Assembly: GCF_028640845.1 (NCBI RefSeq)
Contig: NC_080539.1
Location: 106,232,554-106,296,553 of the forward strand
DNA length: 64,000 bases
From: Ahaetulla prasina
Taxonomy: Eukaryota; Chordata; Lepidosauria; Squamata; Colubridae
Direction of reading: 5' to 3'
Shown: positions 1 to 64,000 of the stretch, one piece after another
How the letters are laid out: every line of letters starts with the position of its first letter
Numbering within the stretch: the first letter of the stretch is position 1
Position numbers and translations under genes: made by a program
Notes under the pieces: model-generated
The model's database searches: none
What the model was told of the DNA's origin: nothing
What the model saw: the letters and a program-made list of their open reading frames with translations, nothing else

Positions 1-526
1 CCCTCTTGTGGTCTTAAAGAAGAGATTTTTTTTTCAGCTATAAACACACCATCACATATTACTGCTTGTTATAAAAAAAGGAAAGTCTCCAAGGTTTTTA
101 TAGCTCTCTCATAATTTTTCTTTATAAGGCCTTCAGAAAGCCTCATCTAAAGGCAGCCATGACCTTCTAAAGTATCTGTAGGGCGCAGTTTTCTATTGCA
201 GTGTTACAAATTCATCAGAGCATTTAAAATGCCCAAGGGGGTAGTTTTGCCAAGCCATTTTAAGTAAAGATGTGTTCAATCCATTACATTTTCCTCCTCA
301 CCATCACTCACTCTGGCTGTGAGCTCTACACCCATTGCTTCTTAAGACAAATGAATCAGCAAGACACAACTGTTCCTCGTTTTTATGGTTTATGACATTC
401 AGATACCCTTTCCCTGCAAGGTGACGACCAGATGCAATTGACAAAAATAGGAAAAAGGGCACCAGCAGGATCTGCAGCTCGCAATGCTTATAGTGAGATC
501 CCTGCTAATTAATATTTGTAAACATG
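1..526. other. Intergenic, nothing recognised
   Basis: AT-rich non-coding sequence. I see no repeat family, RNA gene or coding exon that I can support here. Confidence 0.5.
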
Positions 527-675
527 GGTTGCACTAGGATGGTGTAGTGATTAAGATCTTGGATATCCAAATTCAGTTCTGCCCTCTGCCACAGGAACTC
601 ACTGGATGTCACCAAGCCCATCACCCTCTCTCTACATTTTTGTGGAGAAAACATCAGGTTGAAATTTTTAGAGAT

Positions 676-886
676 AGCAATAGCACTTTAACTTATATAC
701 CACTTCATAGTGCTTTACAGCCCGCTCCAAGAGTCAGCATATTCCCCCCCAACAACCTGGGTCCTCATTTTATCAACCTCGGAAGGATAGAAGGCTGACT
801 CAAGCTTGAGCCGATGAAAATTGAACTGCTGGCAGTCAGCAGAATTAGCCTGCAATACTGCATTCTAACCACTAAACCACCCCAGC
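676..886 (-). mobile_element. tRNA-derived SINE, antisense
   Basis: Read on the minus strand, this starts with a tRNA-like head (a GTGGTTAGAATGCAG-type segment), then a CAGCCTTC / CTTCCGAGG body, and ends in a 'tatataagt..aagtgctattgctat' tail. It is the same family as the copies at 16848-17080 (+) and 47667-47872 (-). A partial head of another SINE lies just upstream at about 527-600. Class assignment is from the shared body and tail; the exact family name is not known. Confidence 0.65.
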
Positions 887-1439
887 TCTTTATGTAAATC
901 TAACAAATAAATAACATTAAGGATCAAATTTGAGACCTTATAGGAGAAGCAAAAGTAGCACCAAGGCACAGATCTTCCATCATTAGTTAGCATTGCAGAC
1001 AAAGAAATTCTACTGTATGCTTGTCAGCTGATCTAACTGGAGTGGCCAAAGCCAAAATGTACCTACACTGACAACCTAAGAGAAAAATGTCCTGCATTGC
1101 TCAGAAAAATATAGATAGTCTTTAAATCATGTCAAAGAATGAGCAAGAACTTTGTTCCTGCCTGTACTTTCAACATCATGTCAGATAATACAAGCTTATC
1201 AGTGCCACTCAATACACAAATTATTCCGAAGAACAATAAATCCACTGAAAATAGAAGCAGGGGTTTGTTATTTTCTACATTGCTCAGATAGTAGGGATTT
1301 TTAAATGAAGTTGCAAAATGTGCATAATTCGAAAGGTTGTTTGCAGATTAAACTGAAATCTCAATCCGACTGATACATATAAGGTAACCAAATTCATTAT
1401 TTTAGTGCTACTTGGCTTAGCAGTTAAAAGGAGGGAATA
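887..1439. other. Intergenic, nothing recognised
   Basis: AT-rich, no ORF of note and no repeat I can name. Confidence 0.45.
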
Positions 1440-1440
1440 A

Positions 1441-2290
1441 ATGCTACCGGTTCACACCGGTTTGGATGAACAGGTAGTAATAAAAACTTCTGGTTTGGGC
1501 GAACTGGTAGCAAAAATTTACTTATGGGACCGCCTACTGCTACCGGATACCTCTCACCGACCCGTGCGCTCTCACAGAGAGGGACTCCTCAGGGTGCCGT
1601 CAGCGAGACAGTGTCGTCTGGCGGCACCCAGGGGAAGGGCCTTCTCTGTGGGGGCTCCCACCCTCTGGAACGAACTCCCCCCAGGACTTCGTCAACTTCC
1701 GGACCTCCGAACCTTCCGTCGCGAGCTTAAAACACATTTATTCATCTGCGCAGGACTGGATTAGTTTTTAAATTCGTGGGTTTTTAAGGGGTTTTAAATG
1801 GGTTTTTAATGGGTTTTTAATGGGTTTTATTATTTGCTAAATTTTAATTGCGGCCAAATTGAATAAGTTTTTTAGTGGTATTTTAATAGTATTTATTTTG
1901 TAATAGTACTGTTTATTTTATCTGGCTGTAAACCGCCCTGAGTCCTTCGGGAGAAGGGCGGTATAAAAATTTAAATAATAAATAAATAAATAAAAAAATT
2001 AAAAAAAAAAAGCTACCGGTTCGTTTGAATTGGTATTTCTGATGATCAGCTGTGCCGTGCAATTTATATTCTAAACCATGCGGCACAGCTGTTGCCCCCC
2101 CCTTTACTGTTCTACTTGCCTTCTTAAGCATCCTTTTTCCGCATACAATGTGTATTTGGCACGCACTGCGCATGCATCCACAACATGCATTTGGTGCACA
2201 GTGCACATGAGTGTACAGCACATGTTTGGCACACAGCATGCATGCGTGGGCAGTGAACCGGTGGCAAACTGCAGAGGATTTCACCACTGA
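1441..2290. mobile_element. hAT-like element split by an L2 insertion
   Basis: Flanks on both sides of the L2 fragment carry 'accggttc / gaactggtagc' modules typical of the local hAT-like families. The right end finishes in a 'ttcaccactg' terminus. The right half matches, in inverted orientation, the element at 4579-4944 (shared GTGCGGCACAGCTG-type core and cat-gc-rich tract). The left terminus is not sharply defined. Confidence 0.5.
1515..2011 (+). mobile_element. L2-clade LINE 3' end
   Basis: It encodes the C-terminal tail of a non-LTR reverse transcriptase, with residues such as AFSVGAPTLWNELPPGLRQL and a final LKTHLF motif. The 3' UTR follows, then a CCGCCCTGAGTCCTTCGGG-type hairpin and an (AATA)n tail. 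Related copies lie at 31649-32110 (-) and 52650-53403 (+). The copy is 5'-truncated and dead. L2 clade is inferred from the RT thumb sequence in the 52.7-kb copy. Confidence 0.75.
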
Positions 2291-2694
2291 GTTAAAAACG
2301 CTGAACTTCTCAATGGAAAGCTGACAGCCCAGGTTTAAGATCTGAGCACTGTGCCACAGGGGGAAACTCGCTTTTCTTTCTCCAGGTTCCTATCTACTTA
2401 GCAGTTCAAAAACATGTGAAAGCGAATAGATTAATAGGTATCACTTCGGTGGAAAGTGTTTCATACATCTTTGGCATACAGCCACATTATCATGGAAAAT
2501 TTCTTCAGTAATGCTGAATTTCCCTCGCAAGAAATGGAGATAAGCACTGCGCCCTAGTTTACCGCGCCTCATTTATTACAAAATGAGATTGCCTCGAGAT
2601 GCATTAGATTAGAATGAATAAGACACTGATACACAATAGCAATATAGATTCCTTTTCATTTCTTGCTTGGAGTAAGCTACTAAAACTGCTTACT

Positions 2695-2762
2695 ATTTAT
2701 TTAATTTATATGCCACCTTACTCACTATCCAAAGCGACTCTGGGTGGCTTACATGCTGTCCT
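2695..2762 (-). repeat. SINE/L2-type 3' tail fragment
   Basis: A short antisense piece resembling the 'gccaccc..gcgactctgggtggctta' hairpin tail of the local SINE/L2 families. Too short for a firm family. Confidence 0.4.
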
Positions 2763-3211
2763 CATGGAACTCTAAGTTAAGAGTGCTTTTCTCTTGTTAT
2801 AGGATGAGCTTCTGAAATATATTTAGAGATTCATGAATGATTCTGAAATTCCCAAGCAACCTGTTGTAATATAATGGAAATAGGATGCATAGGTTCTCCT
2901 AGTACTAGAATATGTGTGGGGGGCAGGGGGGGAGGTTCCTTAATCTTGAAAAGAAAGTTCAACACTTAGTTGACCATGAAGTTCTGACTCAGAAAGTGGG
3001 GGGCAGAGGAGAAATAATGAAGAACATATTGGGCTGTGCTACACAAGACGTAGGATTTATTTGGACTCCTTCACTCAATGGATGAAGGGCTTGACTGTAC
3101 TTGCCTCCTATGAGTGGATTGTATGTAAACGTAGACTTTGTACAGACAAATGCAATGAAATACAGAATTCATTCATGCAAAACACAGTAGGTTAACTAAA
3201 AAAGAACATAA

Positions 3212-3351
3212 TACCCTGTTTCCTCCAAAATAAGACATCCCCTGACAATAAGCCTAATCGGACTTTTGAGCGCATGACAATAAGGCCAAGCGCTTATTTC
3301 AGGGTTCAGAAAAATATAAGACAGGGTCTTATTTTGGGGGAAACACAGTAG
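3212..3351. mobile_element. MITE with TA-flanked inverted ends
   Basis: The ends are imperfect inverted copies: 'taccctgtttcctccaaaat' on the left and 'ttttgggggaaacacagta' on the right. The interior has repeated 'aataag' segments. The TA flanks suggest Tc1/mariner-like target preference. There is no coding capacity. Confidence 0.55.
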
Positions 3352-3449
3352 TTATATATAAATGTATTAGAAATATATATGTAATTAAATATGTACTTGA
3401 ATTAGATAACTTTTTATAGAATTGTAATTATTTACCACTGAAATAATAC

Positions 3450-3812
3450 GCTAATAGTTCCCAACTTACTGTTTGAACTTACAATGGCACTGAAAAAAGT
3501 GACTGATTAGTCTTGAACTTACGACCATTTCAGTATCTCCCTGGTCATGTGATCAAAATGTGGATGCTTGGCAACCAGCATTATTTACAAAAGTTGCAGT
3601 GTCCTGGGATCATGTGATCACCATTTGTGACCTTCTCAGCCAGCTTCAGACAAGCGAAGTGAATGAGAAAGCTGGATTTGTTTAATGACCACATGATTCC
3701 CTTAACAGCTGCAATGATTTAATAACGATGGCAGTAAAGGTAATAAAATTGGGCACAAACCAAAACAGACATCCTAGTCCCAAATGCGGTTGTAAGTCAA
3801 GGATTTTCTGTA
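3450..3812. mobile_element. Non-autonomous DNA element, 'catgtgatcaaaat' family
   Basis: Internal landmarks (CATGTGATCAAAAT, GATGCTTGGCAAC, a terminal TTGTAAGTCAAGGA) are shared with copies at 5163-5560, 11664-12306, 14610-15018, and the nested pair at 49252-50824. The termini resemble an ACAGGTAGTCCTCGA inverted repeat next to TA. It is old and diverged. Confidence 0.6.
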
Positions 3813-4502
3813 TGTTACTTCTATTTCCTTAGTTGTATTTTTCTTCACTTTCTATTTTTTTTTCACTTTCTATGGTTTGTTTGTTTTGGGTTTTTTTTTG
3901 TCTTTTCTTTGCCAATGTTTTTATCTTTATCTTTGTGTTTTGGAGTTTTTTCCATTTCTTAACTGTCTCTATTTTAAAAGCAAAAAAAAAAAAAAAAGAG
4001 GTAGGATTTATTTAGCTGGGGAGGGAGAAAAGAAACTAAACAAACAGATGAGCAAGCAGTATAAACCATCTGTATATAAATAGGAGTAAAATTAAAACCA
4101 AGATACAGTTTTCTTTAAAAAAAAAACCAACCCTAATTTATTTGCACAGAGTTTTAGGTAACTGCAGGCCCTTGGTTAGCTGTCCAGTGACGTCAGAAGG
4201 TCAAAATATAGCTTGCTGCAGCTCTTATGACAAAGAGAGAGAGAGGGAGGGAGGGAGGGGAGGGGGAGGAAGAAACAAATTTAGACACAATTCTGGAATG
4301 CCCTTGGGCATTAGATAAATATATGTGTATGTATTTATATAACAGACATAGACACAGACCCACATATATACAATATCCACTCTTCTTAAATGGCATCTGA
4401 CCAGTCTGACAATGAGATGAAAATTAGAGCCCCTTTCTAAAGCTCAGGTAAGTTCTAGGATAGCTGATAGGATCAGCTGTCTATTTAGAAGCTTAATGTG
4501 AA
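3813..4502. other. T-rich and (GAGG)n low-complexity stretch
   Basis: Poly-T/TTTC tracts, an A15 run near 3981, and a (GA)n/(GGGA)n purine tract at about 4232-4268. No gene seen. Confidence 0.5.
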
Positions 4503-4564
4503 AGCCAGTTGGGTATAGTAGTTAAGGCACCAAGCTAGAAAATGGGAGATTGTGTATTCTAGTT

Positions 4565-5058
4565 CAGGTGTCTCCAACCAGTGATGAAATCCTCCGTGGA
4601 TCACTACCGGTTCACTGCCCGCACATGTGCGGTGTGCGCCAAATACATGCTGCACACACACATGTGCAAAACACACCAAAAGCATGCTGTGCTTGCATGC
4701 TCAATGCATGCCAAACGTGTGCTTCATGTGGAAAAAGAAGACTTCACTAGGTAAGTAGAAAAGCAAGTGGAGAACAGCTGTGCCGCATGATTTAGCTTCA
4801 CTAGAAAGCAGGATTTTCTGCCTTCTAGCGAATATAAACTGTGCGGTACAGCTGATTGTTGGAAATACCGGTTCGCCTGAACCAATTGTTTTTATCACTA
4901 TCAGTTTGCCCAAACCAGAGTGAACTGGTAGCATTTCAGCCCTGTCTCCAACTTGGCAACTTTAAGCCTGGAGGATTTCAACTCCCAGAATTCCCCAGCC
5001 AGCAAAGCTGGGAGTTGAAGTCCACCAGGCTTAAAGTTGCCAAGGTTGGTGACCCCTG
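4565..5058. mobile_element. Palindromic hAT-like MITE containing a second element
   Basis: The outer ends are CAGGTGTCTCCAAC and TTGGTGACCCCTG, flanked by TTCTAGTT / TTCTAGTC, which is a 7-of-8 match to an 8-bp TSD. Its interior is the 'ttcaactcccagaattc' palindrome family. It is itself interrupted at 4579. Confidence 0.8.
4579..4944. mobile_element. hAT-like element nested in the MITE
   Basis: It begins CAGTGATGAAATCC and ends GCATTTCAGCCCTG. It is flanked on both sides by the identical 8-mer TCTCCAAC (4571-4578 and 4945-4952), a perfect TSD. It carries 'accggttc' and 'gaactggtag' modules and no ORF of significance. Confidence 0.85.
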
Positions 5059-5162
5059 TTCTAGTCCTACCTTAAGCACAAAGCCAGCCAGGTGACCTTG
5101 GGCCAGCCACTCTAGGTAGCAGGCAAGGGCAAACCATTTCTAAAAAACTGGCACCCAGATTA

Positions 5163-5560
5163 TAGGTAGTCCTCGATTTACAATTATTCATTTAGTGACC
5201 ATTTGAAATTACAGCAACACTGAAAAAAGTGACTTGTGACCATTTTTCACACTTACAACTGTTGCAGCATCCGCATGGGCAGATGATCACACTTCAGATG
5301 CTTGGCAACTGGCCTGTATTTATGACTGATGCAGTTCCCCAGGGTCAGGTGATCACCTTTTGCGAACTTCTCACAAAGTAAGTCAATGGGGAAGCCAGAT
5401 TCACTTAACAACTGTTACTAACTTAACAATTGTGGTAATTCACTTAACAAAAAAGATGGCAAAAGGGTCATAAAATGGAGCAAAACTGATTTAATAACTG
5501 TCTTCCTTGGCCGCGGAAATTTTGGGCTCAATTGTGGTCATAATTTGAGGACTACTTGTA
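5163..5560. mobile_element. Non-autonomous DNA element, 'catgtgatcaaaat' family
   Basis: The start 'taggtagtcctcgattta' and the end 'tttgaggactacttgta' are inverted repeats. The interior follows the same order as the other copies (agtgac, gatcac, gcttggcaact). Confidence 0.65.
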
Positions 5561-5631
5561 AAATGGACACACCAAAAAAGCATCAAATTACACTAGTCAA
5601 TTAGGTCTACAGATATAAAGAAGTTTCAGAC

Positions 5632-5907
5632 CAGTGGGGAGGTTTCAAAATTTTTTACTACCAGTTCTGTGGGTGTGGCTTGGTGGGCATGGCAGGGGAA
5701 GGATACTGTAAAATCTCCATCCCCACCTCACTCCTGGGGAAGGTTACTGCAAAATCCCCATTTCCTCCCGATCAGCTGGGACTCAGGAGGCAAAGAATAG
5801 ATGGGGGCGGGGCCAGTCAGAATTTTTACTACCTGTTCTCCGAACTACTCAAAATTTCCGCTACCGGTTCTCCAGAACTGGTCAGAACCTCCTGAAACCC
5901 ACCTCTG
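5632..5907 (-). mobile_element. hAT-like element, GGTGGGTTTCA family
   Basis: This is a member of the family with termini CAGTGGTGGGTTTCA / TGAAACCCACCACTG and internal 'accggttct' modules. It is flanked by TTTCAGAC (5624-5631) and TTTCAGAT (5908-5915), a 7-of-8 TSD. Non-coding. Confidence 0.8.
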
Positions 5908-5915
5908 TTTCAGAT

Positions 5916-7547
5916 CCAAATTAAGGCTGTTTTATTTATGCTTCACTTTTAACTCAGAAGCAGAAAAGAAAGTTGTGCTTGGTTTAGACATTTTAAATAA
6001 ATACTTGTTTAATGTCTGATTAAACAGGCTTCTACAGAAATGTGGGAAAATATTTATTAAACATTTGGGGGAAAACAATCTGGTACGCATTTAGAGAAGA
6101 AACTTCTTATAAGGTCCATGATAACACATGAGGCACACTAGACGTATCTGCAGTGCAGCTTATGAGCCCCTCAGGATGACAAACGGCTCAGGCCAGCAAT
6201 GTCCATATACGGCTACACACTTCCTATGAGCTGACAGCCATGTAAGAGCATTGCGTACAGTATTTGGATCAGGTTCACATTCTTCGGGCGTGTTCCTCTA
6301 GGAGCCAGCATTTGATTTCCGCTTTGAGGGCTGGCTCAGACCTCCAGTGGCTCTCATAAGAAAATAGCCATGACTGAAGGTTGAAAGTGTGCAAAATTCT
6401 TTCTTTAAGTACACAAACACTCCGAGTCTAGCCACTTTCCTGCAGCCCTGCCAGGGTTGGGTGTTGTTTTTTTTCCCCTTTCCCGTATGTCTGCTACTTG
6501 ATCAAGCGACTTCTTTAGGGAAGAAGGTATGAGTTCAAAAAAGGAGAAGGATAAACATAAAAGAAAGAATGCCACAGATCCACACCTGTGGTTTTTTTTT
6601 TTTTTAAAAAGGCTTACCACTAGTTGAAACTAATGTCGGCACACACATTCCACATATAGCTGTATAAATAAAACTCTGTTGCTGTTGTAGTGAATTCCTA
6701 ATTGGATCAGAAAAAAATATACTGTCTGAAAAAGAGCTGCTGTGCAAACACCTGCACGAAAGTCAAGGGGTCCACATGAACAATCAGCTATTCACAACAG
6801 CCTGTCGTTCTTAAAATGATCGGATACTTTTTGTTCATAAGTCCTGGCAAAGAAATGCTAGTGACAATAATTACCACACATTTAATTTTAGCATGACCAC
6901 ATCAGCACAACATGGATTTGATGAGTCATTCCTCAAGGGTGTACAGAGCAACAAAATTTCAATCCACAGGATTAAAATACTAGACACGTTGTGCAATTCA
7001 TGAAACACGAAGAGAATTAAGTCCAAAATTGTTCTCAAAACCAAACCGAAGTTGGCTTTCTTTCTGAAGAGTAAGTAGATATCCTTAGATAGAGAACACA
7101 TCGTCAGATCACTTGAGCGAGATAAGCCAGCTAGCAACTTGACTCATTGATCTGCAACACTGTGGACCATGAATGATGCAGCAAAATGTGGGTATGTGAT
7201 AGTACCAGCTAGTATTCTGTGTCACTCCAGATAGACAGCTGGGCATATGAACTGTTCCACGGAACACAGATTTGTCAAAAGGAGGAAAATTTGCTGTATA
7301 TAAAAACATCTTTCTGTCCACTTCTTATATGGAAGTGGAAGTTGGCTTAGTCAGGAAAAACGTAAAAGTATATTGATTGTAGTGGGAATTTATCACACAC
7401 TTGGGTGTGTGTGTGTGTGATAAAACAAGAACAGACAAAATGAATGTAAACTGAAGACAAAAGAAAATGATCAATATGAATGAGATACTTTGACCATTCA
7501 GAGAGAAAGAATGAGACTCAAACTGAAAAACAAATATATACAAAGCA
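5916..7547. other. Intergenic, no recognised element
   Basis: Mostly unique-looking AT-rich sequence with a short (GT)n at about 7406-7422. Small ORFs here have no recognisable domains and look like chance. Confidence 0.45.
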
Positions 7548-7855
7548 GAGAATCATAGAGTTGGAAGGGACCTTGGAGGACTTCTAGCTTGCTCAAGCAG
7601 GAGACCCTATACCAAATGCATGCCCAGTTTCTTCTTAAATTCCTCCAGTAATGAAACAACTTGATTAATTGTTTTCATTGTCAGGAAATTTCTTCTTAAT
7701 TTTAGGTTGGATCCCTCTTTGAAAAGCTTCCATCTGTTACTTCTTGATCTGCCCTCAGGTACTTTGGAGAATAGGTTGACCCCCTCTTCTCTGTGACAGC
7801 CCTTCAAATATTGAAAGACTATTATCATATCATCCCTAGTCCTTTCTGTGTGGGA
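7548..7855 (-). mobile_element. CR1 LINE 3' end fragment
   Basis: On the minus strand this encodes the degenerate end of a CR1 reverse transcriptase (an LRRNFLTMKTIN-type motif). It is followed by the typical CR1 3' UTR 'ccttccaactctatgattct'. It is homologous to 53790-54180 of the long CR1 in this window. Confidence 0.75.
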
Positions 7856-7973
7856 CTAGATATATGAAGAAAGAATGAATGAGTGGAGACAAATGGAAGA
7901 TTAAGAGAATTAAAAAGATTGGGTTTTGTTAATGTCAGGAAGGAAGAGAGGAGAAGTTTAACGAACAGAGAGC

Positions 7974-8332
7974 ACTGGTGCTGAAGAAGACTCCTGCGAG
8001 TCCCTTGGACTGCAAGGTGATCAAACTGGTCAGTCCTAGAGGAGATCAACCCTGACTGCTCTTTAGAACACCAGATCCTAAAGATGAAACTCCTATACTT
8101 TGGCCACCTAATGAGAAGGAAGGACTCACTGGAGAAGAGCCTAAGACTGGGAAAGATTGAGGGCAAAAGAAGAATGGGATGACAGAGAACAAGGTGGCTG
8201 GATGGAGTCACTGAAGCAGTAGGCATGAGTTTAAATGGACTCCAGAGGATGGTAGAGGACAGGAAGGCCTGGAGGAACGTTGTCCATGGGGTCGCGATGG
8301 GTCAGACACGACTTCGCAACTAACAACACTGT
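7974..8332 (+). mobile_element. BovB (RTE) LINE 3' end
   Basis: Sequence runs from the RT C-terminus (RRLLRVPWTA-like, FGHLMRRKDSLEKSL) to the hallmark end 'ggggtcgcgatgggtcagac / acgacttcgcaactaac'. The reading frame is broken. It is the same family as 43183-43752 and 45337-45906. Confidence 0.85.
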
Positions 8333-8807
8333 ATACTTCCAGTGAAATCAAGAATAAGATCCATAAATAAGATATGTAAATCTTTCTGTGTTGTAGTCCT
8401 TTGACTGATTATAGGACTTTAAGTTTAAAAATACTTGAGAAGTAATATTTTGGAGTTCATTTTTGTAGGGAAAGGAGGCTTTTGAAAGTTCTGTATATCC
8501 TGTGTGTTAAATGTAAATGATAAATTCACTGGATTTTAAAAAGTGTCATATTTGTGAGCAGAACATCACATGAATAAAAGGTCTAGTGGTTAGCATTCAT
8601 AAGCTAGGCTTCTCAGTTAATTATAAGTATAGTTGTTGTGGGTTTTGTGGTTTAGTGTTTGCAAACCCAGTCCATTCAATTAATTTATAAAACTGGATAA
8701 ACCCAACATGTTCTAATTTAGATGTTTGTTTTTCCCTTTCTCTTTGTCTCTTTCTTCTTTTTCTTTGTGTAAAAAGGCAATATAACATAATTCAACAAAA
8801 ATTTCTC
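8333..8807. other. Intergenic, nothing recognised
   Basis: AT-rich, non-coding, ending in a pyrimidine-rich tract next to the L1 insertion. Confidence 0.4.
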
Positions 8808-8825
8808 CCCTTCCTCTTCTCTTTC

Positions 8826-10271
8826 TTTTTTTTTTTATTCAAAAAATTTTACAGAAAATTTTTTTCCCCTTTCCCCCCCTCCCCTCCCCCCTCCTTTCAC
8901 AACCCCCCTCCCCCCCCCCCGACTTCCCGGAACGAGCACAAGGTATAGTTAAAAATAAAACAAACATATGCTAAAAAAATTTTGTCCCAACTTAATTATA
9001 TCCCTACAATCATCAATTCCTAACCTCCCCCGAAAACAATCAAAAATAATACATCATAATCATTCAAAGGCAGTCTGATAACTCTTAGTCTGATATCTAC
9101 ATTGAATATAGTCAATCCATTTTTTCCATTCCTTTAAGTATCTTTCTTGCGTATTGTCTTTCAAAAAGGCTGATATCTTCGCCATCTCAGCCAAATTGGC
9201 AACTTTCAATATCCATTCTTCTATTGTAGGTACTTCTTTTTTCTTCTAGTACTGTCCTATTAGTAATCTTGCTGCTGCTATTAGATTTAAAATCAATTTA
9301 GTCTCAATTACTGTACAGTCCGTAATAATTCCCAACAGAAAAAATTGCGGCAGGAACTTTATCTTCTTTTTCAAAACATTTTGTAAAATCCACCAAATTT
9401 TTATCCAAAAGGCCTTTATATCCTTACAACTCCACCAAATATGAAAATATGTAGCGTCATCACAATTACATCTCCAACATTTTGGTTGCATATCTGGATA
9501 CATACACGATAATTTCTTAGGATCTAAATGCCATCTATAAAACATTTTATAAAAATTTTCCCTCAAATTCTGTGCCTGCATGAATTTAACATTTCTAACC
9601 CAAATTTTTTCCCAAGTTTCCAATAATATTGGCTCCTGAAAATTTTATGCCCACTTTATCATACAGTCCTTTACCAAGTCTCTTTCAGAATCTATTTCAA
9701 GTAACACATTATACAATCTCTTTATATGCTCCTGAGACTGATTTCTAATTTGCTTTACCAAATTTCCCTCGTTCTGCTCTATACCAATTTTCTGATCTTC
9801 CTTCCATCTAGCACGTAGTTGCTCATATTGAAACCAAGTATAATTTTTCCCTTCTTCTTTTAGTACATGCAAAGATTTTAATTGCAAATTACCTCTTTCA
9901 GTATACAAAAGATCTTTACATGTAATCATTTCCTGATTCTGTTCTATGTTTATATTCTCTATTGTATGTCTAGGACTTGCCCACATAGGAACCTTATAAT
10001 TTAGTTTATAAGAGTATTTTTTCCAAACACGCAGAACACGTGATTTTTAAAGGCCTTATCCACTTTTTTGTCATAAATTAAATATGCATGCCATCCATAT
10101 AGCAAGTCATAACCTTCTATATTCAAAATTCTTTCCTCCGTTAAATTAAACCAATCACTTATTGCAGAGAGAGCAGCTACTTCATAGTATAATTTAAAAT
10201 TGGGCATTTTTAAACCTCCCCTTTCCCGAGAATCTTGAATTATTTTCATTTTAACCCTAGCTTTTTTACCT
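8826..10271 (-). mobile_element. 5'-truncated L1 LINE
   Basis: Minus-strand frames encode the end of L1 ORF2. The pieces include ERGGLKMPNFKLYYEVAALS, a YRWHLDPKKL segment, and the C-terminal cysteine/histidine region CWRC..ATYFHIWWSC..FW. The 3' end has a G-rich stretch and a poly(A) (T12 on +). The insert is bounded by an 18-nt direct repeat, CCCTTCCTCTTCTCTTTC, at 8808-8825 and 10272-10289. This defines the insertion exactly and shows target-primed reverse transcription. Frames are broken by stops, so it is inactive. Confidence 0.9.
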
Positions 10272-10597
10272 CCCTTCCTCTTCTCTTTCAAAAATGTTGG
10301 ATTGTTGGTTGCATTCAAATGATCAGCGCAGCCTCAGGATGTTGAATACTCAGGACATATGCTCAAATTTGACTTATTTTATGATAACTAAGAATAAAGA
10401 GCTGTATTTGTCATGTTCATGTTTAATCTGATTTTAAATGAAAGACGTCCCAGGAATCATGTAGGGAAACTTGAACTGGGGGTTGTCTAGCAAAATGGGC
10501 CAATTCACATGTAATACTATCTTGTATCCAGATGAAAGTCCCACAAAGTTCATTAAAGCATTATACAGCAAAGGGCAACTTCACAGCCTCTAGAACA

Positions 10598-10730
10598 CAG
10601 CTGTCAAACTTGCGTCCCATGGGCTGGATGTATCACTCGCTGGCCATGCACACACCAGTTTAGTGAAGGGGAAAGAGTCACGATATGTCACGTAACGCCG
10701 CCGTGACAATGTGAGTTTGATACCCCCGCT
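10598..10730. mobile_element. hAT-like MITE, GTCAAACTCGCGG family
   Basis: It begins CAGCTGTCAAACTTGCG and ends 'gtgagtttgatacccccg', with a CATGGGCTGGATG core. Related copies lie at 27261-27647, 40462-40595, 52184-52318 and 60757-60888. Confidence 0.65.
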
Positions 10731-10739
10731 CTAGGATTT

Positions 10740-11660
10740 TTGATCCCAACAATCCTTTGCCATTTTGCACAATAGCTGGACCTGATGAGAAATGGACCAA
10801 TATATTGGGAGGGTAGGAGGTTATCTATCACCAGTGTACAGTATTTAATCCAACATTTCAGTTATCTAACTCAGGAGTGTCCAAACTTGGCAACTTTAAG
10901 ATTTGTCGACTTCAACTCCCAGAATTCCTCAGCCAGCATGAATATAAAAATATAGCAGCAATTTATCAGCGGTTAATGATTTCTTCCATCTGCTTCAAGG
11001 CAAGCAGTCAAACAATTAAAATTACTTCATCATTTGTCAATGCTCATTTTGTCTTCCCTTCCAGGTTTGGCTCATGGTCACAGGCATTTTAAATTGCATT
11101 GCTTTCAGTGTCCTCAATTCAGCCCTTTCTGATTCGATGACGTGTATAATGCAAACTATCCTTCCCTCTGCAACTATTTTCTACCATATTTGGGGGTTTT
11201 AAAGCATCATTCTATTTACCTGGTTGCTTTTTCATTTTCGTAAGCATGTTGTACATAGTTTGGTGTGTCCATTATTGACTCAGAAGTGGGTAAATGAAGC
11301 CTTTTCTTGCAGGCATCCAAGTAAATAGAGGTTTTGGAAAGACTCATGAATTTAGAAATGTGTATTACCTACCATAGCTGCTTTTTATTGGATTTTTACA
11401 AAAGAGGACTTTTTCCATTAAGAAGAGCTCATAGGGGGAAAAAAATCATTGTGGTGTCAGAAAGAAGCTATGGTCGTATTATGTTTCAATAAAAAAAGAG
11501 GTGGCTAGGTGGCAAGTTTAATTCATTGCAAACTTCTCCTAGGAAGGCCACTTTGAATGGAAATAATGGCAAACAGCACTGATATTACAGGGTATAAAGG
11601 GTACTGAATAGTAACCCTATATTCTGTACCTCAAAATTCTCTATTGAGCCACGTAATAAA
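10740..11660. other. Intergenic with half a palindromic MITE
   Basis: A single arm of the 'ttcaactcccagaattcc' MITE lies at about 10874-10940. The rest shows no element or exon I can name. Confidence 0.5.
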
Positions 11661-11663
11661 TAC

Positions 11664-12306
11664 AGGTAGGCCTCAGCTTACGACCACAAGTGAAGCCCAA
11701 CATTTTTGTTGCTAAGAGAGGACAGTTGTTAAGTGAGTTTGCCCCATTTTACATTCTTAAGTGAATCACTTTTTTTTTAAATTTGAATTTATATCCCGCC
11801 CTTCTCCGAAGACTCAGGGCGGCTTACATTGTGTAAAGCAATAGTCTCATTCTATTTGTGTATTTATATACAAAGTCAACTCATTGCCCCCCCAACAATC
11901 TGGGTCCTCATTTTACCTACCTTATAAAGGATGGAAGGCTGAGTCAACCTTGGGCCTGGTGGGACTCGAGCCTGCAGTAATTGTAACTGCAGGCAGCTGT
12001 GTTTTAATAACAGGCATTAGCCTGGTGAGCCACTTCCCAGCCCCTTTTATTTAGTGTTATTCAATTAGTAACACAGTTGTTAAGTGAATCTGGCTTCCCC
12101 CATTGACTTTGTTTGTCAGCGTGCAAAAAGTGATCACATGACCCTGGGCCACTGCATCCATCATAAATATATGACAGTTGCCAAGCATCTAAATTTTGAT
12201 CATGTGACCTTGGGCATGCTGCAATGGTTGTTTGTGTGAAAAACAGACATAAGTTGAAACTTTGAATGGTCACTAAATGAAGTGTTGTAAATCAAGGACT
12301 ACCTAT
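11664..12306. mobile_element. DNA element interrupted by a SINE
   Basis: It starts ACAGGTAGGCCTCAGCTTAC and ends 'gtaaatcaaggactacctat', inverted termini of the 'catgtgatcaaaat' family. The middle is displaced by the SINE at about 11772-12043. Confidence 0.7.
11772..12043 (-). mobile_element. SINE with L2-type hairpin tail, antisense
   Basis: On the minus strand a tRNA-like head and a 'ggctgagtc..cttccatcc' body end in CCGCCCTGAGTCTTCGGAG, AAGGGCGG and an A/T tail. The same structure occurs at 48628-48880. The tail matches the 3' hairpin of the L2 copies in this window. Confidence 0.75.
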
Positions 12307-12307
12307 A

Positions 12308-13580
12308 TGCATTTGCAAACCACCTTTCTCAATAAAAATGCCTTGTCTTTAAAGTAGAAGCTCCCTGAGCCCCAACCTGTCCAGCACCCTCTCATCGACT
12401 GCTTAAGAAAATCATGCTTACTAATTGGATCCAGACCCAATTTCAAGCGAAGGAGCCAAGAGTTAATTGGAACGAGCACCCTACCCTCTAATTCTTTGGA
12501 AGAGCCTTCTGATGAAATCCACATTTCTAAGATCAGAAGGCAAAGCAGCTTTCCTGGATATTGGATCAAATTGCAGGGCCAACCCAAATCTGAGGAGGGG
12601 GGGGGGAAGGGGTGGCAAGCCTTTGGCAGCAGATTTGAATGTCATTAAAGGGCAACTCATTATTAGTTATTCCATTTGTTATTACTATGTTTTTACTGCC
12701 AGGTGTGGGGAAATGCAGATGTGGGATTTTCTGCCTCATTTGCCAAAATAACTTGGCTGGCTTTCGGTGGAACTATATTTCCCAAATTGTAGACGGGACT
12801 GGCTTTGTAGGCCAATTTGATCATCAGCCAATTTCTTTTTTTAAATGGACCTGTGTTGTTATAATTCTGCCTTCTCTTCTACCAAAATCCAGGGTTTTGC
12901 AAGCAAACTGTTCTTCCCCTGGGCAACTCAGCTGTGCGATTTGGAGAAGAGAAGGCAAAAGCCAGGCTAGAGTCGTAAAGAACATTGTTTTCGAACTCAA
13001 GAGCACGTAGAAGAGCCCTGCCCTATTTAAACATAAGACAATCTCTCCGACTGGCCCCAGGCAAGTGGTGTTAGGCCACACCAGGACAAAGGATGTACCC
13101 AGAGGTCTGGCTTGCAACCGCTCTGATGCAAAAGCGTTGCCTTAAAGCAGGTGCACTTAATATCCACTTCCCGAGCCCCTCCCCAATTAGCCACTTAATT
13201 GTTGTTTTTTTACTAAGGGAGAAAGGAAAATATTACCACATATATGGGAAAGTAGGCAAATGAACTGCATTTCATTAGTTAGATTGAAATGAAATATAAC
13301 CCAAATCAAATGTGGAACTGTCTAGAGTCTAGACCTAGTTGCAGCTCTTCCCAATTTTTCAAGAGGCTCCAAGTTTTCCACGTAAAAACTAACTGCAGAC
13401 TTTTGCCTGAAAAAAGATTGACATTGTCCTTAAAGGCCCTGGGGACATATGTTCAACTCAAAGTGATAACTAACTTAAAAGGCTTATTCATTTCTGGGTG
13501 GAATTTAAAGATCAGGTCTTTACCTATAAAGCCCTATGTGGCTTGGCATTGAAATACTGTTATATATGTCCAGTGTACAT
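12308..13580. other. Repeat-poor stretch upstream of CCN2
   Basis: About 1.2 kb with no recognisable transposon, in an otherwise repeat-dense flank 5-6 kb upstream of the CCN2 promoter. ORFs on both strands lack domains. It could hold a distal regulatory element, but I see no diagnostic motif cluster. Confidence 0.35.
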
Positions 13581-13850
13581 CAGTGGTGGGATTCAAATTT
13601 TTTTACTACCAATTCTGTGGGTGTGGCATGGCTTGGTGGGTGTGGCAAGGGAAGGATACTGTAAAATCTCCATTCCCTTCCCATTCCAGGGGAAGGTTAC
13701 TGCAAAATACCCATTTCCTCCCGATCAGCTGGGACTTGGGAGGCAGAGAATAGATGGGGGCAGGGCCAGTCAGAGGTGGTATTTACCGGTTCTCCAAACA
13801 ACTCAAAATTTCCACTACCGGTTCTTATATATATATACCGGTAGTGGAAA
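13581..13850 (-). mobile_element. hAT-like element truncated by AT repeat
   Basis: It begins CAGTGGTGGGATTCAA and continues through the GGTGGGTTTCA family body. It then folds back: 'ttccactaccggttct' is followed after a short (TA)n by its inverse 'accggtagtggaa'. The distal terminus is missing. Confidence 0.7.
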
Positions 13851-13995
<145 letters not shown>

Positions 13996-13999
13996 CCGT

Positions 14000-14609
14000 T
14001 GTCATTCTTTAATATTATCCCAAATGGACAAGAGGGAGGAGTCCCTGAGGGATGCTTTTAGGTGCAGTCCCCCATATTATGGAATGTCTCTGGTTACCTC
14101 ATGGCTGGCCTTTCAGAAGTTGATAAAACAAATCTATTCCAGAGTGGGGTGAATGGCGACCACCGTGCCCATGTATTGTGGCATATTTTTGTTTTATCTT
14201 GACTTTAGTTTTTCTTAATAATGTGCTATGCATTTTTATTAAACTACTATAAGTTTATTTCTAGGTCCAAGGGCACACAAAGAGAATAAACAAATGAATA
14301 AACAAACCATGAAGAGTATTTATCTCTATTTTTTTCAATGTATAAGCACCTAGGCAATGCGTAAGGTTAAAACAAGACAAGGAGAAATGCAGTAATAAAC
14401 AACAGAAACAATTCACTATAGTAACTTGTCAAGAAAGGAGTAAAGAATTCATTACCCAGACTGTCATTCCAATTCTTTTACCAGTGCATTTTTCATCTGT
14501 GCTTATACCTACAAAGATAGTTTGCTAGTTGATTACCCAATATCAAAACATCCCTGGGTGCCTTCCAAAAGTTAAAAAAAACTTATATACGTTAAGCCAA
14601 GATATAGTG
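14000..14609. other. Intergenic, nothing recognised
   Basis: The start (about 14000-14300) has the flavour of an old LINE 3' end but I cannot assign it. No exon seen. Confidence 0.35.
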
Positions 14610-15018
14610 TACAGGTAGCCGTCATCTTACAACCATATTAACAGTACAACTGTTCTGAAAAATAAGTGACTTGCAACCAGTCCTTGCTGCATTACCAGTC
14701 ATGTGATCAAAATTTGAGGACTTGGCAACTGGCATGTATTTATGATGATTGTAGCATCCCAGAGTCGCGTGATTGCCACTTCTGACCTTCCCAGCCAGCT
14801 TCTGACAAGCAATGTCAGTTTAGAAAGCCGGATTTGCTTCATAACTACATGAGTCATTTATGGCAGGAGAGGAATTCACTCGATGCTCTCCAGTTTGCAG
14901 TGATTCATTTAGTAACTATGATAACAAAGGTCATAGAATTGGACACAACTCCCTTAACCACATTGTTTGGCAACCAAAATCATGGTCCCAATTGTAGCCA
15001 TAAATTGAGACTACTGTG
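14610..15018. mobile_element. Non-autonomous DNA element, 'catgtgatcaaaat' family
   Basis: It starts TACAGGTAGCCGTCATCTTA, includes CATGTGATCAAAAT and CTTGGCAACT, and ends 'tagccataaattgagactact'. Diverged copy. Confidence 0.6.
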
Positions 15019-16284
15019 TTGATTACATTCTTAAAGGCAGAAATTCACTTCTAAGTTGTCCATTCACTGCAACTCTTTACTGGACTATGGATACCGCTTT
15101 CTGGACTCAGCTGAAACCCCAGCTGTGAGCTGCTTAAGGGAAACAGGTCATTTTTTCCTCAGGCTAAACCACCTCCCCGGACAGTTGCAAGTGTGGTGGG
15201 TTGTGGATCATACCTGACAAAACTCCTCTGAGGAAGGAAGATTAGTATATAAAAATAGAGGCAGACAGGCAGAGAGACATAATGCCTCATTTCAATAAAT
15301 AGCATCGTATTTTTTTTTTAAAAAAAGCTGTGGAACTATTGAGGGAAGGCAACATGTTTAAGGAGCAAAAAATTGGTAGGGTGTGTTGCTTACGAAGGAT
15401 GAGTTCATACACAGTGGGAAAAGCAGAGCACATCTTCCATGCTTCTGTCTCGCTTTAACCTGCCAAGTATTTTACAGCATATTCCCTCCACCTACTTCTC
15501 TCTTTCTCTCTATCAACAGAAAGTAGTTATTAAGGGAAAAATTCCACTATGATTCAGTGGCCTAATCCTGCAAACCAAGCATTGTACAATACACAATTCT
15601 GGATGATCATATAATAAGAAATGTCCCAAATAAACTTCTTTCCACAGAAAAGTACCTAAGTGTGTGGGGTGGGGTGGGGTGAGGAGAGGGAAACAGTTAA
15701 GTATCAGAAGTCTGCGAAGAAATGAGCAGAAAGTTTTCCATCATAATTCTAGAATACCTAGAAATTTCTAGAATACTCTAGATATTTCTAGAATCTTATG
15801 CCCTGGGTCTTTTAGTCGTATAAGAAAAAGAAAATAAAGAGTTCCCAGCTTTGCTCCTAGCAGTTATTTGGGCTACCAACTACCCATCCCCTCTTCTCCC
15901 CTTCTCCCTCTTGAATTCTCTGTTCTCACTCATGGCAGGAGAGGAATCAAGTAGCACTAGATGTTGAGGGTGATGATCACAAAGAACAAAGTTGTATCGC
16001 CATCCATGAAAGCACATGGAGCAGCGTCATTTACTTCCCTAGGAAGGAAGAATACAAGCAGTGATTCTAAACCCTGGAATATTGTTAAGGGCCTGTGGGA
16101 TATGATTACAGGTATCTGCAGTCCAGTTGGTGTAACTATTCTTTAAAGTGTTTGATGAATGTTAGAGAATGGACAAGATACAGAGAACATAAACTGATCA
16201 TGCATTGCAGAGGCATGACCAATTTTAGTCTGCAATACTTTCCAATGATTCCATTGCCAAGTCTGTCTTTCTCTGTCTTTTCTT

Positions 16285-16285
<1 letters not shown>
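15019..16285. other. Intergenic, nothing recognised
   Basis: Non-coding. A local 'tctagaat' multiplet at about 15749-15795 is a short imperfect repeat. No gene seen. Confidence 0.4.

Positions 16286-16382
<97 letters not shown>
16286..16382. repeat. (GT)n(GA)n compound microsatellite
   Basis: About 48 bp of GT followed directly by about 46 bp of GA. Alternating VCVC/ERER frames across it are artefacts. Confidence 0.95.
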
Positions 16383-16383
<1 letters not shown>

Positions 16384-16587
16384 GAGAGAATAATAAATAT
16401 TGCACAGAAATATTTTGAAAACCTCCCTTCTCATGGGTGGTATGTGTCTTCCTTAATCTTGAGGCCGGAGAGTTTGACAGTTCTGTGCAGGATCTTAGCT
16501 GTTCCCGGCACTGCATTCTTCTGGACAGAGAACTCCAATGTGGTTCCTGGGATCTGTTGGAGCCACTCTTCCAGCTTAAAAGTTACA

Positions 16588-16589
<2 letters not shown>

Positions 16590-16618
<29 letters not shown>

Positions 16619-16634
16619 CATGTGTGTGTGTATT
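16590..16634. repeat. (GT)n microsatellite
   Basis: GT tract with a short 'atgca' break, directly upstream of the Penelope-like end. Confidence 0.9.
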
Positions 16635-16635
16635 G

Positions 16636-16775
16636 CTCCCAGAAGCACGAAGCTGAAGCCTGAAGATGACGAATGAGACTTCGTCGAAACATCGCCAAGA
16701 CACTTCCAATTTTACGCGGGAGAAAACCCGAATAACCAAAGACCTACATACAAACACCCGCGAAAACCTCAGAAA
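16636..16775 (+). mobile_element. Penelope-like terminal segment with hammerhead-like core
   Basis: It contains CTGAAGA (16660-16666), a hairpin GACGAA / TTCGTC (668-673 and 680-685) and GAAAC (686-690). This is the CUGANGA-stem II-GAAA core of a hammerhead ribozyme. 'acacttccaattttacg' and a tail running into (TATACA)n follow. A second copy is antisense at 63405-63545. Penelope-like assignment is inference from the ribozyme motif and element context. Confidence 0.55.
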
Positions 16776-16847
16776 ACAAATATATATATACATATACATA
16801 TACATATACATATATTCCAAATAGAGAGGCACCTCTTTTAATATTCA

Positions 16848-17080
16848 GAGCCGTGATGGTGCAGTGATTAGAATGCAATATTGCAGGCTAACTCTGCATT
16901 CCCATTGTCAGGTGTTCAATCCTGACCAGCTCAAGGTTGACTCAGCCTTCCATCCTTCCGAGGGTGGTAAAATGAGAATTGTTGGGGGCAATATGCTGAC
17001 TCTGTAAACCACTTAGTGAGGGCTGTATAACACTGTGAAACAGTATATAAGTCTAAGTGCTATTGTTATTGCTATATTGG
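16848..17080 (+). mobile_element. tRNA-derived SINE
   Basis: Head 'gatggtgcagtgattagaat', B-box-like 'gtgttcaatcctg', body 'ttccatccttccgagggtgg', tail 'tatataagtctaagtgctat'. The sense copy shows the family order best. Confidence 0.75.
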
Positions 17081-17084
17081 TGAT

Positions 17085-17320
17085 TGCCATCACCAATCTC
17101 TTTCCACTTATGACTGTATGACTGTAATTTTGTTGCTGGCAATCCTTATGATTTATATTGATATATTAACCATCATTTGTGTTGTAAATGTTGTACCTTG
17201 ATGAACGTATCTTTTCTTTTATGTACACTGAGAGCATATGCACCAAGACAAATTCCTTGTGTGTCCAATCACACTTGGCCAATAAAAAATTCTATTCTAT
17301 TTTATTCTATTCTGTATAAA
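17085..17320 (+). mobile_element. CR1/L3-like LINE 3' UTR with (ATTCT)n tail
   Basis: The 'aattccttgtgtgtccaatc' and 'acttggccaataaaaaattc' segments are followed by repeated ATTCT/ATTTT. This is a LINE tail type known in snake genomes to end in ATTCT microsatellites. No RT sequence remains. Confidence 0.7.
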
Positions 17321-18060
17321 AATTATTGATGCATATGAATCTCATATCTCCATTGGGAAGCTCTTCCTCTGGATACAGTTTGTATTGAGAGCTATTACAG
17401 AAGCAATTGCCTTCAAGTCCAACAGGACAATATACAGGATTATTAGGTCCAAGATTGTTTTTTTTAAGTGTTTTTAGTATATTAACAGCCATTTAATGAA
17501 CAAGAAATCTTGTAGTTGATCTTGTGTTATAATTTTGTGGAGTATACTGGAAAAAGTTGAATGTGATATATTCATTTATTTGACATTTTTCCATTAACCT
17601 AGAAAAGAACTCCAATTTCATAGACATTTTTGGGGAGAACCCTCTGAGGTTAACAGGGAAATGCCTTCCTTTTTAAAACGTCTCTTCAGAATGGATAATT
17701 GTGCAAATGAAATCTCTGGTCTTTAACAGAGATCATAATGCTTTTCAAGAAATCGTTTCACTCCTTTCCCTTTCCCCTACAAGTGTGTGATTTTAGTGGA
17801 TTTTAATGCCTTTTGAAAGTTAAGAGTAAGACTGATAGATACCAGTGGTGGACAGGCTGAATTTCTGAGGAATGCTGGTTCAGTCTTTTGAAGGGGGGGG
17901 GGAGAGAAGAGAGAATAATGATTCCAAAGGAGACATATTTTTAACTTCTATAAATCAGGATTGCGGTGATAGGAAGAATCTAAGAAGCTGGAAGCTGGAA
18001 GGAAAGCTCTCCCTCCGCGCGCGCCCCCCCCCCCAAGTGAAAATACAGCGCCTTTTTTGT
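17321..18060. other. Upstream flank of CCN2
   Basis: Non-coding sequence with a G9 run near 17887 and a C10 run near 18026. No additional transposon identified. Confidence 0.4.
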
Positions 18061-18081
18061 GCGCTGAAGTGCGCCAGCTTT

Positions 18082-18180
18082 TTCAGACAGGAGGAATGCG
18101 GAGTGTCAAGGGGTCAGGATCAATCCGGTGTGACTTGACGAGGCAGGAAGGTGGAGAGGAATGCGAGGAATGTCGCTGTT
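18082..18180 (+). promoter_or_regulatory. CCN2 proximal promoter: Smad-like, BCE-1 and TEAD sites
   Basis: Seen: CAGAC (18084-18088, Smad-type half site), GGAATG at 18093-18098, 18158-18163 and 18167-18172 (TEAD/M-CAT), and GTGTCAAGGGGTC (18103-18115). The last corresponds to the basal control element described in mammalian CTGF promoters. Their order and spacing match, from memory, the human promoter, where TGF-beta (Smad) and YAP/TAZ-TEAD drive transcription. The block lies 50-150 bp upstream of the TATA box. Confidence 0.85.
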
Positions 18181-18202
18181 TGTGTGGGACTCCATTCAGC
18201 CG

Positions 18203-18207
18203 ATTGG
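18203..18207 (-). promoter_or_regulatory. Inverted CCAAT box (ATTGG)
   Basis: ATTGG sits 23 bp upstream of the TATA box, at the position of the 'attggcga' segment in mammalian CTGF promoters. Confidence 0.6.
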
Positions 18208-18229
18208 CGAATCCCGGACGCCTCAAGAG

Positions 18230-18236
18230 TATAAAA
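18230..18236 (+). promoter_or_regulatory. CCN2 TATA box
   Basis: TATAAAA in the context 'gagtataaaagcagc'. Transcription is expected to start near 18258-18264. The 5' UTR to 18490 has no upstream ATG. Confidence 0.85.
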
Positions 18237-18490
18237 GCAGCGCCGCTGCCTGCTGGAGACTCAGACCTACCGTCGCTCTCCTTCGAAAAAGCAGAGAGAA
18301 AAGGGAGAGAAAGCGGCACTTTTCCCCACTCCACCCCGAATCGAGCCGATCGAAGGAAGATCTGCCCTCGCCGCCCAGCGATATTTAAAACGAAAAAAAA
18401 GGGGGGGGGATCTCACCTGGACAAGGCTCCCAAAGCAGCCGGCAACTTTTGCCCATCTCCCTGTGCCGAAAAGTTGCGAGAAAAAGGAGG

Positions 18491-18541
18491 ATGGAAGCCC
18501 GCACCTTCGTCTGGGTTTTCCTCGCCGCTCTACTTAGCTGG
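18491..18541 (+). CDS. CCN2: CCN2 exon 1: signal peptide
   Basis: Seventeen codons, [17 protein letters not shown], a classic hydrophobic secretion signal that continues a few residues into exon 2. The donor is GTAAGT at 18542. This part is poorly conserved with mammals, as expected for a signal peptide. Confidence 0.92.
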
Positions 18542-21500
18542 GTAAGTGTTATTTTCTGAGACAGGTCTTGTCTGTCTTGTCTGTCTCTCCTATTTCTTTA
18601 CTCACCGGGCCCACCTGCTTGGAGCGTTATTTGACACACACACCCCGTCTCTCCCTCCCTCTGTCTCCCCAGGAAGCGGCCGGCCAAGAGTGCAGCGCGA
18701 AGTGCCAGTGCTCCTCCTTGCCCCCCGAGTGCCCTCCCGGGGTAAGCCTGGTCCTGGACGGCTGCGGGTGCTGCCGCGTTTGCGCCAAGCAGCTGGGCGA
18801 CCTTTGCACCGAGCGGGATCCTTGCGATCCTCACAAAGGGCTCTTCTGCGATTTCGGCTCCCCGGACAACCGCAAGATCGGAGTATGCACTGGTGAGTAA
18901 ATTGCCTTTTTTGTTCTGCTGGTCGGCGCTCTCTTTGGGACGGGAGCGATTGGAGCAGAGTGGAAAATGCTGAAGTGGGGGGACTTTTTCCCCCCAGGGT
19001 AGGGGTCTCCAACCTTGACAACTTTAAGACAACTTTAAGACTTCAACTCCTAGAGTTTGTGGACTTCAACTCTGGGAGTTGAAGTCCACAAACTTTAAAG
19101 TTGTCAAGGTTGGCGACCCCTGCCCCAGGACAGCGTTTCTCGATTCCATCAGTTTTTAAGATGAGTGGACTTCAACTCCCAGAATTCCCTAAATAGGGAA
19201 GCCTGCCGGTCTTAAAAGTTTGCTGAAATCGACAAACACTGTTTAGGGCTATACAAAGCCATGCAATTCTGAGAGCTTCTTTTTTCTTTTATGGTTTAAG
19301 TATTATTTCGTTTAGAAAAAGCTGAGTCTGATTGGACAGTTTTCTCCCAAAGACTTCTAGGAATATTTAGGACTACAATACCCAGAATTCTGGTTACGAT
19401 TTCTGAGAATCTGATATACAGTAATTTATACACATCTGGTGACATCCGTGAGAACAGGGGTCTCCAACCTTTGGCAACTTTAAGAGTTGTGGACTTCAAC
19501 TCCCAGAATTCCTCTTGCTGGCTGAGGAATTCTGGGAGTTGAAGTCCACAAGTCTTAGAAGGGTATTCCAATCTTGGGAACTTAATTAGAATAGAAGTAT
19601 TGTATTTTTAAAAATAAGTTTGACTAGAACATCTTGCCATAGTTTAGGACAGGGGTCTCCAACCTTGGCAACTTTAAGACTTGTGGACTTCAACTCCCAG
19701 AATTCTGGGAGTTGAAGTCCACAAGTCTTAAAGTTGCCAAGGTTGGAGACTTCTGTTTTAGGAGGTTTAATTCAGTGAGGAAAGTTTTACCTAATGTTTA
19801 CACTTCTACACTTGCCTGTTATTAAAGGCAGAGGAACTGTACATAAACAAAATTGGAAGTCAGTCCTCTTTAGCCCTTCTCTTGTATAGTTCTAGATTCC
19901 TGATATCTCCATTGCTACTAACCCGGCACTGAGTATTTATGAATGAAACCCGTTTTCTATCTTCAGCAAAAGATGGTGCTCCATGTATATTTGGAGGCAT
20001 GGTGTATCGGAGCGGCGAGTCCTTCCAGAGTAGCTGCAAATACCAGTGCACCTGCCTGGATGGAGCTGTAGGCTGCGTGCCTCTCTGCAGCATGGATGTT
20101 CGTCTGCCCAGTCCTGACTGCCCATACCCACGCAGAGTGAAGCTCCCAGGAAAATGCTGTGAGGAATGGGTGTGTGATGAGCCCAAGGACAAAGAACGCA
20201 CTGCAGTTGGACCTGCTCTTGCCGGTGAGCTGACTTTCCTTCATATTTCTTTGGGTTGTTGCTGTACTAGCTTCAACTACATAAACCAGGGGTCTCCAAC
20301 CTTGGTCCCTTTAAGACTTGGGGACTTCAACTCCCAAAGTCCCTCAGCCAGCAAAGCTGGCTGAGGAACTCTGGGAGTTGAAGTCCCCAAGACTTAAAGG
20401 GACCAAGGTTGGAGACCCCTGACATAGACCACTTTTGTCATTCTGTTGTCATGACCACATTTGCTCACTTTGATTCTTAATGTCCAATGTAAGCTAATGG
20501 TTCCCCTATGCTTTTCAGCTTACAGACTAGAAGATACTTATGGACCTGACCCATCCCTGATGCGTGCAAATTGTTTGGTCCAGACCACTGAATGGAGTGC
20601 CTGCTCAAAAACTTGCGGCATGGGAATCTCGACCAGAGTCACCAATGACAATGCCCACTGCAGGCTGGAGAAGCAAAGCAGACTTTGCATGGTGAGACCA
20701 TGCGAAGCAGATCTTGAGGAGAGCATCAAGGTAAATAATTGTCCACTTCTGCTGCTTGCTTCTGTGAAAATCTTTCATCGCCTTACCCTACTTTGGAAAA
20801 TCTCTAATACAAACTAATTTTCAATAAGTTGTAAAAAATTGTTCAACAAGTAGAGCTGCCAAAAAAAAAAAAAAAAGAACCCTGCTTTTCCTCAGAGTGC
20901 TGAATTCCTCTTCTTCCTGCTCACCTGTTCCCTGTATCATAGCCCATATTGGCTTGATCTGGAGAACTTCTTCTTATAGTATTATAGCGCTATGTGTACT
21001 TTTCCAAATTAGGAAGTTCTCTAAGACTTGCTAATGCATTGCTAATGCATAAACCATTCTCTCTCTTTTTTTCTGTATTGTTAATGATGTAAAGTGTAAA
21101 TATAAATCATCAACAAAATTACTTATAGTGCAGCTTTGGATATCAACTGGCCCATTTATAAAATGCAAGATACCTTATTCTGAAGAAAAGTAAAATGGGA
21201 TTGCAGTCTTAACCCTGTTTCTGTAGTTGTCTTTAAAAACTGCAACATGAAACTGGGTTTCTATGAGTAGTAATAAAACTTTCAAGGGATCCAGGCATGA
21301 ACAATTTTCTAAAAGTCCACTAAGGAAAATTAGACATATTTTTTTTAAAAAAATTGCTATATATATATATATATATAGAAAGAACGACAGTTTCAATGCC
21401 TATATAGACAGTGTGTTGTCTGGTTACAATTAGTTTGAGCAATAATCAACATAATAAGAAAATTAGACTTATAAAGGATACAGAAAAGGCAAATTTAAGT

Positions 21501-22250
21501 ATCTTTAGAATCTGGGACAAAAATAAGTTTGTCTGACCATGAGATATACATAAGACTGGCAAAAATATATCTATAGATTAGATGCTACGTTTAGCTAAAC
21601 ATAGAACCCACTGATACCTATATTAAAGGTAAAGACAATGATTTCCCTTGTCCAATCAATCAAATCCAACTGTAGTGGACTTCAATTATGGCTGGATCAG
21701 GGCCAGACAACTAATGCCTTTCAAGAATTTCAAGCTGTGTTATCCATAATTTTTTTGGGCCTATGCTTATTGGAATTAATGAAGTCCAAAACATCTGGAG
21801 GTCCCCTGGTTGAGCTCTAGTCTAGAATTTATCCTAAAAAGTTAAGAAATTAAGAAAAATGTAAATGTTGGAAATATCGCATATGCTGGTGATCTGAATG
21901 GAAGCGTTGTTTATCCGATGTATCAATATAAGAATTTATTTTTTTTCCAACAGAAAGGTAAAAAATGCATCCGCACACCGAAGATCTCTAAGCCTATCCA
22001 ATTTGAGCTTTCTGGCTGTACCAGTTTAAAGACCTACCGAGCCAAATTTTGTGGTGTCTGCACCGATGGGCGTTGTTGCACCCCCCACAGAACAGCCACT
22101 CTCCCTGTGGAATTCAAATGCCCTGATGGTGAAGTCATCAAGAAGAGCATGATGTTTATCAAGACTTGTGCCTGCCACTATAACTGTCCTGGAGACAATG
22201 ATATCTTTGAATCAGTTTACTACCGGAAGATGTATGGAGATATGGCATAA
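18491..22250 (+). CDS. CCN2: CCN2 (connective tissue growth factor), complete gene
   Basis: Secreted, heparin-binding matricellular protein acting in the extracellular matrix on integrins, TGF-beta/BMP signalling and chondrogenesis. The coding sequence joins 18491-18541, 18673-18892, 19967-20224, 20519-20730 and 21954-22250. All junctions are GT-AG and phases match, giving 1038 nt and 345 residues (human about 349). One extracellular module falls in each exon: signal peptide (1 to about 21), IGFBP (about 22-90), VWC (91-177), TSP1 (178-247) and C-terminal cystine knot (248-345). Diagnostic strings include [30 protein letters not shown] and [10 protein letters not shown]. The start is the first ATG after the TATA box. 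Compared with mammals, exon 3 has a small KERT-type difference before VGPALA, and the extreme N-terminus differs. No frameshift or stop is seen. The gene is single and intact; the identity is certain. Confidence 0.98.
18673..18892 (+). CDS. CCN2: CCN2 exon 2: IGFBP module
   Basis: It follows acceptor ccccag and encodes 73 residues plus one base. It holds the GCGCCRVC signature, [20 protein letters not shown] and a full set of cysteines. It is two residues shorter than the mammalian module near [10 protein letters not shown]-rich relative to neighbours, as usual for a promoter-proximal exon. Confidence 0.97.
19001..19122. mobile_element. Palindromic hAT-like MITE
   Basis: Arms run from AGGGGTCTCCAACCTTGACA to its inverse TTGTCAAGGTTGGCGACCCC, with a centre around 'ttcaactctgggagttgaag'. 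Non-coding. Confidence 0.85.
19455..19580. mobile_element. Palindromic hAT-like MITE
   Basis: It begins CAGGGGTCTCCAACCTTTGG; the centre carries 'ttgctggctgaggaattc'. The right arm decays after 'aagtccacaagtctta'. Confidence 0.8.
19650..19755. mobile_element. Palindromic hAT-like MITE, centre deleted
   Basis: A 106-bp near-perfect hairpin. The loop sequence present in other copies is missing, so the two arms meet at GAATTC. Confidence 0.85.
19967..20224 (+). CDS. CCN2: CCN2 exon 3: VWC module
   Basis: 258 nt, phase 1 in and 1 out. It encodes the von Willebrand C domain with [19 protein letters not shown] and [10 protein letters not shown]. The linker after it is slightly longer than in mammals. 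This linker is the protease-sensitive hinge in known CCN2 proteins. Confidence 0.97.
20287..20421. mobile_element. Near-perfect palindromic MITE in CCN2 intron 3
   Basis: 135 bp; the arms match almost base for base around a CAGCAAAGCTG centre. The flanks are ACATAAAC (20279-20286) and ACATAGAC (20422-20429), a 7-of-8 TSD. It makes up nearly half of the 294-bp intron. Confidence 0.9.
20519..20730 (+). CDS. CCN2: CCN2 exon 4: TSP1 module
   Basis: 212 nt ending exactly on a codon. It encodes the thrombospondin type 1 repeat with [26 protein letters not shown] and an acidic tail. In the family this module binds LRP1, sulphated glycans and VEGF. Confidence 0.97.
20731..21953 (+). other. CCN2 intron 4
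   Basis: 1223 bp, AT-rich, with an A17 run near 20861 and a short (AT)n near 21359-21377. No clear transposon or RNA gene. The acceptor is a strong T-rich tract ending ccaacag. Confidence 0.7.
21954..22250 (+). CDS. CCN2: CCN2 exon 5: C-terminal cystine knot
   Basis: 98 codons plus stop. The CTCK domain has the basic heparin-binding start ([14 protein letters not shown]), [14 protein letters not shown] and [16 protein letters not shown], and ends YGDMA. Nearly identical to mammals. Confidence 0.98.
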   Translation, partial: KGKKCIRTPKISKPIQFELSGCTSLKTYRAKFCGVCTDGRCCTPHRTATLPVEFKCPDGEVIKKSMMFIKTCACHYNCPGDNDIFESVYYRKMYGDMA

Positions 22251-23314
22251 AGCCCCAAGAGTGGTTTTTTTTGAACTGGACACTCGACTTGAACTGATAA
22301 TGACATCTCATTTTGTTAAACGTGATTCTATAGCACAAATGATTTAAATGTCTGATTTTTTTTTTTAAATGACAAAATTGTTCCACCTGGCCTTAAGGTC
22401 AAATTATCTGCTGACCCCAAACATTGGTTTGAAGGAATAATAATAATAATAATATGAATATAATGTTGATGATAATGATGATGAAGAATAGCGAGAGGTG
22501 ACACTTAATTTGTGTCTTAGAGTATATTTGGGGAGAGGGATGAATTAATGAAGGGACATAGGCAGTCTTGAGAAACATTTTCAAAATGTGGTGGCATGTG
22601 TCCTAGTTAATTGTGCAATCAAAAAAAAAAAAAAAAGACCCCTTAGCAAAGTTATTGGCACTGGTTTTTGTGACAGTAACAGCTGGAGTGGACATTTTTA
22701 TCCAGCAGGTGCTAAGTAATTATGTTATTTGAAAATGGCAATAATTCTGCCTTTGAAACGCTGATTCAGAGGATTTGTTCAAAAAGAATCAGAATTTGAC
22801 TGGACAGCTTGTGGCAATTGTTTGCTTGTCGCAGGCAACATTTTTCTTTAAAAAAAAGAGTAATTGTGTAAATACTGTATATGTTTATATGTGTGTGTGT
22901 TTATGCGTGTTTGTATGTGTGTGTATATATATATTGTACAGTTATCTAACTTAATTTAAAGTTGTGTTGCCTTTTTTTGTTAATGCTTTGATACATCAGT
23001 GTTAGCCTCTCTCTCTCTTTTTTTTATGATTCAAAGCTTGTCTGATCCACTGCATTCATTCAGCTCATAAAATAGAGAGTCTGTAATGGTAGTTTTGTTG
23101 AACTAGTAGGGGAAAAAATTAACTGTGCTGGTGGTTTGATGAAGAAGATACACCAGTATCCTATCCAACCATTTCACCAAACTAATGACAAAGGGAGGAA
23201 AGTACATTTCTCTCTGTCTAAATTAGTATTCCCTGAAACAAAATGAGTGCTCTCAAACCTTTCCACCTGGGAACAGTTTGTTACTTATTGAGAAGTGTGA
23301 CCAAAAGTTACATG

Positions 23315-23324
23315 TTTGCACCTT
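23315..23324 (+). promoter_or_regulatory. Overlapping miR-19 / miR-18 seed sites
   Basis: TTTGCAC (23315-23321) is the complement of the miR-19 seed. GCACCTT (23318-23324) is the complement of the miR-18 seed. Both miRNAs of the 17-92 cluster are known CTGF regulators, and the site sits in a conserved island near the poly(A) signal. Confidence 0.65.
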
Positions 23325-23339
23325 TTTAGAAGAAAAAAA

Positions 23340-23345
23340 AATAAA
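23340..23345 (+). terminator. CCN2 polyadenylation signal AATAAA
   Basis: AATAAA follows the conserved 'gtttgcacctttttagaa' island. A T-rich stretch comes next, and cleavage is expected near 23360-23370. Confidence 0.85.
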
Positions 23346-23365
23346 GTATTTTATTTTTTTATATA

Positions 23366-23882
23366 AACTGGATTGTACCGACTTTGATTTTGTTGAGTCT
23401 AACAGTTTTGGGGTATGGGGTATGTTTACACATCACTTCTTCTCAGTTGGTGCTCCACCGAGATATTTCTGTATGCTGGAATAACTGAGTCATCTGAGCA
23501 GGAGATTGTTTTGATAGAACGACTCCCCATACAAGCTCGCAATCAGAACAAGGCATGGTCCAATACTAAAAATAAGCATCAACTTGCCAACATGGCTGTG
23601 AAAAGGATAAGGAAACTAGCCTCACAGATGTTTTTTTTTCCTAATACAACACTCAGCATATTACGCAATTCATCAGTTGGAGGAGTTGTAATTCACAACT
23701 TGCAGGTCTAATTGAACTGAAAGCTAAGCTGCTGTACTGTCCTATTCCCTAAATAAAATCATTCTGAAACTTGTCTGGGTGGCAAAATTCATGCACTCCA
23801 TCTCCATAAAATATTTCTTAATCTCCATGGGTGAAATCAGCTTCTTACCTAATGATGAATGTAAACAGTTTGTGCTCTAGAG
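23366..23882. other. CCN2 downstream flank, nothing recognised
   Basis: Non-coding; no repeat family assigned. Confidence 0.4.
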
Positions 23883-24017
23883 CAGGGGTCTCCAACCTTG
23901 GCAACTTTTTGACTTGTGGACTTCAACTCCCAGAATTCTCAGCCAGCATGTGCTGGCTGAGGAATTCTGGGAGTTGAAATCCGCAAGTTGTAAAGTTGCC
24001 AAGGTTGGAGACCACTG
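23883..24017. mobile_element. Palindromic hAT-like MITE
   Basis: It starts CAGGGGTCTCCAACCTTGG and ends CAAGGTTGGAGACCACTG, with centre 'cagccagcatgtgctggctg'. The flanks CTCTAGAG / CTCTACAA match at 6 of 8 positions. Confidence 0.88.
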
Positions 24018-26224
24018 CTCTACAATACAAACACAGATGCACAATAGAAGTATTTCAAATTCCTCTATTTTCAGGGAGTTGAAAACAATATCAATAAACT
24101 CATTATCACCTTCATCTAGGATTCTTTGCAGATGTTGCTGTAATTGAAGCCAATTTAAATGGCAATTTCACTTTACCCAAGTGTAACCTTTTTGCATTTA
24201 GCAGAGCTTATTTCTAAATAACCATGAATAAACTGAACTGCTTCTCACATTTACTTTGCTAGAACTAATATTGGCATAGTCAAGGTTGATTAAACTGCAA
24301 TTCTTTGCAGACAGATTTTGTACAACATTTCCCTTTGGCTCTAAGGAAACTTGTTGACAGAAAGAGATGGCTTTTTTTTTTAGCTGATGGAATTCATGAG
24401 CATCTAGGAGTCTTAGAAGTATTAGAAGAATCAACATTGGCTGGTGAAGAACTACCAAAGAAAGCTAGGTAGATCAAACTGTCAGTCAAGTGCACTGGAA
24501 CCCCATTGTCTTTAAAGAAAATGTATCCCATGGCTTACTCTGCAGCAGCAATACTCATGTATTTTCTACAATATCCCATAGGTAGATGCCTCAACATAAT
24601 AAATATCCTCTGTTCCTTCATTCTACTCATGTAAGGCTAGGGAGCATCACTTGGAGAAAGGTGATATATTTAGCCCACCAGGATTTTCAGCTGAGTTGTG
24701 CTCAATTTTCTATTCCTTGATAATTAAGTTTTCCTTGAAAAGCAACGTTCAGCGACAAGTCATAGATCACTGACTGTGGTGAAATCCCATTGCTATATTG
24801 ATGTGGTCCCAAGAAGCAGACCTATTATAAGGAGCTGCAGCTCATTAAAACTGCTGAAGGAATTTTTTAAGAGGCCAAAACTGTATCTTTCAGACAGCCA
24901 CTAGTGGATGAAATTGAGAATAGGAAGATGTGGTCTGTAAATTGCTAAATTTTCAGACCTTCAGTACATTATTTATCCAAAGTCTGATTTGTACGTCATT
25001 GTGGTTGAAGTAAATGACATGGGTCATATTTACATGGGAAATGCCTGCAATTTTTAAGGAAGGAAATGTCTCATTTAGTCCCAGTAAAAAATAAAGAGTA
25101 CATTGTCATCACCTGTTGACTACAGAGTAGGCATTGACCCTATAATTTTTCCAGTCTGGAGTGGAAAATAGTTGGAAAAGGTTCATGGAAGATGGTGGGG
25201 AGAGAGAGAGAGCATATGCTATCAAAGAATGAATCCAATGCACATAAAACAAATGCCATAAATCTGTACTCTCGGCTTCTTTTCATAAAGTTCCAAGATT
25301 TTACTGCCCTCTGGAAAACGCTACAAGTGATTATTATTTTAAAAAATAAAAAGAATCAATGTACATTGATCAAATTAATACTATTTTAAATATAAGCCTA
25401 GTGCGCCAAAGTAAAATAATAAATTGAATGTTTTTTTGCAGATGTGATTTTGAAAATCATATAAGGATTGCAATGATAGTGTAAACAGAAATCTTCTACG
25501 CATATAGGTAACTCACATGAACTTGCAGCAATTGCAAGATTATCAGAGGAAAAAAATCATGGAAATAAGGCAGTGTTATACTTTACATGGACATGGTTCC
25601 ATTTGCTAAATCACTAAGAACATCGTGTGATTCTGCACTAAAGATATGCAATTGATAAATTGATGCAAATAAATAAATAGCTACATATCAGCAGCAGCAA
25701 CAACAACATCCTAGCATTTTTCCTGCAGCTGCAGGGTTCGCTTTTCAGATCAACAAGCGCCATTTTGTATGATCAAAAGTAACATCCGGATCTAATGGGG
25801 CATGTCTGCATTCATTCATGTCTGCATTTATTGTATCTTGACATCTTCGCTTCAACCTTCCACACAGGCGCTTGGAATCAGCTACAGATAAGCCCAACCC
25901 ATTTTTCAACTTATCTACAAGTATATGCGGCATATAAATAACACTTCAATGCAAACTGAAGGTAACTATTTCCTTGACTCCCTTTTATTTTCTCTTCAAT
26001 GCTGTGTCAATGAGGGAAGAAAGCTCACCATTTTGTTACCATCGTTCCAACACAAAGTAATTTAGGGGTGCTTTTCCATATGCTATGAGATGTTGGAAAC
26101 AAGTAGTTGAAACATTCAGTAACTAATTTATTTAGTTGTTTGTATATCAAGTCATTTGTGACCTTGGTTTAGATTAGAATCAATGAGGGAGAACCAAAAG
26201 TGACATGCAATATCATTTTTGGTC
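24018..26224. other. Intergenic, nothing recognised
   Basis: About 2.2 kb of AT-rich sequence without ORFs or repeats that I can identify. Confidence 0.4.
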
Positions 26225-26610
26225 ACATGTCTAGAGGCTGCAAGAGAATGTGGTGTACTCTCATGAAGCCTCTAAACCCTGAAGATGTTACACCAGAAGA
26301 CCTTGCTCTCACATGGCTTCCGAACCATCTGAATATCACACAATAATTTCTTGCATTATTTTTTTGGAAGTTCCAGAGGCCACAAAAGAGCAGGCTCTTC
26401 TTATGTGACCTCCAGAGGGTTTGGAGGCTACATGACAGCACACCACCTTCTGGAGTGGCTCTGCGACATCCAAAAGCTGTGGGAACTTCTCACATGATTT
26501 TCGGAGGCTTTAGAGGCCACATAAGAATGTGGTGTGTATGGAGCTTCCTCTGGAAGTTGCACAACAGTACCATGCTGTCATGTAGCCCCTGGAGCCTCCA
26601 AAAAGTGTGA
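26225..26610. repeat. Degenerate minisatellite-like tandem repeat
   Basis: Recurrent 'ggaggc(c/t)acatgacag' and 'cctctggaagttgca' phrases at intervals of about 50-60 bp across roughly 390 bp. Unit boundaries are eroded. Confidence 0.5.
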
Positions 26611-27252
26611 TAGAATGGGGGATGATTTCCTCACCGTTTTTGGAAAGTTAGGACTTTCTGGATTGTTTAAAAGGTTCACCATCACTGGTTTAGGCTGTGT
26701 TATCAGCACAGGGCAAACTGCTGAAAAGTTGACAACACCTCCTCTCATAGTTTTGAGATCCTTTCAGCAAAACCTTCTGAGAATGAAGACAAACTGCCTG
26801 GAGCAATGAACGCTGCCATCATTTTCCTTTGACTCTTCCTCCTTCTGATCAAATCAGCCAAGGTAGATTAATACATTGGTTAAGAAATGTAATTATTTTG
26901 CTTTTACAAGAGTGGTGGTTCCTGCTTGTTTCAAAGAGATGCCCATTGCCATTCTTTTTATTTGATTCAAGACATTAGTTTTGAAGCTCTAAGCCTACCG
27001 TTCTGGAATGAACCTCTTTAATGATCAAAATGCACAAACAAGATCCTTCCTAGTACAGTGCCATTGTCAAAGGCCCATTTGTCAGGAAAATGTTTTCCTT
27101 CTGTGGCTCCTGGATTTCTTTGTTCCTTTTGGATTCATGCTTGGTTTCTTTTCTTTTGAACTTTAGAAAAATTACAATCTTATCTTTTAAAAGTTGGTTT
27201 TTTGAACTGTTTTCTATACTGTAATTGATCTATTAAGCCAGCTTTACTCTTG
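26611..27252. other. Intergenic, nothing recognised
   Basis: No assignable feature. Confidence 0.35.
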
Positions 27253-27260
27253 GTCTAGAT

Positions 27261-27647
27261 CAGGGGTGTCAAACTCGCGGGCCCCTTTTTTGACTGGCAG
27301 AGTGCTGCTGGAGGCAGAAAATGGACCACACGGGGACCTCGAGGAGGCCTCTGTGTGACCCATTTTTGGCCAGGAGAGTGCTGCAGGAGGCCATGGGGGC
27401 TGAAAAAAAGGCATGGAGGGCCACACACAGCCCCCCTGTGCCCTGTTTTGGCCAGTGAAGTGCTTTAGGAGGACATCCAGGCCAAAAACAGGGTGGGGGG
27501 CCACATGCAGCCCCCGTGGTCTGTTTTGGTTAGTAGGGTGCTGCAGAAGGCCCATCTCCCCGCATGCTCCCCACCCACCCCCGCCGGCCCCAGAGGAGAA
27601 CTACAATGCTGATCCGGCCCTCAAAGAAATCCAGTTTGACAACCCTG
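27261..27647. mobile_element. hAT-like MITE, GTCAAACTCGCGG family
   Basis: It begins CAGGGGTGTCAAACTCGCGG and ends 'cagtttgacaaccctg'. A perfect 8-bp TSD, GTCTAGAT, flanks it at 27253-27260 and 27648-27655. The GC-rich interior repeats a 'gccacacgcagcccc / gtgctgcaggagg' module about three times. Confidence 0.88.
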
Positions 27648-27659
27648 GTCTAGATATAG

Positions 27660-28624
27660 AGATATGATAGAGAGAGGGGGAGAGAGAGAGAGACATGATG
27701 GATGGGCAGCATTTATAGGAAATTGACAGAATGCAAGTAAGATATCCTTCCAACTTCCTTCTATTTTAGAATGGCTGGTACAAGATAACCCATGGATATT
27801 AATGCTGAGATACATTTGACCCTAGATATTCCTAGTACATGTTCTCTTATATCCACTTACTAGCTACCATTCCCAGGGTATCAGCCAGACAGCTGTCCAC
27901 AGTCTAAACACACAATTTCAAGACTGGAAAATTGTTTTGCCTTATGTTAGTTTACAAAAAAGCTGAGGTCAATACAGTTACACTCCAGCTTCCTGGAATA
28001 GAAAAGCAACAGGCATTTTTTTTATTCAGTTCAAATAAAGTTGCAAGCATTATAACCTTGTCGTTCAAATCTACTGTGACTGTTTTAACAGCAAACTTGA
28101 TATGGTGATTCATGATACCCATGTTTTCTGGCTGGATGAAAAAGGCACCAAAGAAATACTGTTGGAGAGATGCTGCTTCCCTATCTCTTATTGCAGAGTC
28201 ATCTGCCTAAAACTGTGTCATGCTAAATCACTTCCCCCCAGTTACTTTCAGCTGAGTTACAGTGCAAATGTACAGTACTTTTTAATAGCAAATGTACAGT
28301 ACTCTTTAATAGCAAAAGAATACCTACAGAAGAAATAAGGCAGGGGAGGGAAAGGGAAGGAAGGTAAGAAGGAAGAGGAAGAGAGAGAGAGAGAGACTTG
28401 AATGCATGCTCTAGAAATAGCCAACTCCAGTTAAGTAATCAGCATTCCTTCCTGTCTAAATCTTTCCCTAAACACAGTGTTATAAATCACTTCAGCTATT
28501 AACTATAATTCAGAAGGCATAAAAAGTGGGGGGGCAACCACATTTTTCTACTCCATCTAATATGCAAGCTTTGCTTTCATTAGAGAAAGGCTTGGGTGTG
28601 GCTTTCTTTAAATTACCCTATGTT
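27660..28624. other. Intergenic with purine-rich tracts
   Basis: (GA)n tracts near 27667-27695 and 28335-28398. No gene seen. Confidence 0.4.
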
Positions 28625-29107
28625 TTATGTTCTACATACATGGAAAAAATTACTAAGAAGGCTGTCCAGCCACTCAGACGAAAAAATAATAATAAGGCTT
28701 TGCCAAAGAGCAAGAGGAATTTGAGAACAGAAAGAGTTTAATTTTTTTAGAGCTTCCTTTTTCCATTCTTTTTCTCCTGATCTCCGCATTTCTTCATATG
28801 CCCTTAAATGGAAGTTCCAAAATGCCACCCACAAACAAGAGTCTTCAGCCTGATATGAACCAGGAAATGCTGGGGGTTTCTTTAAGCAATCCTCTTCTGC
28901 ATTCACCCTGAAACGGAGACAATCCAAGACATGTTCGTCTGGGAACATATATGTTAAAGAAAGGAGCCTTGCTAATGGGGAAACATCTTTAGGATTGCAC
29001 AACATTGCTTTTAACACGGGCCTGCTTTTGCAAAAGTTAAATTCTATCAATATGCATGCTAAACAGTAGAGTTTTGTTTTTTCAGTGGAGCTCATTGAAC
29101 CTGCCAC
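28625..29107 (-). CDS. Unrecognised 160-codon ORF
   Basis: An open frame of 160 codons on the minus strand in otherwise stop-rich AT-rich DNA. It starts at a GTG, with an in-frame ATG four codons later. The predicted product is leucine- and cysteine-rich and mostly helical, with segments such as LLSLTYMFPDEHVLDCLRF and CLWVAFWNFHLRAYEEMRR. An in-frame stop lies just upstream of the start, and no promoter, splice signal or homologous domain is evident. The composition looks protein-like rather than random, so a retrocopied exon or part of an unknown element is possible. Alternatively it is a chance ORF. Confidence 0.35.
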   Translation of the reverse strand: MAGSMSSTEKTKLYCLACILIEFNFCKSRPVLKAMLCNPKDVSPLARLLSLTYMFPDEHVLDCLRFRVNAEEDCLKKPPAFPGSYQAEDSCLWVAFWNFHLRAYEEMRRSGEKEWKKEALKKLNSFCSQIPLALWQSLIIIFSSEWLDSLLSNFFHVCRT

Positions 29108-29807
29108 TATTGCCGGGCAAATAGTTTACCCAGTGAACCAGTGCAAAATAAACAAAGATATCTGAAATGGTTCCAGTTATATGTGACGCAGCCATTTTGG
29201 ACCGGATCCCAGCTTCCTTTGCAGAGGTTGGCCTACTGTCATATGCTCTTTCTTTCTTTTTTTCAATTGAAGAAAAGAGGAAGAGAGAAAAGTTGGAAGT
29301 GGAGCCTTCGGGGATGATATGGGAAAAGCTCCCATTTCATCCCCCCTCCCACTATGTATCTGGGGTAAATGAAAAGAAAAGTAAAGCATAACATCCAGGA
29401 CAGCTTTATTTCAGTAGAGTTTAGGTTGCCATCTTTTTATTCAAAGCCAGAAGAGAGAATAAAGGACAGCCACCGGTCAGACTTACCAGGCAAAATCAAA
29501 CAGGTAACATGACCGGATAAATTAAATTCTACTTTATTGTAAAAAAATAGTGTTAAATTGGGGGATTGAGGAGACAGGAGACAGGTCTATGTGAACAACA
29601 GCTCCTTATTGTACAGTGAGAATCCAGCAAAATACACAGTCGTGCAGGACTCTTTATATAGTTTCTTGGTCAGGGTGTCAGCCAATGAGCTTTCAGCTTT
29701 TTCCCCGCTCAACTTTCCCTCCAAAATTAGATACATAACAAATAGAGTAATAGAATCATGCAACTCTGAAAGTACAATTCTCCTGTGGTCACCTTTATAG
29801 CCCAAGA
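29108..29807. other. Intergenic, nothing recognised
   Basis: No assignable feature. Confidence 0.35.
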
Positions 29808-29815
29808 AGTCTGAC

Positions 29816-30106
29816 CAGACCAGAGTTGGGTTTCAGCAGGTTCTGACCAGTTCTGGAGAACTGGTAGTGGAAATTTTGAGTAGTTCCGAGAACCAGTAGT
29901 AAAAATTCTGACTGGTACCACCCCCATCTATTCTCTGCCTCCCAAGTCCCAGCTGATTGGGAGGAAATGGGGATTTTACAGTGTCCTTCCCCTGGAGTGT
30001 GGTGGGAATGGAAATTTTACATGCCAAATTTTACATACTTCCCATGCCACGCCCACCAAGCCACACCCACAGAACCGGTAGTGAAAAAATTTGAAACCCA
30101 CCACTG
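29816..30106 (+). mobile_element. hAT-like element, GGTGGGTTTCA family
   Basis: It is flanked by the perfect 8-bp TSD AGTCTGAC (29808-29815 and 30107-30114). Right end TTGAAACCCACCACTG; left end slightly rearranged (CAGACCAGAGTTGGG). Confidence 0.85.
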
Positions 30107-30207
30107 AGTCTGACCCTTTTGTTTTCTCCACCATGAAGCTGCGAGCTATTCTCTCTCTTATCTGACCATTCCCTAGGCAGCATCTCTTCACCCCATTTCT
30201 CAAGGTT

Positions 30208-30802
30208 TGTTGTGTCTGTGCCCCTGAGCCGGGGCTCCTGCCAGAAAGTGACTTGGAAAGTGATGGGGAAGGGCCATCAGGACTTACCTCTGGAGCACCG
30301 GCTCCTCTGGCTCAGCTCCAGGAGCCAGAGGCAGGCCAGGTGGAGGAGATAACGAGGCCTTCGTCCCCTGACTCTTCCCCTCCCAGGCCACGCCTCCAGA
30401 CCCAGCTGCTGGCAATCAGGCCTGGCTGGATCCCAGGTTTCATAGATACGAGAGGCGGCTACAACAAAGGAAGGGGTGGGGCAGGCCTAGAGAGTGCTGA
30501 TTCACGGAGCCACACCCCACAGAGTATAAAAGCAGCCCTGGCTGCTCTTCTGCTCTGTGATGAGCAAAAATTGAGCTGAACTATTTGACTCGTGGAGAAG
30601 TGATCTGAACTCTTTGACTCGTGGAAAATTGAGCTAAACATTCGGCCTGGATTACTGACTTCTTGGTTGCCCGGCAATCCCAAGATAAGGGAGACTTTGG
30701 CAGGCAGCTGCAGATTCCCTGCCAGGACTGATACCAGCCGTGAACTCAATTACTGGCTCGTTTAGCCAGCTCGCATGGCTGAGGCTGGGAGGGGCCAGAA
30801 CA
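30208..30802 (+). mobile_element. Solo LTR (595 bp)
   Basis: It starts TGTTGTGTC and ends CCAGAACA (TG...CA), with the 5-bp TSD AGGTT at 30203-30207 and 30803-30807. A TATAAAA box lies at 30525-30531 after 'ggagccacacccca'. No internal gag/pol remains, so the provirus or retrotransposon has been reduced by LTR-LTR recombination. The LTR family is related to those at 49839 and 61995. Confidence 0.88.
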
Positions 30803-30977
30803 AGGTTATTCTCACAAACCATTATTCTCCCAGGCCTAAAATGAGAAAATACAAGTCACAGTAAATAGTTGCTTCTTTTTCTATAAATGACAGAGGTGTT
30901 CAAACCTCTTTTCCATCTCTAAACGCTAGATGGCATCAAAGAGAAGCAGATCACCTTATTTTTCCTACCATCTAGCA

Positions 30978-31490
30978 CAGTGATGGCGAACCTTTTCGGC
31001 ACTGAGTGCCCAAACTGGAATGCACATGCATGTGTGTGCATCTACGTGCGCTGGAGTGCCGAAAACCCAAAGACCAGGTGGCCAGTGCACATACACGTGA
31101 CAGCTAGCTGGCCTTTGGGTTTCTGGCACATGTATTTGCACTGGCCAGCTGGTCTTCACACACACCGGAGCACTGGAAACCCAAAGACCAGCTGACCTGC
31201 ACACACATGCCTGTTTTTTGGCTGTTTTCAGGCCATTACTCAGGCTGTTTTCCAGCTGTTTTTGGCCAAGAAACCCAGCCAAAAAACGGCTGGAAAACAG
31301 CCAGAAAACAGCCTGGAAAATGGCCCAAAAATGACCTGGTTTTTTGCCATTTTTGGGGGGCATTTTCCAGCACTCCAGAGCCTGCGAAAACCAGAAGAGC
31401 AGTGGTGATGATCCATGTGCCCACAGAGAGTGTCCACAGAAAGGACTCTGCACTCTCTATGGCACACGTGCCATAGGTTCACCATCACAG
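30978..31490. mobile_element. hAT-like MITE, GTGATGGCGAACC family
   Basis: Left end CAGTGATGGCGAACCTTTTC, right end 'aggttcaccatcacag'. The flanks ATCTAGCA / ATCTAGTG match at 6 of 8. The interior has several inverted 'ccagctggtctt' and 'ctgttttccagc' modules able to fold back. Confidence 0.82.
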
Positions 31491-31648
31491 ATCTAGTGGT
31501 TGTCCAGAATTGTGGAGGCCTGATATGGTAGTCGTAAATAAACTCTCTCTTCTGAGTTATTATAGCGGGGTCTGATTCAGGATGATTAATACAGGGCTCC
31601 TAAATTTACACTGGGCCTTTAAATAAACCAGTTATCTGGACCAAACCT

Positions 31649-32110
31649 TTATTTATTTATTTATTATTTATTTATTAATCACATTTATATACCGCCCTAT
31701 CTCCCGAAGGACTCAGGGCGGTTCACAGGCAAGTAAAAGACATATAAATACACACTAAAACCACATTTAAAAAACTTATTCTACAAAGCCGAATTAAAAA
31801 GCAATATAAATAATAAAAACCCATTTAAAACCAATATAAATTTAAAAACTAATCCAGTCCTGCGCAAATGAATAAGTGTGTTTTAAGCTCGCGACAGAAG
31901 GTTCGGAGGTCCGGAAGTTGACGGAGTCCTGGGGGAAGTTCGTTCCAGAGGGTGGGAGCCCCCACAGAGAAGGCCCTTCCCCTGGGTGTCTCCAGACGGC
32001 ACTGCCTAGCTGACGGCACCCTGAGGAGTCCCTCTCTGTGAGAGCGCACGGGTCGGTGAGAGGTATTCGGTAGCAGTAGGCAGTCCCGTAAATAGCCCGG
32101 CCCTATGCCA
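31649..32110 (-). mobile_element. L2-clade LINE 3' end, antisense
   Basis: Minus strand: RT tail (AFSVGAPTLWNELPPGLRQL, LKTHLFICAGLD), 3' UTR, CCGCCCTGAGTCCTTCGGG hairpin and (AATA)n tail. Close relative of 1515-2011. Confidence 0.8.
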
Positions 32111-32149
32111 TGGGGCGCTTTGGGTTTCTGGCACATGTATTTTCACTGG

Positions 32150-32900
32150 CCATTGTTTTGGGAGACCTAACCAAGGCAAGCTTAAGGAAAGAACTACCAA
32201 ATTACTTTCAGCATGTCAATTGCCCCACCAGAGGCAAGAATACTCTAGACCACTGCTACACAACACTAAAAGATGCCTATCGGTCTTTACCACGTGCAGC
32301 TGTAGGACACTCTGATCATTGCATGATTCACCTTGTACCTGCTTACAGGCAAAGACTTAAAGCCATAAAACCAATATAAATAATAAAACCCATTTAAAAC
32401 CAATAATTAAATCAGTGAAAACCTGGACGGAGGAATCAGAATTAAAGCTACACGCATGTTTTGACTGCACTGATTGGAATATTTTAAAGATACCTCTGCA
32501 GACCTGGATGAACTCACAGATACTGTAACATCATATGTCAGCTTCTGTGAAGACCTATGTACCTACAAGGAACTTGCGAATACACAGTAATAACAAACCT
32601 TGGTTTACACCTAAACTTAAGCAGCTACGACATTCCAAGAGGAAGCCTACAGAAAAGGTGATAAAATGCTGTACAATCAGGCCAGAAATGCACTAACAAG
32701 GGAGATAAGAGCAGCAAAAGAAGCTACTCTGAAAAGCTAAAGAATCAATTTTCAGCAAATGAACCAGCAAACATGTGGAAAACTCTTAAAAATATCACCG
32801 GCTATGGCAAACCTCCTTCCCAGGCTGAAGGTAATCAACAACTGGCAGATGACCTGAATGAGTTTTACTGCAGGTTTTAAAGGAAACTACAGCCACCTAT
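32150..32900 (+). mobile_element. LINE endonuclease-RT linker fragment
   Basis: Broken plus-strand frames read NCPTRGKNTLDHCYTTLKDA, GHSDHCMIHLVPAYRQRLK and later QLADDLNEFYCRF. These are hallmarks of the region between endonuclease and RT in CR1/L2/Rex1-group LINEs. Several frameshifts and an internal insertion are present. Confidence 0.65.
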
Positions 32901-32950
32901 CTCCACAACCCCATCTCAGACACAACATCCAGCTTCAAGGCAGAGGTACA

Positions 32951-34163
32951 AAACAATCTATTAAATCTGCCTGTCTTAAATTTGAAGCAGAGAATTGTAG
33001 AGTCATAAAGCTGGAAATAACTTAAGCGGTCATCTAATCTAACCATTTCCAAAGCAGATAATTAATAACCCCCAATCGCTGTCTAAAAGCTTATAATAAA
33101 AGATGACCTCATTCAGTAGGAAAGAGATTCCTCCTAGTGCCATATTTTTAGATGGGCGTGGAAACCCCAGTAGAGTGGGGTCAATTTGGATTATTAAGAT
33201 GATTTTGAATTAATGGTTGCATGACACAGATCCATATGCTCTGCTTGGCTGCCTATCGTCCTTCAAGACCGCTGAGGAGAATGTGCCACAGTAAAGGCCT
33301 GCCAGTTTTTAGGTACCTCGAGATTAGTTAAGTACCGTATTTTTTTGGAGTATAAGACACACCATTTTCCCCCCAAAAAAATCTGGGTGTGTTTTATACT
33401 CTGAATGTAGTCCCGCCCAGCTTCTCAAATGGAGGTTTCAGAGGCTGAAAAAGGATCAGAAACGAAGCTTCAGAAAAGAAGCCCCCAAACAGAGCTTCAG
33501 AAAAGAAGCCTCCAAACAGAGCTTCAAAGGCTTTTTTTCTGAAGCTTTTTTGGAGGCTTTCAGAGGCAGAAAAAAAAAAAAAGCCTGGCACAAAGCTCAC
33601 AACCAAGGAACCTGTTGCTAAAATTCACCTCTGGGAAAAGCTGATTGGGGGTATTCTGGGAGGCCGATCCACCTACCAATCAGCTTTTTTCTTATTTTCC
33701 TCCCCAAAAACGAAGGTGCGTCTTATACTCTGGTGCGTCTTATACTCTGGTGTGTCTTATACTCTAGTGCGTCTTATACTCCGAAAAATACAGTATGTTG
33801 TTTGGGAAACAGAATACCTGTTGGATTCATACCCAGTATTTGGAATCCATTAAGATACCACGAATTATGGACATTTCACTTGTAAAGACTCTCAAGTGCC
33901 ACTATATATCTGCAGCCCTCAAATTATTTGCAGCCAAGCCATTAACACAATTTCTCTATGGTGTCCAGTTAGGCCCCCTCACCAGCTTTGCACCAGTAGA
34001 ATTTATACAATCAAAATATCTAAGACTGGCCCTGCAAGTCCCCAAATGTGTCTCTTACGCCACCTTGACAGACCTCATGAAAGTGGAGGCTAGAGTGTGC
34101 GACCATACTCAATTATCGGTTTGCTCAGATAATTTTTTCCCTCCTGGGCTAGCCTCATTAATC
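32951..34163 (+). repeat. Amplified unit U1
   Basis: First of four copies of a composite unit. It contains a CR1-like tail, 'cctcctagtgccatattttt', a MITE (33335-33797) and an RT-like segment (FAPVEFIQSKYLRLALQVPK). Copies are U2 34164-35041, U3 35042-35880 and U4 36702-37852, and they are very similar to each other. U1 uniquely keeps 'gtgccacagtaaagg'. Confidence 0.85.
33335..33797. mobile_element. TA-flanked MITE, GGAGTATAAGAC family
   Basis: Ends 'taccgtatttttttggagta' and 'actccgaaaaatacagta' are inverted repeats next to TA. The interior repeats 'ttcagaggctgaaaaa' phrases. Other copies are in each U unit and at 57040-57452. Confidence 0.75.
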
Positions 34164-35041
34164 GATTCCTCCTAGTGCCATATTTTTAGATGGGCGTGGA
34201 AACCCCAGTAGAGTGGGGTCAATTTGGATTATTAAGATGATTTTGAATTAATGGTTGCATGACACAGATCCATATGCTCTGCTTGGCTGCCTATCGTCCT
34301 TCAAGACCGCTGAGGAGAATGTGTAAAGGCCTGCCAGTTTTAGGTACCTTGAGATTAGTTAAGTACCGTATTTTTTGGAGTATAAGACACACCATTTCCC
34401 CCCGAAAAAAATCTGGGTGTGTTTTATACCCTGAATGTAGCCCCGCCCAGCTTCTCAAATGGAGGTTTCAGAGGCTGAAAAAAGCAACAGAAAAGAAGCC
34501 CCAAACAGAGTTTCAGAGGCTGAAAAAGCATCAGAAAAGAAGCCCCAAACAGAGTTTCAGAGGCTGAAAAAGCATCAGAAAAGAAGCCCCAAACAGAGTT
34601 TCAGAGGCTGAAAAAGCATCAGAAAAGAAGCCCCAAACAGAGTTTCAGAGGCAGAAAAACAAAGCAAAAAACCAGGCACAGAACTCACAACCAAGGAACC
34701 TGTTGGATTCATACCAGTATTTGGAATCCATTAAGATACCACAATTATGGACATTTCACTTGTAAAGACTCTCAAGTGCCACTATATATCTGCAGCACTC
34801 AAATTATTTGCAGCCAAGCCATTAACACAATTTCTCTATGGTGTCCAGTTAGGCCCCTCTCCAGCTTTGCACCAGTAGAATTTATACAATCAAAATATCT
34901 AAGACTGGCCCTGCAAGTCCCCAAATGTGTCTCTTACGCCACCTTGACAGACCTCATGAAAGTGGAGGCTAGAGTGTGCGACCATACTCAATTATCGGTT
35001 TGCTCAGATAATTTTTTCCTCCTGGGCTAGCCTCATTAATC
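34164..35041 (+). repeat. Amplified unit U2
   Basis: Lacks the first about 200 bp of U1. Its MITE has lost the right terminus and gained a 44-bp tandem repeat. Confidence 0.85.
34462..34655. repeat. 44-bp minisatellite inside U2
   Basis: About four nearly identical copies of a 44-bp unit beginning GAGTTTCAGAGGCTGAAAAA. The corresponding MITE in U1, U3 and U4 has only one. Confidence 0.9.
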
Positions 35042-35880
35042 GATTCCTCCTAGTGCCATATTTTTAGATGGGCGGAAACCCCAGTAGAGTGGGGTCAATT
35101 TGGATTATTAAGATGATTTTGAATTAATGGTTGCATGACACAGATCCATATGTTCTGCTTGGCTGCCTATCGTCCTTCAAGACCGCTGAGGAGAATGTGT
35201 AAAGGCCTGCCAGTTTTTAGGTACCTCGAGATTAGTTAAGTACCGTATTTTTTTGGAGTATAAGACACACCATTTTCCCCCCAAAAAAATCTGGGTGTGT
35301 TTTATACTCTGAATGTAGTCCCGCCCAGCTTCTCAAATGGAGGTTTCAGAGGCTGAAAAAAGCATCAGAAAAGAAGCTTCAGAAAAGAAGCCCCCAAACA
35401 GCACTTCAGAGGCTTTTTTTTTCTGAAGCTGTTTTGGAGGCTTTCAGAGGCAGAAAAAACAAAGCAAAAAAAAACCAGGCACAGAACTCACAACCAAGGA
35501 ACCTGTTGCTAAAATTCACCTCTGGGAACAGCTGATTGGGGGGTATTCTGGGAGGCCGATCCACCTGCCAATCAGCTTTTTTCTTATTTTCCTCCCCAAA
35601 AACTAAGGTGCGTCTTATACTCTGGTGCGTCTTATACTCCGAAAAATACAGTATGTTGTTTGGGAAACAGAATACCTGTTGGATTCATACCCAGTATTTG
35701 GAATCCATTAAGATACCACAAATTATGGACATTTCACTTGTAAAGACTCTCAAGTGCCACTATATATCTGCAGCACTCAAATTATTTGCAGCCAAGCCAT
35801 TAACACAATTTCTCTATGGTGTCCAGTTAGGCCCCCTCTCCAGCTTTGCACCAGTAGAATTTATACAATCAAAATATCTA
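35042..35880 (+). repeat. Amplified unit U3 (3' truncated)
   Basis: Matches U1/U4 until 'caaaatatcta', then switches abruptly to the hybrid hAT-like element at 35893. Confidence 0.85.
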
Positions 35881-35892
35881 GGGATGCAACGC

Positions 35893-35989
35893 CAGGGTGA
35901 AATGCTCGTTTGGACCGGATCGACTGATCCGTAGAGATGGCGGTGGATGGTTCGGAGAACCAGTAGTAAAAATTTGAAACCCACCACTG
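35893..35989. mobile_element. Hybrid hAT-like element with mismatched TSDs
   Basis: The left flank is TGCAACGC (as at the element 38849-39437) and the right flank is ATCCAGTC (as at 38342-38499). The left half matches the 38849 element ('tggaccggatcgactgatcc'). The right half ends 'tgaaacccaccactg'. Confidence 0.8.
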
Positions 35990-35997
35990 ATCCAGTC

Positions 35998-36200
35998 AGA
36001 GCTGAAAAGCTTCTTGGATGAGAAGCGAAACATCTTCAAAGAAAACAAGAAAGTCCAGGTACCTCCTGAAAAATCACTTTGGGACTTCTCTCCAGGTCTT
36101 CCATAAAGCATTGGATGTGATCAGGCCAAAGCACTAAATTAAGCAATGTGTAGTAGGCACAGAGTATCAGCTGGATCCCAGCTTTTATTGAATCCAATTG
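35998..36200 (+). mobile_element. Penelope-like end with hammerhead-like motif, copy 1
   Basis: CTGAAAA (36002-36008), stem GCTTCT...AGAAGC, GAAAC (36027-36031). About 200 bp are duplicated at 38508-38712. The first core motif carries A instead of G at the sixth base, so cleavage activity is unlikely. Confidence 0.6.
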
Positions 36201-36712
36201 TATACCCTACATTATAATAGCAAAAGAAAACTCCATGGACAGTGGAAGCTGTATTCTTTTCTAAAACTCAAAACTTTTGGCTGGCTCAGGCATCCTTCAT
36301 TCTGTCTTTCACATCTGGCTTTAATTGGTAGCTTTCAGGTCTCTAGGAAACAGTACAAAACAAATGCTGATTTGTCAGGATAGGTGAGACGCCAGAGGCT
36401 CCTCTATTCTGTGACGTATCGCCATTTTTTGCTACCCAGTACTGTGGTGACACCAGCAGAAAAAGTTGGTCCATACATGATAGAACTCTTAGACCAACAC
36501 CTTAACCATTACATCGAACTGTGTAAGTACAGCAAATCCAATTGTATACCCTACATTATAATAGCAAAAGAAAACTCCTGGACAGTGGAAGCTGTATTCT
36601 TTTCTAAAACTCAAAACTTTTGGCTGGCTCAGGCATCCTTCATTCTGTCTTTCACATCTGGCTTTAATTGGTAGCTTTCAGGTCTCTAGGAAACAGTACA
36701 AAACAATCTATT
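36191..36712. repeat. Local direct duplication (~175 bp)
   Basis: The segment beginning 'aatccaattgtataccctac' and running to 'ctctaggaaacagtacaaaa' occurs at 36191-36365 and again at 36535-36707, with nearly no differences. Confidence 0.85.
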
Positions 36713-37852
36713 AAATCTGCCTGTCTTAAATTTGAAGCAGAGAATTGTAGAGTCATAAAGCTGGAAATAACTTAAGCGGTCATCTAATCTAACCATTTCC
36801 AAAGCAGATAATTAATAACCCCCAATCGCTGTCTAAAAGCTTATAATAAAAGATGACCTCATTCAGTAGGAAAGAGATTCCTCCTAGTGCCATATTTTTA
36901 GATGGGCGTGGAAACCCCAGTAGAGTGGGGTCAATTTGGATTATTAAGATGATTTTGAATTAATGGTTGCATGACACAGATCCATATGTTCTGCTTGGCT
37001 GCCTATCGTCCTTCAAGACCGCTGAGGAGAATGTGTAAAGGCCTGCCAGTTTTTAGGTACCTTGAGATTAGTTAAGTACCGTATTTTTTTGGAGTATAAG
37101 ACACACCATTTTCCCCCCCAAAAAATCTGGGTGTGTTTTATACTCTGAATGTAGTCCCGCCCAGCTTCTCAAATGGAGGTTTCAGAGGCTGAAAAAAGCA
37201 TCAGAAAAGAAGCCCCCAAACAGAGTTTCAGAGGCTTTTTTTTTCTGAAGCTGTTTCGGAGGCTTTCAGAGGCAGAAAAAACAAAGCAAAAAAAAACCAG
37301 GCACAGAACTCACAACCAAGGAACCTGTTGCTAAAATTCACCTCTGGGAACAGCTGATTGGGGGGTATTCTGGGAGGCCGATCCACCTGCCAATCAGCTT
37401 TTTTCTTATTTTCCTCCCCAAAAACTAAGGTGCGTCTTATACTCTGGTGCGTCTTATACTCCGAAAAATACAGTATGTTGTTTGGGAAACAGAATACCTG
37501 TTGGATTCATACCCAGTATTTGGAATCCATTAAGATACCACGAATTATGGACATTTCACTTGTAAAGACTCTCAAGTGCCACTATATATCTGCAGCACTC
37601 AAATTATTTGCAGCCAAGCCATTAACACAATTTCTCTATGGTGTCCAGTTAGGCCCCCTCTCCAGCTTTGCACCAGTAGAATTTATACAATCAAAATATC
37701 TAAGACTGGCCCTGCAAGTCCCCAAATGTGTCTCTTACGCCACCTTGACAGACCTCATGAAAGTGGAGGCTAGAGTGTGGGCGACCAAACTCAATTATCG
37801 GTTTGCTCAGATAATTTTTTTCCCTCCTTGGGCTAGCCTCATTAATCATGAG
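36702..37852 (+). repeat. Amplified unit U4
   Basis: Full-length like U1. Its RT-like frame is open for 166 codons because 'gggcgaccaaactcaattatc' differs from U1-U3, but it lacks a complete RT domain. Confidence 0.85.
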
Positions 37853-37924
37853 GGATAATTTTCAGTCCATATGGAAACAGGCAGTGCAACTAAAATATCA
37901 TCCTTGAGCTTCTTTCTATGTGTC

Positions 37925-38341
37925 TATGGAGATTCTCAGTCATCCAGGTCATGGTTGTCCCAAAGGTGATTTTTCAGGAGGCAACTGGACTTTCTTGTTT
38001 TTCTTTGAAGACGTTTCGCTTCTCATCCAAGAAGCTTCTTCAGTTCTGACTGGATGATGGGGAATGGCAAAAATTGCAGATTACAGGAACCATTTGTACT
38101 TCAGTTTGAGATGCAGACAACACAGACTCATCCCCAACAGCCTGCGCCTGTCTTCAAAGTTGAACGGACACAGGGCAGAAAATATCTTGCAACCAAGAAG
38201 GTTTCACACACGTTTGCACTATTCAGGTGACCCTGGGGACAACAGATAAACCTCCAAGTGGCCTCAACGACTCCCTAAAAGAATGCAAATGACTAGCTGT
38301 CTGCAAGGAATATAAAGCCTTCCAATCCCCACCATCCAGTC
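37925..38341 (-). mobile_element. Penelope-like segment with canonical hammerhead-like motif
   Basis: On the minus strand at 38043-38010: CTGAAGA, stem GCTTCT / AGAAGC, then GAAACGTC, with a 3-bp stem I (GAA / TTC). On the plus strand, 38064-38249 encodes YRNHLYFSLRCRQHRLIPNS, resembling the N-terminal region of Penelope-like ORFs. Confidence 0.6.
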
Positions 38342-38499
38342 CAGGGATGGGTTCTACTTACCTTTACTACCAGTTTGCAGTGGGATCACGTGTGCATGCG
38401 CTTTCTTCCTGATGATGTCAGGGTCAGTGGGTGGAGCCTATCCCCAGTTTTATTATCGGTTTGCAAGAACCGGTCTGAACCGGGGACAACCCACCACTG
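38342..38499. mobile_element. hAT-like element inserted in Penelope-like sequence
   Basis: Begins CAGGGATGGGTTCTAC, ends CAACCCACCACTG, perfect 8-bp TSD ATCCAGTC at 38334-38341 and 38500-38507. Confidence 0.88.
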
Positions 38500-38507
38500 A
38501 TCCAGTC

Positions 38508-38712
38508 AGAGCTGAAAAAGCTTCTTGGATGAGAAGCGAAACATCTTCAAAGAAAAACAAGAAAGTCCAGGTACCTCCTGAAAAATCACTTTGGGACTTC
38601 TCTCCAGGTCTTCCATAAAGCATTGGATGTGATCAGGCCAAAGCACTAAATTAAGCAATGTGTAGTAGGCACAGAGTATCAGCTGGATCCCAGCTTTTAT
38701 TGAATCCAATTG
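38508..38712 (+). mobile_element. Penelope-like end with hammerhead-like motif, copy 2
   Basis: Duplicate of 35998-36200. CTGAAAA, stem GCTTCT / AGAAGC, then GAAACATC. Confidence 0.6.
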
Positions 38713-38724
38713 TCTCCAAAACGA

Positions 38725-38840
38725 CATACTTAACAAGTATCGAGATACCTAAAAACTGGCAGGCCTTTACTGTGGCACATTGTCATACCTTCTCCTCAGC
38801 TGACTTGAAGGATGATACAAGAAGACTCATTATCCAGGGA
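38725..38840 (-). repeat. Inverted copy of part of the U unit
   Basis: The reverse complement of 'ttcaagaccgctgaggagaa ... gcctgccagtttttaggtac' from U1, retaining the U1-type 'tgtggcac'. Confidence 0.75.
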
Positions 38841-38848
38841 TGCAACGC

Positions 38849-39437
38849 CAGGGGTGAAATGCTCTCGTTTGGACCGGATCGACTGATCCGGTAGAGATGG
38901 CGGTGGATGGTTCGGAGAACCGGTAGCAAAAATCCCTCCCCCCCCCGCCCGCCCATGCCCAGCTGAGCCACACGATCATCAGAGCCTTTTTTTTTTACTT
39001 TTAAAAGCATTTTTTTACAACCTCTTCGGCCAAAGAGGTTGTTAAAAAGATGCTTTTAAAAGACTCTGACGATCCCAGCTGAGCCGCACTATAATCAGAG
39101 CCTTTTTTTAACTTTTAAAAGCATTTTTTCTGCAACCACTTTGGCTGAAGAGGTTGAAAAAAAATTGTTTTAAAAGGCTCTGACGATCCTAGCTGAGCCG
39201 CGTGATCGTCAGAGCCTTTTTTTACTTTTAAAAGCATTTTTTTACAACCTCTTCAGCCGAATAGGCTGTAAAAAAATGCTTTTAAAAGTAAAAAAAAAAA
39301 AAAGATTGCGCGCCACAACTGATCCTCCCCCGCATGCTATTCTATTTACTGCATGCATCCTTTTGCTGTGCACTGCGCGCGCAGTGTGCATGCGCAGCCA
39401 GCAAACCGGTAGTAAACCAGTTCAGATTTCACCATTG
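38849..39437. mobile_element. hAT-like element carrying a palindromic tandem array
   Basis: Begins CAGGGGTGAAATGCTC, ends CAGATTTCACCATTG, with the perfect 8-bp TSD TGCAACGC at 38841-38848 and 39438-39445. The interior holds three tandem units (38961, 39077, 39191). Each unit is a hairpin with arms 'cttttaaaagcattttttta / aagatgcttttaaaag'. Confidence 0.88.
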
Positions 39438-39445
39438 TGCAACGC

Positions 39446-40461
39446 TCCTGTGACTCTGGACACACAGAAACAACAGAGCCTGGGTTTCTCTGCTAGTATT
39501 ACTAGCCTCATTTCACCATTACTGCACAGAAGGGTGCACAGAACAACTCTATACCTTCCTGAATAATCTGTTTAATGTTTAATGAGGGGGGCTGGTGGGC
39601 AGGAAAAGAATTGTTCGTTTTTAAAAATAAATATATGAAATAATGCTATTTTAGATTTTATTGAGTCGGAATTGTAAGCTTTATATTACAGATCGGGTTA
39701 GGAGGAATCATTTGAATTATGCAACACTCATTTAATGAATAAATGAAAACATGGTTAGTAGAGAGAGGGGTGTGTGTGTGTGTGTATTTTCACCCCTGAC
39801 ACTTTACATTTTGACACCTGAGTCAGAGCAGTAACTCTTGCTCAAATCAAGTTTATTTTATTCTGGCTTGTAACCGATCTCTCTCTCTGGCAGTAAAATG
39901 CAGTGATACATTTTAGAGCCTTCTCTTTGCCATCCTTTCATGACCACAAAACTTTCACTTTACCTAATGGTAGGCCAGCCCTGGGGAAGGAAAAGGGTTT
40001 GGCCATATATGTTTTTCAGCTCAGGATTCCTACTTTGTTCCTTTGAATGGACTTGACATTTTTCCATAGATCATCCTTCCCCCTGAATTATTTTCTCCCA
40101 TAACAACTGCCCAAATGTTTGGCATTTGCCCAGCTTTTTCAAGCAGCAATCTGGAAGCATATAAGAACTTGAGGAAAGCAGTCAATAAAAATAACCTTTT
40201 CCCCTAGATTTCAAGATATTATTCAATTCTTATGACTTTCGTGCTTGTTTCCAGTGGAAAATGGTGGTTATAGACCACCAGTAGTCTTTGTTTTCTATAA
40301 GGCCCACCTTTGCACACCCCATGGTAAAACTCAAATTTCTAACTCAGTGATTCAAGGACTCAGAGTAAGTAATATTTTGGGATCAGCACCTGACAGCTCT
40401 CAGGTAATTAATACTGACCCTGTTGAGTGACCATGGTATGCTCATTTATTCTTGTAGGCTG
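39446..40461. other. Intergenic, nothing recognised
   Basis: A short (GT)n near 39769-39786. No exon or repeat family identified. Confidence 0.4.
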
Positions 40462-40595
40462 CAGGGATGTCAAACTGGTGGTCCACAGGCTGGATGCATC
40501 AGGTGCAGGCCACACCCACCCCAGCTCCATGAAGGGGAAAAACATTGCAATACATCATGTGATAGCAACGTGACGCCGCGAGTTTGACACCCATG
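40462..40595. mobile_element. hAT-like MITE, GTCAAACTCGCGG family
   Basis: Begins CAGGGATGTCAAACTGG, ends GCGAGTTTGACACCCATG. Confidence 0.75.
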
Positions 40596-42067
40596 TGGTA
40601 GTGGAAGATTGAAGTTAGGAAATGGACTATAATGGAGTACTCTGAAAGTGGGCAAGTTTTACTAGCTGATTCTGAGAGGAACATACCATGTGCTACCATG
40701 TTTTTATGTCCAAATTCTGGAATAAAACTTGAAAACTCTCAGGTATGGGCGCCAGAGTTCATGCCATGCTGTCATGTTCAATGCTGGTAATTCAAAAACT
40801 GCTTTTCTATTCATGTTTCCTTCTACCAGGTAGCTTATCATACAAAAGTTCTAAATGATTAGGGCAGTCTGACCCCATGTGGTAGAGTTGAAGAATGTTT
40901 ACAAACTATTTATAGAACATATAAATGAGAACTTAGTTTCAGAAAATTATTGTTTTCAATAACTTTTGAGCAAAGGAAGGAGAGGAGATCATTATCATCA
41001 ACTAGAACTTCAGGGATCAACATAGCATATACCACCAACGCTGCCCACCCCAACAGTGATTCTGTCTTGCTGAATAATTTCTCACAGAGTAAAGAATCAA
41101 AAGTAAGTCAGGCTTTAAAACAATCCTTACGCTTTCCAGAGAAACAGTAAAAGTTTAGAGATAACTAAGGGTGAAGCAAGGAGAGTGTCTGTCTGCATCT
41201 GATTATATTTTTCTCAGTTTTGTGTTCAAATAATCAATATTACTTCTGTTTTTTTTTAGGTTATTGTTTATCATAATGGCAATGAAAAAATCCCCTGGAT
41301 TTTTCTTCTGAGAACCTGATAGAGTCCATCTTGTCTCAATGTATCTCAATTCTTGTAAAAAACTATGTGCAATACGTGAACATGATACATGAACATCATC
41401 CATTCTTCTTTTGTTTTTTATCAATCCAATTTTATTGTCCTTTTCCTATTATTTGGAACCAACTATAAGTGTAGGTATAAAAACTGAAATACCATGCATT
41501 CAAGCTTAACACAGTGTGGGGTGGGACAATTTCTGGCTACCATAATTTCCTTAGGCTCCTATGAAATGCACTTTATTCCAAAAGAATAGACTTTCACTTG
41601 CTCATTACCTTAAATATCTACTTATGGTCAATTCTTACAGAGTTTATCCCTGAAAAAAGAAAGTATTACAGTATTATAACTGCTTGCTTGTTTTCCTCCC
41701 TTATTCTTAAAGGAACAGATAGCAGTATGAAATCATTATTCCTTTCGGTATACCATACATCAATGGTGAATTCAAATAAAAACATCCTCAGACTTCCAAA
41801 AAATTGGCCTTAATCATCATTATAAGTAAAAAAGAAAAGAAGACAAGCAATCTGTTAGGCAGTCCTTACTTACAATTCTCCTACTCCCTCAAAAAGGCAT
41901 TTTGTGATTTCAATTATATACTTTGGAAGAAAGAAGGTACCACTATCTTCCTATTAGACATAATCTTATGTGACAAAAAGGAATTCCAATAGAAGAGAAT
42001 TGGAATTCCTGCAACTCAGGGCTGAGTCCTTGGCACTCTTTGAACTTGGATGTTTATACTAAACAGG
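40596..42067. other. Intergenic, nothing recognised
   Basis: About 1.5 kb of AT-rich non-coding DNA. Confidence 0.4.
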
Positions 42068-42075
42068 GTGCAAAC

Positions 42076-42302
42076 CAGGGGTGAAATCCAGCAGGTTCTG
42101 ACAGGTTCTGGCGAACCGGTAGCAGAAATTTTGAGTAGTTCGGAGAACCAGCAAATACCACCTCTGGCTGGTCCCAGAGTGGGGTGGGAATGGAGATTTT
42201 GCGGTATCCTTCCCCTGCCATGCCCATCAAGCCACGCCCATCAAGCCACACCATGCCCACCAATCCATGCCCGGTAGTAAAAAAAATTGAATTTCACCAC
42301 TG
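42076..42302 (+). mobile_element. hAT-like element A (left flank of duplication)
   Basis: Begins CAGGGGTGAAATCCAGCAGG, ends GAATTTCACCACTG, perfect TSD GTGCAAAC at 42068-42075 and 42303-42310. Confidence 0.9.
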
Positions 42303-43182
42303 GTGCAAACCCCACACTCACCAGCACTGATGATATTACCTAGTTGGATAATGAAATGTCTGGAAGCAAACAACAAAGCTCAGAAGGCACCATTTTTTTT
42401 CTTCACAAAAAAAAAAAATCCTTTCTGAAAGTTGTGTCCTGCTACTTCAACAAAGAGTTGCCTCAGAAAAATTGTCAGGATTCAAAATTCAACAAAGGGA
42501 AAAAAATGTGTCTGAAAAGATTTTTCAGGAATAATCTCTCTTCATACAGTATTTAAAGATGGGAGCTGTTTGTACTGCATACAATTATTCCTTAAGTAAT
42601 CATAATCCTCCCCTCCTCTCCTCAAAATAGGCATGAGACTTTATTGTTACCTACCATAAGTGTTTTTCTGGCCTTCTACTGTCTTTAGTAGCAAGGTATT
42701 TTATTTTCTGATAAATGGATCTTGTTAAAGTCAGTCTTTATTCAGTCCCAGAAAAGTTGTTTGGTATAAACATAAGAGTATTTATTACATGTTCAGTTCC
42801 TATTGACACAATATTGTTCCATGAAACTTGCTACAGTATAAACCTTATCTTCCACATGAACTTGGAGAAATTGTTCTTCAGTCTACTCTCATGGTCCTTG
42901 TGATCCATGGGAAGGGACCTGTTCTACGACTTCCCTGCTTATTAAAGTATATTTTGTACTCAAGATTTTTTTTTTAAGCCAGTGGAACTGGAGAAAAAAA
43001 TTAACTTTACTGAATAAAGCACTGTTGTATATAAATTTTGCATTTCAATTACTGATTTCTCATATTTTTTTAATACGTTGTTCATCAGCCAGACTGGCAT
43101 AGATAATTGAGTTTATAAATTGAATAATGGAGTAAATGAGTTTTATTCTATGGGATGCTTATTTATATAATTTATCCTATGC

Positions 43183-43752
43183 ACCGCAGATGGGGACTGC
43201 AGCCAAGAAATTAAAAGACTATTGCTCCTGGGGAGAAAAGCTATGGCAAATCTAGACAGCATACTAAAAAGCAGAGATATCACCCTCCCAACAAAAGTGC
43301 GTATAGTCAAGGCTATGGTTTTCCCAGTTGCAATGTATGGCTGTGAAAGTTGGACCATAAGAAAGGCTGAGAGCCAAAGAATTGAGGCCTTTGAACTCTG
43401 ATGCTGGAGAAGACTCCTGCGAGTCCCTTGGACTGCAAGGCAATCAAACCCATCAGTCCTAAAGGAGATCAACCCTGACTGCTCTTAAGAAGGCCAGATC
43501 CTGAAGATGAAACTCAAATACTTTGGCCACCTAATGAGAAGGAAGGACTCACTGGAGAAGAGCCTAATGCTGGGAAAGACTGAGGGCAAAAGAAGAAGGG
43601 GATGACAGAGAATGAGGTGGCTGGATGGAGTCACCGAAGCAGTCAGCGTGAGCTTAAATGGACTCCAGAGGATGATAGGAAGGCCTGGAGGAACATTGTC
43701 CGTGGGGTCGCGATGGGTTGGACACGACTTTGCAACTAATACTAACAACAAA
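43183..43752 (+). mobile_element. BovB (RTE) LINE 3' end
   Basis: Encodes broken RT pieces (YGCESWTIRKAESQRIEAFE, YFGHLMRRKDSLEKSL) and ends 'gggttggacacgactttgca'. Frames carry stops. Confidence 0.88.
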
Positions 43753-43894
43753 AATATGTGCCCAACTAGGCATATCTGCAAATCCTCACTTCCACAAAAC
43801 GAAGGCCAGAATTTATATCTATATTTGCATTCAGCCATAGAACATACACAAATCTTGCTCATGCCTGTTCAGATGTATGAATGGCTAATCAAAT

Positions 43895-44104
43895 GCAGCA
43901 GTGACCCCCAACTTTTCTGGCTTTGTGGACCAGCAATGGTGGTGGCAGCAAGGGTAGAGGGAATGGGATGGTTTCATGTGTGCTCCCATTGCTTGAGCAA
44001 ATGGAGCTTTACACGCTCACGCTTACTCACTGCTTGCGTAGATCAGTTCCTAACAGGCCACGGACTGGTACTAGTCTGCAGACTGGCAGCTGGGGACCCC
44101 TGAA
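43895..44104. mobile_element. hAT-like MITE, CCCCAAC family
   Basis: Begins CAGTGACCCCCAACTTTTC, ends GCTGGGGACCCCTG. Duplicated at 46049-46258. Confidence 0.7.
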
Positions 44105-44212
44105 ACAGTATCTGGGGATATGATGGCAGTATCAAAAACATGACATGAATATTATGTAAGTATTGCACCAACACGATGCAATCATCTTTTATGTTTTCAG
44201 GAACATGCAGTC

Positions 44213-44446
44213 CAGAGGTGGGTTTCAGCAGGTTCTGATCAGTTCTGGAGAACCAGTAGTGGAAATTCTGAGTAGTTCGGAGAACCAGCAAATACCACCT
44301 CTGGCTGGTCCCAGAGTGGGGTGGGAATGGAGATTTTACAGTATCCTTCCCTGTCACGCCACCAAGCCACGCCCATCAAGCCACACCATGCCCACCAAGC
44401 CATGCCATGCCCACAGAACCAGTAGTAAAAATGAATTTCACCACTG
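44213..44446 (+). mobile_element. hAT-like element B, recombinant junction
   Basis: The left flank ATGCAGTC (44205-44212) equals that of element C. The right flank GTGCAAAC (44447-44454) equals that of element A. The left end is C-like (CAGAGGTGGGTTTCAGC) and the right end is A-like (GAATTTCACCACTG). Confidence 0.92.
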
Positions 44447-46366
44447 GTGCAAACCCCACACTCACCAGCACTGATGATATTACCTAGTTGGATAATGAAA
44501 TGTCTGGAAGCAAACAACAAAGCTCAGAAGGCACCATTTTTTTTCTTCACAAAAAAAAAAATCCTTTCTGAAAGTTGTGTCCTGCTACTTCAACAAAGAG
44601 TTGCTTCGGAAAAATTGTCAGGATTCAAAATTCAACAAAGGGAAAAAAATGTGTCTGAAAAGATTTTTCAGGAATAATCTCTCTTCATACAGTATTTAAA
44701 GATGGGAGCTGTTTGTACTGCATACAATTATTCCTTAAGTAATCATAATCCTCCCCTCCTCTCCTCAAAATAGGCATGAGACTTTATTGTTACCTACCAT
44801 AAGTGTTTTTCTGGCCTTCTACTGTCTTTAGTAGCAAGGTATTTTATTTTCTGATAAATGGATCTTGTTAAAGTCAGTCTTTATTCAGTCCCAGAAAAGT
44901 TGTTTGGTATAAACATAAGAGTATTTATTACATGTTCAGTTCCTATTGACACAATATTGTTCCATGAAACTTGCTACAGTATAAACCTTATCCAAATATT
45001 ATCTTCCACATGAACTTGGAGAAATTGTTCTTCAGTCTACTCTCATGGTCCTTGTGATCCATGGGAAGGGACCTGTTCTACGACTTCCCTGCTTATTAAA
45101 GTATATTTTGTACTCAAGATTTTTTTTTTAAGCCAGTGGAACTGGAGAAAAAAATTAACTTTACTGAATAAAGCACTGTTGTATATAAATTTTGCATTTC
45201 AATTACTGATTTCTCATATTTTTTTAATACGTTGTTCATCAGCCAGACTGGCACAGATAATTGAGTTTATAAATTGAATAATGGAGTAAATAAGTTTTAT
45301 TCTATGGGATGCTTATTTATATAATTTATCCTATGCACCGCAGATGGGGACTGCAGCCAAGAAATTAAAAGACTATTGCTCCTAGGAAGAAAAGCTATGG
45401 CAAATCTAGACAGCATACTAAAAAGCAGAGCTATCACCCTCCCAACAAAAGTGAGTATAGTCAAGGCTATGGTTTTCCCAGTTGCAATGTATGGCTGTGA
45501 AAGTTGGACCATAAGAAAGGCTGAGAGCCAAAGAATTGAGGCCTTTGAACTCTGATGCTGGAGAAGACTCCTGCGAGTCCCTTGGACTGCAAGGCAATCA
45601 AACCCATCAGTCCTAAAGGAGATCAACCCTGACTGCTCTTAAGAAGGCCAGATCCTGAAGATGAAACTCAAATACTTTGGCCACCTAATGAGAAGGAAGG
45701 ACTCACTGGAGAAGAGCCTAATGCTGGGAAAGACTGAGGGCAAAAGAAGAAGGGGATGACAGAGAATGAGGTGGCTGGATGGAGTCACCGAAGCAGTCAG
45801 CGTGAGCTTAAATGGACTCCAGAGGATGATAGGAAGGCCTGGAGGAACATTGTCCGTGGGGTCGCGATGGGTTGGACACGACTTCGCAACTAATACTAAC
45901 AACAAAAATATGTGCCCAACTAGGCATATCTGCAAATCCTCACTTCCACAAAACGAAGGCCAGAATTTATATCTATATTTGCATTCAGCCATAGAACATA
46001 CACAAATCTTGCTCATGCCTGTTCAGATGTATGAATGGCTAATCAAATGCAGCAGTGATCCCCAACTTTTCTGGCTTTGTGGACCAGCAATGGTGGTGGC
46101 AGCAAGGGTAGAGGGAATGGGATGGTTTCATGTGTGCTCCCATTGCTTGAGCAAATGGAGCTTTATACGCTCACGCTTACTCACTGCTTGCGTAGATCAG
46201 TTCCTAACAGGCCACGGACTGGTACTAGTCTGCAGACTGGCAGCTGGGGACCCCTGAAACAGTATCTGGGGATATGATGGCAGTATCAAAAACATGACAT
46301 GAATATTATGTAAGTATTGCACCAACACGATGCAATCATCTTTTATGTTTTCAGGAACATGCAGTC
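44447..46366. repeat. Tandem duplication, unit 2
   Basis: Second copy of 42303-44212, including BovB (45337-45906) and the CCCCAAC MITE (46049-46258). Confidence 0.93.
45337..45906 (+). mobile_element. BovB (RTE) LINE 3' end, duplicate
   Basis: Copy of 43183-43752 differing at a few sites (for example agagct vs agagat, gtgagt vs gtgcgt). Confidence 0.88.
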
Positions 46367-46657
46367 CAGAGGTGGGTTTCAGCAGGTTCTGATCAGTTCT
46401 GGAGAACCAGTAGTTCTGAGTAGTTCGGAGAACCGGTAGTAAAAATTCTGATTGGCCCCACCCCAATCTATTCTCTGCCTCCCAAATCCCAGCTGATTGG
46501 GAGGAAATGAGGATTTTACAGTATCCTTCCCCTGGAGTGGGGTGGACGGGAATGGAGATTTTACAGTATCCTTCCCCTGTCACGCCACCAAGCCACGCTC
46601 ACCAAGCCATGCCATGCCCACAGAACCAGTAGTAAAAAAATTTGAAACCCACCACTG
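46367..46657 (+). mobile_element. hAT-like element C (right flank of duplication)
   Basis: Begins CAGAGGTGGGTTTCAGC, ends TTGAAACCCACCACTG, perfect TSD ATGCAGTC at 46359-46366 and 46658-46665. Confidence 0.92.
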
Positions 46658-46807
46658 ATGCAGTCCACAGTATATTAAAGCTGTAATCCTATAACCACAC
46701 AACTGAAAGTAAATTCCATTAATCTTAAAAGAACTTCTGAAATGATATGCATAAATGTGTATATTTTCCTCCCAAAAAATTAAGAATATCCATTAAATTA
46801 TATTCTA

Positions 46808-46813
46808 TTTATT
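46808..46813 (-). terminator. Candidate ENPP poly(A) signal
   Basis: TTTATT on + is AATAAA on the minus strand, about 620 nt past the ENPP stop. It is the first canonical hexamer I found downstream. Confidence 0.4.
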
Positions 46814-47103
46814 AAATAGAGTGAAAAAAAGTTCAGAAAATGACAATTAAAAAAAACTTTGTATATTACTTATAACTTTTGAAATATACATGCCAATTGG
46901 GTTCACTTGCAGTTAATTTGCTCCTGCCTCTGTTACACAACAGAACAAAACAAAACAAAACAAAACCAACAACAACTCAGGCAGAATAAATTAACTCCTG
47001 AACACTTTTTATACTGTTGAAATCATTGTAAAACTGTTGGGTTTTTTATCCCATTTGATCTGTTGCTTTGATGCTGCAGACAGGCTTTTATAACAGTATA
47101 GAC

Positions 47104-47238
47104 CAGGGGTGTCCAAACTTGGTCCCTTTAAGACTTTTGGACTTCAACTCCCAGAGTCCCTCAGCCAGCAAAGCTGGCTGAGGAACTCTGGGAGTTGAAG
47201 TCCAAAAGTCTTAAAGGGACCAAGTTTGGACACCCCTG
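47104..47238. mobile_element. Near-perfect palindromic MITE, probable ENPP 3' UTR
   Basis: 135 bp, begins CAGGGGTGTCCAAACTTGG, ends CCAAGTTTGGACACCCCTG. Arms are virtually identical. It lies 190-325 bp past the ENPP stop codon. Confidence 0.9.
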
Positions 47239-47428
47239 GATAGACATTTCTATCACATTGAAGAGAATAATAAGGCTGAAAGCTATTTGTCTCTGATATA
47301 GGTGGTCCATTAAATGTCCCTGAGATACAAAATGTGGCACAGTTTCTTCCTTGTTCCCATTTTGTTCCAAGTATCTTCTGAAAAATCTTCTAGCGTGTTT
47401 ACGAAGTCTCTCTTTTTTTGGTACAAAG

Positions 47429-47602
47429 TTAGATTCTGGCTTTGTCAAAACTTGGCAAATATGTTTTCAGCTGTAAAATATCAGCCACAGGCTGCTTTCC
47501 TTCATGATAAAAGCTAAGTCCTGTAAGAAGTTCCACATCTCTAACTCGAGCAACATGGAATCTCATTCTCTCTTCGACCCATAAGGATTCGGGCTTGCCA
47601 AC
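47429..47602 (-). CDS. ENPP1: ENPP last coding exon
   Basis: 57 codons plus TAA after acceptor ccaacag. Key strings are [23 protein letters not shown] and [11 protein letters not shown]. Phase 0 entry. An ATG-initiated ORF search misses it because it is short and spliced. Confidence 0.93.
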
Positions 47603-50600
47603 CTGTTGGAAGAAAGAAACAAGTATTCTAGTTCATGCTGCAGGTATTTTGAGAGAGCACTTGCGCTTAGACTTATATACTGCTTTACAGTGCTTTACTA
47701 AGCAGTTTACAGAGATAGCATATTGCCCCCAACAATCTGGGACCTCGGAAGGATGGAAAGCTGAGTCAACCTTGAGCCTGGTGAGATTGGATCTGCCCAA
47801 ACTGTTGGCAGCCAGTGATCAGCAGATGTAGGCTGCAGTATTGCATTCTAATCACTGTGCCACTGCGGCTCAATATTTAAAATAGAGATATTTAAAAATT
47901 CAATGCTAAATTGATGAATTGCTTTCAAGATGATCTGAGAATGTTCTCCAGAGGTAGAAGGAATGTCGCTGGAAAGGTGAATCTAATAGTCCTTACTTTC
48001 ACAGCTCATGACTTATTGACCATAAGAGGGCAGCAGAGCTTAGCAAGAGAATTAAGGGTCTGTTCTGTATCATTTCTTTATCTATCATTCTACCTCTTTA
48101 AAAAAAATAATAGATAAATGATTCAGGACACCTCCATTTGCCTATATTCCCAGGAACTTATGCAAAGAGAACATGACTTTTGACTCCCTTGTTACTAGAA
48201 CATAATTAGCTGGGTACTAGAATTTGCCTATTCCTATAATGTATTTCCTAAGCTCTTTTCTGCTGCAGTTAAAAAAACTCAGGTTATTGATCATTATTCA
48301 TGCCATGTTCCCACTCTCAGGAACGCTCAAATGCAAACAAAGAAACGTAGTCTCCAACGAAGGATTTACCTTCTCCCTGTAGCAATAGGACTACTTCTTA
48401 TAAGTGTATCAACTATACAGTCCTAAATAAAGCCTTGCTTTCCCATAACAGCGGGAACCAAAAAGTCACAGAATTATAATGTTGAAAGAGGCCATTTTAA
48501 TTCATTGCTCCAATCCCTGCTCAGGGTGGGAGTCCAAATTAAAGCAGCAGGACAGATGGCTATCCTCCTATTGTTTGAAAACAGTCAGTGGACGGGAGCT
48601 CCTCCATTTTTCATGGTAATTTTTTTTATTTATTTATTTACATTTATATCCCGCCCTTTTCCGAAGACTCAGGGCGGCTTACAGTGTATAAGGCAATAGT
48701 CTCATTCTATTTGTATATTTACAAAGTCAACTTATTGCCCCCCCAACAATCTGGGTCCTCATTTTACCTACCTTATAAAGGATGGAAGGCTGAGTCAACC
48801 TTGGGCCGGGCTTGAACCTGCAGTAATTGCAGGCTACTGTGTTCTAATAACAGGCTCCTTACAGCCTGAGCTATCCACGGTTAAACCAGCAGTCACCAAC
48901 TGGTGGTCCGTGGACCACTGGTGGTCCACAAGAAAATTTTGGTGGTCCACAGAAAAATGATTTGCATTTTTTTTATTTTGCACTAAATAGTATTTATCTT
49001 TTTTTAAAAAATCATATTAGTGGTCCACGGGATTTAAGCTAATGAATTTGGTGGTCCCTGAGGTTCTGTGTGACATGTCCTTAGATGCTTTAAAATCGTT
49101 ACTACACGCTATGCTATCTACTACCATCATGTACCACTAATTAGTCTTTCTTCCCAGGAATAAACATGCCGGTTTCTTTTAGTCTCATCTATCACATTGC
49201 TGATTCATATTCCATTTGTGAACAATTATCATTCCAATATTTTGTTTCAAATACAAGTAGTCCTCAATTTATACGACCACAATTGAGCCCAAAATTTCTG
49301 TTGCTAGACAAGACAGTTCTTAAGTGAGTTATGCCCCATTTTATGACATTTCTAGCCACCAACTGTTAACTGAGCATTTACAGTTGCTAAGTTAGAATGT
49401 GGGTCTTAAGTGAATTTGGATTCCCCATTGACTTTGCTTGTCAGAAGGTTGCAAAAGGGCCACAGGACCGGCATCCATCATAAACACAGGTAGTCCTCGA
49501 GTTATGACCCCAGTTGTGCCCAAAATTTGTGTTGCCAAGTGAAACCTTTGTTAAGTGACTTTGCCCCATTTTTACGACTTTCCTTGCCACGGTTGTTAAG
49601 TGAATCATTGCATTTGTTCAGTTAGTAACATGGTTCTTAAGTGAATCCGAATTTCCCATTCACTTTGCTTGTTAGAAGATCTCAAAAGAGGATCACATGA
49701 CTCCGGGACACTGAAACCGTCATAAATGTAAGTCGGTTGTCAAGCATCTGAATTTTGATCACATGACCATGGGGCTGTTGCAATGGTTGTTAAGTGTGAA
49801 AAATGATCGTAAGTAACTTTTTTCACTGCCATTGTAACTGTTGTGTCTTGTCCGCTCTCACAGCAGCCGGGGCCTTCTTATCTGTTCCCGAACACGGAGG
49901 AATGTATGCCTCCCGGCCCCAGTCCTGGCTCCATGCCCAGACAAGCTGAAGAGGAGGGGGCACCTCCCGGCCCCAGCCCTGGCTCCATGCCCAAGCAGGC
50001 TGCAGAGGAGGGAGCATCCCCCGGCCCCAGCCCTGGCTCCATGCCCAGGCAAACGGAGCAGCTAGACCCCTCCCCCTCCTCCACAGCATGTGAGCCTGAG
50101 GAAAGTTTATTTCCAACAGCTGCTGATTGGAGTGACCCTCGCATCAGAAGACTGGATAGGCGGAGGCAACAGAAGGAAGGGAGGGGCAGGCCTTAATGAG
50201 CGCTGAGTCATGGAGCCACATCCCATGGCCTATATAAAGGATCTGCTTTCTGGCAGTCTCTGAGTCAGGCAAAGTCAAACTTATCTTGCTGAAGTCACTT
50301 TCTGGTCTCCTGCCTGCTCTGAGGACTTTGCTAGGACTTTGGGCAGAGCTGCAGAGGCAAGCCTGATTCGGATTTCCCTGACCCGGCCGTCAGCGGAGGA
50401 GTGGGACACGACAGTAACTTTGAACGGTCGCTAAATGAACTGCTGTAAGTTGAGGTCTACCTGTATGAGTCAGTTGCCAAGCATTTGAATTTTGATCACG
50501 TGACTGTAGGAATGCTGCAACAGGGTGTGAAAAACAGTCATAAATCTTTTTTTTTCAGTGCCATTGTAATTTTGAATCAGTAGTGGGTTGCCCCCAGTTC

Positions 50601-53600
50601 GGTCCAGTTCTTGCGAACTGGTAGTAAAACCGGCGAAAGGCTCTGCCCCCCCCCCCATCGTAGACAATCTGCGCATGCGCAGAAGCTTTTGCACATGTGC
50701 AGAAGCACGATGTGTGCAAGAGCAAAGCAAGCGCACACGCGCGATCCCATCGTGAACTGGTAGTAAAGGTAAGTAGAACCCACTCCTGCTTTGAATGGTC
50801 ACTAAATGAGCTGTGGTAAGTACACAGTGGTGGGATTCAAGTCATTTAACAACCGGTTCTCTGCCCTAATGATTTCTTCCAACCACCAGTTCACCAAACT
50901 GCTCAGAAAGTTAACAACCGGTTCTCCCGAAGTGGTGCGAACTGGCTGAATCCCATCACTGTCTGTACACCTATTTAATTGCTGAAAAATAAAATCAATT
51001 AACTGTGTCACTTCAGTGTAATGATTAAGGCACCAATCTTGTAACTAGGAGATTGTGAGTTCTAGTCCCACCTTAGACAAAGCCAGCTGGGGACCTTGGG
51101 CTCTTTCAGTCCTAGGCACTAGACAGTGGCAAACCACTTCCAAACAATTTGCCAACAGAACTTGTCCCAGTAGTTTCCAGAAATCAAGATGGACATGAAG
51201 AGAACATCCCACCTACCCACCCCCCCAAAATATTTGCATTGTAGACCAGGATTTGAATTATTTTTCTCCTGTGTTTCTTTTAAATTTGATTTTATTGTTT
51301 TCAACTCATTTTTGGGGGCCAAGATCTCTCCAAGATCTAAGATTTTGAATATTTTTTATTTGGCCTAGAGTATTAACTATCCACCCCAATTATCAATTTC
51401 ATATTTGATATGTATTTATTTTACCCCTATTTCCATGATTGCTACGTACAGCCTGAATATCAAACTTCAAAAAGATCACGACAGAAATCTCTATATGAGA
51501 TCCATTGGGGGGGAAGGGGATGCAGAATGGTTATCTAAGGGCAAAAAATAATTTTGGTGGTGATATCACAATTATTTATATACTGAATACCTGTAAGACC
51601 CCTATGACATAAATGCCCACATCAACCATAATTAGGACTGTGCTAATGTGTTAAAGTTTATGTCTGGGCTAGAAATGAGGCTTTTTATGTTAAAAGCTAT
51701 GCAAAACATCCTTCCCATTTCAAAACTTTTCCCATATATTCATTTTCATATATTCATATATATATTCATATATTCATTTTCAAGTCTCTGCCCACACATA
51801 TTATAAAAACTAGATATTTGCACTTTTAAAAATCAGCACCTTTTGTGCATTATGTTTCATATATTAGCAGGTTGAACTCACTGTGCAACTTTCACTGTTC
51901 TCTTCTCTGTGAGGTAAAATATAAGATATAACATCAAGGGATTCTTCACATTGCAAAGGCGTCTGGGAAACATTTTTACAACTTGTCAACGTAATGAAGT
52001 AGTGAGTGGGAATCAGGACCGCTGAATTAATGGAGTGCCTGAAATTTAATTTTAAAAGGAAAAAAAAGCAACATTTTCTTGTTAGATGTACTGAGCATAC
52101 TCCATACACCAAAGAAATATACATCTATTTGGTTAAAGCAAAACTATAGCTTTAAAGGATCTGCTATTCCAGTAGCTATAACCCAGGGGTGTCAAACTCA
52201 TGGTGTCATGTTTTCATCATGTGATGTATTGTGACTTTTTTCCCCTTCACTAAAATAGGGGTGAGCATGGCCAGCGTGTGATGCATCTGGCCCATGGGCC
52301 ACAAGCTTGACAGCCCTGATATAAACCATCAGGATGTATCAAGCAGAGGTGGGTTTCAGCAGGTTCTAACCAGTTCTGGAGAACCGGTAGCAGAAATTTT
52401 GAGTAGTTCGGAGAACCAGTAGTAAAAATTCTGGCTGGCCCTGCCTCCATCTATTCTCTGCCTCCAGAGTCCCAGCTGATCAGGAGGAAATGGGGATTTT
52501 GCAGTAACCTTCCCCTGGAGTGGGGTGGGAATGGAGACTTTACAGTATCCTTCCCCTGCCATGCCCACCAAGCCATGCCCACTAAGCCATGCCCACAGAA
52601 CCAGTAGTAAAAAAATTTGAAACCCACCACTGGTATCAAGCATAGGCTAACTTAGGCCGTCTCCAGGAGAGCTTTCCACCAGGTCCGCCTGGTGCGCCAA
52701 TTGCGCCCCTTTCTAGACCGGGATGCCTTGTGCACAGTCACTCACGCCCTTGTGACGTCTCGTCTGGACTACTGCAATGCTCTCTACATGGGGCTCCCCT
52801 TGAGGGGCATCCGGAGGCTACAGTTAGTCCAGAATGCAGCTGCGCGGGTGATTGAGGGAGCCCCTCGTGGCTCCCGAGTGACACCTATCCTGCGCCGCCC
52901 CCTCGCTGTACCTGTGGCCTTCCGGGTGCGCTTCAAGGTGTTGGTGAATGTCTTTAAAGCGCTCCATGGCATAGGGCCGGGATACTTACGGGACCGCCTG
53001 CTGCTACCGAATACCTCTCACCGACCCGTGCGCTCTCACAGAGAGGGGCTCCTCAGGGTGCCGTCGGCGCGACAGTGTCGTCTGGCGGCGCCCAGGAAGG
53101 GCCTTCTCTGTGGGGCTCCGCCCTCTGGAACGAACTCCCCAGGACTTCGTCAACTTCGGACCTCCAACCTTTCGCGAGCTTAAAACCTACTTATTCATCT
53201 GCGCTGGACTGGGTTAGTGTTTTAATGGGTTTTAATGGGTTTTTAGCTCTAAATTTTAATTCTGGCCAATTTTAATAAGTTTTTTAATTGTATTTTAATT
53301 TGTATTTATAGTATTGTATTTTTACCTGGCTGTGAACCGCCCTGAGTCCTTCGGGAGAAGGGCGGTATACAAATTTAAATAATAATAAATAAATAAATAA
53401 TAACTTACACTTGAACCTCCAATGAAGTAATGCAGCCTCTTAGAGGGAGCAGATCTCCCTTGCTAAACCAATTCCACAAGCTATTAGTGAAATTATTTCC
53501 AGGTACATTCAAAGAACTGGTTATAAACCTTTAAAACTATATGTAATGAGGTCAGACATTTTTTTTCCTTTCAGTCAGTCTGGGCTTCACAATCTCCAAG

Positions 53601-56600
53601 CGAATTTATTTTCTCAAATCACACTTTTGAAATTATATTTTATAGAAACAGAAATCATGGGATTCTCCATTCCCTGTTCCAACTTGTAGATATCATTTTA
53701 ATGATGTGCGAATGATGTTTTCAAAATGTACTTGAAATGCATTTCTCTTTTCTAAATCTTATAATTACTGTATTTTTTGGAGCATAACATAACATAACAT
53801 AACATAACATCAGAGTTGGAAGGGACCTTGGAGGCCTTCTAGTCCAACCCCCTGCCCAGGCAGGAAACCCTACACCATCTCAGTCAGATGGTTATCCAAC
53901 ATTTTCTTAAAAATTTCCAGTGTTGGAGCATTCACAACTTCTGAAGGCAAGTCGTTCCACTTATTAATTGTTCTAACTGTCAGGAAATTTCTCCTTAGTT
54001 CTAAGTTGCTTCTTTCCTTGATCAGTTTCCACCCATTGCTTCTTGTTCTACCCTCAGGTGCTTTGGAGAACAGCCCAACTCCCACTTCTCTGTGGCAGCC
54101 CCTGAGATATTGGAACACTGCTATCATGTCTCCCCTAGTCCTTCTTTTTGTTAAACTAGACATACCCAGTTCCTGCAACCGTTCTTCATATGTTTTATCC
54201 TCCAGTCCCTAATCATCTTTGTTGCTCTTCTCTGCACTCTTTCTAGAGTCTCAACATCTTTTTTACATCGTGGCGACCAAAACTGGATGCAATATTCCAA
54301 GTGTGGCCTTACCAAGGCATTATAAAGTGGTACTAGCACTTCACGTGATCTTGATTCTATCCCTCTGTTTATGCAGCCCAGAACTGTGTTGGCTTTTTTA
54401 ACAGCTGCTGCACACTGCTGGCTCATATCTAGATGGTTATCCACTAGGACTCCAAGATCCCTCTCACAGGTACTACTATTGAGCAAGGTACCACATATAC
54501 GGTACTGGTGCATTTTGTTTTTGGCCTAAATGTAGAACCTTACTTTTTCACTGTTGAATTTCATTTTGTTAGATAGCGCCCAATGTTCAAGTCTGTCAAG
54601 ATCTTTCTGTAACTTGAGCCTATCTTCTGGAGTGTTAGCTATTCCTGCCAGCTTGGTGTCATCTGCAAATTTGATGAGTTCCCCATCTATCCCTCGACCA
54701 AGTCATTCATGAAGATGTTGAAGAGTACTGGGCCTAGAACAGAGCCTTGGGGTACTCCACTGCATACTTCCCTCCATGTGGATGTAGTTCCGTTGAGGAC
54801 TACATGTTGAGTGCGGTTGGTCAGCCAGTTACGAATCCATCTGGTGGTGGTGCTGTCTAACCCACATTTTCTACTTTATCTAGTAGTAGGTTATGGTCTA
54901 CTTTATCAAATGCTTTACTGAAGTCCAAGTAAATTATATCAACAGCATTCCTCTGGTCTACTAATTTTGTCATTTTGTCAAAGAATGCGATAAGATTAGT
55001 CTGGCATGATCTGTTTTGACAAACCCATGTTGGCTTTTGGTTATTACTTTGTTTGCTTCTAGGTGTTCGGTGATTCGTTGCTTGATTATCTTTTCCAGAA
55101 TCTTCCCGGTATTGAGGTCAGACTGATAGGTCTGTAGTTTCCTGGATCTGTTTTTCCTTTTTGAAGATGGGAACTACATCAGCTCTTTTCCAGTCCTCTG
55201 GCAGCTCCCTGTGCTCCAGGATCTTTGAAAGATATAGTTCAGTGGTTCTGAGATCACGTCTGCCAGTTCCTTCAGAACCTTGGGGTGTAATCCATCCGGT
55301 CCTGGTGATTTGAACTCGTCTAGGGTAGACAGGTGTTCACTTACCATTTTCTTCCCTATTTTAACTTGTGTTTCTAATCTGTTTTTGTAGTGCTGTTTTG
55401 ATAGGTTGGATTGTTTTTCCTTTTGTGTAAAGACAGATGCAAAATATGAGTTGAGTAGATCTGCTTTCTCCCTGTTGCTTGTCATCTTCTTGCCACTTTC
55501 TCCCAGCAATGGGCCAATTGTTTCCTTGACTTTTTTCTTGTTTTTAACATGTTGGAAGAAGCTTTTATTATTTTTACTTTTGTCGCTAGCCTTTGTTCAT
55601 TGTGAGCCTTAGCTTTCCTCACTTCATCTTTACAGGCTCGGGCTGTTGCTGATATTCTGCCTTAGTTATTTGCCCCTCTTTCCACTTTTTATATTTGTCC
55701 TTTTGTCTTTCAATTTGTCAGATAGTTCTTTATGCATCCATGCTGGTTTCTTTTGTGATCTACTATTTTCTTCTTCATTGGTATTGTGTTAGACTGTGCT
55801 TTTATAATCTCACTTTTCAAAATTTCCCAAGCTTCTTGAGTTGTTTTCCCCCTGAGGATTCTCATCCATTGAATCCTTCTCAAGATCTCTCTAAGTTTAT
55901 TGAAATTAGCTCTCTTAAAGTCCAAGACTCTAGTTTGACTTTGTTCTACTACTTGTATTTGCTTAATGTTGAATTCCAATATTGCGTGGTCACTTGCCCC
56001 AAGGTTCCTGTAGCTTCAACACCTTCTATCATTTCATCTCTGTTAGTGAGAATTAAGTCCAATATGGCTGATCCTTGTCGCCTTCTCTATTTTTTGGGAA
56101 ACAAAGTTGTCTGCTAGGTTTGTTAGGAACCTGTTGGATCTTCCACTTGGTGCAGAGTTTGTTTCCCAGTTGATGTCAGGGTAGTTAAAATCCCCCATTA
56201 CTACTGTGATGTGCTTCCTACATACCTTAGTTAGCTGACTAGCAAAAAGTTCATCTACTTCCTCTGTTTGGTTGGGTGGCCTATAGTATAGACCTATGGC
56301 AATATCGTTTTTCACCCCTTTTATATTGGCCCAAATACATTCAAGATGATTTTCATCATTGTTGTGCTCTATTTCTGTAGAGATGTAGTTATTTCTTATA
56401 TATAGTGCAACTCCACCTCCTCTTTTATTTGGTCTATTTCTTTTAAATAATTTATATCCCTCTAGCTGTATGTTCCATTTGTCAGTTTCATCCCACCAAG
56501 TTTCCGTAATGGCAACAATATCATATCTACCCTCATTTACTTGGATTTCTAATTCACCCTGTTTATTCCTCATACTCTGTGCATTGGTGTATAGACATTT

Positions 56601-59600
56601 GAGTCCATTTGGATTGATTTTGTGTTTACTGTCTACATAACCTGTGTTGACTGCCCCTACTTTCATGCCACCTGTTGGTTTAGTGCACATGGTATGGCAC
56701 TCACTGTTAAATGCTTGGTTTTGCTTGATAGCATGGTTGATAGTCTTACCCATACAGACATCTATGTTACATGCACTGATAACCCTTTTAGTTTTCGATT
56801 GCTGGGGACAGAAATTTTCTATATCAGTTAATTCTCTGTCCCCACTGTTCAGTTTAAATGTTTATCCAGAAAATCTGTGAATGTATTGCTAAGTAACTCA
56901 GTCCCTTTCTTTGATGGATGCAATCCATCTCTTTTGTACAATTTTTCATTGGACCAGTTGCAGACATCATGACTAATAAAACCAAAGCCTTCCCTTTTAC
57001 ACCACTCCTTTAGCCACACATTAAACTCCACTAAGTGGGTTAAGATGTACCTTTTTCCCCCAAAAAAGAGGGTAAAAATCTGGGTGTGTCTTATACTCCA
57101 AATGTAGCCCCACCGAGCTTCTCAAACGGAGGTTTCAGAAGCTGAAAGAAGCTTCAGAAAAGAAGCTCCCAAACAGAGCTTCAGAGGCTTTTTTACTGAA
57201 GTTCTGTTTTGGAGGCTTTCAGAGGCAGAAAAAAGTTTTTTTCTGAAACAGAGTTTCAGAGGCAGAAAAAAAAAGCAAAAAAAAAAAACAACAAGGCACA
57301 GAGCTCACAACCAAGGAACCTGTTGCTAAAATTTATCTCTGGGAACAGCTGATTGGGGGTATTCTGGGAGGCCAATCCACTTGCCAATCAGCTTTTTTCT
57401 TATTTTCCTCCCCAAAAACTAAGGTGCGTCTTATACTCCAAAAAATACAGCACTGCTAAAATGATGATGGACATTCTTTATGGAAAAATGGTGTATACTT
57501 TTAATACAGCAATGAATAAGATACCTCCACATGATTTGAGGCATTCATACGATAGAAGCAGGATTGCACTGTTGCAATACAAGCTCTACTAGATTCATGG
57601 TTATCCGTGAATATCATGATGCACATGTAAAAGGGATACCGAGACACTGAAATGGTGTAGGGTTTCCTGCCAAGGCAGGGGGTTGGACTAGAAGACCTCC
57701 AAGGTCCCTTCCAACTCTGTTATTATGCTTCATTATTTGTTTCTCCTTTGATATTCCTCCCCTGCTTCTCCATGGATGCCTGCAATAAGGGCTGCCCACA
57801 ACACTTAGAATGTTAATGTATGTTCCTTGATACCAACTTGAACCAATACGCTTAGATTATTGTGAACATTGATATGGTTTCACCCACCAGCTTTTAAATA
57901 CCATATCAATATATCTTTCATACACTTTGAAATAAAATTAAATAGTATTAAAATACTTATTTGAATGTAATTTTCTTTTTAAAAAGAAAATAGTTTACAC
58001 ATGTTAAAATCCATATAGTGCATTGATACATATGAAAGAAGCCACAAAGGGATTGATAGGCTCAGTATAAATGGCTAATTGTCTTACGTCTTCAGGACAT
58101 ACATTCTGTTAAGTCAGAAAAATATATTTTAAAGGAGGTTTGTTCCTGTAAATTAAATTAAAGCAGTTATTTCAATACAAAGTCTCTCACACACAAAAAA
58201 GTTAAGAGAGATATCTACCTACCGTCTTATTTTCTCTGGTGTATCATATAGGCCATCGTAGTCGTAATCAAATATAGGACCTGTGATCACATTTACACCA
58301 TTCCTGGCTGCAGCATATGATGGCAGTAGGACAGCATTAAAATATTCCCAAATCACTGAAAGAATAAGGGAGAATTTTACTAAGAAAATGTCATGATCTG
58401 AAGAGAACCAAGCCCATCCGTGGTATTGCTGGTTGAAGGTCTAGTTTTTTGTTATTGTTATTCTATGACCATGGGCTTATTTATTTTATTTATTTATCAA
58501 AACAGTATGAATTTCATAACTGTTTCCGAGTATGTTGGAACTACACAGTCCTACCCAATATTTTGCGCTTGGCATACTGGAGATCTAAAGCTTGGCATAT
58601 GAGCTTCCAAGTACAAGAGATATTTAGGAATGAATTTAACTTTGATACACATATACTTCCAAATATAAAGCAAACAATGATATTTGCTTTGACCATCTTT
58701 TTTTATAATTCTTGAATGGGCTGATATTCTTTGCAGGGATGATCTGTAATTTAGAAATTTTCCTACTCTTTTGAAATAGATAATCAGTAGAAAATATTTC
58801 TTCCACTACAAACATTTTCCATCATGGTTTTACATAAAGACTATCTTGGCTAGTTTGAGAAACGCCCTTGGAGCCTAGGCAACCAAGAAAGCACAATGTT
58901 CAATCTATGGCCATAGGATTATCCATCTCTGCATTAAAGAACTGAAAATAATTCTTGATAAAACTATTTAGAAGTCCCTTTGAGCTCAATGGGCTTACTC
59001 CCAAGTAAATAGAAAGATTATTTTAGCCTTCCAATTTTAGAAGTGCCTTGCTTGTATGAGTGCAGAAGCTACATAAAGGAACAGAAGGTCTATTTCTGTT
59101 TTGAGTTGTTAAGCCATGGTATGATCATTTGAAGTAGACTGCAGACATACAGAATCAAGAATGCAGACTTTCAGGAAATTGTCACGAAGCTGAAGAATTG
59201 TAGTACAATGTAGACCAACAGCACCATCATTCATTGGACATTACTACATGTACATTATTGCAGACACAATCATGAGAGCATAATTTTAGATAATTATATT
59301 TTATTAGCTTGCATTTTTCCCATAAAAAGAAGCAAAAGCCCATAATAAATTAGCCTTTACCTTGAAAAGCAGAATACATTGGTGCTATGTTGCTTGAGAG
59401 AAATCCTTCATAATAGTTTTTCTTATCTTCTTTAATCAAATCTAGAAACATAAAAATATATAAGCAAACATTTAAAACTGATATCAATGTATATCAAGTG
59501 ACTGAAAAACCTTTCTAGTTTTTGAATTAAATACATGGTACCAAATATTTAACTCCAAATATGTTCAAGACTCAGACAGACATGTTTGCTTATGTATGTG

Positions 59601-62600
59601 CTGTATTTATTTTAATGTATAAGCCACCCAATACCTAAACAACTGCAGGCAGCTTAAGATATTATATATTGTAACTAAATATTCTTAAGCCAGTATACCA
59701 GTACAAAGGCATTTCCAAGATGGGTGAGCTACATTTCCCAGAATGACCAACTAACATGGCTATTGGCCTGTTGAGTGGACACTATAAATCTTGTAGTCCC
59801 AACATATTTAAAGGATACCAAATTGTGCGAAGCGCTGAGTTCACCAAAGAGGCCATTCCAAAATTTCCCAGGAATGTTGATAAGCACACTGAACTCACAC
59901 AGGAGCAAAAGGCAATTCCTACTTAAAAGTCAACATCAGCTTCAAACAAGAGTATGCCATCTAATTTGGGGGTTGTGTTTATGACAAGAAAACATCCAAT
60001 TCATCAATTCATCAATAACATCAATATATTTATTCAATGTAGAATAAAAAAAGAAATCAAAATTTAAATATTAAAATAAATGTATACGTTAAGATGGCTG
60101 AATTTCCAAAAAGCAAATATGGGAGACTTCAGAATTATTTTTGATATATATAAGCCTTTTTAAATTAGTGGTTTTCAATGTCATCTGGCCACTGTTACAC
60201 AATATACTATATCAAAGCTCATTCTGTGAGAAATTAAACATTTTAATGTTTATGTACCACTCATAGCTATATACCGGTATTTATTTTAACATTAAAATGC
60301 TGGTTTTTTTGTAGTTTGAATTTAAAAGATAAAGGGTGTTTTGTACCTTCTATCTGCCAGTTATAATTCTACAACACTTTTTTCCAAACTTAGTAACATT
60401 TTGTATAAATATCAATTAAAGATTATCTAGGTTGGCTTTGGCTTACATCCAGTGGTGGGATTCAAGTAATTTAACAACCAGTTCTCTGCCCTAATGATTT
60501 CTTCCAACAACCAGTTTGCCAAACTGCTCAGAAAGTTAACAACCAGTTCTCCTGAAGTGATGCTAACTGGCTGAATCCCACCACTGCTTACATCCAATAT
60601 TTAATTCTTATATATAAAAGTTCATACATTTTAAGAAACAGAAACAACAAGCTTTATTTTGGCTATTAATTAATGTCTGCCATGGCTCATCTCAAATAAA
60701 CTAACTAGAATTGTACCAGGTTATTACCTTAACAGGAGACCTATAACCTAAATTAAGGGTATCAAGCTTGCGGCCCATGGGCTGGATGCATCATGCGCTG
60801 GCCACACCCACACCCAGTTTAGCGAAGGGGGGGGAGTCACAATACGTCACGTGATGACGTGATGATGCGAGTTTGACACCCCAGAGCTAATTAACTAGTA
60901 AAACAATATAAGAGAGGAAATGGAATTACTTGGAGGAAAAAGAAATCCATAGTTAAGCTGAGGGTGCTTTTTGTAAAATGAACAAATCTGACTGCTGTTT
61001 AAAGAAATACGATGATCCGTGTAGAAGCAGCTTCTGGTGGCACTTGCAGAAGTGTTCCAGCTATCCTAATTAACAAAACAAAACAAAAGTACCAGTCGCT
61101 ATGTATATGTATTTTATATAAAGAAGACAAAATATATCCCTTGTATTCATAACATACAATAATACAGCTATATTATGAAAGAGTGTTTTGTTTTAGCTCT
61201 ATTAAATCTACATAGAATGTACCTCAGACTAAATTTAGAGGCTTGAGGAGAGGATTTCTAAAGACCATTCTATTCACAGGATTTATCATTTTGTAATTCC
61301 TTTATATTTTCCCAAATCAAGAGTAGAATGATGTAGCCCCATGTTCAAATTGCTTTGCACATAGGCCTTTACTTAGCAAAAGACTGGGTAGGAATATGCA
61401 TGTTTTTAGGATGCAATGGGACATGCCAATTGCATAGTCTTTAATGAATTCTATTTCTAATCTATTCAGAGATTCTGTGTGTATGCATATATCGGTATAG
61501 GCTACGTTGCTATCTGAATGTGAAGGGGAAAATGGACTTTAGAACTGATATAAGGGGGTTCAGAAAGCATCAGTCAAGAACATCTTAATTAAGCATGTCT
61601 TTTGCCAGGATTATCCAGCTTTTTCCTGACCAGGAAAAGATGCAGCTGCTTTTAAAGTGTTCCTAAGATTGCTAGCTGTACAGTCACACATACTTCTAAT
61701 TATTATACATTAGAAGTATACATTACTCAAGTATCATTATTCAAGTATCCCTGCACAGCATGCATGTTTTCATTCATACATTGAAAAATTATATTTAAAA
61801 AGTAGTGATTCAATCCATCTGCCTAGCAATTTAATAACTCTCCCAAAACGAAGTTACAAATTTCTTGTTAAGAAAAGGAACCAGCAAAGAACAGAACAAG
61901 ATAAACAATGGTCGTGATTTGGCTGGAGGATGATGTGAATTCAGAACAAAAAAAAAAAATTCCACAGTATATCTATGAAGAAGCAACTGGGTTTTGTTGT
62001 GGTTCGCCAGCAGCCTGTGGAGCTGGCAACGGAGTTGGACAGCAATAAGCCTGAGGAGGAGCATGGGCCAGTCCTGGAGGCTAGGGAAGGCCCGGATGAG
62101 GGCTCTGCATCGGAGGCTGAGGTGGGGCCAGGACCATCGGGGAGTGAGGTGCGGACTCCAGAGCCTCCAGAGACTGACAGTAGCGAGGCAGAGGAACAGG
62201 AGGAGCCTGTTCCTAATGCACGCATGAGAACTGCTGCTAGAAGGCAAGAGCAGCTCAAGCAAAGAGGATGACTCGGGAGTAGGGCCAAGAGATAATTGGC
62301 CCCTCCCATAAGGCTTAAAGGACCAGCAATGGCATTTGGGCTTTGCCAGAAAATAACATTGATAGCTTCGTCTTCTTCCATTTATTTTTGTATCGGTGTC
62401 TTCTGAACTTTTGCCAAGAAAGGCCTTTGGCAGTTTGCCTGATTGGACCAAGGTTGGTGATAGGACTGAGGAATTGTGTTGGGAGGAATTTGCTTTAATT
62501 TAGTTGGACTATGCTGAGAATGAAGTAATTCTCAGCTGTTTGAATAGTTTGTTTGTTTTTACACTGACTGAGTTTCCTACTACCTACTGGGGCCTGGGTA

Positions 62601-63087
62601 ACAACAGGTTTTAGTTTCTGGTTCTATGACTCAGAGAGAAGAATGTGCTAAATTCTTATCTTGTATTTTCGCTGCAGAAATATATGCCAACATGTGGTCA
62701 TAGTTGGTAAAGAGAAAAAGAAAAGAAAAAAAAATCAGGAAAAAAATTCAGCAGGCAGGCTGCATATTTAAACCACTGCTGAAAACATGTACTATTTAAA
62801 AATAATTTATCACCATGGTCTTTGTTCCTACTAAAATGAAGCCCACATCTGGCTTGCCACTTTTTTTCCCCTGCTACTCACTGCTTTATGTCTTTTTTCT
62901 TCAAGTGAAACCTGAATTACCCACATACTTACATGCTTGTTAACAGAATAGCTACTCCACAAAGGCATCTTGATGTTCTGGCTAAATCCACTGACATAAC
63001 GATGGTTATGAAGAAGGCAAAACTTCTGCTTCTTTTGGAGTACATGAGGCCTCCCAAATGGCAAGCTGAATTTTTCTATCTTCTTCA
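47429..63087 (-). CDS. ENPP1: ENPP-family ectonucleotide pyrophosphatase/phosphodiesterase, 3' part (ENPP1 by position)
   Basis: Six minus-strand exons: 63087-62933, 61065-60930, 59441-59361, 58355-58223, 52038-51882 and 47602-47429. All have AG/GT borders and compatible phases, 836 nt in total, ending in TAA. They encode the C-terminal nuclease-like domain of ENPP1-3, including the Ca-binding loop DYDYDGLYD and conserved cysteines. The upstream catalytic phosphodiesterase domain lies outside the window. In the family this type II membrane ecto-enzyme hydrolyses extracellular ATP and other nucleotides, and ENPP1 makes pyrophosphate. ENPP1 is the gene next to CCN2 in other vertebrates, in this tail-to-tail orientation. 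Exon 5 (SQTPL.C, NSESC) is ENPP1-like, but the last exon ([20 protein letters not shown]) is closer to ENPP3. Snake venom phosphodiesterases belong to this family; nothing here shows venom expression. Confidence 0.85.
47667..47872 (-). mobile_element. tRNA-derived SINE in ENPP intron
   Basis: Antisense relative to +, same family as 16848-17080; the 'attgcattctaatcactgtg' head lies at the right end. Confidence 0.7.
47874..48627. other. ENPP last intron, nothing recognised
   Basis: AT-rich intronic sequence without an identifiable element. Confidence 0.4.
48628..48880 (-). mobile_element. SINE with L2-type hairpin tail
   Basis: Same structure as 11772-12043: the tail hairpin 'cccgcccttttccgaagact / cagggcgg' is at the left. 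Confidence 0.75.
48894..49075. mobile_element. hAT-like fragment, GGTGGTCC family
   Basis: Begins CAGTCACCAACTGGTGGTCC with repeated GGTGGTCC modules. Right terminus degraded. Confidence 0.6.
49839..50413 (+). mobile_element. Solo LTR (575 bp)
   Basis: Starts TGTTGTGTC, ends GACACGACA, 5-bp TSD GTAAC at 49834-49838 and 50414-50418. TATATAAA lies at 50231-50238. The LTR includes a 54-bp tandem repeat. No internal region. Confidence 0.92.
49911..50060. repeat. 54-bp minisatellite in the LTR
   Basis: Three units starting at 49911, 49965 and 50019, each CCCGGCCCCAG(T/C)CCTGGC..., GC-rich. Confidence 0.9.
50578..50788. mobile_element. hAT-like element
   Basis: Begins CAGTAGTGGGTTGCC, ends AACCCACTCCTG. 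The flanks TTTTGAAT / CTTTGAAT match at 7 of 8 (TSD). Confidence 0.85.
50825..50961. mobile_element. hAT-like MITE, GGTGGGATTCAA family
   Basis: Begins CAGTGGTGGGATTCAAGTC, ends GCTGAATCCCATCACTG. Same 137-bp length as the copy at 60450. Confidence 0.82.
51009..51145 (+). mobile_element. tRNA-derived SINE head and body
   Basis: Head 'agtgtaatgattaaggcacc', B-box-like 'gagttctagtccc', body 'ccagctggggaccttgggc'. Confidence 0.65.
51146..51881. other. ENPP last intron, proximal part
   Basis: AT-rich, (ATATTC)n near 51737-51778. No element assigned. Confidence 0.4.
51882..52038 (-). CDS. ENPP1: ENPP penultimate coding exon
   Basis: 157 nt, acceptor ttcag and donor GTGAGT. Contains [22 protein letters not shown] and ILPHR, NSESC: nuclease-like domain with disulphide cysteines. 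Confidence 0.93.
52184..52318. mobile_element. hAT-like MITE, GTCAAACTCGCGG family
   Basis: Begins CAGGGGTGTCAAACTCATGG, ends GCTTGACAGCCCTG. Confidence 0.75.
52344..52632 (+). mobile_element. hAT-like element, GGTGGGTTTCA family, best copy
   Basis: 289 bp, begins CAGAGGTGGGTTTCAGC, ends TTGAAACCCACCACTG, perfect TSD GTATCAAG at 52336-52343 and 52633-52640. Confidence 0.93.
52650..53403 (+). mobile_element. L2-clade LINE 3' portion
   Basis: Encodes the RT thumb: [43 protein letters not shown], then WNELP and a frameshifted tail. The CCGCCCTGAGTCCTTCGGG hairpin and (AATA)n end follow. One or more frameshifts; inactive. Confidence 0.88.
53404..53787. other. ENPP intron, nothing recognised
   Basis: No assignable feature. 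Confidence 0.4.
53788..57035 (-). mobile_element. Nearly complete CR1 LINE
   Basis: About 3.2 kb in the ENPP transcription direction. From its 5' end: the end of ORF1 with an esterase-like [18 protein letters not shown] (57031-56849), and the endonuclease ([37 protein letters not shown]; 56753-56043). Then come the RT start ([15 protein letters not shown]; 55509-55174), RT end ([15 protein letters not shown]; 54513-54151), ORF2 tail, 3' UTR and an (AACAT)n tail. It is broken by several frameshifts and lacks the 5' UTR and most of ORF1. Confidence 0.92.
57040..57452. mobile_element. TA-flanked MITE, GGAGTATAAGAC family
   Basis: Homologous to the MITE in units U1-U4; right end 'gtcttatactccaaaaaat'. 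Confidence 0.72.
57650..57735 (+). mobile_element. CR1 3' tail fragment
   Basis: 'gggttggactagaagacctc' and 'aaggtcccttccaactctgt' are the typical CR1 3' end, sense on +. Confidence 0.75.
57736..58222. other. ENPP intron, nothing recognised
   Basis: AT-rich intron sequence. Confidence 0.4.
58223..58355 (-). CDS. ENPP1: ENPP coding exon with Ca-binding loop
   Basis: 133 nt. Encodes [33 protein letters not shown] and [10 protein letters not shown]-x-D-x-D-G-x-x-D is the EF-hand-like Ca site of the nuclease-like domain. Donor GTAGGT. Confidence 0.94.
58356..59360. other. ENPP intron, nothing recognised
   Basis: About 1 kb without an identifiable element. Confidence 0.45.
59361..59441 (-). CDS. 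ENPP1: ENPP short coding exon (81 nt)
   Basis: Encodes [19 protein letters not shown] between acceptor tttctag and donor GTAAAG. Only 27 codons. Confidence 0.92.
59442..60441. other. ENPP intron, nothing recognised
   Basis: AT-rich; no assignable element. Confidence 0.4.
60450..60586. mobile_element. hAT-like MITE with perfect TSD
   Basis: 137 bp, CAGTGGTGGGATTCAAG...GCTGAATCCCACCACTG, flanked by CTTACATC at 60442-60449 and 60587-60594. Confidence 0.93.
60757..60888. mobile_element. hAT-like MITE, GTCAAACTCGCGG family
   Basis: 'atcaagcttgcggcccatgg' to 'gcgagtttgacacccc', 40 bp from an ENPP donor site. Confidence 0.72.
60930..61065 (-). CDS. ENPP1: ENPP coding exon
   Basis: 136 nt. Encodes [20 protein letters not shown] and LNYGFLFPP after acceptor ttaattag; donor GTAATT. 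The most divergent exon, but cysteine and tyrosine spacing match the family. Confidence 0.88.
61066..61989. other. ENPP intron, nothing recognised
   Basis: No element recognised before the LTR. Confidence 0.4.
61995..62606 (+). mobile_element. Solo LTR (612 bp)
   Basis: Starts TGTTGTGG, ends AACAACA, 5-bp TSD GGTTT at 61990-61994 and 62607-62611. Antisense to the ENPP gene. The 98-codon plus-strand ORF inside it is a compositional by-product. Confidence 0.88.
62933..63087 (-). CDS. ENPP1: ENPP coding exon, most 5' in window
   Basis: 155 nt, acceptor ccgtag and donor GTAAGT. Encodes [28 protein letters not shown] and MPLWSSYSV, the start of the nuclease-like domain. Earlier exons lie beyond the window. 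Confidence 0.94.
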
Positions 63088-63299
63088 CTACGGAAGGTAA
63101 AAGGGCAAACTAGGTCTGCTATTATATAGTAGCTTCCCAGTCGAGGTATTCTGCTTAAGTTATCCATTTCTAAAAGCAGTTATAATACTTACTTTCTGAA
63201 GTAGTAAGGTCTATCTGTGGTTGAATCAGTGGCAAGCCCTTTATGTAAAGGAAAGCAGAAGATGAAGTCATGTTTATGCAGCATCAGACAAAAGAAACA

Positions 63300-63545
<246 letters not shown>

Positions 63546-63691
63546 ATATATATATATATAAAGAAAGATCTATAGTAAATTAAAAAAAATGATTGATAAG
63601 TTGACAGAATGATGATAATGAGTTGCTTTGGATAGTAAGATGGAAGGCATATAAATGATATGGATATATATATAAAGATAGATGAGATGAG

Positions 63692-63739
63692 ATGAAAATA
63701 CACACACACACATACACACACACATACACACACACACAG
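63692..63739. repeat. (CA)n microsatellite
   Basis: CA repeats with 'cata' interruptions. Confidence 0.9.
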
Positions 63740-63880
63740 GAGAATGTGAGTTCTAGTCCTGCCATAGCCATGAAAGCCAGTTGGATATCCTTGCATCAGT
63801 CACTCTCTCTCAGCCCAACCCACCTTACAAATTTGTTGTTTTTGTGGGGCCACCTTGAGTTATTTGTAAAAAATAAGATT
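63740..63880 (+). mobile_element. tRNA-derived SINE, 3' part
   Basis: B-box-like 'gtgagttctagtcctgcc', body 'aaagccagttggatat', 'cagcccaacccaccttac', then 'ccaccttgagttatttgtaa'. Looks like a Sauria-type SINE. Confidence 0.65.
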
Positions 63881-64000
63881 AGATAGATGATAGATGGATG
63901 GATGGATGGATGGATGGATGGATGGATGGATGGATGGATGGATAGATGATAGATGATAGATAGATACGATTGAGATAGATTATTGAGATAGATAGATTAA
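63881..64000. repeat. (GATG)n / (GATA)n microsatellite
   Basis: About 11 GATG units followed by GATA-rich sequence to the window end. GATA/GACA repeats are abundant in snakes. Confidence 0.93.

Follow-up and report, generated by a model that had tools for sequence, protein, structure and literature searches.

How a 1.9-kb interval came to be present twice, separated by three related transposon copies of which the middle one has two different flanks, is the question raised by this locus of Ahaetulla prasina. In the window, the whole stretch of 64,000 nucleotides of contig NC_080539.1 that was analysed, the order on the + strand is element A (42076-42302), interval, element B (44213-44446), interval, element C (46367-46657). 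The duplicated interval starts about 20 kb 3' of a CCN-family gene, on which no effect is claimed; the last CCN exon had no matches at E 0.001 when searched against PDB sequences. Besides this structure, the locus has swapped target-site duplications (TSDs), mixed terminal repeats and a patchwork middle element. Our results indicate that an unequal exchange between A and C very probably duplicated the interval and left B as a hybrid.

Elements and target sites

The elements, units and bordering 8-mers are the following.

42068..42075, + strand: left TSD of A, GTGCAAAC
42076..42302, + strand: A, apparent non-autonomous hAT-type copy, 227 bp, both terminal repeats of the GGTGAAATYCA type (13/15)
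42303..42310, + strand: right TSD of A, GTGCAAAC, also the first bases of unit 1
42303..44212, + strand: unit 1, 1910 bp including both bordering 8-mers, aligned to unit 2
44205..44212, + strand: 8-mer left of B, ATGCAGTC, C's target-site sequence
44213..44446, + strand: B, 234-bp hybrid with a C-like left end, an A-like right end and a patchwork between
44447..44454, + strand: 8-mer right of B, GTGCAAAC, A's target-site sequence
44447..46366, + strand: unit 2, 1920 bp including both bordering 8-mers, aligned to unit 1
46359..46366, + strand: left TSD of C, ATGCAGTC
46367..46657, + strand: C, 291 bp, longer form of the family, both terminal repeats of the GGTGGGTTTCA type (14/15)
46658..46665, + strand: right TSD of C, ATGCAGTC

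As stated in the preliminary description, A and C are each enclosed by perfectly matching TSDs (8/8 in both cases), and B is flanked by C's 8-mer on the left and by A's on the right. A scan of the + strand of the window placed GTGCAAAC at 42068, 42303 and 44447, with an extra site at 6742, and ATGCAGTC at 44205, 46359 and 46658 only. The TSDs legibly record both parents of the exchange. The terminal inverted repeats of B agreed independently with the earlier view that its left end is C-like and its right end A-like, matching each other at 11/15 positions, with the left repeat of C's type and the right of A's. That B inserted on its own was rejected, since its two 8-mers differ, each belonging to another element.

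On their sequence, A and C are non-autonomous hAT-type copies. Ends like CAGRGKTG...CACTG are typical of hAT, and such ends, with short CAG/CA inverted repeats, were present in copies A to F. In addition, 8-bp TSDs were found when seven copies were compared. Among the further copies, the left and right terminal repeats matched at 14/15 positions in D, 13/15 in E, 9/15 in F and 3/15 in G; the low scores reflect an extra base that puts F out of step and the loss of the left end of G. The TSDs matched at 8/8 positions in D (GTATCAAG), at 7/8 in F and at 4/8 in E at the set ends, and E has AGTCTGAC on both sides if five bases are allowed between TSD and terminal repeat. Those of G matched at 0/8, its left end being lost in a TA repeat. 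The 8-mers around B are alike at 5/8 positions, a match expected for a hybrid. At 227-291 bp, A, B and C are too short to encode a transposase, and A and C lie in direct orientation. Two scans of viral contigs for the element, and Rfam at gathering score, gave no matches.

The duplicated interval

Units 1 and 2 differ by 11 substitutions in 1909 aligned columns (99.4% identity, 0.58% divergence), by one 1-bp indel in a homopolymer and by one 11-bp indel, in line with the 'about a dozen' differences noted earlier. Two features lie within them.

~43398-43739, + strand: fragment in unit 1, 89% match to 7975-8323, presumably of the BovB family
44988..44998, + strand: 11 bp of unit 2, missing from unit 1 at 42844

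At the 11-bp indel, unit 2 carries TTATC on either side of six bases, which makes it likely that slippage deleted the bases from unit 1, presumably the altered copy. The 11 substitutions showed no significant clustering, either by the largest gap (P = 0.14) or by spacing (P = 0.07). Calling the duplication 'recent' was also fair, since a published squamate rate would give it an age of about 1.2 My; this age is rough because an outgroup copy in the window covers only one of the 11 differences (43731), at which the outgroup base is that of unit 2.

The patchwork interior of B

The base-by-base alignment of the units and of A, B and C, which the preliminary description had proposed as a check, confirmed its features and in addition revealed that B consists of several tracts, in the order C-A-C-A-C-A.

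44213..44268, + strand: C-like tract, all 11 substitution sites as C, with 6 bp kept in B and missing in C
44269..44286, + strand: 18 bp shared exactly by A, B and C, with the first C-to-A switch
44287..44322, + strand: A-like tract in which a 74-bp deletion has its break point
44338..44362, + strand: C-like patch within the A-like half, 6/6 informative characters as C, a private 1-bp indel of B set aside
44373..44398, + strand: A-like tract, sharing with A two substitutions and a 19-bp insertion
44399..44421, + strand: C-like patch, sharing with C two substitutions and 13 bp that A lacks, gaps placed by hand
44436..44446, + strand: A-like right terminal repeat

Short GCCATGCCCACCAA-type repeats were aligned poorly by automatic means, and gaps were therefore placed by hand. 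The adopted three-way alignment treats the 74-bp difference as a single event and contains 40 informative characters in 8 runs. Sites 44348 and 44431, labelled as matching neither parent, were excluded before the count, and two B sites that differ from A opposite C's 6-bp gap were left uncounted inside that indel. An automatic three-way alignment (47 characters, 10 runs) was dropped; it inflated the A-like evidence because it paired A and B with the wrong half of the internal repeat in C. Identity between A and C is about 83% (166/200), and their longest exact match is the 18 bp at the first switch. Alternative pairwise identities, 203/220 for A/B, 183/210 for A/C and 200/204 for B/C, let gaps absorb mismatches, and 166/200 was adopted for A/C because these mismatches are otherwise hidden. 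By the gap-absorbing measure B is overall nearer to C than it is to A, in agreement with the C-like patches.

The left 74 bp of B show no substitutions against C and a single 6-bp gap in C, and the 74-bp deletion is common to A and B alone among the seven copies aligned. One switch between parents leaves 10 of the 40 informative characters unexplained, three switches leave 4 and five leave 1. The block structure was reached by 1 of 20,000 shuffles, and 1.3% of them gave a one-switch fit equally good, which makes one switch by itself just modestly superior to a random order. Between A and B, 7/147 sites of the right arm are different, compared with 11/1909 in the interval (Fisher P = 1.4e-4, preferred over a Poisson value of 3e-5, which ignores the error of the interval rate), and at all 7 B carries C's base in the three-way alignment. 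B also has states found in neither A nor C, namely a C missing from a C-run and a shortened A/T-run, and it has TGG opposite CAG in A and a gap in C. This patchwork allows the resolution of the exchange to be read site by site.

Origin of the duplication and known systems

From these observations we infer the ancestral state, a single event and its molecular route as follows. The ancestral chromosome would have carried A, the 1.9-kb interval and C in the same orientation, A and C being two independent insertions of one non-autonomous hAT family. An exchange in a single germ cell would then have joined C to A across two chromatids or homologues, guided by the similarity of the elements and starting in or near the 18-bp identical stretch. 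The product would be A - interval - B - interval - C, in which C supplied the left end of B with the adjoining TSD half and A supplied the right end with the other half, and the interior of B would require at least three switches between parents, more simply five. NAHR is described as predicting three element copies (PMC3744419). At this locus there are three, the outer two intact and the middle one a hybrid that joins the left side of the right-hand parent to the right side of the left-hand parent.

The unequal crossing-over proposed in the preliminary description thus stands as an exchange, the best supported origin given the three elements, the outer TSDs and the hybrid, but not as a single clean crossover, with 10/40 characters unexplained. 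In place of one switch point in a homologous stretch, at least two further switches are needed, and B is compatible with an exchange plus patches rather than with a simple crossover. Because one crossover leaves B unexplained, either the event itself was resolved patchily, by patchy heteroduplex repair or repeated template switching, or short C-like patches may have been copied into B by later conversions. The 18-bp junction identity and the similarity of about 83% are near the medians of 17 bp and 82.6% given for homologous-type TE-mediated rearrangements in human genomes (PMC9675761). A stretch of >100 bp of perfect identity is said there to be needed for mammalian NAHR; because A and C fall short of it, a classical crossover is not secure, nor is it the sole route, since they are about 83% identical with exact matches of at most 18 bp. 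Templated re-synthesis (BIR/MMBIR-like) yields the same outline.

A replicative route, in which break-induced replication or microhomology-guided switching from C into A proceeded with several template switches and no meiotic crossover, is plausible at a little under even chances. It is favored by the 18-bp identity, the similarity of about 83% and the several switches, and most such TE-mediated events have been argued to be RAD51-independent (PMC9675761). However, the same sequence would result if an ordinary crossover were followed by patchy mismatch repair or, later, by gene conversion, and the alignments hold nothing that singles out replication. A clean crossover in the 18-bp stretch followed by C-to-B conversion patches (44338-44362 and 44399-44421) may likewise account for B, with a probability that falls just short of one half. 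The excess of A/B differences in the right arm, with C's base in B at every one, points to such patches, but two separate short ones are required within a single 234-bp element, and the data cannot date them relative to the duplication. More tentatively, the exchange itself might have been many-switched, by template switching or by patch repair of one heteroduplex over 234 bp, and B would be a fossil intermediate. If so, such hybrids may be common at DNA-transposon-mediated duplications, where one junction is usually assumed.

An assembly artefact is unlikely, in which two haplotypes, A-unit1-C and A-unit2-C, were strung together in an animal with one unit per chromosome, and B arose from a false overlap or a consensus mixed in polishing. 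Two haplotypes could show a divergence of 0.58%, the level seen between the units, and a mixed consensus would account for the patchwork. However, an 18-bp maximum match between A and C is probably too short for the usual k-mer or accurate-read overlap, and B has states absent from both. A transposition of reversed hAT ends, using A's right end and C's left end, is very improbable and was ruled out: the facing ends are one right and one left because the elements are directly oriented, a geometry as in PMC3744419 and PMC4270019, but two copies are predicted, the middle one with one matching and one new flank (PMC3744419), whereas three copies were found, with the flanks of B from A and C and its interior hybrid.

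Taken together, the probable exchange between A and C looks like a neutral structural change within DNA rich in repeats, with no function implied, and it suggests that tandem duplications in this genome can start from DNA-transposon copies that are short and diverged. In the portions available of the literature searched (including PMC8277862, PMC9675761, PMC4270019, PMC3744419, PMC4963849 and PMC8303610), we found neither a report of this locus nor one of a squamate hAT-mediated exchange with swapped TSDs.

The locus is a fresh instance of a known, ordinary rearrangement type. Similar to human Alu-Alu and LINE-1 rearrangements (PMC9675761), it involves direct-repeat TE copies about 83% alike, an 18-bp junction and one hybrid, whereas the elements here are hAT, the TSDs record the swap, several switches occur and the genome is non-human. 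CR1 fragments near snake venom phospholipase genes have been named as a possible NAHR substrate (Fujimi et al. 2002 in PMC8303610); that case shares a proposed repeat-mediated duplication in a squamate, but concerns another element type and duplicated genes, and was offered as a possibility. Reversed-ends (alternative) transposition has been described for maize Ac/Ds (PMC3744419, PMC4270019), and its duplications are likewise tandem, direct and bordered by hAT elements. They have two copies and an unmatched middle flank, in contrast to the three copies with both flanks accounted for here. The Ac NAHR route, which these sources set against alternative transposition, is drawn in the legend of Figure 9 of PMC4270019 as NAHR that joins nearby Ac elements of sister chromatids and produces a tandem direct duplication. 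Consistent with this route (PMC4270019, PMC3744419), our locus has hAT elements, a tandem direct duplication, three copies and an element between the units, while here the exchange would be a natural one between diverged non-autonomous copies.

Arrangement of the duplicated locus

The region 42068-46665 is occupied by three related transposon copies and a segment of about 1.9 kb present twice, in the order A - interval - B - interval - C. Target-site duplications (TSDs) of 8 bp and CAG...CTG-type ends are hallmarks of hAT elements, and the flanks and ends of these copies fit a non-autonomous hAT family. Four further copies (D to G) were compared, and shorter partial matches in the window were left out.

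Copies of the family and their TSDs
A, 42076-42302, 227 bp: perfect 8-bp direct repeats GTGCAAAC on both sides (8/8)
B, 44213-44446, 234 bp: left flank ATGCAGTC, right flank GTGCAAAC (5/8)
C, 46367-46657, 291 bp: perfect 8-bp direct repeats ATGCAGTC on both sides (8/8)
D, 52344-52632: TSD match 8/8
E, 29821-30106: 4/8; read by eye in the alignment, AGTCTGAC stands on both sides when five additional bases are tolerated
F, 5907-5632, minus strand: 7/8
G, 13825-13581, minus strand: 0/8; left end lost into a long TA repeat (region 13581-13994)

The two intervals, 42303-44212 and 44447-46366, compared together with their bordering 8-mers, differed by 11 substitutions in 1909 aligned columns (0.58%), one 1-bp homopolymer indel and one 11-bp indel. 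The preliminary description had reported TSDs exchanged at B and about a dozen interval differences, and both statements were borne out by the 8-mer positions and the interval alignment; the left flank of B is the 8-mer of C and the right that of A. The terminal repeats concur with this swap independently of the 8-mers: both are of one type in A (13/15 left/right match) and of the other type in C (14/15), and B has a C-type left and an A-type right repeat (11/15). In the sequence as supplied, the A-B-C arrangement is real. If all 11 differences postdate the event, its age is about 1.2 My at the squamate rate given in a passage of PMC9447483 (2.4e-9 per site per year), or about 4.1 My at an arbitrary slow rate of 0.7e-9; older allelic differences or later conversion would shift this estimate.

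Patchwork interior of the hybrid copy

A and B were set against the proper half of the internal repeat of C, and 40 characters (sites or indels) discriminated A from C. The left part of B carries 10 C-like characters, one A-looking (6 bp absent from C only) and one C-like at 44268. These are followed by 13 A-like characters, including a 74-bp deletion confined to A and B among seven aligned copies, then by six C-like (44338-44362), three A-like (44373-44379), three C-like (44399-44421) and three A-like characters (44436-44438), the last reaching the TSD of A. This pattern is non-random, with eight or fewer runs in 1 of 20,000 shuffles. With zero to seven switches between C-like and A-like states, 20, 10, 7, 4, 4, 1, 1, and 0 characters remained unexplained; a one-switch fit no worse than that observed arose in 1.3% of shuffles. 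The sole residual under five switches is the 6-bp gap, most simply read as a later deletion in C because B has TGG there and not the CAG of A.

Some states are found in A only (44340, 44362, a 13-bp absence) or in C only (the 6-bp gap, a 4-bp insertion at 44322, T at 44373), and could postdate the duplication. Without them, in a reduced set drawn up by inspection of alignments, the tracts are C (44239, 44255, 44268), A (44287 to the deletion), C (44354, 44358), and A (44376, a 19-bp insertion, the right end); G at 44357 agrees with C, as less clean support for the C-like tract at 44354-44358. Five switches are the simplest fit to all characters; three, the number left in the reduced set, are the cautious minimum.

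Between A and B the right arm shows 7 differences in 147 sites, compared with 11 in 1909 for the intervals beside it (Fisher P = 1.4e-4). At all seven, B carries the base of C in a three-way alignment, in which the site 44399 depends on a gap set by hand. Some of the seven are sites where A alone deviates from the family; others, in the TCACG-CC stretch (44354-44358), show states common to B and C and missing from D and F. Sequence passing between copies accounts for this better than mutation in A alone. We infer the direction of transfer, from C to B or from a different copy to A, on the grounds that A's private states are absent from B.

Surroundings of the locus

The open frames at 18538-22247 carry successive matches to IGFBP, VWC, TSP1_CCN, and Cys_knot and mark a CCN-family growth-factor gene, presumably CCN2. 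The interval contains a retrotransposon remnant, which we take to be BovB-like, 89% alike to a second copy at 7975-8323; a Pfam scan of one of its open frames (43485-43865, minus strand), the single frame of the interval covered, gave no hit at E 0.001. A LINE-type endonuclease open frame lies at 56043-56858 (minus strand; Exo_endo_phos, E 2e-14). At 47103-47239 there is a near-perfect palindrome (67-nt arms, 99% complementary, 3-nt spacer; a 91% relative at 20281-20429), which resembles a small DNA transposon of the foldback type. Direct duplications of recent origin form a second cluster at 32946-38713, upstream of A by a few kb; this cluster includes a 44-bp tandem repeat (34465-34659; 4.4 copies, 98% match). 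It may be a more complex instance of the same duplication tendency, or an assembly problem.

Examples of direct duplications in the cluster
35042-35880 / 36876-37702: 97.3%
33816-34499 / 34698-35377: 97.5%
32946-33468 / 36696-37213: 97.7%
35978-36201 / 38488-38713: 99.1%
36191-36363 / 36535-36706: 99.4%

Probable mechanism of the duplication

An exchange uniting the left portion of C with the right portion of A would yield the observed order, TSDs and ends. The first switch falls within 44269-44286, an 18-bp stretch that is the longest exact match between A and C; their identity outside gaps is 166/200. For homologous-type transposon-mediated rearrangements in human genomes, the relevant part of PMC9675761 gives medians of 17 bp and 82.6% similarity. 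Since classical NAHR is argued there to need longer identity than this, a meiotic crossover would be no more likely than a replicative or annealing route, and no less. An assembly artefact is possible as the source of the duplication, but exact matches between A and C are limited to 18 bp, and B has states found in neither parent. Single-strand annealing alone is set aside, since it yields deletions, whereas the locus is a duplication.

The event is of a known kind. The preliminary description, which proposed unequal crossing-over, read the structure correctly in outline; a single simple switch does not describe B, as it leaves 10 of 40 characters unexplained. What is uncommon here is the preservation of the TSDs of both parents and the patchwork make-up of the hybrid. 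In the models outlined in part of PMC3744419, NAHR between elements is expected to leave three copies, as at this locus. Reversed-ends transposition, in contrast, leaves two copies, the second with one unmatched flank, which conflicts with the three copies found here and with the flanks of B, both of which are accounted for.
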